The position numbers were made by a program, and so were the translations under genes. Shown here one piece after another: positions 1 to 64,000 of a stretch of 64,000 nt of DNA. The stretch covers positions 8,551,835 to 8,615,834 of the forward strand of contig OX419342.1 of NCBI GenBank assembly GCA_948470475.1, read 5' to 3'. Numbering within the stretch: the first letter of the stretch is position 1; each line of letters starts with the position of its first letter. The notes beneath the pieces are model-generated. The model ran no database searches. It was not told the DNA's origin and worked only from the letters and a program-made list of their open reading frames with translations. This DNA comes from Galaxea fascicularis (Eukaryota > Cnidaria > Anthozoa > Scleractinia > Euphylliidae).

Positions 1-1253
1 TGTTGTTGAGACTGCGACTTATGCTTCAGCAAGCGAGAGAAGTAATTAATTTTATTAGCGTGGCAAGAAAACCAGTACGCCAAAAAGCATAATCAAAATA
101 AGAGGACAAAATTATTCTAATGTAGAATCGCAGACGCATACATTCTCTTTTGATCAGTGTAATCAGACGGCACTGTGCTTGTCATTCTTCTATGAAGGAG
201 CAATCGATGGATCGATAAGAGCGGTTTTCATATGTTCCGCGTCTTGAAAACCAAAGCAATTAGTCCGAGCAATCACGACAGTGGTAGAGAGCGTAATGAA
301 CCAATCACAATCCGAAACAATGACATATAGCCGGCACCGAACGCAGGAAAATACCTAAAGGCAAGCCGGGATTGATTTTGCTTTTGGGTTTTAATTGGTT
401 GAGAAAGTGGCGGGAGTTTGCCCAACCAATCACAACAAAACCAAAGCAGTCGCATATCACTTTTGTCACTCAATTGAAAATCCACACGAAGCTATCATTC
501 GCGCTATCATTCGGTCGTAAATACAGCAGAGTTACTTTGATACTGAAGAAAGAATAAAACAACATGTTAACTCTTGCAAGACATGTCCACGACATCCTAC
601 GGAAGAACTTCACTCGCAGAGTATTTGTTTCTCTCATAATGAATTCCGAAACGCATGCGAAATGACAAGACATAATTGTTGCCGGCCGCGGAAGGAACAG
701 TTGAAATCGTAGGCACACATCAACCACAAACATAAATATGGCGGACTTCAAAAACGAACCTCGTGCGTTTATTTTTCCCATCGTACATTGCGTCAAAACA
801 AATACGTTTAAAGGGGGTAGGGGTGGTGTCCGTTTCCTATTTCGCATCCTCAACGTAATTACGCTACAAGTAACATGATTTGCAACTGAAGATGACCTAA
901 GATCGTCAGAACATGTTTTGCGAGCTAAACACAACTCATTTTTTTTCTGTCAAATCCCTGTTGAGGTCCGTTCAGATGCTCCCAAGATTGTTACCCGAAA
1001 ACATTCAACATTGTCGGGTGCAGCATGTTGAATGTTTAAACACCAAGTCGGATGTTGCCAGGAGTTATTCACCGTTGAGGTCTGTTGTAGTTTTAACTGT
1101 GATAAAAAAATAATACTGTGTTCAAATGCAACCAATACAGTTGGACCCAACATTGTGGCATTTTGTTGGTCAACAATGTGCATTTATAGGGGGCCTTATA
1201 GATTATTATTCCCACTGTTCACCACGGTGTGTTAAAAAAAAGTTCGTACTCAC
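1..1253. other. Mostly anonymous DNA left of the LamG exon
   Basis: I see no convincing exon here. The open frames at 470-934 and 950-1183 have no recognisable domain. Between about 990 and 1170 short motifs of the type CAACATTGT and CAACATG recur in both orientations, which suggests an old MITE remnant, but I could not define its ends. The minus-strand gene entering at 1254 must continue to the left of the window. Confidence 0.4.
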
Positions 1254-1859
1254 CAAACGCTTTCTCCCATTTACTATTCAGGACAGATGTGCTCTGCTTG
1301 GAGTACCAGATGTTCAGATCTTTGTAGTACGCAATGGGAAATGTTTCTCCCCCTAGAAAGTACTTTCCCTGAGACTTTAATCTGCTAGGACTAGAGCCAC
1401 ACCGCTTGTGCCGAAATACTTGGTCGACCCACCCGTTACGGTAAAAGGTCAGGTTGCCAGCCCTCTCCCATATGATTCCAAGATAATTCCACACTCCATA
1501 AGGCACATATGTGGAATATGTACAATACCTATCCTTGCCATACACGAGCACACGAGTTCTGCCATGTTTATAGATTATGTTAACTCCTTTATATGTGTTA
1601 TCGCTATCGTCTTTGTTTCCGAAGAAGATCTCGCTATTATTGTGATGTTGAAGCCTATACTTGAAAAATAACCCAATGGATATATCGCAATTGGAAGGGT
1701 CCTTCATACAACGCTTATCGTGTCCCTTGAGTTCCACGTAAGTGCCCTTTGAGCCATCAAGATACAGGCTGTCACCCACAGGAGACTTAGAATTCTTTGC
1801 TGCTCCATATGCCTTGATGTTTCGACTTAAATCAGTAAAAGACCAAGTGTCATGCGAAG
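1254..1859 (-). CDS. Exon of LamG-like (concanavalin A-like) domain protein
   Basis: This minus-strand exon encodes about 200 residues with the pattern of a laminin-G type 3 jelly-roll domain: GDSLYLDG near the start, a paired cysteine segment (RCMKDPSNC), a central GVWNYLGIIWE strand and a GKYFLGGE strand near the end. The family mediates extracellular binding in secreted or surface proteins. A clear donor (gtgagt) follows position 1254, so the next exon lies outside the window. The frame is also open up to a methionine at 1902, giving a signal-peptide-like start. However, the sequence just before 1859 reads as a good 3' splice site (ttttgttttctag), and a phase-1 entry there is typical of extracellular modules. 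I therefore prefer an internal exon. The domain assignment is fairly safe; the start is not. Confidence 0.6.
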
Positions 1860-1999
1860 CTAGAAAACAAAACCACAGTAACAACGTTAACACAATACAC
1901 ACAGGAACTGCCTGAATGTATTCCCAACACGTTGGCTATAAACATGATGTTATACGGAGAAGCATTTACTATTTGCAACTCAGGGGCGCTATTTAATTT

Positions 2000-2143
2000 T
2001 AACACTCTTCGAGGCGATCGAAATTCAACGTCCGTCAAAGCGTAAGAACTGAAATTGTTCTTTAGGTCGGCATGGTTCCTTCCACGATTTTCTTCAGTAA
2101 GGATTTGACATTTCAGTGAGTCCAATCCACTGGATACAACAGA
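2000..2143 (-). CDS. Possible upstream exon, PAN/apple-like C-terminal half
   Basis: Minus-strand frame starting after an acceptor-like ttccttcag at 2143. The translation contains a segment (LKCQILTEENR...HADLKNNFSSYA) that resembles the last third of cnidarian PAN/apple domains, where a single cysteine precedes a His-x-Asp-Leu segment. Such domains often precede LamG domains in cnidarian proteins, and the LamG exon follows on the same strand. I could not find a convincing donor, so the left end is approximate and the link is an inference. Confidence 0.3.
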
Positions 2144-2499
2144 CTGAAGGAACTAAATCTCTGCTTTCTTTCAAGCCCTATTTAGCATGTAGGCAGCAAG
2201 TGCTGGTGCTTCGACTGCGAACACTCCTCTGGATTTACAACAACAACAACACCAAAACCTTTATTTTTGCGTCTTAAGTATTTAGCTAAGTAGCTAATTG
2301 GGGACACTACTGTAATAAATACTAAAAAGATGTAAAACTTAAAAAGCTAATCAACATGTACATATGAATATTGAATATTTATTAAAACCTATTTCCTATG
2401 AAAATAAAAAATAATCAAAATGAACATAAATTACAATTTTCACAACTGTCCTCAGCACGCTTACTAAGTCTAAGTCTCTACGTCTTATATAGAGCCTTA

Positions 2500-3340
2500 G
2501 GACCGGTTCAAACGTTGCATTTCGCGTGTGCCAAATATAACTCCTTTTTTAGCCGACTAAAATAATTAAATGCGGCATTTGATTCAGTCGTCGAATTTAA
2601 TGGGGCCGAATTTAACTCCTTCCGCCTTCAATATTCCCGTCTCCTCTCGGGCTGGTTGTATCCATAATTTCAAATTTCAGAGGACAGAGGCTACCCACGC
2701 AATCTAATAGAGAAAACCATATCAGGAATAAAATTCACAGGAAGGTCCATAGCGCTGAAAAGAGCAACGAAGAAAAGAAAGAAATCTTTCCTTTTGCCAC
2801 ACCATACCGTCAATATCCAACTTAACAGAGGCTTTACTTCAAAAATGGCACCTCGTACAAAATTAACCGTCAGTTCGCCAGATATTCAAAATATAAAAAG
2901 GTTTCAAAATATGTTTCACGACGGTAGGTATTGTGCGACCCGTCACCCCTTGCGTTTTCACACTCATACAAGAATAATTGCTGCACGTCAGACAAGTATA
3001 TTTTGTTTTAAAAAAAGCACGAACTGTACATTCCTTCGTCTCCCGCTATTTTTAAAGTGCTGTTTAGACTCCTCTGTGCATGGCATTTACGGATTGTGGT
3101 TACTAAATGAATCATAATAATTTACTATAATTTATGCATTATATTCGGCACATGTGAAATGCGACGTCTGAATCAAATGTCGAACTTAAGTCGAATATTC
3201 GACTGATTCAGTCGCAGATTCGACGTAAGTCAAATTTAATTCGAAACTGTCGAATTTAATTGATTCAAACGTCGCATTGCACATGCAGTTAATCTCGAGT
3301 TATATTCGGCACATGTGAAATGCGACGTTTGAACCGGGCC
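2500..3340. mobile_element. Harbinger-like MITE A with TTA duplication
   Basis: An 841-bp non-coding element bounded by terminal inverted repeats of about 44 bp. The left end begins GGACCGGTTCAAACGTTGC and the right end, reverse complemented, begins GGCCCGGTTCAAACGTCGC, with about five mismatches over the arm. It is flanked by TTA at 2497-2499 and 3341-3343. A 3-bp TTA/TAA duplication fits the PIF/Harbinger superfamily. No transposase is visible, so it is non-autonomous. Further TIR-like copies inside (around 3140-3260) suggest internal duplication. Confidence 0.75.
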
Positions 3341-4058
3341 TTAGCAAATTTACAATGTCCTTCATATGTAAGCACTGAACGTACAGACTTTAATTTGGGA
3401 CGTGTTCTAAAGCCTATCTCCTAATAGTTTGTTTTCAAGTAACTTGACATTTCCATTTAGGAGTTTGACAATACTTCTTCTTTAGACCTGTTACTCTATA
3501 TGACAGTTTCAAGATTATCGTCGTAATCTTTGCATTTTATATGACCTCTTCTTTTTCTGTAGGTATTGATCAGTTTTTAGTCAGTTTGGACGAGCCTTAA
3601 AGTGCTACTGAACCCATGAAGAATCTGGTGAAAAATAACAATAAATTATTAGTCAATTTCTAGTTAACCAGCTAAATAAGTTTTGACACCACGAAAACAA
3701 TTTCATCAGTATTTTTTTTCGAACGCGAACATGACCAAATTGCTGCAGAAACCGCGACAAGCCGATCCTTAATTAATTATGCATATTACATCGCGTGGTT
3801 CTCACATTTTCAGTCAAATGACTGCAATGGCAAAGTATGGAAGTAAGACTTGTGCGGCCAGTGCCCCGGGAAAAATAAGCTGTACTAACAATTCTTATAG
3901 TTCCAGGTTTTCTATGCATATTTTCCCCAAAACCAGAACGTAAAAGCTCAATGTGTTTGTACCGACTCACAGCCCGCACATTCCCAGATTACAGCCGTCT
4001 AAAACGTTCTTTTCGCTCCCATGAGAGTTGCTATACACGCATAAGCTTAAGCAGTCTA
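3341..4058. other. No gene seen
   Basis: AT-rich sequence between MITE A and the acidic gene candidate. I see no domain, RNA gene or bounded repeat. It would contain the promoter of the 4059 gene if that gene is real, but no clear TATA box stands out. Confidence 0.4.
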
Positions 4059-4889
4059 ATGCCTGCTGATACAAGCGAAGAAAGTGGCGATAACTCGGTG
4101 GAATCAAGCAGCAAGGGCCAAAGGAAAGGTTTAATACAAGGATCAGTTGCGACGATTCACTGCGCTAAAACAGCGGTCAGAGAAACGGGAACCGAGCGAT
4201 CGAGATCGGAAGTGGTGAGTGCCGGTCAAATCCAGTCATCTTTTTGTTTTTAGATCTCACAACTACCCATAGTCTTCACTAGTTTCATACCTATTTCAAG
4301 AGAAAAACCCGAAAATATCGAAGTATTCGTTGAGTTTAAAATGTTATCCAGCTTACGATGATAAATAACCTTTATATTTTTGGACTCATCTTGTAGAGGT
4401 GCTCATAAATTACGGGTCTGCATAAAAGGCATCTTCAAGAATCACACACTCTTTCACCTCAACGCCTGTGCTTGAACGTCTTTTGATAAACATTGTTCTG
4501 GCGAGATAATATCTCCCCTAAACTTGCTCTTTTGTTACAAACAATTGCAGCATTTGGGTAATCTTGAGCAAGACGCCGAGCATGACAAAGCTGCTAGTGC
4601 CGCGGAAGTCGCCGAACTATGCGTCCCCATTGAGGACAGCGAATACGAGGGGAGTGAAAGCAGATTTTCTTTCAGTTACGATGGGCATTTGTCTGACCAA
4701 GATGACTCACTTTTGTTAGGAGAGGAGAGCGCGCCTATCAACAAGGCTACCCAAGTAAAGCTCCACGAGACCGCCAACTACTCCAAAATCTTCCTCGTTT
4801 TCGCTCTCTTTCCCCCAGCAACACTCCTGGAGCTTGCGTTAGAATCTGAATGTTCTGAACTAAACATTTTCCAGTGTAGAATTAAATAA
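4059..4889 (+). CDS. Putative two-exon acidic small protein
   Basis: Exon 1 (4059-4214) starts at an ATG and ends at a strong donor (GTG followed by gtgagt). Exon 2 (4551-4889) follows an acceptor (acaattgcag) and ends at TAA. Both junctions are phase 0 and the joined frame encodes 164 residues. An AATAAA overlaps the stop and could be the polyadenylation signal. The protein is rich in Ser, Glu and Asp (EESGDNSVESSS; DSEYEGSESRFSFS), which suggests a disordered acidic region. A short hydrophobic stretch (IFLVFALFPPATLLELALE) lies near the C-terminus. I do not recognise the family. A second acceptor-like site at about 4817 means the C-terminus could be spliced differently. RNA reads spanning 4214-4551 would settle it. 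Confidence 0.35.
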
Positions 4890-5654
4890 ACAGTTTGACC
4901 TCGACAGAGGCGCTGTGAGCTTTAGGCAAACTTTCCTCTGTGTTGTCAAGCTTGTGACGTCACGAGATTAGGTTCCACTGAGAACTCTGCAGGTTCAATT
5001 TCTCATTTTGTCCCACTTTTCTACCCTATTTCACGCCTCAATAATAGAAACTTTTCCAAAACTAATTACGCGATGAATGAACACTACGTGACGCAATCAA
5101 TCGATTTTGTAGAGCTCATTCTCTTAAATCGGATTCTTTTGAACTAAAGAGGGAGGTGCATTGAACCAGAAGCAAGCTCACGAACAAAAGAAAAGTCTAG
5201 TGTAAATTAATAAAAAAATTAAGAGAATTCCCTTTTCAGGGTAAACTAGTATTTCTTTCTCCTTTTATTTGTTTACTAAATCTTGAATTGGAAGGCAGCC
5301 TTTGCAAGAATAGCCAATGAAGAATACGTCTATTTAGTAGTAATTCATACTGATTGTAAGTTAAACAATGACGATGTCAACAGTTCTGTGGCCGTTTTTT
5401 TTGCTTGACTGTCTAAGATATTACCTGCTATCACAGCTCTCAGATAACCCAGCTGGTTATGACAGGCAAGAAACAGGGCGAGAAGGATCTGTTGATTAAT
5501 TTATAAAAAGAAAAATCATTAGAAACTTGAAAACATGTCCTACTGTTTAGCGAGGGAACACGAAAAAGAAAACAAGTACACGCAGACTAGAAGGTTGCCT
5601 CCGTAATTTAACCACTTAGGGTATGTTCGCTATTCATCGAAAATTACTAGTGTC
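4890..5654. other. No gene seen
   Basis: Downstream flank of the acidic gene candidate. I find no domain-bearing frame and no bounded repeat. Confidence 0.4.
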
Positions 5655-5990
5655 AATAGACCTTTTTACTGATACGGCGGCCATCTTGAATTCTATTGTT
5701 TTGACCGAGAAATTATGGGCTGCCGAGGGGGCAATCGCTGCAAAATGTATGGTATACACAGCTTTCAGGATAAATTTTTACTGCTTGTCTCTCATATTCC
5801 AAAACAAATATTACAAGCGTTACATCTTTCCGTCACGGTATTTGGCAGTGGTTTCTATGGTTAGCGAAAAATTATTGTTAAAAGTTATAACGCCACAGTG
5901 TTCTTTATAATTATTTCTCATCTGCCTCCTGGGTATCCCATAATTTCCTCGGAATTCAAGATGGCCGCTGTATCGGTAAAAAGGTCTATT
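5655..5990. mobile_element. MITE D with 39-bp inverted ends
   Basis: The left arm (5655-5693, starting AATAGACCTTTTTACTGATA) and right arm (5952-5990) are inverted copies of 39 bp with two mismatches. The 336-bp interior has no transposase frame. The flanks are too AT-rich to define a target duplication with certainty. Confidence 0.6.
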
Positions 5991-6886
5991 AAAATAGCGT
6001 CCCGAAAATTGCCTTCAGTCGGGCTTCCACTTTGTTCTACACTCTCCTACTCAAACAAGACGCCCTACTTCCACACTTGTACAACAGCGAAATCGGAAAG
6101 TTATAATATCAGCTGGGAATTTCGCTATTTACTACCGTCTCCAATTTGATCGTGTTACCAGGAACAACAGGGCAAAAATAATTGCAATTATGTTATGTTT
6201 TTCTCAGTGTGCGAGCGAGCGGAATTCGAATGCGAATCCTGCAATCTGATCAGTTGTTGGAGCGGGCAGAACTTTCCCATCTCTTGACGACGGTCACGGG
6301 AACGCTTTTCGCGGGAAATCTTGAAGTACGATCTTCTTACACCGGCGCAAGGTCTTGAGTACGGCCAGAGGGCACAGTTTTTCCCTATGCTATACGTCCC
6401 GACCTAAGCCGGTGAATAACGTTTTTATTTTTTCTAGAACTTGTTTGCGAAGTCTTTCTAGCTACGCGCGTTAAATTTGATAAACAGCGCCTGTAGATCT
6501 CACACGAAAAAGGGGTCTAAGAGGCAGTCTAACGATAGAACAGAAATTCAAATGTAAATTGGAGCAATAAGGGAAAACGTGATATGTTATAGCAATCATA
6601 AACTAAACATTTAAATTTTGAAAACAGTTACTTCAGGGTACAAACACAGGCGAATACTGAGTAATAAAGACAAGCTTTGTCATGTGGAAAATGAAATCAC
6701 ACTTTCAGATGCGGTTTTAACGAAACTGAGTTCTTCAAACACGAGGAGAACATCACATCTTAGTTCATATCTTATTTTTTGAGAATTTACCTTTGTTCTC
6801 CGTCAGGACATTCATGAACGAATCGGCTATGATTAGAAAAGTACGCGAGGAAAACTTGTTGTCATAATAAATGAATTAAGGGGGTA
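5991..6886. other. No gene; diverged dispersed repeat
   Basis: The stretch at about 6345-6412 resembles 10500-10570 in the same orientation (shared CAGTTTTTCCCT and CCTAAGCCGGTGAA). The next part (about 6440-6475) is inverted relative to 10455-10485 (GTAGAAAGACTTC). These look like two decayed copies of a partly palindromic element. No coding sequence is seen. Confidence 0.35.
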
Positions 6887-7333
6887 GTTTCTAAAGAAAC
6901 TGTAGTGCTACGTCGGTGGGGGAGTTGTACACAAAAACTTGGTTTTATCAACGGAGTTGATCATGTAAATTGATCACCATAAAGGGATTTTAGAAGCTGA
7001 CGTTTCGAGCGTTAGCCCTTCGTCATCTGGAGCGAATCAAGGAATTATGGGTTGTGTGTAGTTTATATACGCTATTGGTGGTAACATGGCAACGTGAAAA
7101 ATAGGAATACATTAGTTAAATGAAAAGCGTTCGTTAATACCATGGGGCTGATTAAGGGTGCCGATTTGGAAGATGAATTTTTGTTCTAGATTCTTGCGGC
7201 TTTCCGTCGTACCTTCATTAGGCCGGAAAGGCCGCAGATCGCCATGTGTTGTTTGGAGTGGTTATGGAGATTAAAATGACCAGCTACTGGCTTAGGCCCG
7301 GTTCAGACGCCGTACTTTTCATGAGCCGAACTT

Positions 7334-7511
7334 AATAGGCCATTTCCGAGTTCATGTCTGCCTCCTCTTCAAAGCGAGTCTAAGTGCGAAGTTTTTGTGA
7401 TGGTAATTAGTTCTACTTTACATATGAATGAAAACTAATTTTCTTAACAAAACCTTCGTACTTAGACTCGCTTTGAAGAGGAGGCAGACATGAACCCGGA
7501 AATGGCCTATT
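7334..7511. mobile_element. Palindromic MITE E, copy 1
   Basis: A 178-bp near-perfect palindrome starting AATAGGCCATTTCCGAG and ending with its inverse. Arms of about 80 bp surround a short AT-rich centre. The same element occurs twice in tandem at 40776-41110. It lies inside MITE B and is therefore a later insertion or an acquired part of it. Confidence 0.75.
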
Positions 7512-7522
7512 CGAATAGGCCT

Positions 7523-7660
7523 TATTCGTATTCTCGGTATTGACCTGGATCTAGCATGAAGTGGAGGCTCTTGCGGGGGAATCTTTTCAGATGTAAATGT
7601 ATTCCCCCGCAAGAGCCTCCACTTCATGCTAGATCCAGTTCGATACCGAGAATACGAATA
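7523..7660. repeat. Foldback hairpin with 60-bp arms
   Basis: Arms 7523-7582 and 7601-7660 are inverted copies with very few mismatches (left arm starts TATTCGTATTCTCGG) and an 18-bp loop. It lies inside MITE B. No coding potential; the open frames overlapping it are products of the palindrome. Confidence 0.75.
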
Positions 7661-9432
7661 TGGTCTATTTGGACCGACCCAAATTAACAAAAGTACGCCT
7701 GTTGATTCAGACGTCGAACTTAATTAGCCATTCCATAGCCGTTCCTAATACAGTTGCAGGAAAACTAATCAATATTGTCAGTGGTTTTGAAAATATACAC
7801 CAGATAATAATTTATGCATTACGTTCGGCACATGAAAAGTTTGGCGTCTAACTTAAGGCCGTTCCAAAGTCGAAATTCCCGGCCAAGCCAGGCGAAAAGT
7901 ACGCGTGAGCCGTTCCAAATTTAAATAGCCGCTCCTAATTGGTTCAGACGCCGAACTTTTAATGTACTTAATTCTATGAATTAGATTCGGCTAATGAAAA
8001 GTACGGCGTCTGAATCGGGCCTTAGATGCATCCTTCGAAGCAGTGTAAACGGCATCGCCAAGGTGTTCGCAGAATCGGTCGCCTAGTCGTCTTCCTGTCT
8101 CGCCAATGTATAACATGTTGCATAACCTACAGGTTATGCAATAAATGACATTTGCGGAGGTACACGTGAAACGATCGGTGATCTTAACCGATCGCTAGGT
8201 CCCGATATTTTGCTAGTGTTAAGAATGAAAGGACAACTTTTGCATCGTGAGCGCACGCATTTGAAAGTGTCGGGTTCCTCATAAGGTTTGAGTGCGCTTC
8301 TAACTAAAAAGTTGCCTACTTTTTCGTCGCCTTTGAATCAAATTAGTGGAAGTTGCGAAAAGATTCTATCAGTCTCGGGATCATTTTCGAGTAAGTTTAA
8401 AGTTATTAAGAATGATATTTTTGACTGATTGTTTATGAGCCGTTGGAAAGCGAGGGTGAACGAAATTGTGTCTTTCTTATCCTTTTGTGACGTTTGTAGT
8501 GCTGACTGTTGATCAAATTGTTGGGCGCGATGATGGCCTGCTTTGATCACAGAGACATGATAGCCACGTTTTTCGAAGAACTGGCACACTGATCTCCTAT
8601 GATTTGCTGGAAAAATCAGGGTCATCACTACGTAGCTGTCGAAGTCTAAGGAATTGCGAGTAAGGAATGGAGTTCTTGACATGTGATGGATTTGACGATA
8701 AATATGAGAAATAACTTCCTTATTCTTTCAGTTTTAAGAGGAAAAATGTAGTCTTTCGTGGCGCTGTTGTAAAAAGACTTAACTTCAAGATTTTCCGGGG
8801 ATTCACTATGCGAAAGCGTTACCGTGCCCTCCGGCTTGGAAAAAAATAAACTGAATTAGTATAATTTCAGAGTTGAAGAGCGAGTTTTTAGCAATCTGAT
8901 TGGTTGAGCGATTCATACTATGACTTTATATTCACCGCGCTAGGCGGTGAATATAACTCTCAACCTTTTGTTTTCAAAAATAAAATTAAAAGTCCTCTTT
9001 TTTAAGAGACTTTAAGTTCGGAATAACACTCTTCAAAGGTAAGATGCGAAATTCTGCTAAAAATAACAAAGAAACCATTTTAATTAAATTCCCGTGAAAA
9101 AGTCGCTTATGTCGATATAAGATATGCATGAGTAAATCAAAACAACTATTGAATTTTCGCAACACTTTATTTATGTAACAGAATGGTTTCAACAACAAAC
9201 CGAATTTACCACTGAGTTTGAGGGGGTAAACGAGATGAATAAATGTTTGCCGGAGTTTTACGTCTCAGTCAGGAGGAAAGACGGGACTTATTACTAGAGA
9301 AATAGTCTTGTTGTCCGTGCGAGCGGATCAGTGGGCGAAGTTGTTCACTGACGCGTGACAAATGTCAAATAAAATTTAACATTCTTCGGTCGATCCTTTG
9401 TTTAGGTATTTCTATAATCACTTGAGGAATTA

Positions 9433-9549
9433 TACTAAAACAATTATTCGCCTCAGGCTCGTGAATATTGGTGAGTATTCCCCTCGACTTCGTCTCGGGG
9501 AATATTCACCAATATTCACTTCGCCTTCGGCGAATAATTGTTAATTAGT
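9433..9549. repeat. Palindromic MITE-like repeat
   Basis: The ends ACTAAAACAATTATTCGCC and GGCGAATAATTGTTAATTAGT are inverted, and an inner pair around GTGAATATTGGTGA is also inverted. The result is a strong hairpin of about 117 bp. The span 8701-9432 to its left holds no gene that I can support. Confidence 0.55.
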
Positions 9550-9788
9550 ATTTGGCAACGATAGTACGAGCGATTTGATTGGCTGCTGAGCGGGTATTAT
9601 TTGCTTGTAACGACCGCGGACTTTACAAAATGTTTTCTTCGCCCGGCGATTCTCGTAAGCCCAAACGGTAAAACTCACACCGAAACTTTTCCTTTCAATA
9701 AAAGCTGTATTTAGCTGAGACAAAATTATCTAGGCCTTTTAAAATTGCAAATGACGAGGAACATTCAAATAAGTTCTATCATTCTGTG

Positions 9789-9904
9789 GGCCGAGTTGTT
9801 TGAAGCATGGTTAGCGCTAAACATTGGTTAAGTTGTATTAAAACCTGTAGGTTGTCATCGTATTTAATCTCGGTTAGCGCTAACCATGCTTCGAGCAACT
9901 CGGA
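9789..9904. repeat. Short MITE with 30-bp inverted ends
   Basis: The left arm (GCCGAGTTGTTTGAAGCATG) and right arm are inverted copies over about 30 bp, with two to four differences. The inner motif TTAGCGCTAA is itself palindromic. Interior about 55 bp, non-coding. Confidence 0.55.
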
Positions 9905-12900
9905 CCTCAGCTGAAGAGGAAGAACAAGCCAAAATTCGACTTCCGGTGCAAACAGTCTCTTTTTTAACAGTATTGACTTCACTCTCAGTTAATAAGCAGT
10001 TTTTATTTGCTAAAATAGTCAAACAAAAACCTCGCAACGTTGTATATGTGTCGTTGGCATTCTATTACGACAACATATTTTTCTCCCTCAGTTTTCTTAA
10101 TTTAGCATTTAGTCGTGTGAATGTCTTGACGGAAGGCAAACACTATTACTTAAATAAGACATGAAGCAAGAGACTAACTGGTGTGATGCCCTACTCGCGT
10201 TTGAAGAACTTCGAATTTGAAAGTGTGGTTCATTTTCAACAAGACAAAGCTTGTGTTTCAGAGATTTTTTCATACGTAAATGAGTGGTTCATGATTTCTA
10301 TGAAATATCACTTTTATCCTTCTTTTAGTCAGTTATTGCTCTAATTTATACTTGAATTTCTGTTTTATTGTTATGTCTGTCAAAGTCTTTTCTTGTCTGA
10401 GATTTACAGACGCTGTTCAATCTAAGCTTAAGTTTATCTGTCAGTTACTCATTTTTACTTAGCGCGCGTAGAAAGACTTCACAAACTCAGGCTTGCGGTC
10501 TCGGTCCGTACACAAGACCTCGGGGACAGTTTTTCCCTCATTATAAGGACCCACCTAAGCCGGTGAACAACACACATCATATCTATATCGCCGGACAAAT
10601 TTAAATGCCCGCTTCCCTTTAATGTTAGCCGCCTGTTTGATGGTACACCCAGTATCTGTTTTGAACGCCAAATGTACTTCTGAGAAACGGAAAATCTTTC
10701 TGACTTTTTGTATTAGAAACGATTTGCATTGCATGATCCGGCACAACAAGTACTGGCCCGTATACAGCCGATAATATACTGGTATCTGCGGTGTGAGTGA
10801 CCCATAAAATTAAAGATTAAACAACAGTTTTGCTTCGAACGCAGAAGCGGGAACAATGCAAGTTTCCTTTGGTTCGTATCTTGTTATGGATCAAAGGACA
10901 CTTGCGTGGCTAGAGGAAAATTTCTTTGTCCTTTGCAAAGATTTGTTACATGATACCAGCTACTTGGGTACAAGATTCTGCCGAACGCAAATTTCACATC
11001 TGCTAGGTTCAGATCTCATGCAATATGCATGGCCCGCTCAGGTTTAACTCAAGACGTTGCAAAAAGTTCCCTTGGTAGCAAATTGAATTGGAAACAACTC
11101 AAATGAAATTGACGAAATTTTCATGGTTTTGGATAAAATTTTGAGTTGGTTTAAAGAGTTAAACCAGTTACAAGGAGAGTTCATTATATTTTGAACGAAG
11201 ATGTTTATTTTTTACTCATTACTGTCAGAAAGCTTTTCTTTGTCAATTCAATAACAAAGAACTCTCATTGCGTTTATTAAATGTTTTGAGGCTTTAAAGT
11301 CAGTGGTGAATAAAACGGTATAGTTTTTTTTAGTTGTTTCTTCCTTTTAAATCACTGAAAAAGAATCAGTTTGTGGACTTATCATTGAAGAATAAACGTC
11401 GTGAGACATTATAAAATGAAAAATGTCTTTAATCCTAAAGTGCCAATAAAGTATATCATTATTTGTCGCACGGTCAGAAGGTCTAATTTTATCTTGAAAA
11501 CGAAATGTACTCATCACCTTACTCGACATTTCTAACTGAAACGTCATCCATCGACTGACGGTATTTCAGTTTTATGCGAAACGCTTATTATAATAATTTC
11601 AACAAAGTTTGCAGGTGATCAGATCGAGAACAAGAATCGACGCAAAGTAAACAAACAAAGGAAGTTCTAAAGGGATCATGCGCCAGTGGGGAGGACGTGG
11701 GGGTGGGGGGATTCCTCTGAATATTAAGTGACGGGGATGATCGGGGATCGGATCGGGGATCATCCAATGATGGAAAAATCACTCCAATAAAATCTCTCGG
11801 GCTTCCAATAAAACCCAAAAAAGTCCCTGGACAAAACCTTAATCCCAAAACAACCCCTTGCCGAGTTTCTGATCCTTAAATATTTCCAGAGAGGATGGCA
11901 CATTGTTCACAGAACTTCGTGGACACTACCCCCTGGGCACAACCACTAACCTTCCGATTGTTTAGGATACCATAAAAAATCCCTACTTAGTGAAGCCACA
12001 CCAAGAAATACTTGCCAAATTTCAGATGGGTAATTTTTTTCAAATTTGGACGATCGAAATGGAATCTCTAATGTAAAAGACAATTATTGAAAAGGTGAAG
12101 CGGACGCTCGCATTTAGAGCTCGTGAAAAACTCGACAATTCCTTTTTATGTAGTTTGACGCGAGACCCCCCTGAAGGTATATACGGTAGCCTACCAAAAC
12201 AGTCGGCATTACTCCTAATACACCTATATATATTTAGCCAAGTCAAACATACATTTTCGAAAATTATTTCTTGCTCAAGGAGTACATGATTATTAGAATA
12301 AACGATTAACAAACTTTTGCCTTATCACAGTTGTATCACATTTAACTTAATATATATAAATGGCATAAATCCCTAAATGTAGGTTAACAGTCCTACTTTT
12401 AAATATCAACATCAGAACCGGTTATGTGCCAGGTCTGTCCGCTACGGAAAAAGTTGCTCGAACATCGAAATTACATAGAAAGCATTACTGACCTTTAATA
12501 TAACTTTTGACTCTATTTCTTTAGTGAAATTCACTTTTAAACTCACTGCGTAATTATTTGGGATAAGAACGCCATACCTCCAACGACGCACAAACGGCCA
12601 TCACTGACTCAAATGACGAAGGGAGTTTAAATATCGCGTAACAACTGAGTGTTGAAGTCAAAGGATATAATTTTATGCTCTTAGAATATTAACTCTTTCT
12701 CTGTCCTTGTGACAGCTGCTTTTGTAAAAAGAAAAGTTAAAGAAGACGTTAAAAATCCTGAAGTCTTTTCTTGGCGGCGGCCTTCTGATCACTTAAATGA
12801 GGCAACAGTAAAATCGGTGTTATATCTGGGTACGTCGATAATTAATTCAAGGTCTTTGTCACAAATTATACAATGGGCGCTGTAAACCTCACGTCTTTGA

Positions 12901-13978
12901 TTGGTCTAGAGGAGTATAAACGTAAGAATGACGACATGAGTCGTAGAAGATCGATGAAGGCTTTATACTGCACTAACGCTACGGGGTATCGTTGCTGAGG
13001 AAGTTCTTAGGAATGGTATTTTGTGAAACACTGAGTCCTAGCTTTGGCCGCGACTACGTCAACGGCGATAACAACGCCACAAAACAATGAGTTTAATAAG
13101 CACAAAGATTGGCTCTGCACCTGTAATTTTTATTTTGTTTTATTTCTTTACCGTTCTCCGCAAAACAACAACGTGAATTCTTGCGGTGATAAAGATCCGG
13201 CCGGGCTATTCAAACAAATATTGAACCGTTAAGTGCCTCTGACTCCCACAGTCAGGAAGATGGGTATGGCTGTAAAATCCCTTAGTTTAACCCATGAAAG
13301 AGCCACCAGTTTGTATCTGTAAGGAATCGGCGATCATTTTGAGGATAGAACTGTAATTTGCCACGCTTTAAGGTTTCCTTACTTCGAATTCCGGCTTCCG
13401 CTTCGGTCTTATAGGGTTGGCCGATGACAGGTATTAAAAAGGCGGTCAACTAAACATACCTGTTTTGCTGATTCTACCTGCAGTTGGAATCTCATGACTC
13501 ACCGGCTATAGGAAAGATTTCATTAGACTAATGGTTACCACCATCTGTCAGGACACCAGCCTCTTAAAAAGAAATCAAGAAACATGCTTGAGTAAAGTGG
13601 CCAATATTGACTTTGGTGATTATCGCATTCCATTGTTTTCCAACCCTGATCCTGTTCAGGGGCTCCCAACTAACCGAATCAACGGAAAACTGCAAAAAGG
13701 CATTTTAAAGTACCTTATGGTGTTAGAAGCCTGTTTAAAGTGAAGTTTCCATTAGCTAGACGAATTTGGTCTGTTCGGATTCCTAAGCTGAAATTTTAAT
13801 GGCCCCGAAAATTTTAGGGAACAAAATCTTCCTTTGAGAAATTGCTAACTAAAGTGAACTTTCCACGAACTTTCTAGGGAACCATTTGCTTTCCGAAAAT
13901 GCTAACCCAGCGAGGTTTTTGACTGCAGAAAACAGTAAATATGACTCATCCGAAAACGTCAGGCCACGCTTAGAAACA
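9905..13978. other. Long gene-poor stretch
   Basis: About 4 kb in which I find no domain, spliced gene, tRNA or bounded transposon. A decayed repeat at about 10455-10570 matches 6345-6475. A short G-rich block lies at about 11690-11770. The open frames present are short and show no conserved motifs. Confidence 0.4.
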
Positions 13979-14411
13979 TTTCCGCACAGCCCTATACATT
14001 AATTATACATACATGACGGTCATATTATCCCTGTTCCAAAGTGGAATGGAAATGCATGTATATAAGTAATGGAGCTGTACGGAAATGTTGCCTTAGAAAA
14101 CACAAGAATATTGGCAAGGCTAAGTTGTCAATTAATTTGCATTCTGCCTATCGTGGATTATGGCCCCCTTAGGAATGCAAGCGTTTGCAAGCGAAAGTCA
14201 ACAGGCTCGGTGGAGGGTATCTCGGCTCAGGATTTCGGCGTAGATCAAAGAGTGAACGTGGATTTTCGATTCGCAACTAAAACGTGGGCCAAGATTTCTG
14301 CGCAGCACCATTTTATGCATGTATTTTGTGACTTAAAAAACGTTTTTAGGAACAGGGTTAACTAGTATGACAGTGATGCATGGCTAATTAATGTATGGGG
14401 CTGTGCGGAAA
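13979..14411. mobile_element. MITE with ~60-bp inverted ends
   Basis: The left arm begins TTTCCGCACAGCCCTATACA and the right arm (about 14349-14411) is its inverse with a few differences and small gaps. A partial direct copy of the arm lies at about 14064-14090. The 98-codon frame inside shows no known domain. Confidence 0.5.
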
Positions 14412-15208
14412 TCTTTCTCTCATTTCTATCTGGTCAAAAATAGTGAAACTTAAACCTTTTTTATTTCTGATTGAGTGTTTCCAACTATATGGAAAGCTAT
14501 ACCTTAGGGTAAGTAAAAAAAAAAAAAAAATTCCAAAACAAAACTTTTTTCCCTCAGGGAATCCAGAATGTTTGCATAAATTAACGGACGTTCCAGGAAA
14601 ATAGCCAACAGGGAACCAAACTCTTTTGGACATTTTATTTCATAATGATGTTTGGTGATAAGAAAAAAATGACGAGCAACTGTTGCTTACCACAATAACA
14701 ATATCTCCAGAAATCTGGCTGAAAAAAAACTGAAAACAGAATTGATTACAATCTATTTCAGTTACGCTTTCAAAACGATGAAACCGAGTCAGTTTGATGA
14801 AACACGTGCTCGAATAGTGTCACTCCACTTTTTCTCTAAGAAGCTGTCACTCCATTTTCCGCGTAACCAAAACTCGGAGATCGGCTTTTGAGCGCAATCA
14901 CCACCACGGAAATGCTTGCTACGGAGGATAACGTTTCGTTTCGTCGCCTTGATTGGTAATGGTTGGTTTATCCTCACCAGAGGAAATGCCTTCATTGCTA
15001 TTTTCTGTCTCATTTAGCAACTGACTCCAGAACTCTTTCAGGGTCATCAGCGATAAAGAGTCGAACATTCAGTCAAAGACTGACAACGAATTTTCTTTTT
15101 ACGCTTTTCAGAAACAGTTTTCCTTCTGGTGAGTTAAACATAACAGATCCTCCATTAAAGAAAAATCTTCATCAAACGCATCCTCTCAGATTGACACTCT
15201 GCGATCTA
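14412..15208. other. No firm gene; possible downstream exon of the polycystin-like gene
   Basis: The minus strand at about 15055-14910 holds a short frame (TLKEFWSQLLNETENSNEG) with coding-like composition. It could follow the polycystin-like exon, but the preceding acceptor and phase do not fit, so I do not annotate it as an exon. The rest is anonymous. Confidence 0.25.
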
Positions 15209-15480
15209 TCAGTCACCGAGACAATCTCCCATGTAAGAGCACTCATCTTCGAAGGAAATGTTTTCGCAGTAAAGTTTACGTTTGTTTCGTGGATTTCTGC
15301 GCAGTACGTTAGTGAGGCCTTGGGTGAAATAGGCAAAAATTAAATCGGCCAAGTCTAGCTCCTCTGAGGCGCAATCCTGGTTTTCCTTAACTTCCTCCAT
15401 AGAAGAAGCAAGAATGGAAATAAAGACGTTTAGTAAGAGGATCGTCATGGAGCAAAAGTAAAGAGTGGGAAGGGATCGAT
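15209..15480 (-). CDS. Polycystin/TRP-like channel exon after the last TM
   Basis: The minus-strand exon begins after an acceptor-like tttaaag at 15480. It encodes a hydrophobic helix (LLLNVFISILA) followed directly by SSMEEVKENQ and an acidic stretch (EELDLADLIF), then a basic segment (VLRRNPRNKRK). In PKD2 and related polycystins the sixth helix is followed by the same LLN-x-F-x-A-I ... EVK pattern. The likely role is a membrane cation channel of the PKD family. I see no further exons to the right, where retroelements begin, so the gene may be broken or its upstream exons distant. The 3' border is not fixed: the frame stops at 15209 and a donor could lie earlier. Confidence 0.5.
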
Positions 15481-15591
15481 CTTTAAACAAAGATCGTTAT
15501 TGAAAATATACTCTCAGACGAACGTGAGAAGTGTACAATTCAATACTAATGAGAATAAATTAATACTAATAAGACAAAACTATACTGGTAT

Positions 15592-15905
15592 GCAGGGACC
15601 GCGCAGCATTTTTGCGATGGGGGGGGGGGGGCTAAATAATATTGAGAAGGCATTTTTAGCGCGCGCCGCAGGCGCAAGCGTCCTAGGGGGGGGGGGGGTC
15701 CGGGGGCATTCTCCCCCAGAAAATGTTTTAAATAAATGCCTCTAAAATGGCTAAAAATACATCCCAATATAGCAGACACAGTGAATTCTTTTATCATTTA
15801 TCAGGCTAATAAACACCAAATTTGAACTAATCTATGAAAGCAGTAAAACAGTAATTTCCAAAATTATTGGGGGGGCTTCAGCCCCCCCAGCTCCGCGGTC
15901 CCTGC
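15592..15905. mobile_element. Short hAT-like non-autonomous element
   Basis: The ends GCAGGGACCGCG and CGCGGTCCCTGC are inverted. The interior holds long G runs at 15619-15631 and 15687-15700. No transposase. The flanking target duplication is not clear; only TAT is shared. TIRs starting CAGGG are common in hAT elements, so the class is a guess. Confidence 0.5.
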
Positions 15906-15919
15906 TATGCTATACCATA

Positions 15920-17640
15920 TTACAATCACGGCACTACACAAAGCCAAAAAGGCACCTATTAATGAAGCAACGCTTAAAGTGTTCAGATCTGAGTTGTGGT
16001 AAAATATAATTATGACCTCTCTCCCGAAGTCCGCGTGTTTTCTGTGGGGGAAGTAGATCATTCAGGCAATGATTTTAAGCTGTAATCTTGCTCCATAATT
16101 TGGTATCCTTAGCCCTTATTAGTTCCACAATAGATGGTCGCTTATTTGTATAACCGTATTTGGCTGCGAGCTTAATGAACTTATCTATCTGGGAAAGGTA
16201 TTTCCCGTCATAGGCACAGACCCAGACCTCAATGGCATACATAAACAGACACATAATAAGGCTATCGAATAGTAAAGTTAACTCTTGTGATGAATAGCCA
16301 TAAAACTTACAAACTCTCAGAATATGTAATCTAGATCTAGCTTTGGTTATTATTGGTGCTCGTTAAAAGTCACTCCTAATAATTTAAGTTTGTTCTTTCT
16401 TTTGATATCCGGTAAAGGCTCTAGGAGGAGCTTTTTAGTCTTCCTTCTAAGAACCACCTCCCAGGTCTTCTTAAGATTAAGCGTCATTCGATTGTCTGTA
16501 GCCCAGCGTTGGATGTCATTAACCTCTGCTTGCGATTGATCAACTGCGCCAGATCTGACAGGGACACTAAGGGTGAACGCGATGTCGCTCACCATTATAG
16601 AGAATAGAAAAGTACCTAAAACAGTTCCTTGTGGCACCCCTCTATTAATATCAACATACCTTGTGGTTACTCCGCCAACGACTACTCTTTGCCTTCGGGT
16701 ACTAAGAAAGCTTATTATCCAGTTGGTGACGTAAGGATTAAGATCATAAAATTTGAGCTTATCACACACTATTTTATGTAGGACCGAATCAAACGCCCTG
16801 CTGAAGTCAAAAGAAAGAACCTTGACAAAGTCAATGCCTTTGTCAAGCCAGTTTAGTCAGTGATGTTGACATTTAATAAGGGCCATTGTGGTATTTTGTC
16901 TTTCTTTGTAAGCAAACTGGTCAGATCTAATTTTTTACTTCAGTACAGGGCGGTCAACTCTTGCTTGCAGACAACCCGTTCAAATATCCTCAGAATGATG
17001 TTGTTGAGAGATTGTTTAGAGGAGACTCTTTAGGAATAGGGGTTACGCTCGCCTATTTCCACATTGAGGGGACAGTATGATGTTTAAGGGAACTGTTAAA
17101 GATCTTCGTGATAATTGGAGCGAGGTGAGAAGCATAGTCTCGCCAGAGTCAATATGGAGTCCATCGGGTCCAGATGCAGTTCTCTTTTGATGTACAATGA
17201 GATTTCGGACTGAATGTTCATCAACCGTAGGAACCCGACACCCCTCAGGTATCTGTATTGGCTCTGGGGTTACATACTCCTGGGGCGGGTTCCTGAAAAG
17301 TGTAATAACTCTATTCCAGGGATAAATGTGCCTTATTCCAGGGATAAATAACTAAATAAGGCACATTTACTCCTGGAATAGAGTTATTACACCTTTCAGG
17401 AACTGGCCCCTGGTCAGTATTTATAGATTGGAAATGTATGCATTTATATCCTCAGGAGATAACACTGAACTAACAGGGATACCTTGCGTTTTCCTTCCCG
17501 TGATCCTATTGGCGGTGTCCCACCACCCCTTAGAGCCCTTTGAGTATCTCTTATTTTTGCTGTTTACGGTCATCACTTGATTCATGCGGATAAGAGAATT
17601 AATCTTCTCCTGTCGCATTTGGTTCTCAACCGCACCACAG
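15920..17640 (-). mobile_element. Decayed LINE reverse-transcriptase fragment
   Basis: On the minus strand 16769-16350 encodes an RT segment with GVPQGTVLG (the VPQG motif), but the FADD/YADD catalytic block that should follow is deleted: the sequence jumps from SDIAFTLSVPV to the thumb-like RWATDNRMTLNLKKT. The C-terminal part continues in other frames to about 15930 (RSRLHILRVCK; MYAIEVWVCAYD). An upstream piece at 17618-17421 (KGWWDTANRITGRK) resembles the linker between endonuclease and RT. A foldback repeat at 17289-17404 interrupts it. Dead copy. Confidence 0.7.
17289..17404. repeat. Foldback hairpin with 49-bp arms
   Basis: Arms 17289-17337 and 17355-17404 are inverted copies (arm starts GTTCCTGAAAAGTGTAATAA) with a few mismatches and a short loop. 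It sits in the LINE fragment and looks like a MITE-type insertion. Confidence 0.65.
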
Positions 17641-17839
17641 TAACGCGAGAGTAGTGATATAAATGGGGTTATAAGCGTAAAATTTTAAAAAAATTGTTTA
17701 TTTAATGCGCTCATCGCCCCTGTTAAACAAAAACTGTATAAGCGCAAAATTTTGAATTTAATTTTTCAAAATCTTTTTTCTTAAATTTTGAAAATCTTTT
17801 TCTCAATTTTTTTATTTTTACACTTGATGCCATCCTTAC

Positions 17840-18605
17840 TCAAGATTTTATTTTTATTTTGTTTTGTTCTATTTTATAATGACCATAAGCATAAGATTTT
17901 ATACCATCATCAGTATCAATAAATCTTTTATCATCAAAACAACTAAGAGATACTTTATTTAATTCATAACTTCCTGATTCATGATTTTCAGATCTTATAG
18001 TTTTCATTTTATGAAATATTTGTTTATCATTAAATAATATATCTTTATAATTTTCATGTTTAATATTTATTTTCTTAATTGTTATAATTTGCTGTTTTTC
18101 AAATCATCTTTTACATATGAATACATTTTAGATCTCAATCCTACAAAATCTGTAATTGGAATTCCTGCAGCTTCATCTTTCATTTTACCAATCACTTTTT
18201 TTTACTTTCAGAGAAATGATATTTATTTTCTGTTGAATAATCCCTGTTATGTAATTTTTCTTTATCTTTAAAGAAATCCTTATAACAATCTTTTGCTGTT
18301 ATTTCATAACATAAACTATCAGTGTCTGCGAATAATAAGTGAACTCTGTTTTTATATAACCTTTTAATATAATTATAATCAAAATCATACATTAATGTTA
18401 TACATAAATCAAGAATACACATACCTACATACGCTGGTCTGTTGAGTAGTAATGATTCTTTGATTTTATGTACAGCTACTAGATTCTCATTGAAGATTTT
18501 ATTTGATACATATGTTGGTTTGTTTGTTGATTTAATCAATTGTTTTTCATTAGATACTAGTCTTACATCAACTCGTAATTTATCCTCACTGCATACTATT
18601 TCCAC
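17840..18605 (-). pseudogene. Polinton/Maverick protein-primed DNA polymerase B, C-terminal fragment
   Basis: On the minus strand 18605-18192 contains the palm motif FADTDSL (the YADTDS motif C of family B polymerases), preceded by a KPTYV ... NENLVAVHK segment. After a frame change in an A-rich run near 18195 the thumb region continues (DFVGLRSKMYSYV) with a later stop. It ends near 17860 with SFDDKRFIDTDDGIKSYAYG, a signature of the C-terminus of Polinton-type polymerases. The right border at 18605 is abrupt and no capsid, integrase or protease gene is nearby. It is a lone broken piece, much more AT-rich than its neighbours. Confidence 0.75.
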
Positions 18606-18868
18606 ATCCCGGTAAACTAAGTTATGGGAGGAGACCGCGACAACTGTGGCGGCTAAGGTATGCAGCGGGATTTAAGCGCAGCTGCGTCGACCGGCACCAG
18701 GGGAGGAGGGCGGGGCGACAGAAGCTTCCTTCACCATACGCGGGCAAAATGACAACGATCGAGGCAAAACACGAGAATTTAAGCAAAGCGACGGCAAAGT
18801 ATCATACCTGCCGCTAGGACGCAGAGCACGGCGGAATCTGAAGGACATAGTTCAAATTCCGTGATGCG

Positions 18869-19579
18869 CTAATTATGTATGCAGTGAGAATAATGCCTTA
18901 AGAGAGCCTGGTCTCTAGCCTGAACAAAGATCTGAATAGCTGAGTCTGCATTATGTAATAACATATGCTCTATATGGGTGGAAATAATTGCCAAATCCCC
19001 TACCAGAATAGGCTCCGCTTTAAGGGGTGTCACTCTCGCTTTAAGCTGTTCCTCTATAATATTAGCTAGATATGTCTTGACTGACCGACAAGCTGCCGGG
19101 TTTCCTACCCCCAACAAGGAGTGCCAGTCGGATCCCCTACAATTATCAGCGAGGATTGCCCGGAGCTTGCCTATCATTGAATCAACCGTCCCAAATGCCA
19201 AACGATTAGGGCATGCGCAAGATAAATCTGGACGGGATAGAGCAGGGCATGATGACTGGTGGACCTTAGTTCTCCCTGCACGGTCTTTCCAGACCAGGAA
19301 TGCTATCTCGTCGTCAGGGAGAGCCGAGGCCAGGGACTTTGCCGACTCCAAACTGGCGAGGAAATGAGCGAACTCACTCTCTAGGGCTGACTTCTGTCTA
19401 ACATATCTGGAGGATGACCGTTGTTGAGACAATTGTTGAAGTCTCCGAGCTATATCTCGTTCGTCAATAGTCAACCTTTTCTTGAAAGGCTCCTCCTGAA
19501 TGGGATTTCTTCGGTAATCACATTGTTGGCAAAATGTAGACGTTTCATCATTTGGATAGTTGCACTTTGGGCACGCCAC
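18869..19579 (-). CDS. DIRS-type recombinase N-terminal region with zinc ribbon
   Basis: A 236-residue frame. It opens with a zinc-ribbon signature (CPKC near residue 3 and CQQC near residue 17), followed by a Gln/Arg-rich helix and a second Cys cluster (CPALSRPDLSCACPNR). A helical region resembling the core-binding domain of DIRS/Crypton tyrosine recombinases follows (SMIGKLRAILADN; SVKTYLANIIEEQLK). The catalytic R-H-R-Y domain should follow but the frame ends, so the protein is truncated and probably inactive. The ATG at 19579 starts exactly at the zinc ribbon. Confidence 0.55.
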   Translation of the reverse strand: MACPKCNYPNDETSTFCQQCDYRRNPIQEEPFKKRLTIDERDIARRLQQLSQQRSSSRYVRQKSALESEFAHFLASLESAKSLASALPDDEIAFLVWKDRAGRTKVHQSSCPALSRPDLSCACPNRLAFGTVDSMIGKLRAILADNCRGSDWHSLLGVGNPAACRSVKTYLANIIEEQLKARVTPLKAEPILVGDLAIISTHIEHMLLHNADSAIQIFVQARDQALLRHYSHCIHN

Positions 19580-20120
19580 CGCAGGAGTATATAACCTGAG
19601 AACTCAAGGCAGAGTCTATAACAGAGAAAACAAAAACTGTCTAAGCAATGTTCCTACAGTGAGAAGCGAGCAACTCGACACGCACACAGTCGCTGGACAT
19701 ACAACAGGCGTATAGCCAAACCTCGAAGGGCTGAGAAGAAGACGTTTATCCCCTCGTTTCCCCAGGCAATGTGTATCAGCGCTGCGTGCGATCAACTCTG
19801 GCCACCAGTACGGCGGTGGAATAAACTCTGGGACCACTATCGTGAATGGAATCCTGAACGGCAGCAAAAGCTTCAATACTGGACCAATCAAACCGAAAGG
19901 GGGAAAAATGTACGGATTAGAAATTTCTATTATTCTTGTCAGATCTTGACAGAAAAGGTTTACTGACCTGCAGAGCATGGACTTGGGTGAGGAGTAAAGT
20001 GCGGCAAGGGCTTTCCATCTTCCCCAACACCACAAAGGAATCAAGGGCCATCAGGTCAAATGAGTGGCCTGTAACCCCTCCAAACGCATGCTCTACTGCC
20101 GCGAAGGCCTCCGCAGACAG

Positions 20121-21486
20121 CTACGAGTCTGTGCGAGACAACCGTCGTGAAGGAGCATCCGCTTTATTGTTGTCAGACTCCACATATTGTAAAGAAAGCT
20201 GAATGTTGCGAGAAGACACCTCATGAAAGAATTGTTTCGTAACTCGCATCAACCGGAGGGATGTCCTGCCCCCTTGTCTTTCCCAGGCGCCAATCATCAC
20301 CTTACTATCTACCCATGCGTCAACTCTAGCATCCCTGATGTCATCGGGTAGCGATCTTATGACATGCACCAAAGCCAGCATCTCCTTATAAGAGATAAAG
20401 AGCTCCCTCTGTTCGTCCGTCCAGTAGTCTCCCATCTCCAGGTCTCCAGACAATTGATGGATAACGCACCCCCAACCATAGTTAGAGGCATCCGTAGACA
20501 GAGAAATTATATAATATTTCTCTTCTCTCCAAGGGGGCGACGGCTGCCAATTGTCAAGGAAACGCTAATAGGCCACCTCTTCCCTTTGGAACTGATTCAA
20601 GGTCACATGACCCCTCATCTCTGCTGAAGCAATAGCCTTGCCAGTTTCTCTAATAACGAGTTTTGCCACAGGGACTGCTAACAATAAGGATATGCACTTC
20701 CCTTGAAAACGCTGCAACGTCCTGAGTGGTATTTGTGACTTATAGGCAAGAATGGTTTCTCTCAAAGATGCGAAAGACTCGATCTTGCGGCGAGGGATTA
20801 AAAAGGACTGCGTTTCGGAATCAATGATAAAACCAAGGTATTCCACCGCTGTACTTGGCCAAAGAATGGACTTCTTTATGCCAATTGTGTAACCCAACTG
20901 AACGGGCACGGAAAGAACCACAAAGAGAGCCGACTTTGAAGTGTCTATTTGATACACTCTTGACCTGTCTTGAAGAAGTACTGAACAAAGGCCATTTGGA
21001 GTCAAAAGATCACCATTTAAACGATCATCAATATATATAAAGGGAACACGGTATACCCTGACCCCTCAAATAGCCCGCTGCAGCTAGCCCAATTGAATGA
21101 TAAATGTATGGCGATATCTTCCATCCAAACGGCAGTGTCGTACATACAAACCACAAGCCCCCAAAAGAAAATCCAAAGTAAGTCTGAGAACTATCTTATA
21201 GAAGGACATGGTCATACCCTGACTTGCCATCGCAATTGGTCATATAGGACGACTTGTAGACGTACCGGGGCACATCGGTTAACTTATCTAACGAGAAAGG
21301 CATGTCTTTTATCCACAAGTTTAGAAACCGCGCGTCCAGACACAACCTGGGCTTCGTCGGTTCCACCGTTAAAGGGAGCACAAGGTAAGGGAGGTCACCG
21401 GCCCCGACCACTCCCCATATTCTAAAAGCCCCTGTCAAGAGACGATTCAAAATCTCTTGTGGTATAAATTCTGTAAACGTTGGCAC
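20121..21486 (-). pseudogene. DIRS-like reverse transcriptase / RNase H remnant
   Basis: Pieces in different frames: 21486-21196 (RT fingers, RLCLDARFLNLWIKDMPFS), then 21195-21006 (TLPFGWKISPY and the IDD active site), 21005-20565 (RT thumb and connection, LRTLQRFQGKCISL), and 20453-20121 (RNase H, VDAWVDSKVMIGAW ending SDNNKADAPSR). At least one stop and one frame change separate them. The enzyme would have copied the element RNA into DNA. Confidence 0.65.
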
Positions 21487-22134
21487 GACCCATGGTTAGC
21501 AAACTGCTTTAGTGGTGGAAATTTCGAAGAATAGGTGGCCTTCTTATACATTCCTGTAAAAGGTCGCGAGAAAACAAGAATGTCCACCTTGTTCTGTATC
21601 CAACTCATCACCTGTTCCGCTAGGGGGTGGTTCTCCCCAAGCCGAAACATTCCTATGTAAACCACCCACTGAAAAACTATCAGGATCTCTCAGCCCTATA
21701 GCTTGCAAATCAGGAACCACACCAGGAGAAATCACATCTTCCCAACAAACTGAAGTTGACAAACCCTCCTGAACGGAAACCCCGTGGATATTCACCCACT
21801 TTGAAGATTGTCTGGGCTTGATTTCCAACGCACGATCACAGAATTGCACCCATTTGTCATCTGGTGATGAGGACTCATTATTGGATGCTTGAAACTTTCT
21901 CTTCTGTCCCACAATCTAGACCAAGAGAAAGAAAAGTGCAATTGAAACGTGCGCCGGCCCAAGCACAAAACAAACATGCAAAGCAGTATGGGGGATACCC
22001 CGGGACTCCCGATCAGAAGAGAGCAACTTCAACTCGCCTCTTAGAGACGACTGATGGTTATTATTAGATTTATCTTTTCCTGTATTCAGCTTGCAAGTAA
22101 CATATGTTGAACGATACTAATGATCCAGGTTTAA

Positions 22135-23100
22135 ATGAACAATCCTTCAAGTGCTGATCATGGCATATTTACTCTGGAAGAGCTTAATGAACTATCCTCT
22201 TTAGTTAAACCGCATCTCTCGGCTCTCCATCTAAACGCTAGAAGCTTACTCAAGCATTTTGACGAGTTATGTAATCCTTTGGATTCTATTTCCGACATAG
22301 AATTTGACTTGATTGCGTGTTCAGAAACATGGAAAACGCTTCAAGGTGATGTAGAACGTATGCAAATTCCAGGCTGCAATTTGCTATAAGACAATCGCAC
22401 GTTTTCAACCGGTGGAGGGGTTGCTCTATACCTTAAGACTAGCTTCGATTACAGTGTGAGAGAGGACTTAAAGATCAACGGTATTGAAAACATTTGGGTT
22501 GACACACATGACATGCTAATTGGTGTTATCTACAACCCACCTAATAGGTCCCGACGTAAATTCCTTGATGAATTTGAACAGCTTTTATACTCTATCTTTT
22601 TGTCCAAGCGCAAGTGTTTGATCTTGGGTGATTTCAATATCAATACGTTAGTTATGAGCGCAATAGCAAAGGAATACCTTAGTTTGATTCATTCTGAAGG
22701 CTTTAATCCCTTGATACTTGAGGCAACTCGTATAATGGAGTCAACAATAAGTTGTATTGATCATATTCATTCCAACTTTATATCTTCAAGTACAAGTGGT
22801 AGTATTGCGATAGAAATAGCTGATCACCTGCCTGTTCACCCTTTCATATGATCCTTTGCTAAGTCCCTTCCCTAATACTCTCGAAATCAGAGATTTTAAA
22901 AGGTTTGATGAAAATTCCTTCCGAGATGACTTGAGGAGTGAAAACTGGACGTCAGTATATCATAGTAGTGATGCCAATGAAAGCTTAAGTAGGTTTCTAC
23001 ACATCTTTAACAGGGTTAGCAGTAAACATGCGCCACTTAAGACAATTAAGATTAAAAGTGAATCAAACAAACCTTGGGTAACAGTTGGTCTAAGAAGATC
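22135..23100 (+). mobile_element. LINE endonuclease fragment (CR1/Jockey group)
   Basis: The plus strand encodes an APE-type endonuclease in pieces: HLNARSLLKHFDEL, then FDLIACSETW (the catalytic SETW), a stop at 22387, FSTGGGVALYLK, IGVIYNPPN, CLILGDFNIN (the GDFN motif) and CIDHIH, then a frame break at about 22850 followed by the EN-RT linker (SKHAPLKTIKIK). No RT follows. It is a 3'-truncated or internally deleted dead copy. Confidence 0.7.
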
Positions 23101-23249
23101 AATCAAAGTTTTTTCTATTTTCCCATATTGCTTCAGGTTCTGCTTTAAATTTCCTGTCGTTTCTTCACGTTGCCAACTCTCCCAAGATCCCTGCTTTGAG
23201 CCTGAATTTGATCCCGAAAGCAGGCCAATCATTTTTATTTACTTTTAAA

Positions 23250-25716
23250 GCCACCAGCCAAATTTCGAACAACATGAGCGTTGGATCGCTAACTTAATGG
23301 AAAATCCTCTGGTTAACAAATATTGCGCCAGCCAAAAAATTTGAAAACTATATCCCTCGCCTTAATACATATTACAGTTCTAAGAGCTTTTGGATTAAAA
23401 TTGAATCTCCTGATATCTATACCATTATGTCTTTGTGACATGACCCTACGGATTTATGTGCCGTTATTCGAGCAGACCGACAAAACATTTCAAATTCTAT
23501 AATCTGTTCTAAGTCATACAATCCATAAGACGTAACAGATCTTAATTGTAAACATCAACTGATATAACGCCCGTAGTTATAAAAAACACTGAAAAACATT
23601 TCCTTTCAAAAAACCTAAAATGTGAATCAGGATCGACCACTCTTGTAAATCAGCTCGCAAGAGAAATGTTGGCGCTGCTTTTAATTTTCAAAAAATAAAT
23701 AATCTAAAACAGGAAAAAAAGCAGCCAAACATATTTCTCTCCACAGGTAGTCGAACCTCTATAATTGGCATTCATGTTGACCTTTCTAACGTAAACAAAA
23801 CGTAATGCTAAAATTATATCATATCAAGTCATCAAAATTAACAAATAACAAAACATCAATCCCTTTCACGTTTTAGTTTAATTAGTTATTAGAACAGCTC
23901 AAAAGTAATCTTTTTACAAATGTATGCCGTTTCTCATTTTAAAATAAAGCAATAGTCCATTTCTAAGTTTTCCCGTAAATACTAGCGGTCGAGAATACTG
24001 TTACGGAAGCTAAAAAAACCGCGGAGATTTTGTAATCTTAACAGTCATCAAATGACAAGTTTTCAAAAGCTTCCGGCCGCCGTATTTCTCATCATGTCTC
24101 TTTACAAACCTTAAAAATTGGAGTAACTTCTTCAAATATCTCCCGTATGAAACATACTGCAGACTTCAACCTAGGCCGGACTATCTCAACATTCACCTTT
24201 TTTTTTTTTTTTTTATCTCTTCGATCCTTAACTCTATTGTTTTAAGTGACGAATTACGAACACGTAGCTTGCAGAGCTCATTCTTACTAAATCCGGAAAT
24301 AGTCGGGTGAAAATCGGCAGAACTCATTCGTATTCTATTGTTACACTCTTACCCTCAACAGCGTGGCAATATGTGGCAGACACACTTCGTGTAAGCCACA
24401 CAAAAATGGGAGAGGACAAAACAGAAAGTACTATTCCATGGAGTACCCTATGGATTACCTGAAATGGAATACCCTGAAAAATAATTTGGTAGAATTCTGT
24501 ATGGCCTAAAGTTTCCGACAACATTCAGCCTCGTGATGCGTTTAACTGAACAAAAATATTTGATAGATTACAATATAAAATAGCTGCGCAAAGATAACGC
24601 AAATTTCTCTTCCTACCCCTAAATAGAATAACGTCTTTTTCTTAATTAAAAGAAAAAAATTCCTGTTCAGTGAACTGTTAGAATTACACGAGGCTTAGAA
24701 TTTATATTTAAGTTGGGATCTAGAGCGCGAGAAGCCATGTTGAGCGTAAAGCCGGATAGTTGTAAATACCTCTTACTGAGTTCGCGGTCCGCTTATGGCC
24801 CAAGCTTGAAGCACGCGGGCCATAAATCAACGGAAAAAACGAGGATCCGTAACTTACAGTATGGACCGAGAAAACGAGGTTAGTAAGATATTTATTATAT
24901 CTCTGAAGTTGATCGGGCGCGCAGAAAAGGAAACTTTCAAGTTTAGCGGGCCGTACAGTGAAGTACGGCCCGCAAAAAATTGACCAATTACAGCGCGCGC
25001 ACTAACTGAGAGATATAATAATTTTCGTTATTCGCCCTCCTCCTCATTTTCACTACCAAATGGAATTACAGCATCATTACCAACCCATACCAGTCTTAAG
25101 TAATAGATGTGTCTTCTCAAACGTTTGGGCCAGAATTATACAAAAAGGGCTTCTTTGTGGCGATCCAAAAAGTAAAAATATTTTCGTGATGGGCAACAGG
25201 CAGTTCTGGAACCTGCACCGACTGAAGATAGCCAGATACCTTCCAATATGGCTGCCTCTTTAGTACGTCTTGAAAGGCGCACTAAACGAGATAGTTCGTC
25301 TTGACGCATAATCCGTCTTGTGCCCGTCTTTTTACTAGTCGAACTAAACAGGCGCTCTACAAATGTCCGCCCTATGCGTCTCTAGTATAAAAATGGCAGA
25401 TCTCATTATTAGTGTCAGCGGTCGATGGCTCTTTGAGGTATCTGACATGAGCGGTCTGCTGTGTTCCGCAAGCGTTTTAAAATGAGAACAGTCATTTCCA
25501 AGGAATATCATCTCATCTTCTCAATTGCACTGAACAAGGCTATTGTGGCAAGAGCCTAGTTTTTTTGTCAGGTAACGTCTTTACGTAGAGAGCACATGTG
25601 ACCTGTGATTTTTAAAGACACTTCGAGAAGAGCCGTAGCAGTAGACGAAAGAGAGCGATGATGGCGCATGAGTCACGCTGTAGGACAATCCGCGGGACAT
25701 CCCACGATGCGGGTTA
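23250..25716. other. Anonymous DNA with short palindromes
   Basis: No gene seen. A T run lies at 24199-24214. A palindromic MITE-like unit spans about 24893-25024: outer arms around AGATATAATA and an inner inverted pair GCGGGCCGTAC/GTACGGCCCGC. The neighbouring part (about 24740-24890) is GC-richer and may belong to the same element. Confidence 0.4.
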
Positions 25717-25938
25717 TCATACTGTTGCTGTCTCTGTCCCAGGCCCTCCTAGTCCATTTTGATTCCCCATGTTTCCCTCATCACTTGTTTTACGATAAGT
25801 AGACGATTGTGTACACGCCTGACGCCCAAATAGTGTACATTGAAGAACTCTTCGGTAGGACAGCAGTCTCCATGCATAGATAAAGATATCTAAAGCTACT
25901 TTAATGAACAGCATTAAATCGCTAACTCGGATTGCTAT
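25717..25938 (-). pseudogene. GPCR TM7 and C-terminal tail
   Basis: On the far side of the Gypsy element the minus strand continues IRVSDLMLFIKVALDIFIYA (TM7), WRLLSYRRVL (helix 8) and a short tail, stopping at 25717. The ORF begins inside the LTR only because the LTR happens to be open in this frame. Confidence 0.8.
25934..25938. repeat. Target-site duplication GCTAT (left)
   Basis: GCTAT precedes the first base of the left LTR and also follows the last base of the right LTR at 33319-33323. A 5-bp duplication is what Ty3/Gypsy integrases make. Confidence 0.9.
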
Positions 25939-26074
25939 TGTACAATTCACAGAGTTGTTCAACAACAACAACAACACACTTTATTCAAAATGGCGATCCG
26001 TCTAAGCACATAGTCCCCAGCATGCAATGCGCAAGGCTGGAACTAACAAGGGTAGAGATTGGCCTGACCCTACA
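25939..26074 (-). repeat. Gypsy 3' LTR (136 bp)
   Basis: Direct repeat of 33180-33318. It starts TG and ends CA and holds AATAAA (element strand), a likely polyadenylation signal, before a GTTGTT repeat. It is very short for a Gypsy LTR. Confidence 0.9.
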
Positions 26075-26306
26075 CCTCCCCTCCTAGTACTGAATAATCT
26101 ATTGAAGTTGAACAACAAGGATAATCAGTCTAATGTCCTGTCCAAAGTCTTAATCTGAAGATAAAAGGTGGAGTCAAAAGTTTACAGCTCTAACAATCAA
26201 AGTCTCCTGGAATGCTAATGTTCAAATAAGGCATTACTCAAACAGAAACAGCAATACTAGGAGAACTGCCTTGAAAAAAGGTGAAACACTTAGCGTCCAC
26301 AGTAAA

Positions 26307-29168
26307 CTACAAGTCCAACCGGTTAGGAGGTCTGACTATCCTTCCAGAACGTGTTTGCATCAGTCCTGATTCTCTGCAAACAGGGTGCTTTTGGCTAACA
26401 TCCGAGGTAACACAGGGAGATGCAGCTGCTGAATGTCCTTCCGAGTCATCAACAGGTTGGTCACTAACAGAACTATTGCGGGTCTCTTGGTTATCTCCTT
26501 TGACAGGGGTAGAGTGGCTTTCAGCTTTGACAAGAGCAGATCTGTTACGACGCACGGTACCTTTCTCTGTCTCAATGAAGTAAGACCGTGGATGCTGGGT
26601 GCGCCCCTGTACTGTCCCTAGTCTATCTTGATCCCTGATCCATACTGATTCTCCAGTTGTCAAACCCGGAAGTTCGTGTACTTGATGCCGGCGGTCGAAG
26701 TTACTCTTCTGGTTAGATCTGTAAATTTCTTCCTTCTTAGCAACTTCTTCACGCTCTCTGAGTAGATTTCTGGGAACCAAGGTACTAGGAAGTACCGGAA
26801 GCTGAGTTCGCAGTCTTCTCCCCATTAACAGCTCGCTAGGTGAGAGGCCATTTTGCAAGGGAGTGGATCTGTAGGTGAGCAGGGCAAGGTAGGGATCATC
26901 CTTCTTCTTTAACAGCCCCTTCGCAGTCCTTACAGCCCTTTCAACCTCGCCGTTTGACTGAGGGTATCTGGGAGAGCTGGTGATGTGGACAAACCTATAA
27001 CTGGCAGCGAATTCTTGGAAGGATTCTGCGCTAAAACAAGGACCATTATCTGAAATCACTATATCTGGTATTCCATGGGTTGCATAAAGCTGTTTGGATG
27101 CTGTGATCACACTTTCCGCAGTTTGGGTTTTGAGACACTTGATTTCAATCCATCTTGAGTAGTAATCAACCGTGATGAGGTAGGTTCGTCCCCCATGCTC
27201 AAAGGGGCGAAGGGGCTGTTGTGGCATGTACAGTGGCCATCCCTCTTGACAATATTGTCTGACTTGTGCACATTCCTCATCACTTTTCTGGGCATTTCTG
27301 ATCTCCTGCAGACGTTGGGCGCTTGCTGGGAGGCTGCCTATTGTGCGGCTAGCAAAGGTTTCAACCTCTTCAATAAACTGGATGTCTGAAGCTTCTGGGG
27401 TGCTTGAAGGGGCACGTGAGAGTGCGTCAGCAGAAATCTGACGTTTTCCCGGGACGCGAAGGACTTCCGGGTTGTATCTCATCATCCTGAGACGGAAGCG
27501 TAGTATCCTGGGTGGCATCTTGGGGAGAGCAGTTGTCGTCAGAAGGGGTACAAGGGGCTTGTGATCTGTTTCTAAAGTGAAGCTGAGTCCAAGCACATAT
27601 TCTTCAAGGCGTTCACATGCCCAAATTGAGGCAAGAGCTTCTTTCTCAATCACTGCATAGTTCTTTTCAGCATCGGTGAGGGACCTTGAGATGTAGCAGA
27701 TAGGACGGCGCTGTCCATTGTCTTGAGTCTGTAGGAGAACTGCTCCAAGACCAGTTGATGAGGCATCTGCGGCGATGAATGTTGGACGACTAGGGTCATA
27801 GTGGGCAAGGACTTCAGGTGATACAAGGACCTCCTTAAGTCGCTGAAAGGCCATTTGCTGAGCCTCTCCCCAATACCATGTAGTGTCCTTACGAAGCAGT
27901 TGGCGCAAGGGTTCATTTAGGTCCGCCAATCCTGGAATAAACTTTCCCAGCTGGTTCACCATCCCCATGAACCTCTGTAGCTGTGTTGTATTAGAAGGAA
28001 CCGGGAACTGGGCAATGACTCTTGTCTTGTCTGGATCGGCTTGAACTCCTTCAGCATCAACAATGTGTCCCAGAAACTTGATTCTGCCTTGAGAGAATTC
28101 ACACTTCTGTTCGTTTAGTGTCAGGCCAGCTTCTTGGAGACGGAACAGAACAGCCCGGACACGTACGTCATGTTCCATTTGACTCCTACCATGGATAAGG
28201 ATGTCGTCCATCCGGCAGATCAGCCCGTCAAGACCCTCCAAGATAGCTGACATGGTCCGTTGGAATATCTCGGGCGCAGAACTGATACCGAAGGGCAATC
28301 GATTGAAGCAGTAGCGATCGAAGGGCGTGATGAAGGTGGTTAGTAGCTTTGAATCTTCATCCAAAGGGATTTGCCAGAAACCACTGTTGGCATCTAACTT
28401 CGTGAACACTCCACTTCCTCCTAGCATAGCAAGGCTTTCATCAACTGAGCTCATGGGATGAACTTCACGTTTTACGGCCTTGTTCAGAGGCGTTAGGTCG
28501 ACACAGATCCGTACTCGGCCATTAGCTTTTGGCACAGGAACAATACCAGAGCACCACGCTGTGGGAACAGTGACTGGGGAAATGACGCCTTGTTGTAACA
28601 TTGAGTCAATCTCAGTCTTCACTTTGGCTAGCAACACATGTGGAATCCTCCGTGCAGTGTAGAGACACACTGGCTTAACTTCTGGATTGAGCTTGATTTG
28701 GTATTCGGTTTTCAGTTTTCCCAGGCCTGTGAAGAGTTGAGGGAATTCTTCCTTGAAATTAGCAGGTTGAGTAACCACCTCTTCAATACGAGCAATCAAC
28801 CCTAGACCAACACAAGCTTTCTTACTGAGGAGGGAGTGCTGCTGATCCTTGAGAACATAGACTGGTTCGGTTATCTTGCAACCTTTATACTCTAACGTGG
28901 CGATGAAGGTACCAATGACGGAAAGAATGGTGCCACCTGGACCTCTTAATATTTGATCGGTATTTGATAACTGCTGGTCTTTAAGCCAAAGTTCCTTATC
29001 ACTGACAATCGAAACTGCTGCTCCGGTATCTAATTTGAAGCATGTTTCATGACCATCCACATTGACAACTGCAGTCCAGAAGTCTCCTTTACCATTGTAG
29101 ACTTCACCAAGGAACGGAACGTCTATTTCCGCAAGATCTGCAACTTCGCTAACGGTCGTTCGCCTCAC
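26307..29168 (-). CDS. pol: Gypsy Pol polyprotein (protease, RT, RNase H, integrase)
   Basis: An open frame of 953 residues. The protease carries LDTGAA near residue 48. The RT spans about residues 160-400, with VDLTPLNK, LPFGISSAPE and the active site RMDDIL. RNase H follows with FIAADASSTGLGAVLL and ETDHKPL. The integrase core has the DDE residues in TVDYYSRW, ISDNGPCF and SNGEVERA, and a C-terminal DNA-binding tail. The zinc-binding HHCC region expected between the RNase H linker and the core is missing: the sequence runs from GWPLYMPQQPL almost straight to GGRTYLITVDYY, an in-frame loss of about a hundred residues compared with the family. The frame overlaps the gag end by 20 nt, so expression would need a ribosomal frameshift. 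The protein would be integration-defective. Confidence 0.9.
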   Translation of the reverse strand: MRRTTVSEVADLAEIDVPFLGEVYNGKGDFWTAVVNVDGHETCFKLDTGAAVSIVSDKELWLKDQQLSNTDQILRGPGGTILSVIGTFIATLEYKGCKITEPVYVLKDQQHSLLSKKACVGLGLIARIEEVVTQPANFKEEFPQLFTGLGKLKTEYQIKLNPEVKPVCLYTARRIPHVLLAKVKTEIDSMLQQGVISPVTVPTAWCSGIVPVPKANGRVRICVDLTPLNKAVKREVHPMSSVDESLAMLGGSGVFTKLDANSGFWQIPLDEDSKLLTTFITPFDRYCFNRLPFGISSAPEIFQRTMSAILEGLDGLICRMDDILIHGRSQMEHDVRVRAVLFRLQEAGLTLNEQKCEFSQGRIKFLGHIVDAEGVQADPDKTRVIAQFPVPSNTTQLQRFMGMVNQLGKFIPGLADLNEPLRQLLRKDTTWYWGEAQQMAFQRLKEVLVSPEVLAHYDPSRPTFIAADASSTGLGAVLLQTQDNGQRRPICYISRSLTDAEKNYAVIEKEALASIWACERLEEYVLGLSFTLETDHKPLVPLLTTTALPKMPPRILRFRLRMMRYNPEVLRVPGKRQISADALSRAPSSTPEASDIQFIEEVETFASRTIGSLPASAQRLQEIRNAQKSDEECAQVRQYCQEGWPLYMPQQPLRPFEHGGRTYLITVDYYSRWIEIKCLKTQTAESVITASKQLYATHGIPDIVISDNGPCFSAESFQEFAASYRFVHITSSPRYPQSNGEVERAVRTAKGLLKKKDDPYLALLTYRSTPLQNGLSPSELLMGRRLRTQLPVLPSTLVPRNLLREREEVAKKEEIYRSNQKSNFDRRHQVHELPGLTTGESVWIRDQDRLGTVQGRTQHPRSYFIETEKGTVRRNRSALVKAESHSTPVKGDNQETRNSSVSDQPVDDSEGHSAAASPCVTSDVSQKHPVCRESGLMQTRSGRIVRPPNRLDL

Positions 29169-29625
29169 CGCCTGCTTTTTTCAGTGAGAGACAAACAGCA
29201 GGAAAGTGACCTTGTTTATGGCAGTTGTCGCAGGTGACATCTTTTGCTGGGCATAATTCCCGTCTGTGCTGCTGTCGACCGCACCAAATGCATTTTCGCT
29301 CGAACTTTGATCGGGTTCCGCTTGTCTTTGTTGATTTCTTGTCATCAGGCTTGTGTTTCTCTACCGAATCAACACCGGACGAGTAGGAAGCTGAACTGGA
29401 GTCAGAATTCCCTCGAATGAGGTCCCTACTCTGCTTTCTTGCTTCAGACTGACGACTCATTTGTACTGCCTGTTCGAGGGTTAAGTCCTCTTTCGCTTGA
29501 AGACGATCTGACAGCGTGTCGTCTAGAACTCCCACCACAATTCGGTCACGAATAAGGCCGTCTTTCAGAGAACCGTACTCACAGTCCTCTGCAAGCCTGT
29601 ATAAATCTTGAATGAAAGCATCCAC
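29149..29625 (-). CDS. gag: Gypsy Gag C-terminal part with zinc knuckle
   Basis: The part of gag after the LINE insertion. The true frame continues from the upstream gag pieces, so the ATG at 29625 is only the first Met. It contains the end of the capsid region (FIQDLYRLAEDCEYG; ARKQSRDLIRG) and two knuckles: CIWCGRQQHRRELCP and CDNCHKQGHFPAVC (CCHC). These bind RNA for packaging. Confidence 0.85.
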   Translation of the reverse strand: MDAFIQDLYRLAEDCEYGSLKDGLIRDRIVVGVLDDTLSDRLQAKEDLTLEQAVQMSRQSEARKQSRDLIRGNSDSSSASYSSGVDSVEKHKPDDKKSTKTSGTRSKFERKCIWCGRQQHRRELCPAKDVTCDNCHKQGHFPAVCLSLKKAGGEANDR

Positions 29626-29971
29626 TGAATATTGAATATTGAATATATTTTTTATTTACACTATAAAGGGCATTTAAATACAATTTATGAGTTACAGAAG
29701 TGACAATAATAAAGCATAAAATAAAATGAAGCCATTTAGAAATAAATTAATATGTGAGCGGTGCCCAAAGTAGCAAAAGCTTTCTGGTTGGACACCGCCA
29801 TGGCCAAGTAAATGGCAGCATAAGACATCAAATATTCAATTAGGTTACACTACATACATGTACGTTCTATTTATGTTTTCATAAAAAAAGAAGAAAGAAA
29901 GAAAGACATGGAAACAGCAAAATAAAACACAGTCAGTAAAATTAAATTAATTAACAGCAGCAACAACAAAA

Positions 29972-31432
29972 TCATGTTTGATTATACAAAAGATAGCATT
30001 TATACTCATTCTTAAAAGTGTTGTAGGGCAGACTTTTAATTCTGAGGGGTATAGATTCCCAAATTTTTGGGCTTGAGAATCTGTACGTAGATTTACCCAT
30101 ATTGGTTGACACTCTTGGCCTAAAGAAATTCAGGTTATTAGCAAATCGTGTGTTATAGCTGTGCACATGATTTATTGGAGTCAGGATATCAGAGAAGACA
30201 TCTGGAATGCTATCAGTTCTAGTTTTAATCTTATGTGTAAGGCAACTCATTCTAAATTTATATATACAGTCCAGCTTAAGAATTCCTAAAAGTTTGTAGT
30301 AAGGGCCAGCACTCTCCCTAGCATGTGCAAAGAAAATGCATCGAAGACATTTATTCAGCTTGATACGAAGGCAATTCAATCGATTGTTGCAGGCACAACC
30401 CCAGGCAAAAATGCCATAGCTTAGATAGGGATAAATCAAAGCATAATATATTTGTTTCAGCATGTGAAGGTTAAGGTAATGTCTCAGTTTGGTAAGAATA
30501 CCAATATTTTTGGCTACTTTATTGTTTATATGTTGCAGCTGTGGTTGCCAATTGAGATGCTTATCAATATAGACTCCTAAATACTTAATATGATCCTTTC
30601 CTTCTACATTATCAATATTTATCCTAGGGTGATACCTTGGTGATGATACCAGCATATAGTTAGTCTTTGAAAAGTTAATGGATAGTTTATTGAGAGCACA
30701 ATACTTATAGATAAGTTTAAGCTCATGATTCATAACAGACTCAAGGTACTGTAAATTATCACTAGAAAAGAAAAAGTTTGTATCATCAGCAAAACTACGA
30801 ACTGAAAGTTTATCAGTACAATTTGGTAAGTCATTTACATACAGCAAAAAAAGGAGTGGTCCTAGAGTTGAGCCTTGTGGTATTCCACAAGTGATGTTTT
30901 CATTGTCCGATTTAGTAGATTCAATCTTTACATACTGCTTGCGATTATGAAGATAGCTTTCAAACCATCTATGTGGGACTCCACGGATACCATATAAATA
31001 GAGTTTGGATAGTAAAATTCTGTGATTAACTGTATCAAAGGCCTTTGACAAGTCAAGAAATAAACCACAGGTAACTTGCCTTTTATCAATAGCTAGCTTT
31101 AAGTTATCTGTAATTTCAAGAATAGCCTGTTCGGTGGAGTATCCTTTTCTGAATCCAAATTGGTAGTTGTATAAAATATGATGCTTCTCCACAAAAGCAT
31201 ATAATTGATCATAAATTAGCCTTTCAAGTACTTTACTAAATGGTGAAAGAGTCGCTATAGGTCGATAATTGCTAGGGTTGGTCGCATCACCACTTTTAAA
31301 CACTGGAGTAACCTGAGAGATTTTCAATACATCAGGTACAATGCCTGTTTCAATTGAGAGGTTATAAATGTATGTAAGGGGTTTGGACAATGGTAGGGCA
31401 GCTGCCTTAATTAGCTTATTAGGAATATCCAC
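29972..31432 (-). CDS. LINE reverse transcriptase ORF
   Basis: 486 residues with all central RT blocks: YRPIATLSPFSKVLERL, FGFRKGYSTEQA, GLFLDLSKAFDTVNH, GIPQGSTLGPLLFLLYVNDL and the active site SFADDTNFF, then a thumb and C-terminal region ending in YKCYLLYNQT. It overlaps the endonuclease ORF by 14 nt in another frame. The first residues correspond to the start of the palm (IPNKLIKAAALPLS), so the linker before RT is lost. The RT itself looks intact. Confidence 0.9.
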   Translation of the reverse strand: MDIPNKLIKAAALPLSKPLTYIYNLSIETGIVPDVLKISQVTPVFKSGDATNPSNYRPIATLSPFSKVLERLIYDQLYAFVEKHHILYNYQFGFRKGYSTEQAILEITDNLKLAIDKRQVTCGLFLDLSKAFDTVNHRILLSKLYLYGIRGVPHRWFESYLHNRKQYVKIESTKSDNENITCGIPQGSTLGPLLFLLYVNDLPNCTDKLSVRSFADDTNFFFSSDNLQYLESVMNHELKLIYKYCALNKLSINFSKTNYMLVSSPRYHPRINIDNVEGKDHIKYLGVYIDKHLNWQPQLQHINNKVAKNIGILTKLRHYLNLHMLKQIYYALIYPYLSYGIFAWGCACNNRLNCLRIKLNKCLRCIFFAHARESAGPYYKLLGILKLDCIYKFRMSCLTHKIKTRTDSIPDVFSDILTPINHVHSYNTRFANNLNFFRPRVSTNMGKSTYRFSSPKIWESIPLRIKSLPYNTFKNEYKCYLLYNQT

Positions 31433-32270
31433 TACTCGTAGTATTGGTATAGATGTGATCGATTAGCGTAGCTGAATGATGGGTCAACCGTGTTGGCTTT
31501 GTTATTACCGGCAGTAGATTGTTAGAATAGAGCATATTTAGGTAATCGTCAGTAGGTTGGTGGCTATTGCATTTAAAGAAGTCTATATTCATATCACCAA
31601 GGAGATATAGCTGATACTTATTAAGGTTGAAGTGCTTGATTACCTCATCAAGTTTATCCTTAAATATATCAACATTTACTGGCGGGTGCTTGTAGATACA
31701 GCCAACCATTATAGGTCTCTTGCCATTGCCGGGTGCTATTTCCACCCAAACAGATTCTACGTATGGAATATCTAGAGTTATATCTGTCCTTGGAATTGTC
31801 TTTAAACATTTGTTAATATAAAGGGCCACCCCCCCTGCAGACGTTAGGGAGTCAGCATGGAATATATTATAATTAGGTAAATAAACATTGTCAACAGTAT
31901 TCATATTGAGTCTAGTTTCTGTGATTCCTATGACATCAGGCTTTAGATGTAGGGAACATAACATATCTTCAAGTACGTTTAGGTTTTTTGTTAAACTCCT
32001 AATATTGCAATGGAGGAGAGAGATAGGTTTTGTTCCCAGCCTATATAGAACCTTATTTAAGCTGGGAATATCATAATAATTAGACTGGGGATTTATAAAC
32101 ATGTTGTCTGGGTCAGCCTTATCAGCTTTGTCAGGGTTAGATATCATGTTGTATATATCTATATCTTTAAGGTTCTCAAGCTGCAAATGACTGGTTCCAT
32201 TAAGCAGGTGAAATTCTCTGTTATCTAAATTATAAAATGGTAACTCTTGCGGACCATTTATGATCATCAT
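31419..32270 (-). CDS. LINE APE-type endonuclease ORF
   Basis: 283 residues. The N-terminal leader is about 80 residues long. The endonuclease motifs are LLHCNIRSL, VIGITETRL (catalytic Glu), GGVALYI, VGCIYKHPP, LYLLGDMNIDF (the GDxN motif) and TLIDHIYTN near the C-terminus. The SDH motif that should follow is absent because the sequence is deleted there and joined to the RT part. The enzyme would nick target DNA. Confidence 0.85.
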   Translation of the reverse strand: MMIINGPQELPFYNLDNREFHLLNGTSHLQLENLKDIDIYNMISNPDKADKADPDNMFINPQSNYYDIPSLNKVLYRLGTKPISLLHCNIRSLTKNLNVLEDMLCSLHLKPDVIGITETRLNMNTVDNVYLPNYNIFHADSLTSAGGVALYINKCLKTIPRTDITLDIPYVESVWVEIAPGNGKRPIMVGCIYKHPPVNVDIFKDKLDEVIKHFNLNKYQLYLLGDMNIDFFKCNSHQPTDDYLNMLYSNNLLPVITKPTRLTHHSATLIDHIYTNTTSSGYS

Positions 32271-32340
32271 GGTTGTTTATATTAGCAACCATAGTAATAG
32301 TTGAGCATAAAAAATTATGAATTTCTTATCTGATCAAGGT

Positions 32341-33152
32341 AGACTCACCAAGTAACTGGTGTCGTTTGCTAAAACGGGCTCTTTGCACTATCAGATTGCG
32401 GCGAACGTCAAAATAACTGTTAAGGGCAGTGCGAACTTCTTCGTATGTAGCTTTGTGTTCGTCGATTCGGAGAGTAGCTAGAATGTCGTCTGCACAGTCC
32501 CCCATAGCATACAGAAAGGTACTCACTTGCTCGTGTTCAGGTTTATTCTTGAGTCCGGAAGCGACTCTGTAGCGTTCGAAGCGACGGCTCCACTTCATCC
32601 AACACTCGGCTTGTTTTGGTCCGTTCGTCAGGGGCACCCAACGACAATTTTCGGAAAATATCTGTTCGGAAGACGATTTGACATCTAGACTTTTCGGAAC
32701 ATTTGTTGTAAAATATCTTGCTTGCCTGCCTCTCCTAAGATTTTCGAACATCTAAAAACTACTATAATTGCCCATTTTTAACGGATTTTTACCGTTAAAA
32801 CGTCACCTAGAATTTTCGGGAGCCTTTTTTCTGGCTGAAATTTTCGAAAAGGTGAGTTTTGATCCCTATAATTTTCGGATCACTAGACTTTCAGCTAGGA
32901 AATCCGAACAGATGAAAAATTTTTAGGGGATAAAAATATGCCTATATCTACTGTTTAAATACGAAAATAAGTTTAACAATACTATGTTTAAGTGGTTTTG
33001 AAATATATTCTCGTTGGGTGCCCCTGGTTCGTGCCATCGAACTTCCCAGGGAGTGGAAGTTGACTCGGCTGTTGTGGATTATCTTCGTTCTCTTGTGTTC
33101 CCGAAGGTAACCCTGAGGTTTCTTGGTGTGATATCGCTGCGTTGTCGGGCAT
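32341..33152 (-). CDS. gag: Gypsy Gag N-terminal part, split by a MITE
   Basis: Gag starts at ATG 33152 (MPDNAAISHQETSG) and runs to GKFDGTN at 33027. It then meets the MITE (32629-33026) and resumes at 32622 with GPKQAECWMKWSRRFERY through to QLLGES at about 32341, where the LINE begins. The first piece is exactly 42 codons and the frames on both sides match, so the MITE inserted into an intact gag. The apparent ATG at 32751 belongs to the MITE. Confidence 0.8.
32629..33026. mobile_element. 398-bp MITE in Gypsy gag, TSD GTTCGT
   Basis: Ends CAGGGGCACCCAACGA and its inverse TCGTTGGGTGCCCCTG. It is flanked by GTTCGT at 32623-32628 and 33027-33032. Removing the element and one GTTCGT rejoins gag in frame (GKFDGTN/GPKQAE). 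The CAGGGGC ends resemble hAT-type TIRs, but a 6-bp duplication is shorter than the usual 8 bp. Confidence 0.8.
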
Positions 33153-33179
33153 TTTAAGGGTCAAGGACCGCTGCCACCA

Positions 33180-33318
33180 TGTACAATTCACAGAGTTGTT
33201 CAACAACAACAACAACAACACACTTTATTCAAAATGGCGATCCGTCTAAGCACATGGTCCCCAGCATGCAATGCGCAAGGCTGGAACTATCAAGGGTAGA
33301 GATTGGCCTGACCCTACA
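33180..33318 (-). repeat. Gypsy 5' LTR (139 bp)
   Basis: Direct repeat of 25939-26074, with one extra AAC unit. It starts TG and ends CA. On the element strand it is followed by the primer-binding-like TGGTGGCAGCG at 33179-33169. GCTAT at 33319-33323 is the matching target duplication. Confidence 0.9.
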
Positions 33319-33323
33319 GCTAT

Positions 33324-34150
33324 GTGTATATTGATATTCTCGACCGCGTTCTTTGGAGCCCTGAAAAGGAATGTGTAAAGAACTATAATATGCAACGATG
33401 CCGAAGCCAACAGGATAGCTGTTAAATAAAACGTCATGACCGTAAATTGGCGTTCACTGTGGTGTTTTTTGTACGATGCCCGCTTCTGCACAACATGGGT
33501 CATAGCCTTCTTATGAAGCGAGGAGCTGTGTTTGAGATGTCGGTTGAAAGACGTAAAGAGCATCACCTGTACCACGATTAAAACACTGATATCAGGGTGG
33601 GGTGTATAACTAAGTGTATTTTAAAATAAGTAGTATCATCGATACCAGTAAACTGAAGCATGCAGAAGCTTGTGATGTAAACTAAGCTAACAGTGAGAAA
33701 TCCCAAAACAAGATTTCTGCAGACAATTTCCTTGAACTGGTGGGGGTACGTTATGGCGATGTACTGGCACACCGAGAGTGCCAAAACAATAAGAAACGAA
33801 ACTGTTATCGCTATCGCGGAGACACTTCCACCGATTCTCTGAACCAAGAAATAAATCTCGCTTGGATTATTTGTAAAATCGGCGAGGTCGGCGAAGTAGA
33901 ACGCTGTAAACATTGGCTCTACAGTTAATCCCGTGAGAAGGTCAACAGCAGCAAGGCCGGCGATAAAAAACGTCATTGGAGTGCGGAAACAATGCAGAGG
34001 ATCCCTGTGAAACGCCGTCAAGAGAAGGGCTTTGGAAGCCACGGTTATTGGCGATAAAATGCATAAAAAAATCGCAGAGATCAGCTCTAAATGACGATAA
34101 ACCAGAAATTCAGGCAGAATGTCACTCGAAGAGTTTGCCGTCGAATTCAT
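33324..34150 (-). pseudogene. GPCR TM1-TM6 part with one-base frameshift
   Basis: The first frame runs from 34150 to a stop at 33578, within TM5 (HPTLISVF). The coding sequence continues in the next frame from about 33585 (LIVVQVMLFTSF) through intracellular loop 3 and TM6 (FYLTAILLASASLHIIVLYTFLF) up to the element border at 33319-33323. A run of four T at the junction needs one more T to stay open, so a real deletion or a sequencing error is equally possible. Confidence 0.8.
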
Positions 34151-34609
34151 GACAACTAAATCCGACACGCGCAGTGATAGGATGTATATGCCACTCGATA
34201 TAGATAGTAATCTCCTATGAATTTGAAGTTTCCCACCTCCTTCCCTTTTTGCAGAATTAATCCTAAAGGTAACCTGAAGGAATATCAATGATAACGACTG
34301 TTGTTCTCTTTTGATTGGAGAGAACGAAGGCGGTTATCACCACACGTCGCCTTTCCCTTCCTCAATAAGGTATATTCAGTCCATCTCATCAGTGATAAAC
34401 ACGTACCAACTTGTCAGCCAGTATTAATAGCGGCTGCGGGCTTTCATTTTAACAACGAAGCCAAATGGCTGTCGATCTCCCCTGTCAGTATGCACCTGTG
34501 TTGTCGACGTTGTGGCGCGACCGACTTAAAATATATATGTTGTGCCGCTGGGCGTTAGCCCTAGTAAAGGGTATCAGGGAACCACACGAGGCAAAGAAGA
34601 AATTCTTAT

Positions 34610-34682
34610 GACCTCGGTGGGAATCGAACCCACGACCTCCGGATTAGATCTACCGTTGTTCTGCCGACTAAGCTACGAGGTC
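34610..34682 (-). ncRNA. tRNA-like SINE head (minus copy)
   Basis: 73 nt with a 7-bp acceptor stem (GACCTCG/CGAGGTC), D arm TAGCTTAGTCGGCAGAGC, and T arm GTGGG TTCGATT CCCAC, giving clear A and B boxes for RNA polymerase III. The anticodon stem is mismatched (CGGTA against TCCGG), so it is not a functional tRNA gene. The loop would place TCT (arginine-like). Confidence 0.75.
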
Positions 34683-34895
34683 GGACAGAGAAAGTCGGGG
34701 ACGATTAAGGTGGTGAATCGCGGCGAAGAGAAAGTAAGGGTACATATATATGTTGTGCCGTTAATTTACACTGCAGAGTTAATTCTCTGTTTCACCACTT
34801 GTGTTTATAGTGCTACGCGGCACAACATATATATGTACCCTTACTTTCTCTTCGCCGCGATTCACCACCTTAATCGTCCCCGACTTTCTCTGTCC

Positions 34896-34968
34896 GACCT
34901 CGTAGCTTAGTCGGCAGAGCAACGGTAGATCTAATCCGGAGGTCGTGGGTTCGATTCCCACCGAGGTC
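34896..34968 (+). ncRNA. tRNA-like SINE head (plus copy)
   Basis: The mirror copy of 34610-34682 with the same acceptor, D and T arms and the same broken anticodon stem. It is preceded by about 78 bp of arm sequence and followed by a body that ends at the 13-bp target duplication. Confidence 0.75.
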
Positions 34969-35110
34969 ATAAGAATTTCTTCTTTGCCTCGTGTGGTTCC
35001 CTGATACCCTTTACTAGGGCTAACGCCCAGCGGGTTTTTCATGGGTTTCTCTAGCACTTTAATTTACACTGCAGAGTTAATTCTCTGTTTCACCACTCGA
35101 CTTAAAATAT

Positions 35111-36463
35111 GATTCACCGACTAGATATTGTCCTTGCAGCTCAGATGACAGGTGTTCAAAACACGGCCGAGAAAACACAAATATTGTTCTGACTTCACTT
35201 GCAATTGGATCAAATGACTCTCGATCGAACTATCGGATAGATTTCAGTTGATTTGTGGTTACCAGCATCTATTAGCTCACCAGTTTCTAAAAAGAAAAAT
35301 TACGAAATATGTTTGAATAAAGTCACAAATAAAGATATTTGGGTGATTATGGTACTACCTTTACAGTTTCTCACTAATTGGTGAGATTGAACATAGGCCT
35401 GTAAAAGAGAGCGAAGTTTTAAACTAAACGGCTAGAGAGAAAGTTGACATTATGAAAGCAGCCCTGAAGCAAGAGGAAACATTTTCTTGTGCAGTATCGA
35501 ACCCATAAAATCGTGATTCAATACGGTCAGTTTCTTCAGTTTGACAATTTTAATCGGTTTCGCAATGAATTTTGTCATCACTTATGGAGGCGCAAAAGTG
35601 TCCCGACGAAAGCAGGCCTGAAGCGAGAGGAAACATTTTCTTGTGCAGTATCGAACCCATAAAATCGTGATTCAATACGGTGTTTCTTCAGTTTGACAAA
35701 TCGGTTTCGCAATTAATTTTGTCATGACTTAATGAGGCGCAGAAGTGTCACGACGCACTTTATAGCTACTTCAATCTTAAACAGTGCTGGTCAGCCAAGT
35801 GCCGAATCGAAATCCTCGAAGCTTTTAGTGTTTCATGTGTTTTTCACTCTTATCCGTAATCCAATTTTTTCAATGCTTTTTCGAGAAGCAGCTTAAGTGA
35901 TCGGCTTTCCGACGTTACAAGCGCGCTTTGAAGAGCAGCAGTGAAAACGAAACATCTTTTAGTCTTCTCTAACAAAAGAGAAACCTGCGTCTCATTGTTT
36001 GACAAGAGCTTACCTATGCCTGTAACGTCATTGCACAAGAATAAACATCCTGAACAGCATACAGTTAAAAGTCTCGAACTGAAAAAGTCGGGATCTGTAA
36101 CCGACCCACCGACTCTGAGCTTCGGTGGTGTTTAATAACAAATGACTGATGGTAATGTAAACTGTTTTAGTAGTAAAACGCTGTCCATTTGACAATATAA
36201 AACCTAAAAAAAACATGACAGCTGATATGCGGTAATGGAAATTTTAGAATGAGATGATGAAAACGTATTCATGTGGTTCAAAAGGTGTATTTTTTGGAAT
36301 GGAGAGATTAGATAACAAACCGGCTCTCTTTTTCATCACACCTCTCTCACTGCTGAACGGCAACTGTTTTCATTTAATTACGGATGCGAATAATAAATTA
36401 ATATAATGCTAACAATTTTTAAAGAACGTAACTTTAATTTTAGCATTTAGAATCCCTGTACGG
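35111..36463. other. No gene; tandem duplication inside
   Basis: About 1.35 kb with no supported gene. A 150-bp segment is duplicated in tandem at 35463-35608 and 35617-35756 (both start CCTGAAGC and share GCAGTATCGAACCCATAAAA). Sequence at about 35250-35420 resembles 13530-13770 at low identity, probably an old dispersed repeat. Confidence 0.5.
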
Positions 36464-36521
36464 TGGCCAATTTACATTTATCAACTCTGTTGATAATATG
36501 AAATTTTTGTGTACTGCTTTT

Positions 36522-36555
<34 letters not shown>

Positions 36556-36563
36556 CCCCATTT
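36464..36563 (+). mobile_element. Penelope-like element 3' terminal fragment
   Basis: About 95 bp that match, in inverse orientation, the 3' end of the Penelope element at 6887-6985 (shared CAGTTTCTTTAGAAACTACC and the TTATCAACTCTGTTGATAA region). No coding part. Confidence 0.6.
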
Positions 36564-39500
36564 AACTTAAATTCTGTCTTGATTTCAGTTTCCACGTGTC
36601 TTGAAGTTTCTTGTCCTATACCCACAACTCTGTTAACTCGTTTTTATATTTTGTGGATCAATGTTATTTCCTCAAAGAACCCGTATTTAATTTAGTTCAG
36701 TAAATACGTTGACTGACCAAGGAATTATCATTAAGTTAGTGACAGATCACAAACAAAGTGTTTTTAAATATAACTGAGTCCAAACGATTAAAAACATCAG
36801 AAGGTTGTCGCGCGCGGAGCTCTTATAAGCATCCAATTTCGTTGCTTATGTCTCATATATATATATTAAAAGACGTATTGCCCGGTGTTTCCAAATAAGC
36901 CGGCCAATGCTGCATTGTTCATTGCATTAATGTACTTCTTGCGTGATGGACCCAGTTATTTGCATTTGAAGAAATTTGTTATCTAAGATTTGATAGTGAA
37001 CGCAGAGGCGCCCTCTACTTCAGCCTAGCCTTTGCGTGTTTTTAAATCGAATAGAATAAGCTTTTGGGAATAAATTTACATATACATACCAATCTTTTTG
37101 TGAGTTCTTAACCATCTCAGAATAACCAGTTGATAGACGGTTTTGTTCAGTCAGTTTTGATCAATTCCTTTGAAGACAATACTTGATGGGGTATCCCAGC
37201 GGAAATTATCTGTCCAATGCACTCAGTCAATTTTCTTTCATGTTATTTTGTGGTAACGCTCCATCAAAATAAAGTTCAGAGTCGATAAGTTGAGGCATAG
37301 ATGATGAAAAGTGAACTAGCCATCTTTATACACTACTTTTAGTTTGAATAGACTGAAACAGTGACTCATCGGAGGAGAATCTTGATAATTTTGGGCAACA
37401 AACTGATTGGCAGCAAATCCAAGCCGTAATCCTTGGTATTTGCTGTTAAGTCTTAATGTTTTTATTTCTTTCTTTGGCCTATGCTTTTTTGCCTCTCTAT
37501 TCAAGTGTTGGGCAAAACAGCTTGACGGAAGGGGATCTTTTCTTGCAAAGTGGGCATTGTTCCTTGAATTTGTCGCGCTTATTTAAAGCGCATTTATTGC
37601 ACGGCAACGTTAGCCGTGACGAGTTTTGTACCGAAGAGTTTTGGTATATCTTGTTGAATAAAAATCAGTCAATTTGTAGCAGTTTCTATTTTCAAGACAG
37701 GTTATTTAGCACGAGCTCGATGCTAAGAAAAGTTAAGAAACATTGTTTTTCGGCACTAACCATTTCAGTAAAGTGAGGTTCTGGTTTTTCTCACCGAACT
37801 TTCGTACGGCCTTCTTTGAGAGGAAGAAGAATTTTCAACTCTTTTATCTAATACCACATTGCGAATAAAAGCTGAACTCTTCAAGCCTTCAAAATTATCA
37901 TTTTCACAAAGCCTGGCCGGACGGAATTTCATAACAGCTGAAAATTGTTTTCTCACATGCCATGCATTTAAGATGCCCAAAAAGGCTGCTTTCGACATTT
38001 GCATCTTGTATTTGACAGCTCCTGTCGCAAATTTGACAAAACCAAATTTTGAAACGCATTTCAGGAATAATCACAGATAGTCACGAAATCAGTTACGACT
38101 AAGATATCACAATTATTAGAGAATAAAATTGACATATTTGGTGAAACCACTATACCTTAGTTTAAAACACATTATGCAAACCCAAAACAGCCGGAGTATA
38201 TCAATTTGAAATCGATAAAAGTATTTTTAAATATTCTTAGTAAAAAGGACTTCACGACGAGTCTATTGCTTTCTGTTGGCAAAGGTAGATTTTAAATTGA
38301 CATACAAAAAACACACCGGGTCATAAATGATATAACAACCACAGTGGCTGTGGAGATGACAGATTTTTCTCAGCGGGTTGGTTTTATAACTTCCAACGCG
38401 AAGATCGTGTTTTTAGTGCAACACCTGAAACGCTTCACAATTAAAAACTTTTCTTCTTGAATTTAGTAATACACGTATTGGCTCCTGCTTTCGTTGTTTG
38501 TTTGTTTGTTTTTTTTTTTTCGTTGGTTAAATTTTTATTCTGTTAGTAGTGGCACTCTGGAGTTTAATGACACTAAGAATTTATCGGATTTTAAGACTAC
38601 CTTCGGGACAACAACGATTACAGCCGAACCAAACTGACAATTTCCAGTTTTTCTTGATGAACAATGAGTCACTGGCGATTTACCACGCAAATAGAAATCT
38701 GCTGAAATGTTTAATCAGGTGTTCATGGCTACAGATTTGTTTGTCACGAAATAGAGGAGACTGACTCTTGCGGTCAAGCCAAACTGAGACCTTGTGGCCG
38801 TCATTTTAAAGAGATTTGTTTTGATTTTTAACCGTGGTAGGAGACGCTTAAGACCGAAAAGCTAGTACAACTGGAGAAATAATGACAACTAACAAATAAA
38901 GAAGCTATAGTCAGTTGGGTCATGCAGTCCGAATTTTGGGAGATGAATTTACATTGAGAGTAGCCGAGCTACTTGGCCTTTTTGCTCCTTAGCATGTGCG
39001 ACTGGCATTTTAACCATACAGCCTTTGCTTGTTAAAACTTAATAAAAGTACCGCCGACCTTCTAATCTCGATTTGGCGTGTTAAGACGAATTTCAAAATA
39101 CCTCCCAAGCCGGATGTTAAAGAGAACGCTAGATATATATAGCGTTTTTGTCTCAACACTAGTTCACGGCAACCTTGAGAGGGACTTCACTATACTCGGT
39201 ATTTACTGGTTTGTGCACGCCTACAAAAATTGGTAATTATGGCGCCCGTTCTTTATATAACCCACTATGGTTTCACGAAATTTCGGAAGAAGATCTGTTT
39301 GGACCAATAGACAAGTTTAAGATAGCTACCTGCTTCCCGGAGGAAATGAAACGGTCATCCAGCAAAACATCAATGTGATTCAACTGGGATCATGAAGTGA
39401 ACATGATATTTCGAAAATGTGATCATCTTGGGAAATGTTAATTTTCTCTAAGGTGATTTTTTCGAGGGTGATTGCAAGTAAAAGATAGTGCCAAAATTTC

Positions 39501-39623
39501 GACTTTAAATAACGTTTAAAGAACAGAATGAGTTACATCATTACCGAAATAATAATAATAATAATAATAATAAAGGCAGAAAAATACACTCAACTACATT
39601 TTTTTCTTTGGTTTAATTTTACA
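36564..39623. other. Gene-poor stretch
   Basis: About 3 kb. The open frames at 37456-37776 and 37765-38080 show no known domain. An ATA microsatellite lies at 39549-39572. I see no RNA gene and no bounded element. Confidence 0.4.
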
Positions 39624-39810
39624 TAGACCCTTTGCAAAAATGGCTGCCTTTAAATCATTCTTTTGTTTATATTCAAAACAGCCTCACTAACCTCGTTTTT
39701 GAGACAAATATTCTACTGAAAGGATATGTTATCCCAAGCGAGGTTAGTGAGGCTATTTTAAATATGAACAAAAGAATAATCTAAAGGCAGCCATTTTTGC
39801 AAAGGGTCTA
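39624..39810. mobile_element. MITE with 72-bp inverted ends
   Basis: The left arm starts TAGACCCTTTGCAAAAATGG and the right arm ends with its inverse. The arms match over about 72 bp with about five differences, and the unpaired centre is about 43 bp. Confidence 0.7.
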
Positions 39811-40459
39811 TTACTTAACCTTATCTCCCATAAGCGCCCAGTTTCCCCATTTTCAACACCAACACGTTTTTCTTAGTTAAGTCAGTTTAACTGAAAACTC
39901 TCGAATAGCATTGGCCTCTCAGTCTCGTAAGTGACCACAACCATTTCTTGGAACCAAAAGTTTTAAATTTTCCATTGTTTTTAACTTTTGATATAAAGTG
40001 ACCATTTGTCACGGATATTCCTGTCTTTTTCGGACACTTGAGGTCACTGAGAGAGAGTGGAATGCAGTTTTAAACTACCTTTTGCAATTTAACTAGTGTC
40101 TAAGCGATCAAGACGATCTCGCCATTCCGTGTCAGGTGTTACCTTGGAGATGTTTGCTGATCTACATTTCGGGCGAGAAGACTACCTTAAAGTGAGTAGG
40201 AAAATGTGGAAGAGAATCAAAGCGCTGGAACTGAACTTTACTGCAAATGGTGACCTTAAGAACTAGGATGAATTTTGTGTCAAAAACGTAAACACAAAGA
40301 TACGTATTTTTGTTGTTGTCCGAGGCAAACATTTCTGGATTTGTAGCAAAACCAACGGTCATTTTTAGCGGTTTTAGTGAGTTTATTAGGTGTTAAAACT
40401 CACAACTAAGCGTTTGGCTGGTTACAACCTCGGTTCATTTTAATTTTCAAATTCTTAGA

Positions 40460-40529
40460 GATTTGAAGAGTTTTGCGTGCGACGTTTACCAATACGCAGG
40501 TAAACGTCGCACGCAAAACTCTTCAGATC
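40460..40529. repeat. Short hairpin, 31-bp arms
   Basis: Arms 40460-40490 and 40499-40529 are inverted copies with one or two mismatches and an 8-bp loop. It could be a MITE end pair. Confidence 0.65.
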
Positions 40530-40775
40530 GTTAAAATTCGCCGTTTTCAGCTACAAGAACGACACTACACAACATTTCAGGTGAAAAGACGTTTATTTTG
40601 ATCTTATATGTACATGTAAACCGAAGCATATTACGATAATGTCAACCTTTTCGATATTCCCCATACATTTCAACTAAATTTTTAATACCCAACAGTCACA
40701 CAGTTTGTGTGGGTTCCCTGTGGTTTATCTGTGTCCGCTCCGCAAACACCACCAAGAGCTGTAAATAAATGTGGC

Positions 40776-41110
40776 AATAGGCCATTTCCGAGTTTGTCTG
40801 CCTCCTCTTCAAAGCGAGTCTAAGTGCGAAGTTTTTGTTGTGAAAATTAGTTTTCATTCTTATGTAAAGTAGAACTAATTACCATCACAAAAACTTCGCA
40901 CTTAGACTCGCTTTGAAGAGGAGGCAGACATGAATAGACCATTTCCGAGTTCATGTCTGCCTCCTCTTCAAAGCGAGTCTAAGTGCGAAGTTTTTGTGAT
41001 GGTAATTAGTTCTACTTTACATATGAATGAAAACTAATTTTCATAACAAAAACTTCGCACTTAGACTCGCTTTGAAGAGGAGGCAGACATGAACTCGGAA
41101 ATGGTCTATT
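40776..41110. mobile_element. Palindromic MITE E, copies 2 and 3 in tandem
   Basis: Two copies of the element at 7334-7511 lie head to tail: 40776-40932 (lacking its right tip) and 40933-41110 (178 bp, full). They share an AATAG(G/A)CCATTTCCGAG end. The centres of the two copies are in opposite orientation. Confidence 0.75.
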
Positions 41111-42382
41111 CGGAAATAGCCTATTTACTGCGCTCTCCTAGAGACATGCAAGTCACTCGAGTGACGATACGAAAAATTAAAGTAAACTCTAGAATATCTC
41201 GTAAGTGTCTCTCATACACCACATAGTGACAGTTAGGGTCTTCTACTTAGCCGATACAAGGTCAATAAACTCTCACAATTTTTACGGGCAAATTTGAAAA
41301 AATCAGACGCCATGTTTTTTGACATCTTACTGCGTAATTCCGCGTGCAATACTTGCGCGCAGTACAAGAGCTCGCGCCGTCGCACCATTTTCGACACCAG
41401 CTCGTGTGTGGTCGGCAAAAACTATAGAAAGCCTCCTTAAGAAGGTGATCCACCTATCACTCTTTCTCGTTGAAAGTATTAGGCATCAGTTATTATTATC
41501 ACTTAGTCGGGTATTGCGGCGAAGTTTGAGGGATAAAATGGAGAATGAGGCGGGCCATGAATGTAGTTTAGACCCCTGAAATAAACCAATGAAAAGTGAG
41601 AATTAAACCATCGTACGTAGTAGCGGAACAAAATCGAGAAACCATTCAGGATTGTGAGACTTGCACAACATATTCCCTCCGGCCATTGAACATTGAGATA
41701 TATGTTCTAGATACAATAGTTTTGTGACTTGAAATACTCTGGCAGAGTATTTCAAGTCACAAAACTATTGTATATAGAACATATATTGTTGTGATAGCAT
41801 AAAAGGTCTGATACTTCTTGCTTGTCCACCAAGAAACAACAGTGATATCCCACAAAACGTATGTCGTACAGAACATTAGTTTTAATCTTGTGCTACAAAG
41901 AAAAATGATAGCCCAAACAACTGATACTGCGTTATAGAACATGCATTGTTGTGTTAGCATTAACTACAGTCTGTGACACTCACTGCTTGGTTATCCACCA
42001 AGAAACTACAGGGATACTGATATCCCACAACACTGATATTGCGTTCAATAATTGTTTTAATAAAATGAGTAGCAACAAGATAACAGTCAAAATACTAAGT
42101 GTGATCCTTTTAATTACTGAACAATGGCTAGAAAAGGATACAAAATGATCTTCCTCAAAATACACAACTACAGTTCAAAATTTGATCAGAACTGAAAACA
42201 CGAATTGAACGCACTTCACTAATCCATGATTACTACTAGTATTAACTATTTTATCATAAAAGACATTTCTAATAGAAGAATACTTGAGACAACGAAACAG
42301 AACTGGTGAACTGGTGATTAGTTTCTTGTATGCGCTCTCTTTATCCACCTTCCAGCTTCTAGAAGCAGGGCTTGACTGAGTT
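41111..42382. other. No gene; hairpin and small repeats
   Basis: A perfect-looking hairpin occupies 41698-41786 (44-bp arms starting ATATATGTTCTAGA, one mismatch, one-base loop). A diverged pair of repeats around CCACCAAGAAAC lies at about 41825 and 41995. Overlapping small frames have no domain. Confidence 0.45.
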
Positions 42383-42566
42383 TACCCTGGGTACTAGAGG
42401 CTTTTTTTCTCGTTGGGGGCGACAGAATTGAGCGGCGAAGCCGCGAAAGCGAGTCGCAAAGCGGTGAGAAAAAAACGAGGTCTCTCGCCGACCAGCACTA
42501 TAATAAAATTCGCTCTGACGCTCCTCGCCGCTGGTGAGCGAGAAGACCTCTGGCATTCAGGGTAGA
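42383..42566. mobile_element. GC-rich MITE-like unit
   Basis: The ends TACCCTGGGTACTAGAGGC and CCTCTGGCATTCAGGGTA are roughly inverted, and the interior is unusually rich in GCG and CGA. Target duplication not determined. Confidence 0.45.
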
Positions 42567-43013
42567 TTGAGTTCTTAGCTGCTTAGTAGAAAAACATCGA
42601 CAGTTACAAAAAGAAAGAGCTGGCGCCCTCGAGGAAGCAAAATACGAAACAAGCATGAATCATTGAAGTGAGGTATGCTCTATCTGATATCTATGGATGG
42701 CGGTGATTGGCAATGCAAAACGGCTGTTTATGGCTTGGAGTAGTTTTATACAGAAACGTTCTAATACTGGCTATGGGAAGCAAGAGCATGTGCGAGTATC
42801 GCTATCTGACCTAACTATCTCTTTAAAAACGTTAAATGTCCGGATGCAGTCCACTCCGGAGGAAAGCAAAATTTACCAGTAGGCCAGTCACGTCACTCTA
42901 CAGTTTTGTTTCTTCGATAATTCGCACGGTAGGTTCCAGGGCACCCGGAACAGAAAGATCATAACTTCCTTGCCTTTTCCTCGTTCGGCTAAGTGGTGAT
43001 GCGAGTTTGTGTG

Positions 43014-43190
43014 CTATAAGATAAGATAAGATAAGATAAGATATGATAAGATCAGATCACATCAGATCGAATAATACAAGACAAGATCAGATAAGTTGAG
43101 ATCAGATCAGATCAGATCAGATCAGATCAAATCAGATCAGATCAGATCGAACAAGACAAGACAAGATAAGATGAGATAAGATGAGGTAAG
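43014..43190. repeat. GATAA/GATCA pentanucleotide array
   Basis: About 35 units of a degenerate 5-bp repeat that changes from GATAA to GATCA and back, flanked by poly-T tracts to the right. It lies just downstream of the channel gene's stop codon (43392), on the side of its 3' untranslated region. Confidence 0.85.
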
Positions 43191-43391
43191 ACCTTAATGG
43201 ACATGATTTTTTTACCACTGCTTATGTAGAATTGTTTTTTTTAACAGAAACATAGCTTTCCTTTTTTTTTATCTTCATATTTGCACGATTTTTTCTTCTC
43301 CTTTTACCTTGCATAATTTTTTGGCTTCCCCCCCATCCCCCATCACTTTTTTAATGGTCCATTCCTAAGTTACGATGAGACCTTCAGGAGA

Positions 43392-43747
43392 TTACAACCA
43401 AGAAATAAAATGATCGATGTAACTAAGGCTAACTAGTGATGGTATAAATAATAATAAACTGCTGCCAGTACCAGAGAAAGGCCACGCTGTTGGGTTGCTC
43501 TTTGAGTGCTGCACGCTATTACGCTTAGGAGACCAATCCTGGCGAATATCTCTCGAGCTTAGCATCTCGTAATACTGATTGACTGCCATAGCAGCCTGTT
43601 GGGCACTCTCCTTTTGCGCTCGGATGGCTTGGCATAGCTGGCGCTGGTGCCGTTTTGTGAGGACCTCCACCTTTTTCTTCATGTTGGCCACAAACGTCTC
43701 TACAATTGGATGCAACTCGTTCCTTAGATCTTTACTTTGCATCAAAT
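43392..43747 (-). CDS. Channel gene terminal exon: coiled coil and hydrophobic tail
   Basis: Starts after ttttccttgacag and encodes 117 residues. A long charged helix (ETFVANMKKKVEVLTKRHQR, continuing through AMAVNQYYEML) is likely a coiled coil. A Ser/Asn-rich linker follows, then a hydrophobic C-terminus (SSLLLFIPSLVSLSYI) before the TAA at 43392. Phase 1 in. No AATAAA is obvious on the minus strand in the following 200 bp. Confidence 0.7.
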
Positions 43748-46700
43748 CTGTCAAGGAAAATAAAACCACTCGACCTTGGTTCTTTCATTTCTGGGATGAG
43801 ATCTTTAGTAAAGTTCTTTGGCAAGCAAGTGTTATAATTTTCAGGTTTTCCTAAATTTTGTCATTCAGATGAAACTGTTTTCTTCAGGAACTCTCGGAAG
43901 TTTGATGTGATATTTCGTATATAAGCTTATATATGAAAACGTTACAATTGAAGTGAATTTCATCTTGAAGCAACAGAGGATCTGAATTGAATAGACATTT
44001 TATCCAAAATAACATTCGTGCTGATGGATATTTGCCAAATCATGGCCATGACCAGATCTTCAAATGAGAGCGATTGAGCAGGAAAAAAACGATAGGAGGG
44101 GAGTAGGATTTGCCTTTAATAAAAGCCGCTCTTGCAGCGAGTTTTCCCAGGAATTACGATTTTAGTTTGCCGAAGTATTCTCTTTGCTTCAGACACACAC
44201 CCTCACTAGTTTTGTCTCGACGAAGCTCGTAGATTATTCCTACCACACTTGACACTATCAACAAAGTTCCAATAATGATCACCGCGGTGATAAATTTTGG
44301 CGAGGTCGCACTGAAGAGCCCCGTGGACTGCTGCTCTCCTGGACTGTCCTCTGGTTCCTAAAAGAAATTCAAATTTTGATACGTCATACGTACTTAAAAG
44401 TAGCTTATCCGGGGCGGCGAGTCCGCCCATAATGTTCTATTTTCAAATCCGAACGCACTTCGACCCATCTATCCAATCATTCGTCCACTGGTCGCTCTGC
44501 AACCTTCAACGTTCCCTTTGATGTACAACTTAAACTAAAATTTTTGAGAAGTATCGGCACGATCAGGTACGACGTAAAATGAAACAAAAGTATGCATGCT
44601 TGCATGAATGAAATTTTGGACGCAAGAACGAACGAACCATCGAACGGAACGGAACGAATTTTAATTTACATGTACCAAGACATAAAATGCACTCTCGTAA
44701 AAGAAATCTTTGGGAGAAAGAGGAGAGAAACTCTGAGGACGGGTTTTCACAAAGTAATCTTTTTTAACCTTAGAGCAAGTTGGTCTTGATGCTCTCGAAG
44801 GCAGCACCTAACAAAGACGATAACAGGGGCTAATGCTGCAAAATAATGAAGGCCTGTCGCTATTAGCACGATCGAATTGCCTCACCTTGAGTATCTTGAC
44901 ATTATTCTCGATGCTCTTGAACACATTGGCAGCGTCGCTCTTAATCTTCTCTGTAAAGCATGCGTCAAGCTTCATAGAATTCCCAGCCAACACTACCCCG
45001 TAACTAGTTTTGAAGTCGTAGATACGAACGATTCTAAAGCGAGGGTCCTGAAACAGATGCTTGTGAGAGGACAGCACATAAAGGTCCACCAATGCTCCTT
45101 TCACCTCATGGTTTGCAAGCGCTTGGCTGATTTCCTCATATGTTTTATAGCTACGCACTAGAACGCAATCAAATTAATAAAAGTGCAATACATTCGAACT
45201 GCTAGAACAGGGGACGTTCTTCCAAGGCTATCAAGTAGACGTATTTATTTTGCCTGGTTCTGTGATACTGATCCGTTGGAAATTATTATAGCTTTCTTAT
45301 GATAATTTCTGATATCAAAAATCTTATTAATCAAGACCTTTGTTACTTTCATTGATGTTCACTTCAATCCTTTTTTCTAAAACCTTTGTTTGATTGAGAG
45401 CGTCACTATAAGGAGAAATTAATCATTGATCACTCTTAGGGATTATTGAAGGGTTTTTACAAAAGGTTGATAAAAGAATTATAATAAAATATTTCAATCT
45501 TAAGTGAAAACATATATGTTAAAATAACTTGGTATAACTGCAAAATTAAGCCAAATCACTTGAGCGAATTACAGACAGTAGCCGATGACCAATCACGTAA
45601 CCTAGAGTCACCAAGAACTTAGAGAGACCATAAACTGACTGGAATAAACTAAAGCTATAGTTCATGTGTTACCCGTGTTCACTTTGGCATTTTTCCGTAT
45701 CCCTAGTCGAAAAGCAGAGTTGTTTGAGATAGCTGCAACCTGCAAATGAAAATGATTTAGTTCAACCGTCCATAGCTCAACACAAACAAAAAGAAAAGAA
45801 AGAAAGAACCCGCATGTCAATCAGTTCGTGGTGTAATTATGACGTGCTTTGCTGCATCTCAATTGAACAACGAATGCCTTAAAGGTTTTTCAGGTAAGCT
45901 CATGGGGTCAAGAAACCACCCCATTCTCTAATAAAACAAAGCGAACAAATAAAGACACACGCAGAGGAAAACTGGGATCTTGTACTGTTCTCAGATGGGA
46001 TGCCTTGGGATGGCGCATTGTAAGTTGGGGCAGAACTTGTAGGTTGAAATTCCTTTGTTTAAAGTCCTGAAAACACAGAGGTGAGGATGATCAAGGACTC
46101 CATAGTTTCTCCACCTACCTTTCATTGTTTGAGTGTGTGTGTGTGTCATTGTAACTAAGAGCACATTTCTCTTTTTCCAATTCCGGTTTGGGAATGAGAG
46201 AATATATGCAACACGGTTTAGTGAAAAACGCATAATCTCAAAGGGAATACTCTTGACGGAAATAGATGAAGCTGTTACAATTACGTCGTCAGGTAAGACC
46301 GGCGTTCCTCCTGAACTGGCAATTGTACGACAGTTTTTATGCTTTCCACGGAGCCTTCCTGTTCTCCTAGGAATCTCTTACAAGAGATCTTCCGCTGACT
46401 ATCATTTCGAACAATCGTTTGAACTTGAATACCAGTGGCAAAAATTAAGGGTACTTACCTGCGTGCCATAAAGGGCTATGTAAGGTCCCGAATAGCCAAA
46501 CTCTGTGAGAGCCGTGGTGATTTTGCCGGTTAATATGGTGATGATAACCAATCCGCAGAGGGTCCATAGGATCGCGAACAGACGGGCTACCCCACTTCTC
46601 GGACAGCGGTCGCCATACCTGAAAAGAGTTACAGCCTTTGATGTTTATAGCTTCGGTTTAACTATTCGAAACCGAAAGTCGTGAGTTTAAGATAACTAAA

Positions 46701-47882
46701 CAGGTGTAAGTAAGATCATCTTGGGTCAGTGTGTGCTCAACATCAGGGGCGGATCCAGGAATTTCTGAAAGGGGGGGGGGGTTGTACACTACCGAAGTAG
46801 CCTTGAACACCAATGCTGTGGAAGGCGAGTAAAAACTTCGTAATAACAATTTTATTCTATTATTATTTTACGAAGAATCAAGCAAAATAACAACAACAAC
46901 AAAAATTCTCGAAGGGGGAAGGGGGTTGCAACCCCCTCAACCCCTCCCCTGGATCCGCCTCTGAACATGTCTAAGTTATGATCGCGTCAATGGCAGTAAT
47001 GTTGAGCCGTGCGTTGGCGCTTCCTCTTTCACCTCCACATGTGTATTAACTAGAAGGGGACGTAAAAGAACCCATGCACTAGGAACCCTACAATGCCGGT
47101 AATAAGACTTTGGGACAATTGTCAAACGTTGGCGAAAACTATCAACTTCACTGCATATACTTATAAGAGTAACTTACGTTGTTCTTTTATTGATGTCTTT
47201 TAAACTCCCCTTCTCCCATCCAATGCTGAAATATTCGATCAAGCCGTCTGTGGACTAATCTTGCTTTTGGCGACCGTTAAAAATCAATATTGTAATTTTT
47301 TTTGGAGGGGGGGGTGGGGGGGGGGGGTGGGGGGGGGGGTGGGAAGGGCACGAACAAGTGAAGAAACCGTTAAGCGAGAATTGTCCTAAGTCTTACGACC
47401 CACTTTCTAGTTCCCTGTTTTATTATCTGGTCTACAGTACCTCTCAGGGGTGGGTAGAGGCTAAGCGATGGGCTTGCAGCTTAAAGGAAACCAGCAGCTC
47501 ATTGGACTGCCGCTGTTGGCTCATTTGCTGATAATTGGAGAGGCAGGGCCTAACTAAAGAGTTATTTCACCAGGTAGTAGAAATTCAAATGAACTGCCAA
47601 AATCCTGACAAGTACGCCTAGGATTTGGGTGTAAAAACTGAGATGCCTTGCAGTCGACTTACCCTACAGTGGTAGAAGTAACAAATGCCCACCAAATTCC
47701 CTCGATGGCGCCACGAACAAAGGACTTCGGAAATTCATTTGTGTTTGTTCGAGTGTCCTAACAGGGAAATAAGACGAGATATCCTGATATTTACCAACAG
47801 AGGTGACACAGTCTGTAGGTTCATGTAATTTCAGATTTTACCCTGCGTCAGTACGAATCTAAATCAGAAGTTGTATCTTTGC

Positions 47883-47942
<60 letters not shown>

Positions 47943-50900
47943 TTTCAATATTTATATACAGCGCTATAGGTAAAAATATTCCAACGCGCTTTACAACAAA
48001 GCATAAAAATAAAGTGAGCGATATACAATGCAACACTCAATGAAGCCAGGAACATTAGTTTCCGGCTTTGTCTCAACTGTGTTAAACTATAAAAACTATA
48101 AAAAACAACAATTTGTAAAATAAAATGCAAAGATAAAATCAATAATGATAATAATAATAGTAATAATAATTATAAAAAAATTAAAAGTTCATCTGGCCTC
48201 TATTGCATAAAAGATTCAGTAAAAGGCCTCTCTGTATAGAAATGTTTTCAGTTCACGTATAAAAGTGTCAATCGTTTCACAATTTCTTATTTTTGGTGCA
48301 GGTAAAGCGTTCTGAACCTTGGGACCGGCTACGGGGAAAGCGCGGTGACCAAAGGTCTTGCATCTGGCTATTGGTTGCTGGAGTGTCAGCACATCACGCC
48401 GCAGTGAGTAGGACGTCTTGGAGATGCTGCTTTGGTCTTTCAAGTACTTTTGGGCCATGCCTTTGATGGATTTGAAGACCAGGAGGACCGCCTTGAAGCG
48501 GATCCGGTATTCAATGGGTAACTAATGTAAGTTACTAAGGGTTGATGTACTGTGCGCATATCTTGGGATATGGTAGATGAGTCGCGCTGCAGCATTTAGT
48601 ACCTTCTAAATTCGACCCATCTGGTACTTTGGGATCCCAAATAGTAACGAGTTACAGTAGTCAATATGGGACGTCACAAACGCGAGGATTAAAATCTTGG
48701 TTGAGACTTCAGAAAGGAACTTTCGGATCTGTATGATTTTATACAACCCAAAGAAAGCTTTACTGTACACGTTGCCGACGTGGGTAGCCATAAACATCGT
48801 GCTGTCAAACCAAGCACCTAGATTACGTGCCGATTCCACAGGCTTAATTTCAGATGTACCAACATGAATGTGATCGATGTTTACTCGTGCACGCTGTTGA
48901 CGTGATCCGACAATCAGAAACTCAGTCTTGCCATCACTTAACATAAGTTGATGGTGGGTCAGCCATCGACGAATGTCGCAGATGCAGTTCGCCATTGCAC
49001 GGATAGCGACAACCTGGGAAGCGTCTGATCCAGCATGAAACGATACATACAGCTGGGTATCATCAGCGTAATCATGTATGGTTGGCAGATGTTTCTTCCT
49101 AACATGGAACACGATGCGAGGCGTAGATGATAAAAAGTATTGGCCCAAGACAGCTTCCCTGAGGCACACCAGTAGCGAGATCAAAGTCTCTACACTGTTG
49201 TTGATCAATGACGACACGCTGTTTCCTCTCGGAAAGGTACGATTTGAATCAGGAGATCGCAAGATCGTCCACTCCAAGACCACGCTGCAGCAAATCTACC
49301 AAAATCATGTGATCAGTAATGTCAAACGCAGCTCTAAGGTCCAAGAGGGCGAGCAAGGTAACCTCTTGTCTGTCCATCCATGGCAAGATGGATGTCGTTC
49401 TGGAATTTCACTAGTGCAGTTTCAGTCGAATGATAGTGACGGTACGAAGACTGACAAGTAGGCAACAGCGCATGCTCCGAACAATGAGCTAACAGCTGTG
49501 GGATAACTGCTTTCTCAGCTAGCTTAGAGACAAAGGCCAAGTTACTTACGGGTTGGAAGTTCTCGTGCACAAGCTCAAGACCATTTTTTGTCTAGCAACG
49601 GCGCGATAAGTGCAACCTTCTAACTGTCTGGGACACAACCATTTTCGAGAAACGAGTTGATCATATTGGTGATGACTGGAGCTAGTTCATTCACGCATAA
49701 TTCCACAACCTAAGTAGAAACAGGATCCAGCCGACAACTTGCGTTTGATGACGAGGAAATGATGGTACGTATCTCTTGCTCGGTGGGGGGGGGGGGGGGG
49801 GAATCGTTGAAGATGACCAGATGGTAAGGGCAGAAAGTAGTCGTGTGGTGGAACGGTGCAGTTCTTGATTTTCTCCCCGATAAGCGTAACTTTGCCGGAA
49901 CAAAATAGTCACCCAAGTCGTCAGCCAGTTGTGGTGCGGAGTTGTAGGGGGGCAAAAGATTGTTGCCTTTCACTAATTTATATAGAGAGTTGCAATTGAC
50001 CACCTGAAATAGCTTTTTAGAGTCTCCAGCACAGTCGACATGTATAAGTCCGGCATAGTATTTCCTCTTGGCATCCTGCAAGTGCGAACAGTATTCACCA
50101 CAAGCCTCTCGGTAAGCGCGGATGTCCGCGTCTAGATTAGTCTTTCTCATCTTCCTTTCGAGTTTTCTACGCTTGGTCTTCAGCCGCTTCAGTTCGTCGT
50201 CAAACCAGAGCACTCTAGGGTGTACTACAGGCATCTTCCTCTGTACAGGTGCGTACTTATCAAGAATAGAACGCACCGTTCTATCATAAGTCGTTGCTAG
50301 ACCAGCAGCAGGAACTTCATTCAGTTCTGATGCAAGAATATACCCTTTACATGCCTCGAGATTAATTTCCTTCCATTTACGAAATGATACTTCCTCAACT
50401 GTTACGGCAGTAGGTGGAATAGCAAGAGAGCACTCGACAGGAACAGCAAGGGATGCGGAGAGATAACCATTCCGCCGACCGGTTAGCTCAGTTGGTTGAG
50501 TTCCAGTCTAACGAGCGGGAGGTCGTGGGTTCAAACCCCGGCCGGACCAACACTCAGGGTATTTATATAACTGAGGAGAAAGTGCTTCCTTTGCAATGAC
50601 GTCTGCAAATGGTTAGACTTTCTAGTCTTCTCGGATAAGGACAATAAACCGGAGGTCCCGTCTCACAATCCTTTACAATTGTTTCTGTGAGACGTTAAAG
50701 AACCACTAGGGACGTAACAAACCCTGGCTGTGACCACCCCTAGTGATGGCCTGTTCTATTCAGTAAAGTAGGGCTGACCTCGTTAGGACTTCGAGTCTGT
50801 ACGTTAGTCCCTCATTTAGTGTTTCTTGTCATACCCACTAAATGGAAGCTACTATAAATAAATAAATAAAAACCATGATATCGTTGGAAGAGCCAGTAAA

Positions 50901-53900
50901 AATAAGATCGAGCCAGTGACCAGATGCGTGGGTGGCAAAAGTAACATGCTGCTCAGATGATCCAAAAGTTTCAAGAAGTTCAGAGAATCGTCTAGTATCA
51001 GGATCAGTGGAATCATCCTTATGTAAATTGAAATCACCAGAAATAACCAGCGTCTCAGACCACAAAACTGCAGTCTCTAGATAGTGGGGGGGGGGGGGAC
51101 AGGGGGGCGGGAGCCCGGGAGAATAGGGGGTGGGAGGGGTACGGGAGGCGGGAGAGGAAAGGGCGGGAAGCGGGAGTTCTAAGAGGGCGGTAAGCGGGAG
51201 AGAAATGTAAAACGCTATTTTTTTTTTAATTCAACAATGTGTTACAATACTTTCAAAAACAAGAACCCAAAATATATTTGACTTGTATTTAACGTCTTCT
51301 CGGTCACTTCTGACACTTCTGAGCAAACGAGCAAACGAAAATTTGCGCTTGGGCTGAAAAACAGGCTCACCTCCGGTGAAATAGTAAACCCGTTTACAGT
51401 GGTTACGTCATAGGTGATGAAATGTCAAGCGGCATGAGTGCACATGTGTCGCGTATAAAGCTGTACTAAGCTGTCAAATTGCAAAAAGGTGAGGCGAGCA
51501 GGCGATCTCAAAGTATTTTGAGAGACCTTTGTTTTCTCTATAAAGTTTATGAAGTGTGTTGTATCCTTAAGATACGACTTCTGTATCTGTGCAATCGGCT
51601 GTAGTAATTTGTCCACAAACGATGATAGTCTTTCTGTAGGGCCCTCGCAGCCCGAAATTATTGGTCTACTGACCGGATTTTGTTTGTGGATTTTAGTGAG
51701 GGTATAGAATATTGGGATTCTTGGAGGGTTGCGTGTTTGACAAAACCATTTTTTTGTCATGTCATCAATACAGTTATTTTGGTGAAGACGTGTAACAAGC
51801 TCATTAACTCTTTGTAATGTTTCTTCCGCCATGGCGTTTTTGAGAGGTTTATAATGTTCTCTATTGTTAAGATGAGTTTGAGATTCTTGTATTTTATCAC
51901 ATTTGTTCATTATGACAGTTGTTATTCCTTTGTCTGCCTTTTTGAAAATGATTTCAGTGTTGTTAACAAGCTCTGTAAGGGCTTTGTATTCGTCGTGTGA
52001 CAGATTGTTTTTAATTTTTGATCTCTGCAAGTTGGATTTTGACACTTTCCAAGTAGCTTTCAAGGGCAACTGACTTTTGAACCGGTGGTACTCAGTCTGA
52101 TTTGACGTGAAATGGGTGCGGTTCTGTATTTTTTGTGTGGAATATGTATTGTAGTCGCATTCGTCTCGCAAATTTTTCAAAGTCTTGCAAGTGTTGGCGT
52201 TTAATATTTTTCTCATCTGTCACCGGTGTCGGGGCAAATTTGAGCCCTTTGGAGATCATGTTGACTTGATTGTCAGTTGGTTGGAGATTGGAGAGATTTT
52301 TAATGAATCTCTCGTTTGATTCTCTTTGTGTGGCAATCCGTTTTTGAGCAAAGTGTGCTCGGCGCTGCTTGCAGCTAATGTTTGCGTTGAACCCTGTACT
52401 TTTTATAGGCCCCTTAACGGTGGTTTGATTTTCAGGAAAGAGACTTTTGTATTTCTCAATATCTTTATTGTTTGAAGAAGTCTGCAACCCGTGTGTGTAC
52501 AATATTGATCAAGAGAATTGTGAGGCTAAATAACTAGGATGTGTTTCGACTCTGCCAATTTACAGGGGACGGGAGCAGCACGGAAAAGGGCGGGAGGCGG
52601 GAGATAAAGGTACGGGAAGCGGGAGAGCAGGGTACGGGAGGCGGGAGGTTCTGACCCCCCTGTCACCCCCCCCCCCCCCACTAGATAATCAGAGAAGTCT
52701 GTAAGGAAAGCAGTGGTAGGCACCGAGTGAACATCTGAGTACGGTCGCCGATACACAACAACAAACTTGGAAGTCAGACCATGGACGGCAAGGTTCCACT
52801 CGGATACCTCAAAAGATCGTTTCTCTTCTCCGTTAACCAGATGGACCTTGATGTCATCACGGACCAGAATACCAGTCCCTCGGCCACCCCGGCGGTCAGC
52901 TTTTCTTGGTACATTCCGGAAAGAGTAACCTTGAGGAGACAGGGCAGCCAGAACAACACTATCCTCGTCACCCAGCCATGTTTCCGTTACCGTGCACACA
53001 TCTATTTTGTTGCCAATTACGTGATCTATTAATACCTCCGTCTTGTGACGAATAGACCTAGCGTTGACATTTCCAAAAGCGAGAGATTTTTTATGTCGCG
53101 TAGAATGAGCCAGACGCCGTAGAGGAATTAAATTCTGATGATTACGTCCAGTGAATTCATGAGCCGTGGTAATGTCAAGGGAACAGTAAGCTAGATTGTA
53201 GCCTGCTGAGGTAACAACTTGAATATTTAATGCATTACTCGAAGAAATATACAAATAATCTCTGCAATTACTTTCGAATAAAGAAAAACCCTGTAAAATC
53301 CCTCCAGTAGAGATCGGCGATTCCATGCTATGAGTTGTTAATAGTTTAACTTTCCTTTGACCTGATCCGCAACCGCGGCGTGTTGGTTTTGTTCTAGAAA
53401 TTCCAAGACCAGATAGAGCTCGCCACAGCGACCTATCGAGGCAGAGTTCACTCATCATCTCCGAGCCCAAGAGTATCGCAGATTTCGAATAGATCCAAGC
53501 TATGATTGAATCCTCTGATGTTAAGCGAATAAAAGCTGAAGGATAAACTAATATTGCGAACTAGAACAAAAACTATTCGCTAAATGATGCGTAGCCTGTG
53601 CAATATAAGGAGAGTGGATAGCTGTACACGGGTATCTGTGCAAATGCGACAATCGAACAAAGTGTTTTTGAAACAATCCTCCCTCGAGGAGAGGAAAAAT
53701 ATATATATATTAAAAAAAATATATAGTCAACTCTCTCGTAAGCGACCACCCTTAGTGCGCGTCAAAGTTGTCGCTTACGTGAGGTGGTCGCCTTATGAGA
53801 AAAATCAACACAATAAACGCAAAACTGAATTCATTAACTAATTATATGGAGATAGCACCTTTTTATCTAAAATTAGGTTAATAAGGAAAAGATTGAAAAC

Positions 53901-56900
53901 AATGGCGAATTTCAAATCAAATAATGTCTGAAAAATCTTATCATACTACTGTTGAACCTTTGTATAACATTTTGTATTAGATCATTGTACGAACTCAAGT
54001 CATCTGTTTTTGCATGTCAACAGTTATTATTTGTCGGCTCCCCGGGTCAGCGTTATTAAAACTGAACTTTTATCAAGATTTGAGTAATGATTTTCTAACG
54101 ATCTCACGTGATCATGTTGGGTGGTCGTTTCGGCTCGAAACAGAAAACAAAAGAATATATCAAATTTCTTGTTTGAGGAGTGGTCGCGGTCGCTTAAGAA
54201 ATTTGAGTAGTGGACGCTTACGAGAGAGTTTTATTATAAACGGTATTTGACTGAGAAACAAAACGGTTATTTACGAAGTGGTCGTTTACGGGAGGTGGTC
54301 ACTTATGAGAAGTGGTCGCTGTGAGAGAGTTGACTGTAAACACAAATTACAAGAAACGTTGTCCCATGGGGCCTCTATTTTACGGTGACTTAGTTCACCG
54401 GACAAAGCAACTTTTATTAGTTATGATTCAAGATTCATGCGAAATACTTTGAAAATAGTGCAATGTCAGTTACTGACATATGAAGCTTAGAGGTTTGATA
54501 GATTTGCTCTTGATTCCTCAAGGTATGATGATAATGAAACCAAGCATATAGCCCCATTTCTTACTTGTAATTTACCGAACGCCATTTTCTCGTTTTGTAG
54601 TCGCGTTTTTGCTAAATTTTCCTTGTTTTTTCGTCGTCTAATAACAAATGCACGTGGTTCAACAGGAACTTTGACGATTTTTACGACATTAATTTCCAGA
54701 ACAGATCGATGCAAAAAAGTGGCGGGCGATAAGTTCCCTAGAGAACACTTCCCCAGAGAACAGTTCCCAGGAGAACCCCCCAGAGGCTTTTTCACTTACC
54801 AAGCTCCACATAACTATCCCAGCTACTGCCATCATTGAGATTAAGAACAAGAGCAGGGGCCAGGAGTGTAAAAACACATTAGCTATAGCGACAGCTTTCT
54901 CAGCAGGATCCATGACAGTGATAAACGCCACGCCGGGGGATTCGGCCAACTTAACGTATCGATACAATGAATAGTGAGTCTGGCCTTCATAACCATTCAT
55001 AGGGACACTGAAATCCGTGTCAGAGTCGATGCTGCTTATCAGTTCCTTAACACCAGGCTTTCTGCCTGGATTACCTTTACCATCGACCTCGTAGTCGATT
55101 TTGGAGATGGATCTGCCGTCAGGCAGCGTGCAGTCCGAACAGCAGGCCTTTACAGCATTTTCAAAGATTTGTGGGATGAACCCGCCGACGATTCCATTAT
55201 CGTGAGTGATGTAAGGTGGGAAGTGATACCACGACGTCTTAAACACCTGAGGGCATTGACAGGTGGCTGGAAGATATTAAAATTGAGAACGAGTCTGAAT
55301 CAAGGGTAGTCTATATGTATAATTAACCAAGCGCTAGGGCTTTTTTGGAAGAAAATGAGCCCGAGGTCTCCTTGACAGTGCAGACCGAGCGAAAAAAGAC
55401 CCAGGATCGCTATTCTCCCAGTACAGTCCCGAGCAAGCTTGGTGAATAAGAGGTTTAATATTAGACGACTAAAGAAAAATTTTAAAGGTTTCTTGTAAAT
55501 TCCATTTAAGATTATGCCCGAAATGTACGGGATAAAATGGATCCGATTCTTACTGAGGGCGTATGATGTATACATGTTACAGTAGATAACACATTTTTTT
55601 AGCTTTGTCTGACAAAGGAATAAAATTAGCTAATTTCTTTGAGTTGTTTTTCATGGTAAGTAGAAACACGGGCTCATTTGGGACAATACCCGGTTCAATA
55701 CTTAGAAAATATCGGACCCCTAACAGAGGGATTTGATTTGTTGATCATTGTTATTGGATAAGATTTCTTACCTGAGTCGTGTAATGTGCAGTAAGACTGG
55801 AGCTCTGAATGCTTTGTTATAAGTTTTCATGCCGTCTTAATATCTCTTGCAGTCTTTTTAAAAGAGTCTTACTGTTTAAACAATCTTACTAGGCTTAATG
55901 GAATACTTTTTAACATATTCACTGAGAATATTCAATTTATCGACAAAATCAAGAAAAATTACTAAAACCAATATTTTTAGCTGCCTTATAATGATTTTCT
56001 TTTTTTTTTTAATAAGAGGGTTAACAAGGAATAAAAAAATAAATTGATCTTGGAAGCAAACATTTGTCAGAATATCCTGGCAGATATAGCAAAAATGTCA
56101 GCATATGGGCAACTGAGCACCTACCCCTCCCCTAACCCAACAAGTTGTAATAAGTTGACAAATTAGTGTTAACGTTGGCGTAGGGGAGGAGTAGGTGGGC
56201 AGTTGCCCAGTACTGACATTGGGCAAAAGAGTTGTCATGCAGAGGAACAGATGACCTAACGTGCTATAGTAACTGGCTATCTTAGTACCCGGTCTAACTT
56301 TGAACATTTATGCTCCTTTTCTAATTTAGGGAAAAGCACCTTACTAGGCACTGAGGCATGACATAACTTACAGCCTTCTTTAATGGCGGATCTTGGTCCT
56401 TCGCCTTTCATCGTGAAAGCTGTTATTGCCAAATTATAGGTCGCGAAGTTAGTGAGACCTGTTATGGTCGTGTTTGACACTTCAGGTCTAACAGTGGTGT
56501 TTCTTTCAGTTTGGTCGGAGGCGGCGTATCCCAATTCTCGTGTTTTCGTGAAATATATCCGATATCCAAGCAAAATGCCGTGAACATATCCATCAGGCAC
56601 TGGGCCCCAGGTCGCATCCATTTGATAGTCACCACTGCTTGAGCGAGTTTGAAACGCTGACGGTGGCTTGCTGGGAACTGCAGTGAAACAAGAATTACTC
56701 TTTAGCAGGCGGGCATTGGGGAGCTCTGAATACCGCAAGACCGCAGAGAAAATGTCACTTGCCCACTAAAGGTAATTTTGGCACATGTATTTCTCAAGTT
56801 GTCACCAAACAGGAGCCAAAAAGGGGCTTACCAAAAGAGAAGCACTTTGACAGTCCGAAAAAACCACCTCGAAAAAACGAATTTAAAACAAAAGTCTCGC

Positions 56901-59900
56901 ATTTTAAAGCTCAACTCATTAAACGAGGATAGCCAGAAACGTTGATTATGACAACACTGTCAGAGATCAATTGCTCTTCAACAGAAATGAAAATAAAATA
57001 AACGCATCTGCCTTTCATAGCACAATACCATCCATCGGTGTCAAATATAATATCAGACTCTCGTGCAAAAATTGGCATTTCATTCAAGGTTTTGACACGT
57101 TTCCATATGTCGGCAAGCAACCCTTGGTGAGAACATGGTTTAACGAGCTTCCACAACAAACCCATGTTTTCATTGCCCAGCGTTATAACTGAAGGGCGTT
57201 TTGAGATATCGAAGCAAGTCTCTGCCTTTATTCAAAAACAACCATTTGGTAGAATGTTACAAGACAGTATTCGAGTTAAATGGGCTAGAAAGTCGTGACT
57301 ATTTCGAGTACTGTGATAACAATACTAGATCCAATAATCCATTCAAAATACGTATGAAATCCGCAAAAATAAACGCTTTCAAACATACTTCTTCGTGAGA
57401 ATTATTAAACGCCGCATCTGGGACAAAAAAGTTAATAAGCGCCGCCCTCGAATAAGCGCCGCCATCCCCGATGAGTTTAGTATCAGCCCATAGGAAAATT
57501 AACGGATAGAAAGTGTACCGTTGAATAAAAATATAGAAAAAGTAAATTTGTCTGGTACAATGTTTAAATAAGCCCCGCCCGCTAATAAGGGCCGTCCTCG
57601 AATAAGCGCCGCATTTGTGGCGCGAAAAATTAAATAAGCGCCACGGCGTTTATTCGAGTAAATACGGTATTGTTTAGGTAACCGATTGACACTTCGACTT
57701 ATAAGGGACTGAAAGACATGTTGCAAATGTGGCTTGATTTGCTGGAATGATTTTGAACTGGGAAAACGATAATTTTTAAAAACTCTAGCATTGAACAAAG
57801 CAATTCTAGGGTTTTGATTAGCTTATCAGCTGTGGGATATTGCCTTTCTTGCAAAATGAAATCGGCAAGCTGATCTAGCAGCGTTGCCGTCAGTTAACCG
57901 TTTATAAGACGATTTTTTCACTCGCCCCTTCTAGACTGAGGAAAAGATTATAGCCAACTAAGCGTTAAGCGCCTTATTGGCTACATATCATTTCACACCC
58001 GATACCCGTTCCTAAAATTAGTCTAGTACTCATTTTGCTCTGTGTGATTATCATCTTGTTCTAGATTATCTGTCACGCACAGATAATCTTGTTCAAGATT
58101 ATTTGTGCGCGACACGCAGCAACAGAAATCACTTTGGTTCCGGGTTTACGACAGACTATTCGACAGTAAAAGTTTTCGAGATATCTTACCATCCTGATCC
58201 GTGGTGGCTGAAGTAAAAGCTTTTGGCCCAGCGCCTTTGGAAGTAAATGCCTCTACTGTCAAATTGTAGACATGGTACTTGTTGAGATTGTGAAAGTACT
58301 GAGACAAATTTGAAGTAGTCACTGTTTCAGTCATTGAAGCGTTGCTTGAGTCAATCAAAGTCACGTTATAACCGAGAATGATTCCTCGTTGACAGCATTC
58401 AGGTACCTCCTTCCAAAATGTAAATAGAATCGTTGAACTTGCATTGATAGCGGTAAAGTTACTGGGAGGCTTGGAAGGGTCTGGTGCAGAGTAGAAAATG
58501 GAAATAGAATGCAGTTAATCAGTTGGCTCGGACTTCTTGCGAGGATGTGCGTGTTATTAGCACAAAGAAACATACCACTCTCAATTGATATTCCCCACGC
58601 TTAAACTGAACATATCACGCTGTGAATATTCCATGTCACCTAACGACATTCGGTCGTTCGTTAAATAGTCAGTCCGTCAGACAGTGTGTCAAACACTTAT
58701 CAGTCGTTCATTTATTTTATCAACTAATTTGTTAACAACCGAAAGTGAATTGAAAACTGCGCACTAACGTGATTCTTCAATGAACACCTCCAGAGATTTA
58801 GTAGGACCTTCTCCATAATTATTAAAAGCCAACACTTCTATCTTGTACTTGATGAACGGTCTAAGTCTGGTGAAGTGAGCCTGAAGCGTGTAAGCCTGAA
58901 GTTGGTATGTTCGATTCTCCAAGCTTTGAAAACCTTGCTTTGTCAGCTCGTGTATTGATACTTTGTATCCCTGCATGATGCCATGATGCTTGTCCAGTGC
59001 CACTTCTTGCCAGGACGCGAACAGACTGGAATTAGTTTTATTGTGGGTCGTGAGGGACTGAGGTGGGGCGCCGGGGGCTAAGATTGACCAAGAAAAAATT
59101 CAATTACATTTGGATTCCACTGTGTAGTCGCGTTACAGCTGTCTTCCCCAAAACCCCGAGAACCTTTTCAAGTCGGAAACGTATTATTCCCTGTCATGTT
59201 TCGCCCACGTGAGTTTAGAGCAAAAACACAAAAATCCTCTCGAGGGAGGGAGGTGTTTAAATAAGAGTCTTAGTTTTGTACACAGAGAGTACCTTACTAC
59301 ACCGCAACATTTCACTGCTGTTTGTTGCTACGATTAGAAAGGGTGCTGCTTAGTTAAATGTCGTTTCTATTAGTTTTATAGGAGCCCACTGTTGAAAGCC
59401 AACTAATTCTGTTGCTATTTAACAATTAGACCCGCGGCCCTTGAGGGCGAAGGGTCTAATTGTCTTATTATCACCCAACTTGTCTGTTAGAAAAGGCAAT
59501 AATAAAGTTAGCAATTGCAAGTTAGCAATTTATTAGGGAATAAAACAAAGGAATTGCTACACGAGAACTATAACAATAGTCCTCTACTAGCGTAGCCAAT
59601 CAAAATGCAGGATTTGCGTTAGTCCACTAGTTGGGTGATACTAAAAATGAATAGGCCCGTTTCAAACCTCGTGCTATTGCCGTGTCGAACTCAATTGATC
59701 GAATTATATTCGACAGTAGCGCGACGTTTGAAACCAAGTCGTGCACCTGCTGTATCGAACTGAATTCATTAATTAGAAATAGATTTAAAAAGTCCGCAAA
59801 ACCGGTTTGTGATGGCTTGACGCATGTTTACAGCAACAGCTTTTAATTCGACTGAATTAGATTCGACGTCTAAAACCAAGTCGTGCTGGAGTCGTGCTGG

Positions 59901-61117
59901 CGTCGTGCTGGAGTCGTGCTACAGCCTAGTCGAGCCAACTAAGAACGGCAGTAGCACGACGTTTGAAACGAACCTATGGGAAAATCGAAACCGCAATTTG
60001 TCAATAAAACGAACAGAGAACGGCAATTTGTGCCCGCCGACGCCTCTGATTCCCCCGGGACAAAATGCAAACTATACTATCATGTCTCGATTTGGTATTA
60101 TATAACTTTAAGACTTTACTTTTCGCTAAAATTAGTGTGGAGAAATTAGTGGACCCTATTTTTCATTTGATTTCGTATTTACAAACATTTCACCGTGATG
60201 TAGAGTCGATCGTGGTGTAGATCTTAAGAGAGCAGAACCACAAACCTTCTCCATCTGTTCTAACAATTACTGACTCATTCGTGGGACCTGCGCCTTTGTT
60301 TGTTCGAGCTGCGATGGTAATGTTGTAAAGCCTGTATATCTTTAGCCCAGTAATCTGGGTACTATTCACCAGGCCCGTATCCTTTGTGAACTGTCTTCCG
60401 TCTGCTGTGAATATATCTCTTGCGTTGGCCTCCCGGAAGTAAAGTGTGAAACCAAGCAGATGACCGAGTGTCAGCCGGGGCTCTTCTTGGTAGTTCCAGT
60501 TTATTTCAATGACACGTGAGCTGACATTGTGCGCAGCCAGACTGTCAGGGGAATTGATAGGCACTGAGAATACAAATACGGAATTAGAATGAGATAGTAG
60601 TATCCAACGGTCTTGTGGCACATAGCGTCGTTCCGTATGGAATAAACAAGAGACGTGAATAAAACTCAACAAGAGATTTATTCACCGAACGAATGACAAC
60701 ACAGCCGTGTACCGAACACGCTCATCATACGATTAGTATCGAACGGTCCTCAACTGAGAGTCGATAGTAAGTTCGTTATTTGTTTGGTTGGGAAAGCTCA
60801 TGCCCTTTTCTCAACCAATCGCTTTATTCCGTGGGAAATGTTCTTGCGCTTTGTGATTGAATCCTTAATAGAATTGGCACTAATTCAAATTATCTACAAG
60901 AGCCAACATATTTGTAGGTCATCATCTTTATTGCTTCAAATTACCCGTGTCGATAAAACTCATTCAGTTATCGGTTTCATAGTAAGGAAAAATAAGGCAT
61001 ACCAAGCGCAAGATGAAAGCTTAAGAAAAAAGGTTGATATGACGTACCGGCCTCATCCGTCATGTTATAGATTTTGTTGCTTAGCGGGCCCTTGCCTTTC
61101 CGTGTAAACGCCGCCAC
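43392..61117 (-). CDS. FN3-domain ionotropic-receptor-like potassium channel (12 exons seen)
   Basis: Exons (minus strand, 5' to 3'): 61117-61048, 60563-60246, 59077-58769, 58480-58190, 56677-56372, 55266-54800, 47757-47663, 46618-46459, 45739-45673, 45157-44886, 44357-44207, 43747-43392. All junctions are GT-AG and every phase matches. They total 2862 nt, giving 953 residues and a stop. Numbering from the first visible residue: end of an FN3 (1-23), four FN3 domains (24-431), S1 lobe and M1 (432-587), pore with TVGYGD (617-622) and M2 (to about 655), S2 lobe (673-785), M3 (about 807-831), coiled coil (about 845-885), hydrophobic tail. The 5' end lies upstream, possibly beyond the window. Predicted role: plasma-membrane potassium channel gated by an extracellular ligand. 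Precedents with a potassium filter in this layout are GluR0 and AvGluR1. Confidence 0.85.
44207..44357 (-). CDS. Channel gene exon: last transmembrane helix
   Basis: An acidic juxtamembrane segment (EPEDSPGEQQ), then the helix FITAVIIIGTLLIVSSVVGI and a basic stop-transfer YELRRDK. The donor ACTA/gtgagg gives phase 1 and links to the last exon. If it is not spliced, translation stops at about 44153 with a short tail, so an alternative C-terminus is possible. Confidence 0.75.
44886..45157 (-). CDS. Channel gene exon: S2 lobe
   Basis: Encodes the rest of S2: YKTYEEISQALANHEVKGAL followed by DLYVLSSHK (compare EEG-x-x-x-V ... AFI-x-D-S in the family), RIVRIYDFKTSYGVVLAGNS and a final helix ACFTEKIKSDAANVF. 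Acceptor ttctag, donor gtgagg. Phase 1 in, phase 0 out. Confidence 0.8.
45673..45739 (-). CDS. Channel gene exon: start of S2 lobe
   Basis: A 67-nt exon (acceptor atttgcag, donor gtaaca) encoding VAAISNNSAFRLGIRKNAK. This corresponds to the start of S2 in ionotropic receptors (a Val, a short turn, then an arginine-rich helix). It is required to bring the next exon into phase. Confidence 0.75.
46459..46618 (-). CDS. Channel gene exon: rest of the TVGYGD filter and M2
   Basis: Starts after gaaaagagtt read in reverse (ttttcag) and completes G-Y-G-D-R-C-P, followed by the M2 helix VARLFAILWTLCGLVIITIL and an ITTALTEFGY linker in the place of the SYTANLAAF motif of glutamate receptors. Donor gtaagt. 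Phase 2 in, phase 0 out. Confidence 0.85.
46744..46963. mobile_element. 220-bp element with CAGGGGCGGATCC ends
   Basis: Ends CAGGGGCGGATCCAGG and its inverse (one mismatch), flanked by AACAT at 46739-46743 and 46964-46968. G-rich and C-rich subterminal runs. It lies in the intron after the filter exon. Non-coding. Confidence 0.75.
47303..47343. repeat. G-run tract
   Basis: An almost pure G tract on the plus strand (C on the gene strand) broken by single T residues, in the intron between the two filter exons. Likely an assembly-error hot spot. Confidence 0.8.
47663..47757 (-). CDS. Channel gene exon: pore helix and first half of the filter
   Basis: A 95-nt exon from acceptor ccctgttag to donor gtaagt. 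It encodes a short cytoplasmic linker, then IEGIWWAFVTSTTV and the first two bases of the filter glycine. The WW-x-x-V-T-x-T-T-V pattern is that of potassium channel pore helices. Phase 0 in, phase 2 out. It lies 7 kb downstream of the M1 exon. Confidence 0.85.
47884..47941. repeat. AAT microsatellite (LINE 3' tail)
   Basis: About 19 uninterrupted AAT/ATA units, continuous with the 3' end of the L2-like LINE and derived from its tail. Confidence 0.9.
50471..50870 (+). mobile_element. tRNA-derived SINE in the L2 LINE
   Basis: A 400-bp element with a tRNA-like head at about 50476-50549 (A box TTAGCTCAGTTGG, B box GGTTCAAACC), an unrelated body (CAACACTCAGGGTATTTATA onward) and an AAAT-repeat tail. 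Flanked by AACCAT at 50465-50470 and 50871-50876. It interrupts the LINE ORF after the endonuclease. Confidence 0.85.
51084..52680. mobile_element. G-run-ended insertion carrying a Penelope-type RT
   Basis: A 1597-bp insertion in the L2 endonuclease, flanked by CTAGATA at 51077-51083 and 52681-52687. Its ends are inverted (GTGGGGGG... ACAGGGGGG on the left, CCCCCCTGTCACCCC... on the right). Next to each end lies a tract of direct CGGGAGG/GCGGGAG repeats (51102-51210 and 52563-52660). The middle holds a minus-strand Penelope-like RT ORF. Removing the insertion and one CTAGATA rejoins the endonuclease frame, which fixes the borders. Confidence 0.75.
51425..52502 (-). pseudogene. Penelope-like RT N-terminal region, frameshifted
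   Basis: The first frame (52502-52092) contains MISKGLKFAPTPVTDEKN and DFEKFARRMRLQYIF, typical of the RT leader in Penelope-like elements. After a frame change near 52180 the second frame continues with STWKVSK-type linker, EIIFKKADKGITTVIMNK (the KADKG motif), FYTLTKIHKQNPVSRPIISG and ERLSSFVDKLLQPI. It ends after FINFIEKTK, just before the catalytic palm (the DVTSLYTNI region), so the active site and GIY-YIG domain are missing. Confidence 0.75.
53730..54340. mobile_element. MITE with AGTCAACTCTCTC ends
   Basis: The left end (AGTCAACTCTCTCGTAAGCG at about 53733) and right end (its inverse at about 54312-54336) are terminal inverted repeats. The motif GTGGTCGCTTACG recurs several times inside in both orientations. 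TA occurs at both borders, so a Tc1/mariner-type element is likely. Non-coding. Confidence 0.65.
54800..55266 (-). CDS. Channel gene exon: S1 ligand-binding lobe and M1
   Basis: Starts after atatcttccag; a second AG 20 nt downstream would break the phase. After a short Cys-containing linker (STCQCPQ) it has the start of an ionotropic-receptor S1 lobe (FPPYITHDNGIVGGFIPQIF), a region ending FSVPMNGYEG (compare FSKPF in glutamate receptors), and then the M1 helix FLHSWPLLLFLISMMAVAGI. Donor gtaagt after ATG TGG AGC TTG. Phase 1 in, phase 0 out. Confidence 0.85.
55267..56371. other. Intron of the channel gene, no exon seen
   Basis: Between the last FN3 exon and the S1 exon. A small inverted pair around TAGGGGAGG(A/G)GTAGGTG lies at about 56115-56205. 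No additional exon is needed for phase. Confidence 0.5.
56372..56677 (-). CDS. Channel gene exon: last FN3 domain
   Basis: An FN3 domain of 102 residues beginning PSKPPSAFQT, with QMDATWGPVPDG and FATYNLAITAFTMKGEGP. Acceptor tttcactgcag, donor gtaagt. Phase 1 in and out. It joins directly to the S1 exon as EG-S-TCQCPQ. Confidence 0.8.
56911..57195 (-). other. Unrecognised coding-like frame in a channel-gene intron
   Basis: After an acceptor-like aaaacgcccttcag at about 57195, the minus strand is open for about 90 codons with coding-like composition (LADIWKRVKTLNEMPIFARE; IIFDTDGWYCAMKGRCVYF) and a stop at 56911. It vaguely recalls a ligand-binding lobe, but I cannot assign it. It lies between two FN3 exons that already join in phase, so it is not part of the main transcript. 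It may be an old paralogous exon. Confidence 0.25.
57400..57668. mobile_element. MITE-like repeat with CGAATAAGCGCCGC motif
   Basis: AATAAGCGCCGC-type motifs recur four to five times and the right end reads TTATTCGAGTAAATACGGTA. The left end lacks the inverse TACCGTATTTACTCG, so it is a truncated copy. Probably a Tc1/mariner-related family. It lies in an intron of the channel gene. Confidence 0.5.
58190..58480 (-). CDS. Channel gene exon: FN3 domain
   Basis: An FN3 domain of 97 residues beginning PSKPPSNFTA, with ILFTFWKEVPECC (core Trp plus a Cys pair) and YHVYNLTVEAFTSKGAGP. Acceptor ctctgcaccag, donor gtaaga. Phase 1 in and out. Confidence 0.8.
58769..59077 (-). CDS. Channel gene exon: FN3 domain
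   Basis: An FN3 domain of 103 residues (SLFASWQEV; GIMQGYKVSI; LRPFIKYKIEVLAFNNYGEGP). Acceptor caatcttag. The donor gttagt is weaker than the others but gives the required phase 1. Phase 1 in and out. Confidence 0.75.
59466..59976. mobile_element. Two adjacent MITE-like units
   Basis: Unit 1 (59466-59642) has inverted ends TATCACCCAACT and AGTTGGGTGATA. Unit 2 (59654-59974) has inverted ends GGCCCGTTTCAAACCTCG and CGACGTTTGAAACGAACC, related in style to MITEs A and B. Both lie in the intron between the FN3 exons at 59077 and 60246. Confidence 0.6.
60246..60563 (-). CDS. Channel gene exon: FN3 domain
   Basis: A single-exon FN3 domain of 106 residues with the core Trp in VIEINWNYQE, the Leu/Tyr pair LKIYRLYNI, and the C-terminal ARTNKGAGP. 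Acceptor tattctcag, donor AAG/gtttgt. Phase 1 in and out. Confidence 0.8.
61048..61117 (-). CDS. Channel gene exon: C-terminal end of an FN3 domain
   Basis: Starts after ttggatttcag and ends before gtacgt. It encodes VAAFTRKGKGPLSNKIYNMT, the last two strands of an FN3 domain, followed by DEA. Phase 0 in, phase 1 out. The first half of this FN3 must be on an exon further right, which I could not find up to 64000. Confidence 0.7.
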
Positions 61118-61152
61118 CTGAAATCCAAGAAAAAAATCCGTTATTGAAGCCC

Positions 61153-61353
61153 CATTTACACTACAGAAAAAAATGGGTCCGGACCCCGTCAAAAAAGTAG
61201 TACGGACCCATAATTCTTGTAAAGAAATACTAGAGTTTCCGCGGGGCCATAGGCGCCTATGGCCCCGCGGAAACTCCAGTACTTCTTTACAAAAGTTATG
61301 GGTCCGTACTACTTTTTTGACGGGTCCGGACCCACATTTTTCTGTAGTATAAA
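61153..61353. mobile_element. Palindromic MITE, ~95-bp arms
   Basis: A near-perfect palindrome. It starts CTACAGAAAAAAATGGGTCC at 61161, is centred on CCATAG GCGC CTATGG near 61254, and ends with the inverse at 61347. The arms match with few differences. It lies about 40 bp upstream of the first visible channel exon. Confidence 0.75.
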
Positions 61354-63289
61354 CGCACCTTGAAAAAGACCATGTAAAGAAACCGGGGCTGCATAAGCGT
61401 TTTAAAATAACATGTTAAGAGAGATTGTCAGTAAAAATCAAAGAAATCGTGGCCACGGTCAAAATTTCGCTTATACTGAAGGATATAAGGTTATATTTTT
61501 TGAAATATTCCATATAACAGCAGAAAGTCAAGAAAAACGGTCATCCTACCGGAAGCTCGGATTTCACCTCGCCAAAACTCCAAATTTTCCACTTTTCAGC
61601 CTTCTCGCTACACAGGCGTTTACATAGCTGTAAATCGTCCTTAAGCATAAGTGAATACACTGATTCTTCCTAAGTCAAAATATAGCAATTGTTGATACAT
61701 CTGCTTGTTGAACCCCGTTCAAGTGGGCACACACTTTTCTCATTTACTCAAACGTCGAAAATAATCCAAACTCAGCGAGGCAAAAAACTGACCGGTAGTG
61801 CCTCAAATCCTCTGATATTTTAACCAAAGACAATGCAGTCATTGAAGTTTAGGTCTGCGGTTTTAAATCTTTAGAATCTAGTAACACTTTTGCATGGACT
61901 GCGAGAAGCCGTGTCTTTATTCAACAGATCACTCGCTGGAGCGGACAATAACATTAAGCAAATTGAGGGAATAATGAGCGGGAAAGGTAGAAAAAAATGA
62001 GGAAGAGATACTTCCTCAACCATGGGCTCGTGCATCTCGTGGTATCGTTTAGAACAAATGAGATCCAATGCGATCCACATATGTTACGAGAAGACGTTTC
62101 TTGCTGTCTTACCTCACCAGAAAATACTTTACGTAAACGATTCTACGACTGAGGCCCTTTCTTCAGTTCTTTTTTTCAAAACGAGGCCTTATGCGCCACA
62201 AGGTGCGAGCAATTAGAAGGCAGTTAAGAGTGAATGTCAGTAAAAATCGAAGAATACGAAGAATTCTCAGAACGCCGATCAAAGTTCGACAAAATTACAA
62301 TTCAGCGCCTTTGAAATCTACAACTCAACCTGACAGGGCACAGTAGAATAAATTAACTCCTCGGCGAAAGTTTGTAAATAAGGGGCCGACCATAAAACTT
62401 TTGAGGGGGGGGGGGGGGATGGGTGATTTCTGGTCAGCAAGTTTTTTTTTCGAGCAACCTAGTGGGCAAGATATTTTTTCCCTCCTAAATGCTCTGCAGG
62501 ATTTTTTTTTCTCTCCTCATTTCTCTGCAGGATTTTTTTTTCCTCAAAAAGGTGTCGTGTTTACATTTACAGAATGTATTTACATTTAGACTGTGGTTAT
62601 TGCAGTAATAGTTCTATTATGGAGCTGCAAAGCATTAAAATGTTGTAAGCTATACAAAATCATTCTTGTATAGCTACCAGCTATGTTTTCGGAATGTCAT
62701 TCTTTGGAATCATTTAATATTACCTATAACAATATTCTCATGTTATAAAGTGATGCTCCAGAGGTAGATTTGAAAATGTTTAGCTTCTTAATTAAAAAAA
62801 ATAGCAAAAAGCAGTCCAGAAATGCTCGTAGCATGGTAATTACTGCTAGAATCATTACTTACAATTTAAAAGTGGACTGAAATCTCCAAAACAAATGTTT
62901 TATGTATTGTCTTATATTATATGACATTGCAAAAACCTTATCGAGTTCAATAAAGTAATTACATGAAACTGCTTCAGTTGAAAATATTAAAAATGAACAA
63001 ATTATTTTTCTTTGTCTAATAATACTTGATTCTTCAAATAGAAAAATTTCCCTCCATTACTGCTTGTGAAAAGCTAACGAGTTTGGATACAGTGCGAGCC
63101 AGCAAGCCAGAAATCCCTGATCCCGATGCGTGACTGTGACCCAGATTAGGGAGCGAGTGAGATTTAATTTCAGCTCGCGATAATTTGGGTGTTTCTCGGT
63201 TAATATCATGGGTGACAAATTACTCCTTAATTTTGGCGCGAAATTTCAGCATTAATTTATAATTTCACATGTGAAATTACAAAATTGCC
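61354..63289. other. No gene seen
   Basis: I searched the minus strand for the missing first half of the FN3 domain and found none. G-run at 62404-62418 followed by T-rich repeats of TCTGCAGGATTTTTTTT (about 62490-62545). A small hairpin at about 62647-62675. A palindrome AATTTCACATGTGAAATT at 63261-63278 precedes the recombinase gene. Confidence 0.4.
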
Positions 63290-64000
63290 ATGACAACCGT
63301 TCCTCCGCAGCCAAAAATGGCGTCCAGGTTTGAAGATGTTACAGATTCTGATGTTGCGGCATTAAAAGATGCTGCCGAAAACTTGAACACCCGTAAAAGC
63401 ACAATTAACTGGTTGAGAGTTTTTGAAAACTGGTGTGATGAAAATGCTCTCGACAAAAGCACTGAGAAGCTTCCTCCTAAACAGCTGGATAAAGTGCTTG
63501 AGCGGTTTTATGCCTCTGTCCGTAAACAAGACGGAACCGACTATGAACCTGGCTCCTTAAAAGTAATGCAAGCAGCGCTTGACCGCCACCTGAAAGAGAA
63601 AGGGTATTCTTTGTCAATTATAAAGGACAGAGAATTTTTGAGTTCTCGAAAAGTGCTAGAGGGAAAGGCGCGTAAGCTGCGAAGTGAAGGTAAAGGAAAA
63701 TTGCCAAATAAGTCACGAAGCCTAACAAGAGAGGAAGAAGAGGTGCTGTGGGAATGCAGACAGCTTGGAAATTCATCTCCAAGGTCCCTCCTTTACACAA
63801 TGTGGTGGCTCTTGTCACAGCATCTTGGTTTACGTGGCTGCCAAGAACACTACACAATGAATGTGGAGGATTTCACGCTTAATAAAGACGACGACGTCAA
63901 TGAGTTCATAACCTTCGCAGAAGGCCCCACAAAAACACGGCAAGGAGGATTGCGACTTCAGCCAAGGTCCGTGCTACCGTCCGTGCTGCGTGTTCGCAAC
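63290..64000 (+). CDS. Crypton-like tyrosine recombinase (DUF3504 type), partial
   Basis: Open from ATG 63290 (an alternative, MASRFED, at 63317) to the window edge, 237 residues without a stop. The first part is a SAM-like core-binding domain (NTRKSTINWLRVFENWCDEN; LDKVLERFYASVRKQDGTDY). After a basic linker (KARKLRSEGKGKLPNKSRSL), the catalytic domain starts with LLYTMWWLLSQHLGLRGCQE, where the Arg fits the first catalytic residue of the R-H-R-Y set, and continues to PTKTRQGG. This matches the recombinase domain shared by Cryptons and the vertebrate genes derived from them (KCTD1, QRICH1, ZMYM2). It could be an active Crypton or a domesticated copy. The palindrome just upstream of the start may belong to the element's end or to its promoter. 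Confidence 0.75.
   Translation, partial: MTTVPPQPKMASRFEDVTDSDVAALKDAAENLNTRKSTINWLRVFENWCDENALDKSTEKLPPKQLDKVLERFYASVRKQDGTDYEPGSLKVMQAALDRHLKEKGYSLSIIKDREFLSSRKVLEGKARKLRSEGKGKLPNKSRSLTREEEEVLWECRQLGNSSPRSLLYTMWWLLSQHLGLRGCQEHYTMNVEDFTLNKDDDVNEFITFAEGPTKTRQGGLRLQPRSVLPSVLRVRN

Follow-up and report, generated by a model that had tools for sequence, protein, structure and literature searches.

A coral gene that appears to join a polycystin-like FN3 ectodomain to a GluR0-type potassium-channel core

Does a minus-strand locus of the coral Galaxea fascicularis encode a single membrane protein in which FN3 domains precede a glutamate-receptor-like channel with a potassium filter, and where do the parts of this protein come from? 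In the window (the whole stretch of DNA analysed; 64,000 nucleotides of contig OX419342.1), a first-pass annotation had proposed twelve exons for such a protein, and this observation was confirmed, with all twelve found in phase between AG acceptors and GT donors (Table 1). The exon number of the proposed 953-residue model stood, but not its exact length (about 955 residues). Placing the gene start at 61117 was wrong, because the exon at this position encodes the latter part of an FN3 domain divided between two exons; three further FN3 exons were found upstream, just past the window edge, and the joined frame that includes them is open over 1234 codons. At the other end of the gene, the exon with the linker and final helix has an alternative reading that runs to its own stop at 44154, and the last exon, previously described as a coiled coil, was placed by phase. 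The open frames in the intron between M1 and the pore were assigned to an element class by eye, and an endonuclease/exonuclease-like domain at 52526-53557 scored 1.6e-4, below the cut-off.

Table 1 Features of the channel gene in window numbering.
Feature	Position	Strand	Basis
Three extra FN3 exons (window-numbered, outside the window)	68925-68634, 67871-67557, 66363-66134	-	
FN3 domain c, second exon (first exon 66363-66134, outside the window)	61048..61117	-	In phase with AG/GT splice sites; homologous exons in the other channel copy and in each polycystin-like gene
FN3 domain d (FNd)	60246..60563	-	Spliced frame, Pfam, homologues
FN3 domain e	58769..59077	-	Spliced frame, Pfam, homologues
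FN3 domain f (FNf), last common to polycystin-like genes	58190..58480	-	Spliced frame, homologues
Presumed shuffling breakpoint, just inside intron after FNf	58187..58189	-	End of blastn homology
FN3 domain g (FNg), channel-gene-specific	56372..56677	-	Identities to polycystin-like genes vs second channel copy
S1 region and M1	54800..55266	-	Spliced frame; weak S1 match
7-kb intron between M1 and pore, retroelement-like open frames	47758..54799	-	ORFs
Pore exon 1, through TTV and two bases of next Gly codon	47663..47757	-	Spliced frame, profile alignment
Pore exon 2, GYGDRCP and M2	46459..46618	-	Spliced frame, profile alignment
S2, first part	45673..45739	-	Spliced frame, profile alignment
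S2, second part	44886..45157	-	Shuffle-tested S2 score
Linker and final hydrophobic helix	44201..44357	-	Spliced frame, homologue in second copy
Terminal exon, basic tail of helical appearance, stop codon	43392..43747	-	Phase only

Based on Pfam, the spliced protein contains the predicted tandem FN3 domains (fn3, 5.2e-58 over seven stretches) and a channel (Ion_trans_2, 1.4e-11; Ion_trans, 1.7e-7), with no SBP_bac_3 match and Lig_chan only at a sub-threshold 0.17; SBP_bac_3 searched against the whole genome listed 11 places, none of them in the channel gene. The filter is divided between two exons as annotated (WWAFVTSTTV / GYGDRCP) and splices to TTVGYGD. To characterize the 406-residue core, bacterial proteins with a K+ filter were surveyed in at least 120 stretches, 110 of which had an open frame and the peptide pattern: 22 match S1 and S2, 83 are plain K+ channels, and five partial cases (L067, L075, L119, L147, and L156) were left out of both groups. 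A K+-type GluR0 profile was built from 15 bacterial proteins (from 80 listed of the at least 120 stretches), whereas the 83 plain K+ channels were drawn from all 120. The core scored 112.6 bits on this profile, the plain K+ channels at most 85.8 bits, and the best of 2000 core shuffles 4.0 bits, in agreement with the annotation of a K+ signature in an iGluR-type pore. On a second, non-K+ GluR0-type profile (12 bacterial proteins picked among matches that include 22 records with at least 80% query coverage), the core reached 66.3 bits and the plain K+ channels no more than 31.1 bits; two ordinary iGluRs from the coral's own genome, which lack the K+ filter, scored 119.3 and 114.6 bits. The linker between M1 and the pore has the length and pattern of GluR0, exceeding the linkers of plain K+ channels.

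The two lobes differ in how strongly they match. S2, annotated after M2, is significant by itself and beats every shuffle with both the 12-protein and the 15-protein profiles (0/3000 and 0/5000 as high). The S1 region lies in its annotated position before M1 and begins with PPY...G, but its match is weaker than annotated (equalled by 38/3000 and 46/5000 shuffles). In GluR0-type receptors, an arginine of S1 binds the ligand carboxylate; an ISIT..R-like motif is present in 12 of the 15 K+-type bacterial proteins and is not recognisable in the core, which has an Arg near the expected site in an unsure alignment. One bacterial protein aligned from before S1 to S2 (local tblastn, 1e-4, 19% identity), and hhalign against five bacterial proteins gave an E-value of 1.6e-10 across M1-S2, with S1 and S2 each weak alone. 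Folded singly without an alignment, the S1/M1 exon and the exon of the second part of S2 had mean pLDDT values of 45.2 and 41.3, respectively, too low to inform on the fold. The hydrophobic helix annotated as M3 is present after S2. In a tree of 42 sequences (97 pore columns, including 12 plain K+ channels), the core was placed with non-K+ bacterial proteins (8 of the 12) and not with the K+ ones, with a support of 47, too low to place it.

A sequence search of the PDB gave 271 sequences matching the core at E-values up to 1; the 60 best match through the pore and all belong to K+ channels or to cation channels of similar type. An S1-S2 fusion string had no PDB match up to E 10. Bacterial genomes queried with core peptides yielded 58 stretches and no relative. 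Among 60 of the 73 matching plasmid records, most matched in the pore only and three were substrate-binding proteins, one of these three with a match reaching into S2; 12 phage records matched, in the pore only. Judged from profile scores, the membrane core is of the K+-type GluR0 kind. It shares M1, a TTVGYGDR pore, M2, and S2 with GluR0 (Slr1257 of Synechocystis) and prokaryotic Group 1 receptors (PMC2950845), and L097, a protein of the profile set, matches the GluR0 structure 1ii5 at 1e-111. Unlike the coral gene, these bacterial proteins have no FN3 domains, and the coral gene has an additional helix and tail after S2 and no recognisable S1 signature. Receptors of the GluR0 type are characterized by a ligand-gated K+ current, a tetrameric build, and a pore loop from the inside; for GluR0, one abstract reports the opposite topology (PMC13099474).

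The first-pass annotation named GluR0 and AvGluR1 of Adineta vaga as the closest described kinds, which was borne out by the profile match for the former and by description, not sequence, for the latter. AvGluR1 is an animal receptor with iGluR architecture and a K+ filter, and differs in that its description, in the part available, includes no polycystin-like FN3 ectodomain (PMC12332018). The animal AKDF, NMDA, and epsilon iGluRs have the same S1-M1-P-M-S2-M order with a Q/R/N-site, non-K+ pore in place of TTVGYGD, and excerpts of two accounts of animal iGluRs mention no K+-filter class (PMC6307864, PMC12226733). No LIVBP-like amino-terminal domain was present in the exons found for the coral gene, the model of which is incomplete at its 5' end, with 17.5 kb upstream outside the analysed sequence.

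To determine the origin of the FN3 half, it was compared with two adjacent genes of the polycystin-1-like type (REJ, PLAT, and a weak GPS; helices by eye). FN3 a-f share 63.9-95.2% amino-acid identity with these genes, and the exon borders are kept in 7/7 exons in both. The array thus identified by homology as that of the polycystin-1-like neighbours is new beyond the first-pass annotation. DNA homology to both polycystin-like copies ends three bases past the FNf exon (blastn), beyond which the channel gene continues with FNg and the channel, and the polycystin-like genes with a different FN3 followed by EGF/REJ/PLAT. FNg is about 31% identical to the corresponding polycystin-like FN3 and 100% identical in a second copy of the channel gene. 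An orphan FN3 module was considered and rejected on these comparisons. Against the polycystin-like genes, the FN3 exons gave dN/dS values of 0.45 (p = 3e-6) and 0.61 (p = 0.004), with two single exons above 1 (FNa vs copy A, 1.53; FNc1 vs copy B, 1.29).

Upstream of the array, two more modules are also common to the channel and polycystin-like genes. A module of about 210 residues, common to all four genes, looks laminin-G-like by eye and is left unnamed because Pfam gave no match. Polycystin-1-like ectodomains normally stand on an 11-helix TRP-related module. Compared to PKD1, the channel gene shares six FN3 domains of the adjacent genes together with two modules upstream of them, whereas it lacks EGF and the 11-helix module, and REJ, GPS, and PLAT are absent from its Pfam matches. 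Cnidarian PKD1 proteins are described, in excerpts of two studies, with WSC, PKD, REJ, GPS, and PLAT (PMC4890752, PMC8846589).

Within about 290 kb, two copies of the channel gene alternate with the pair of polycystin-like genes. The second channel copy, 161 kb away, has its FN3 half and channel half in the same order, with AG/GT kept in 14/14 comparable exons (the last exon is outside the comparison). In channel exons, the counts between copies were 4/2124 vs 63/12955 (p = 0.053), a marginal constraint that was gone when FNd was added (20/2442 vs 99/14133, p = 0.52).

We consider it the best explanation, with a probability of about two in three, that the locus encodes one membrane protein that arose by exon shuffling, combining a polycystin-like ectodomain with a K+-filter core of the GluR0 type. 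An unlikely alternative is that there are two genes, with the FN3 exons left over from a polycystin-like gene or coding for a secreted FN3 protein, and a separate GluR0-type channel whose first exon lies between FNg and S1. It would explain why FN3 a-f are common to genes with another C-terminal half, and the 1.1-kb interval between FNg and S1 was examined for open frames only. However, FNg is not common to the polycystin-like genes and travels with the channel in both copies, there is no ATG upstream of S1 in the open frame of the S1 exon, and this exon starts in phase 1, matching the phase in which the FN3 exons end (a phase 1 to phase 1 junction).

It is also improbable that the gene is a recent chimera without function, duplicated within an unstable tandem cluster, or that its second copy is an unmerged haplotype, even though the copies are 98.7% identical across 12.7 kb, an allele-like distance, and the coding constraint between them is marginal. 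The comparable exons are free of stop codons in both copies, the 5' FN3 exons remain open with up to 38% amino-acid divergence, all 178 gap bases fall outside exons, and the copies lie on one contig with a polycystin-like gene in between. An ordinary K+ channel (with a two-helix or Kv-like pore) carrying an FN3 ectodomain without ligand-binding lobes would fit the Pfam and PDB matches in the core (K+ channels only in Pfam, and likewise among the best 60 of 271 in PDB); core scores above those of all 83 plain K+ channels, the GluR0-type linker, and an S2 that is significant alone make this highly improbable.

Under the preferred reading of a single shuffled protein, the outer part would be a polycystin-1-like ectodomain (six shared FN3 domains and more upstream exons) plus the gene's own FN3, and the membrane part would comprise S1, M1, the TTVGYGD pore loop, M2, and S2, followed by a last helix like that of animal iGluRs. 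The FN3 and channel exons would form one transcript, and four subunits would build a K+-selective pore. The channel may be opened, and the cell hyperpolarised, by tension on the ectodomain, by binding to it, or by a ligand of S1/S2; both the gating by ligand or adhesion and the inhibitory effect are predictions from this architecture. The polycystin-like neighbours may respond to a similar stimulus with another output. We propose, tentatively and at somewhat less than even odds, a receptor class in which exon shuffling moved a polycystin-1-like ectodomain onto a K+ channel of the GluR0 type. With the two kinds of gene alternating in a single cluster, the same sort of sensor would have both polycystin and hyperpolarising K+ readouts. 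No polycystin-ectodomain K+ receptor was found in the literature, searched largely without subscription journals.

Glutamate-binding lobes with a K+ filter were found in bacteria only, as far as a survey, seen in excerpts, could tell (PMC2950845), and AvGluR1 is named as the animal case in a review (PMC12332018). If true, the coral gene would be a second animal case, with a polycystin-like ectodomain, bearing on whether animals kept the K+ form or regained it. It would let one test the gating of a foreign channel by a polycystin ectodomain, and would provide a simple electrical readout of the stimuli that polycystin-like ectodomains detect. One polycystin-1-like gene of Nematostella is described, in excerpts, as a marker of mechanosensory hair cells (PMC8846589), which are therefore a candidate cell type to examine first. 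In the coral, the joined gene and its neighbours would couple one kind of sensor to two different electrical outputs.

The window spans G000:C8:8551835-8615834. As the first-pass annotation had proposed, twelve minus-strand exons of the channel gene in the window (hereafter, channel 1; window 61117 to 43392) join in phase; they are bordered by AG acceptors and GT donors, and the final exon closes with a stop codon. The first of them completes an FN3 domain whose first half lies, together with two further FN3 exons, 2–5 kb outside the window. The spliced frame of window and outside exons comprises 1234 codons, all open, and is partial at its 5' end. Pfam recovered the predicted tandem FN3 domains in this protein (fn3: 5.2e-58, seven stretches), along with Ion_trans_2 (1.4e-11), Ion_trans (1.7e-7), and Lig_chan (0.17); SBP_bac_3 was absent from its matches. 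A further hydrophobic helix, seen by eye, follows S2 as in animal iGluRs, in agreement with the M3 segment previously assigned.

In plain sequence searches, the channel core resembled K+ channels alone, except that three of the 60 records listed by a plasmid search were bacterial substrate-binding proteins. The core was compared with two profiles of bacterial GluR0-type proteins, one built from 12 proteins without the K+ filter (non-K+) and one from proteins with it (K+-type). A scan of bacterial genomes for the pattern W(F/W)...T.TTVGYGDR found at least 120 stretches; in 110 of the 120 listed the pattern sits in a readable frame. Of these, 22 match S1 and S2 flanking the pore, 5 match partially, and 83 count by this criterion as plain K+ channels. 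The K+-type profile was built from 15 of the 22, a set that includes a protein (L097) matching the GluR0 structure 1ii5 at 1e-111. Using the non-K+ profile, the core scored 66.3 bits (≤31.1 for the 83 plain K+ channels listed; 119.3 and 114.6 for two ordinary iGluRs encoded in this genome). The K+-type profile gave 112.6 bits, compared to ≤85.8 for the same listed channels, which bears out the claim of a K+ signature within an iGluR-type frame. Top scores of shuffled cores (n = 2000) were 2.7 bits (non-K+) and 4.0 bits (K+-type).

The S2 lobe is likewise upheld: S2 alone scored 14.7 (non-K+) and 18.3 bits (K+-type), and shuffles as high numbered 0/3000 and 0/5000. The S1 lobe fared less well, aligning at the expected place but being equalled by 38/3000 and 46/5000 shuffles; judged by position, S1 is likely present. 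In a local tblastn search, one bacterial protein spans pre-S1 to S2 of the core (19% identity, 1e-4). Given the profile scores, the S2 shuffles, and this alignment, we assign the pore, the M1-pore linker, and S2 to the GluR0 type on sequence grounds. In a poorly resolved pore tree, the core falls beside 8 of the 12 non-K+ bacterial proteins (support 47).

The same FN3 array occurs three more times in the contig neighborhood, always on the strand of channel 1. Two of these arrays continue into one different FN3 domain and then EGF-like, REJ, and PLAT domains with many hydrophobic segments (polycystin-like copies A and B), and the third leads into a second copy of the channel (channel 2). The cluster order, from ~8.72 to 8.43 Mb, is copy A, channel 1, copy B, and channel 2. 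Searched frame by frame, mostly in copy A, which lies upstream, the open frames gave Pfam matches to fn3 (9.3e-11), EGF_CA (2.5e-9), REJ (1.8e-22 and 1.6e-34), and PLAT (8.3e-15), with GPS below the cut-off (0.0037, and 0.0068 in one frame of copy B). Copy B is named polycystin-like because its frames read like those of copy A and its DNA aligns to copy A at 88–96% over several blocks.

At the amino-acid level, FN3 domains a–f (seven exons) are 63.9–95.2% identical to those of copies A and B, and 7/7 pairs of exon borders are kept in each. The next domain, FNg, is ~31% identical to the corresponding FN3 of the polycystin-like genes, and beyond it the genes are unrelated. DNA homology to both copies ends at window 58187, three bases past the FNf donor. 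These comparisons indicate that channel 1 combines a polycystin-like ectodomain, in the form of its FN3 array, with a GluR0-type channel, the junction falling at an exon border. Farther upstream, a ~210-residue module is common to all four cluster genes and a ~60-residue module was seen in three of the four. An exon may be missing from the channel 1 model between the ~60-residue module and FNa, because their phases do not join.

Across FN3 a–f, dN/dS of channel 1 was 0.45 against copy A (p = 3e-6), 0.61 against copy B (p = 0.004), and 0.63 against channel 2 (p = 0.027); single exons exceeding 1 (FNa vs. A: 1.53; first half of FNc vs. B: 1.29) have few changes. Between channels 1 and 2, the exons from FNe to M3 carry 4/2124 differences and adjoining non-coding DNA 63/12955 (p = 0.053), and none of the 178 gap bases falls in exons. 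Constraint on the channel part itself is only suggested, because this contrast is gone when FNd and all non-coding DNA are included (20/2442 vs. 99/14133, p = 0.52).

Features of the window, the cluster, and the genome (416.6 Mb in 170 contigs)
Feature	Position	Strand	Remark
Retroelement-like open frames in M1-to-pore intron	window 48606-53557	minus, same as gene	class by eye; sub-threshold Exo_endo_phos match (1.6e-4)
Near-perfect inverted repeat, just upstream of split FN3 exon	window 61180-61330		
251-codon open frame, look of a seven-helix receptor exon	window 33578-34333	minus	by eye
Several large transposable-element open frames (retrotransposon polyproteins, reverse transcriptases)	window 18192-32751		by eye; one has 957 codons (window 26307-29180)
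17.5-kb stretch reading N inside 5' part of channel 1, longest of seven such stretches in the region covered	G000:C8:8621835-8639334		followed by an integrase/chromodomain-like frame (by eye)
Channel 1 upstream modules (~210 and ~60 residues)	C8:8674613-8673981 and 8660080-8659901		
~210-residue module common to three other cluster genes	window 1249-1872	minus	probably 5' exon of copy B, gene beyond window's left end
Large tandem duplication, offset ~161 kb	G000:C8:8434335-8620000		repeat comprises channel gene, its retroelement-filled intron, and DNA downstream, 95-99% identical
~1.6-kb unit, head-to-tail repeats	G000:C8:8509973-8516067		99.8-99.9% identity
5/11 SBP_bac_3 places of genome, within 150 kb	G000:C3:21398922-21547776		probable tandem array of genes for ordinary iGluRs

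We regard the finding of the first-pass annotation as real. In the available part of a 2010 survey, glutamate-binding lobes with a K+ filter are confined, as far as determinable, to bacteria (PMC2950845). A review, in its accessible portion, gives AvGluR1 as an animal case of a K+-filter receptor and reports that an AMPA-receptor ligand domain fused to a viral K+ channel yields a functional chimera (PMC12332018), and the available parts of two animal iGluR surveys leave a K+-filter class unmentioned (PMC6307864, PMC12226733). A literature search, with most subscription journals outside its scope, found no protein with the channel 1 architecture. As described in the accessible portions of two studies, cnidarian PKD1 proteins carry WSC, PKD, REJ, GPS, and PLAT domains, and one is hair-cell-specific in Nematostella (PMC4890752, PMC8846589); in the latter source, polycystin 1 and the potassium channel-like NVE 12832 are both among 32 POU-IV-activated hair-cell genes (PMC8846589).

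The S1 motif with the ligand arginine, present in 12/15 K+-type proteins, was not recognizable in the core; the S2 acid is kept in its alignment. We infer that channel 1 would assemble from four subunits, with S1/S2 and the FN3 array facing outside and the pore loop reaching into the membrane from the inside, as in GluR0, whose topology is reportedly the reverse of the canonical K+ channel arrangement (PMC13099474). The pore would be K+-selective and may open when a ligand occupies S1/S2, or when the ectodomain is bound or put under force, and its opening would hyperpolarize.
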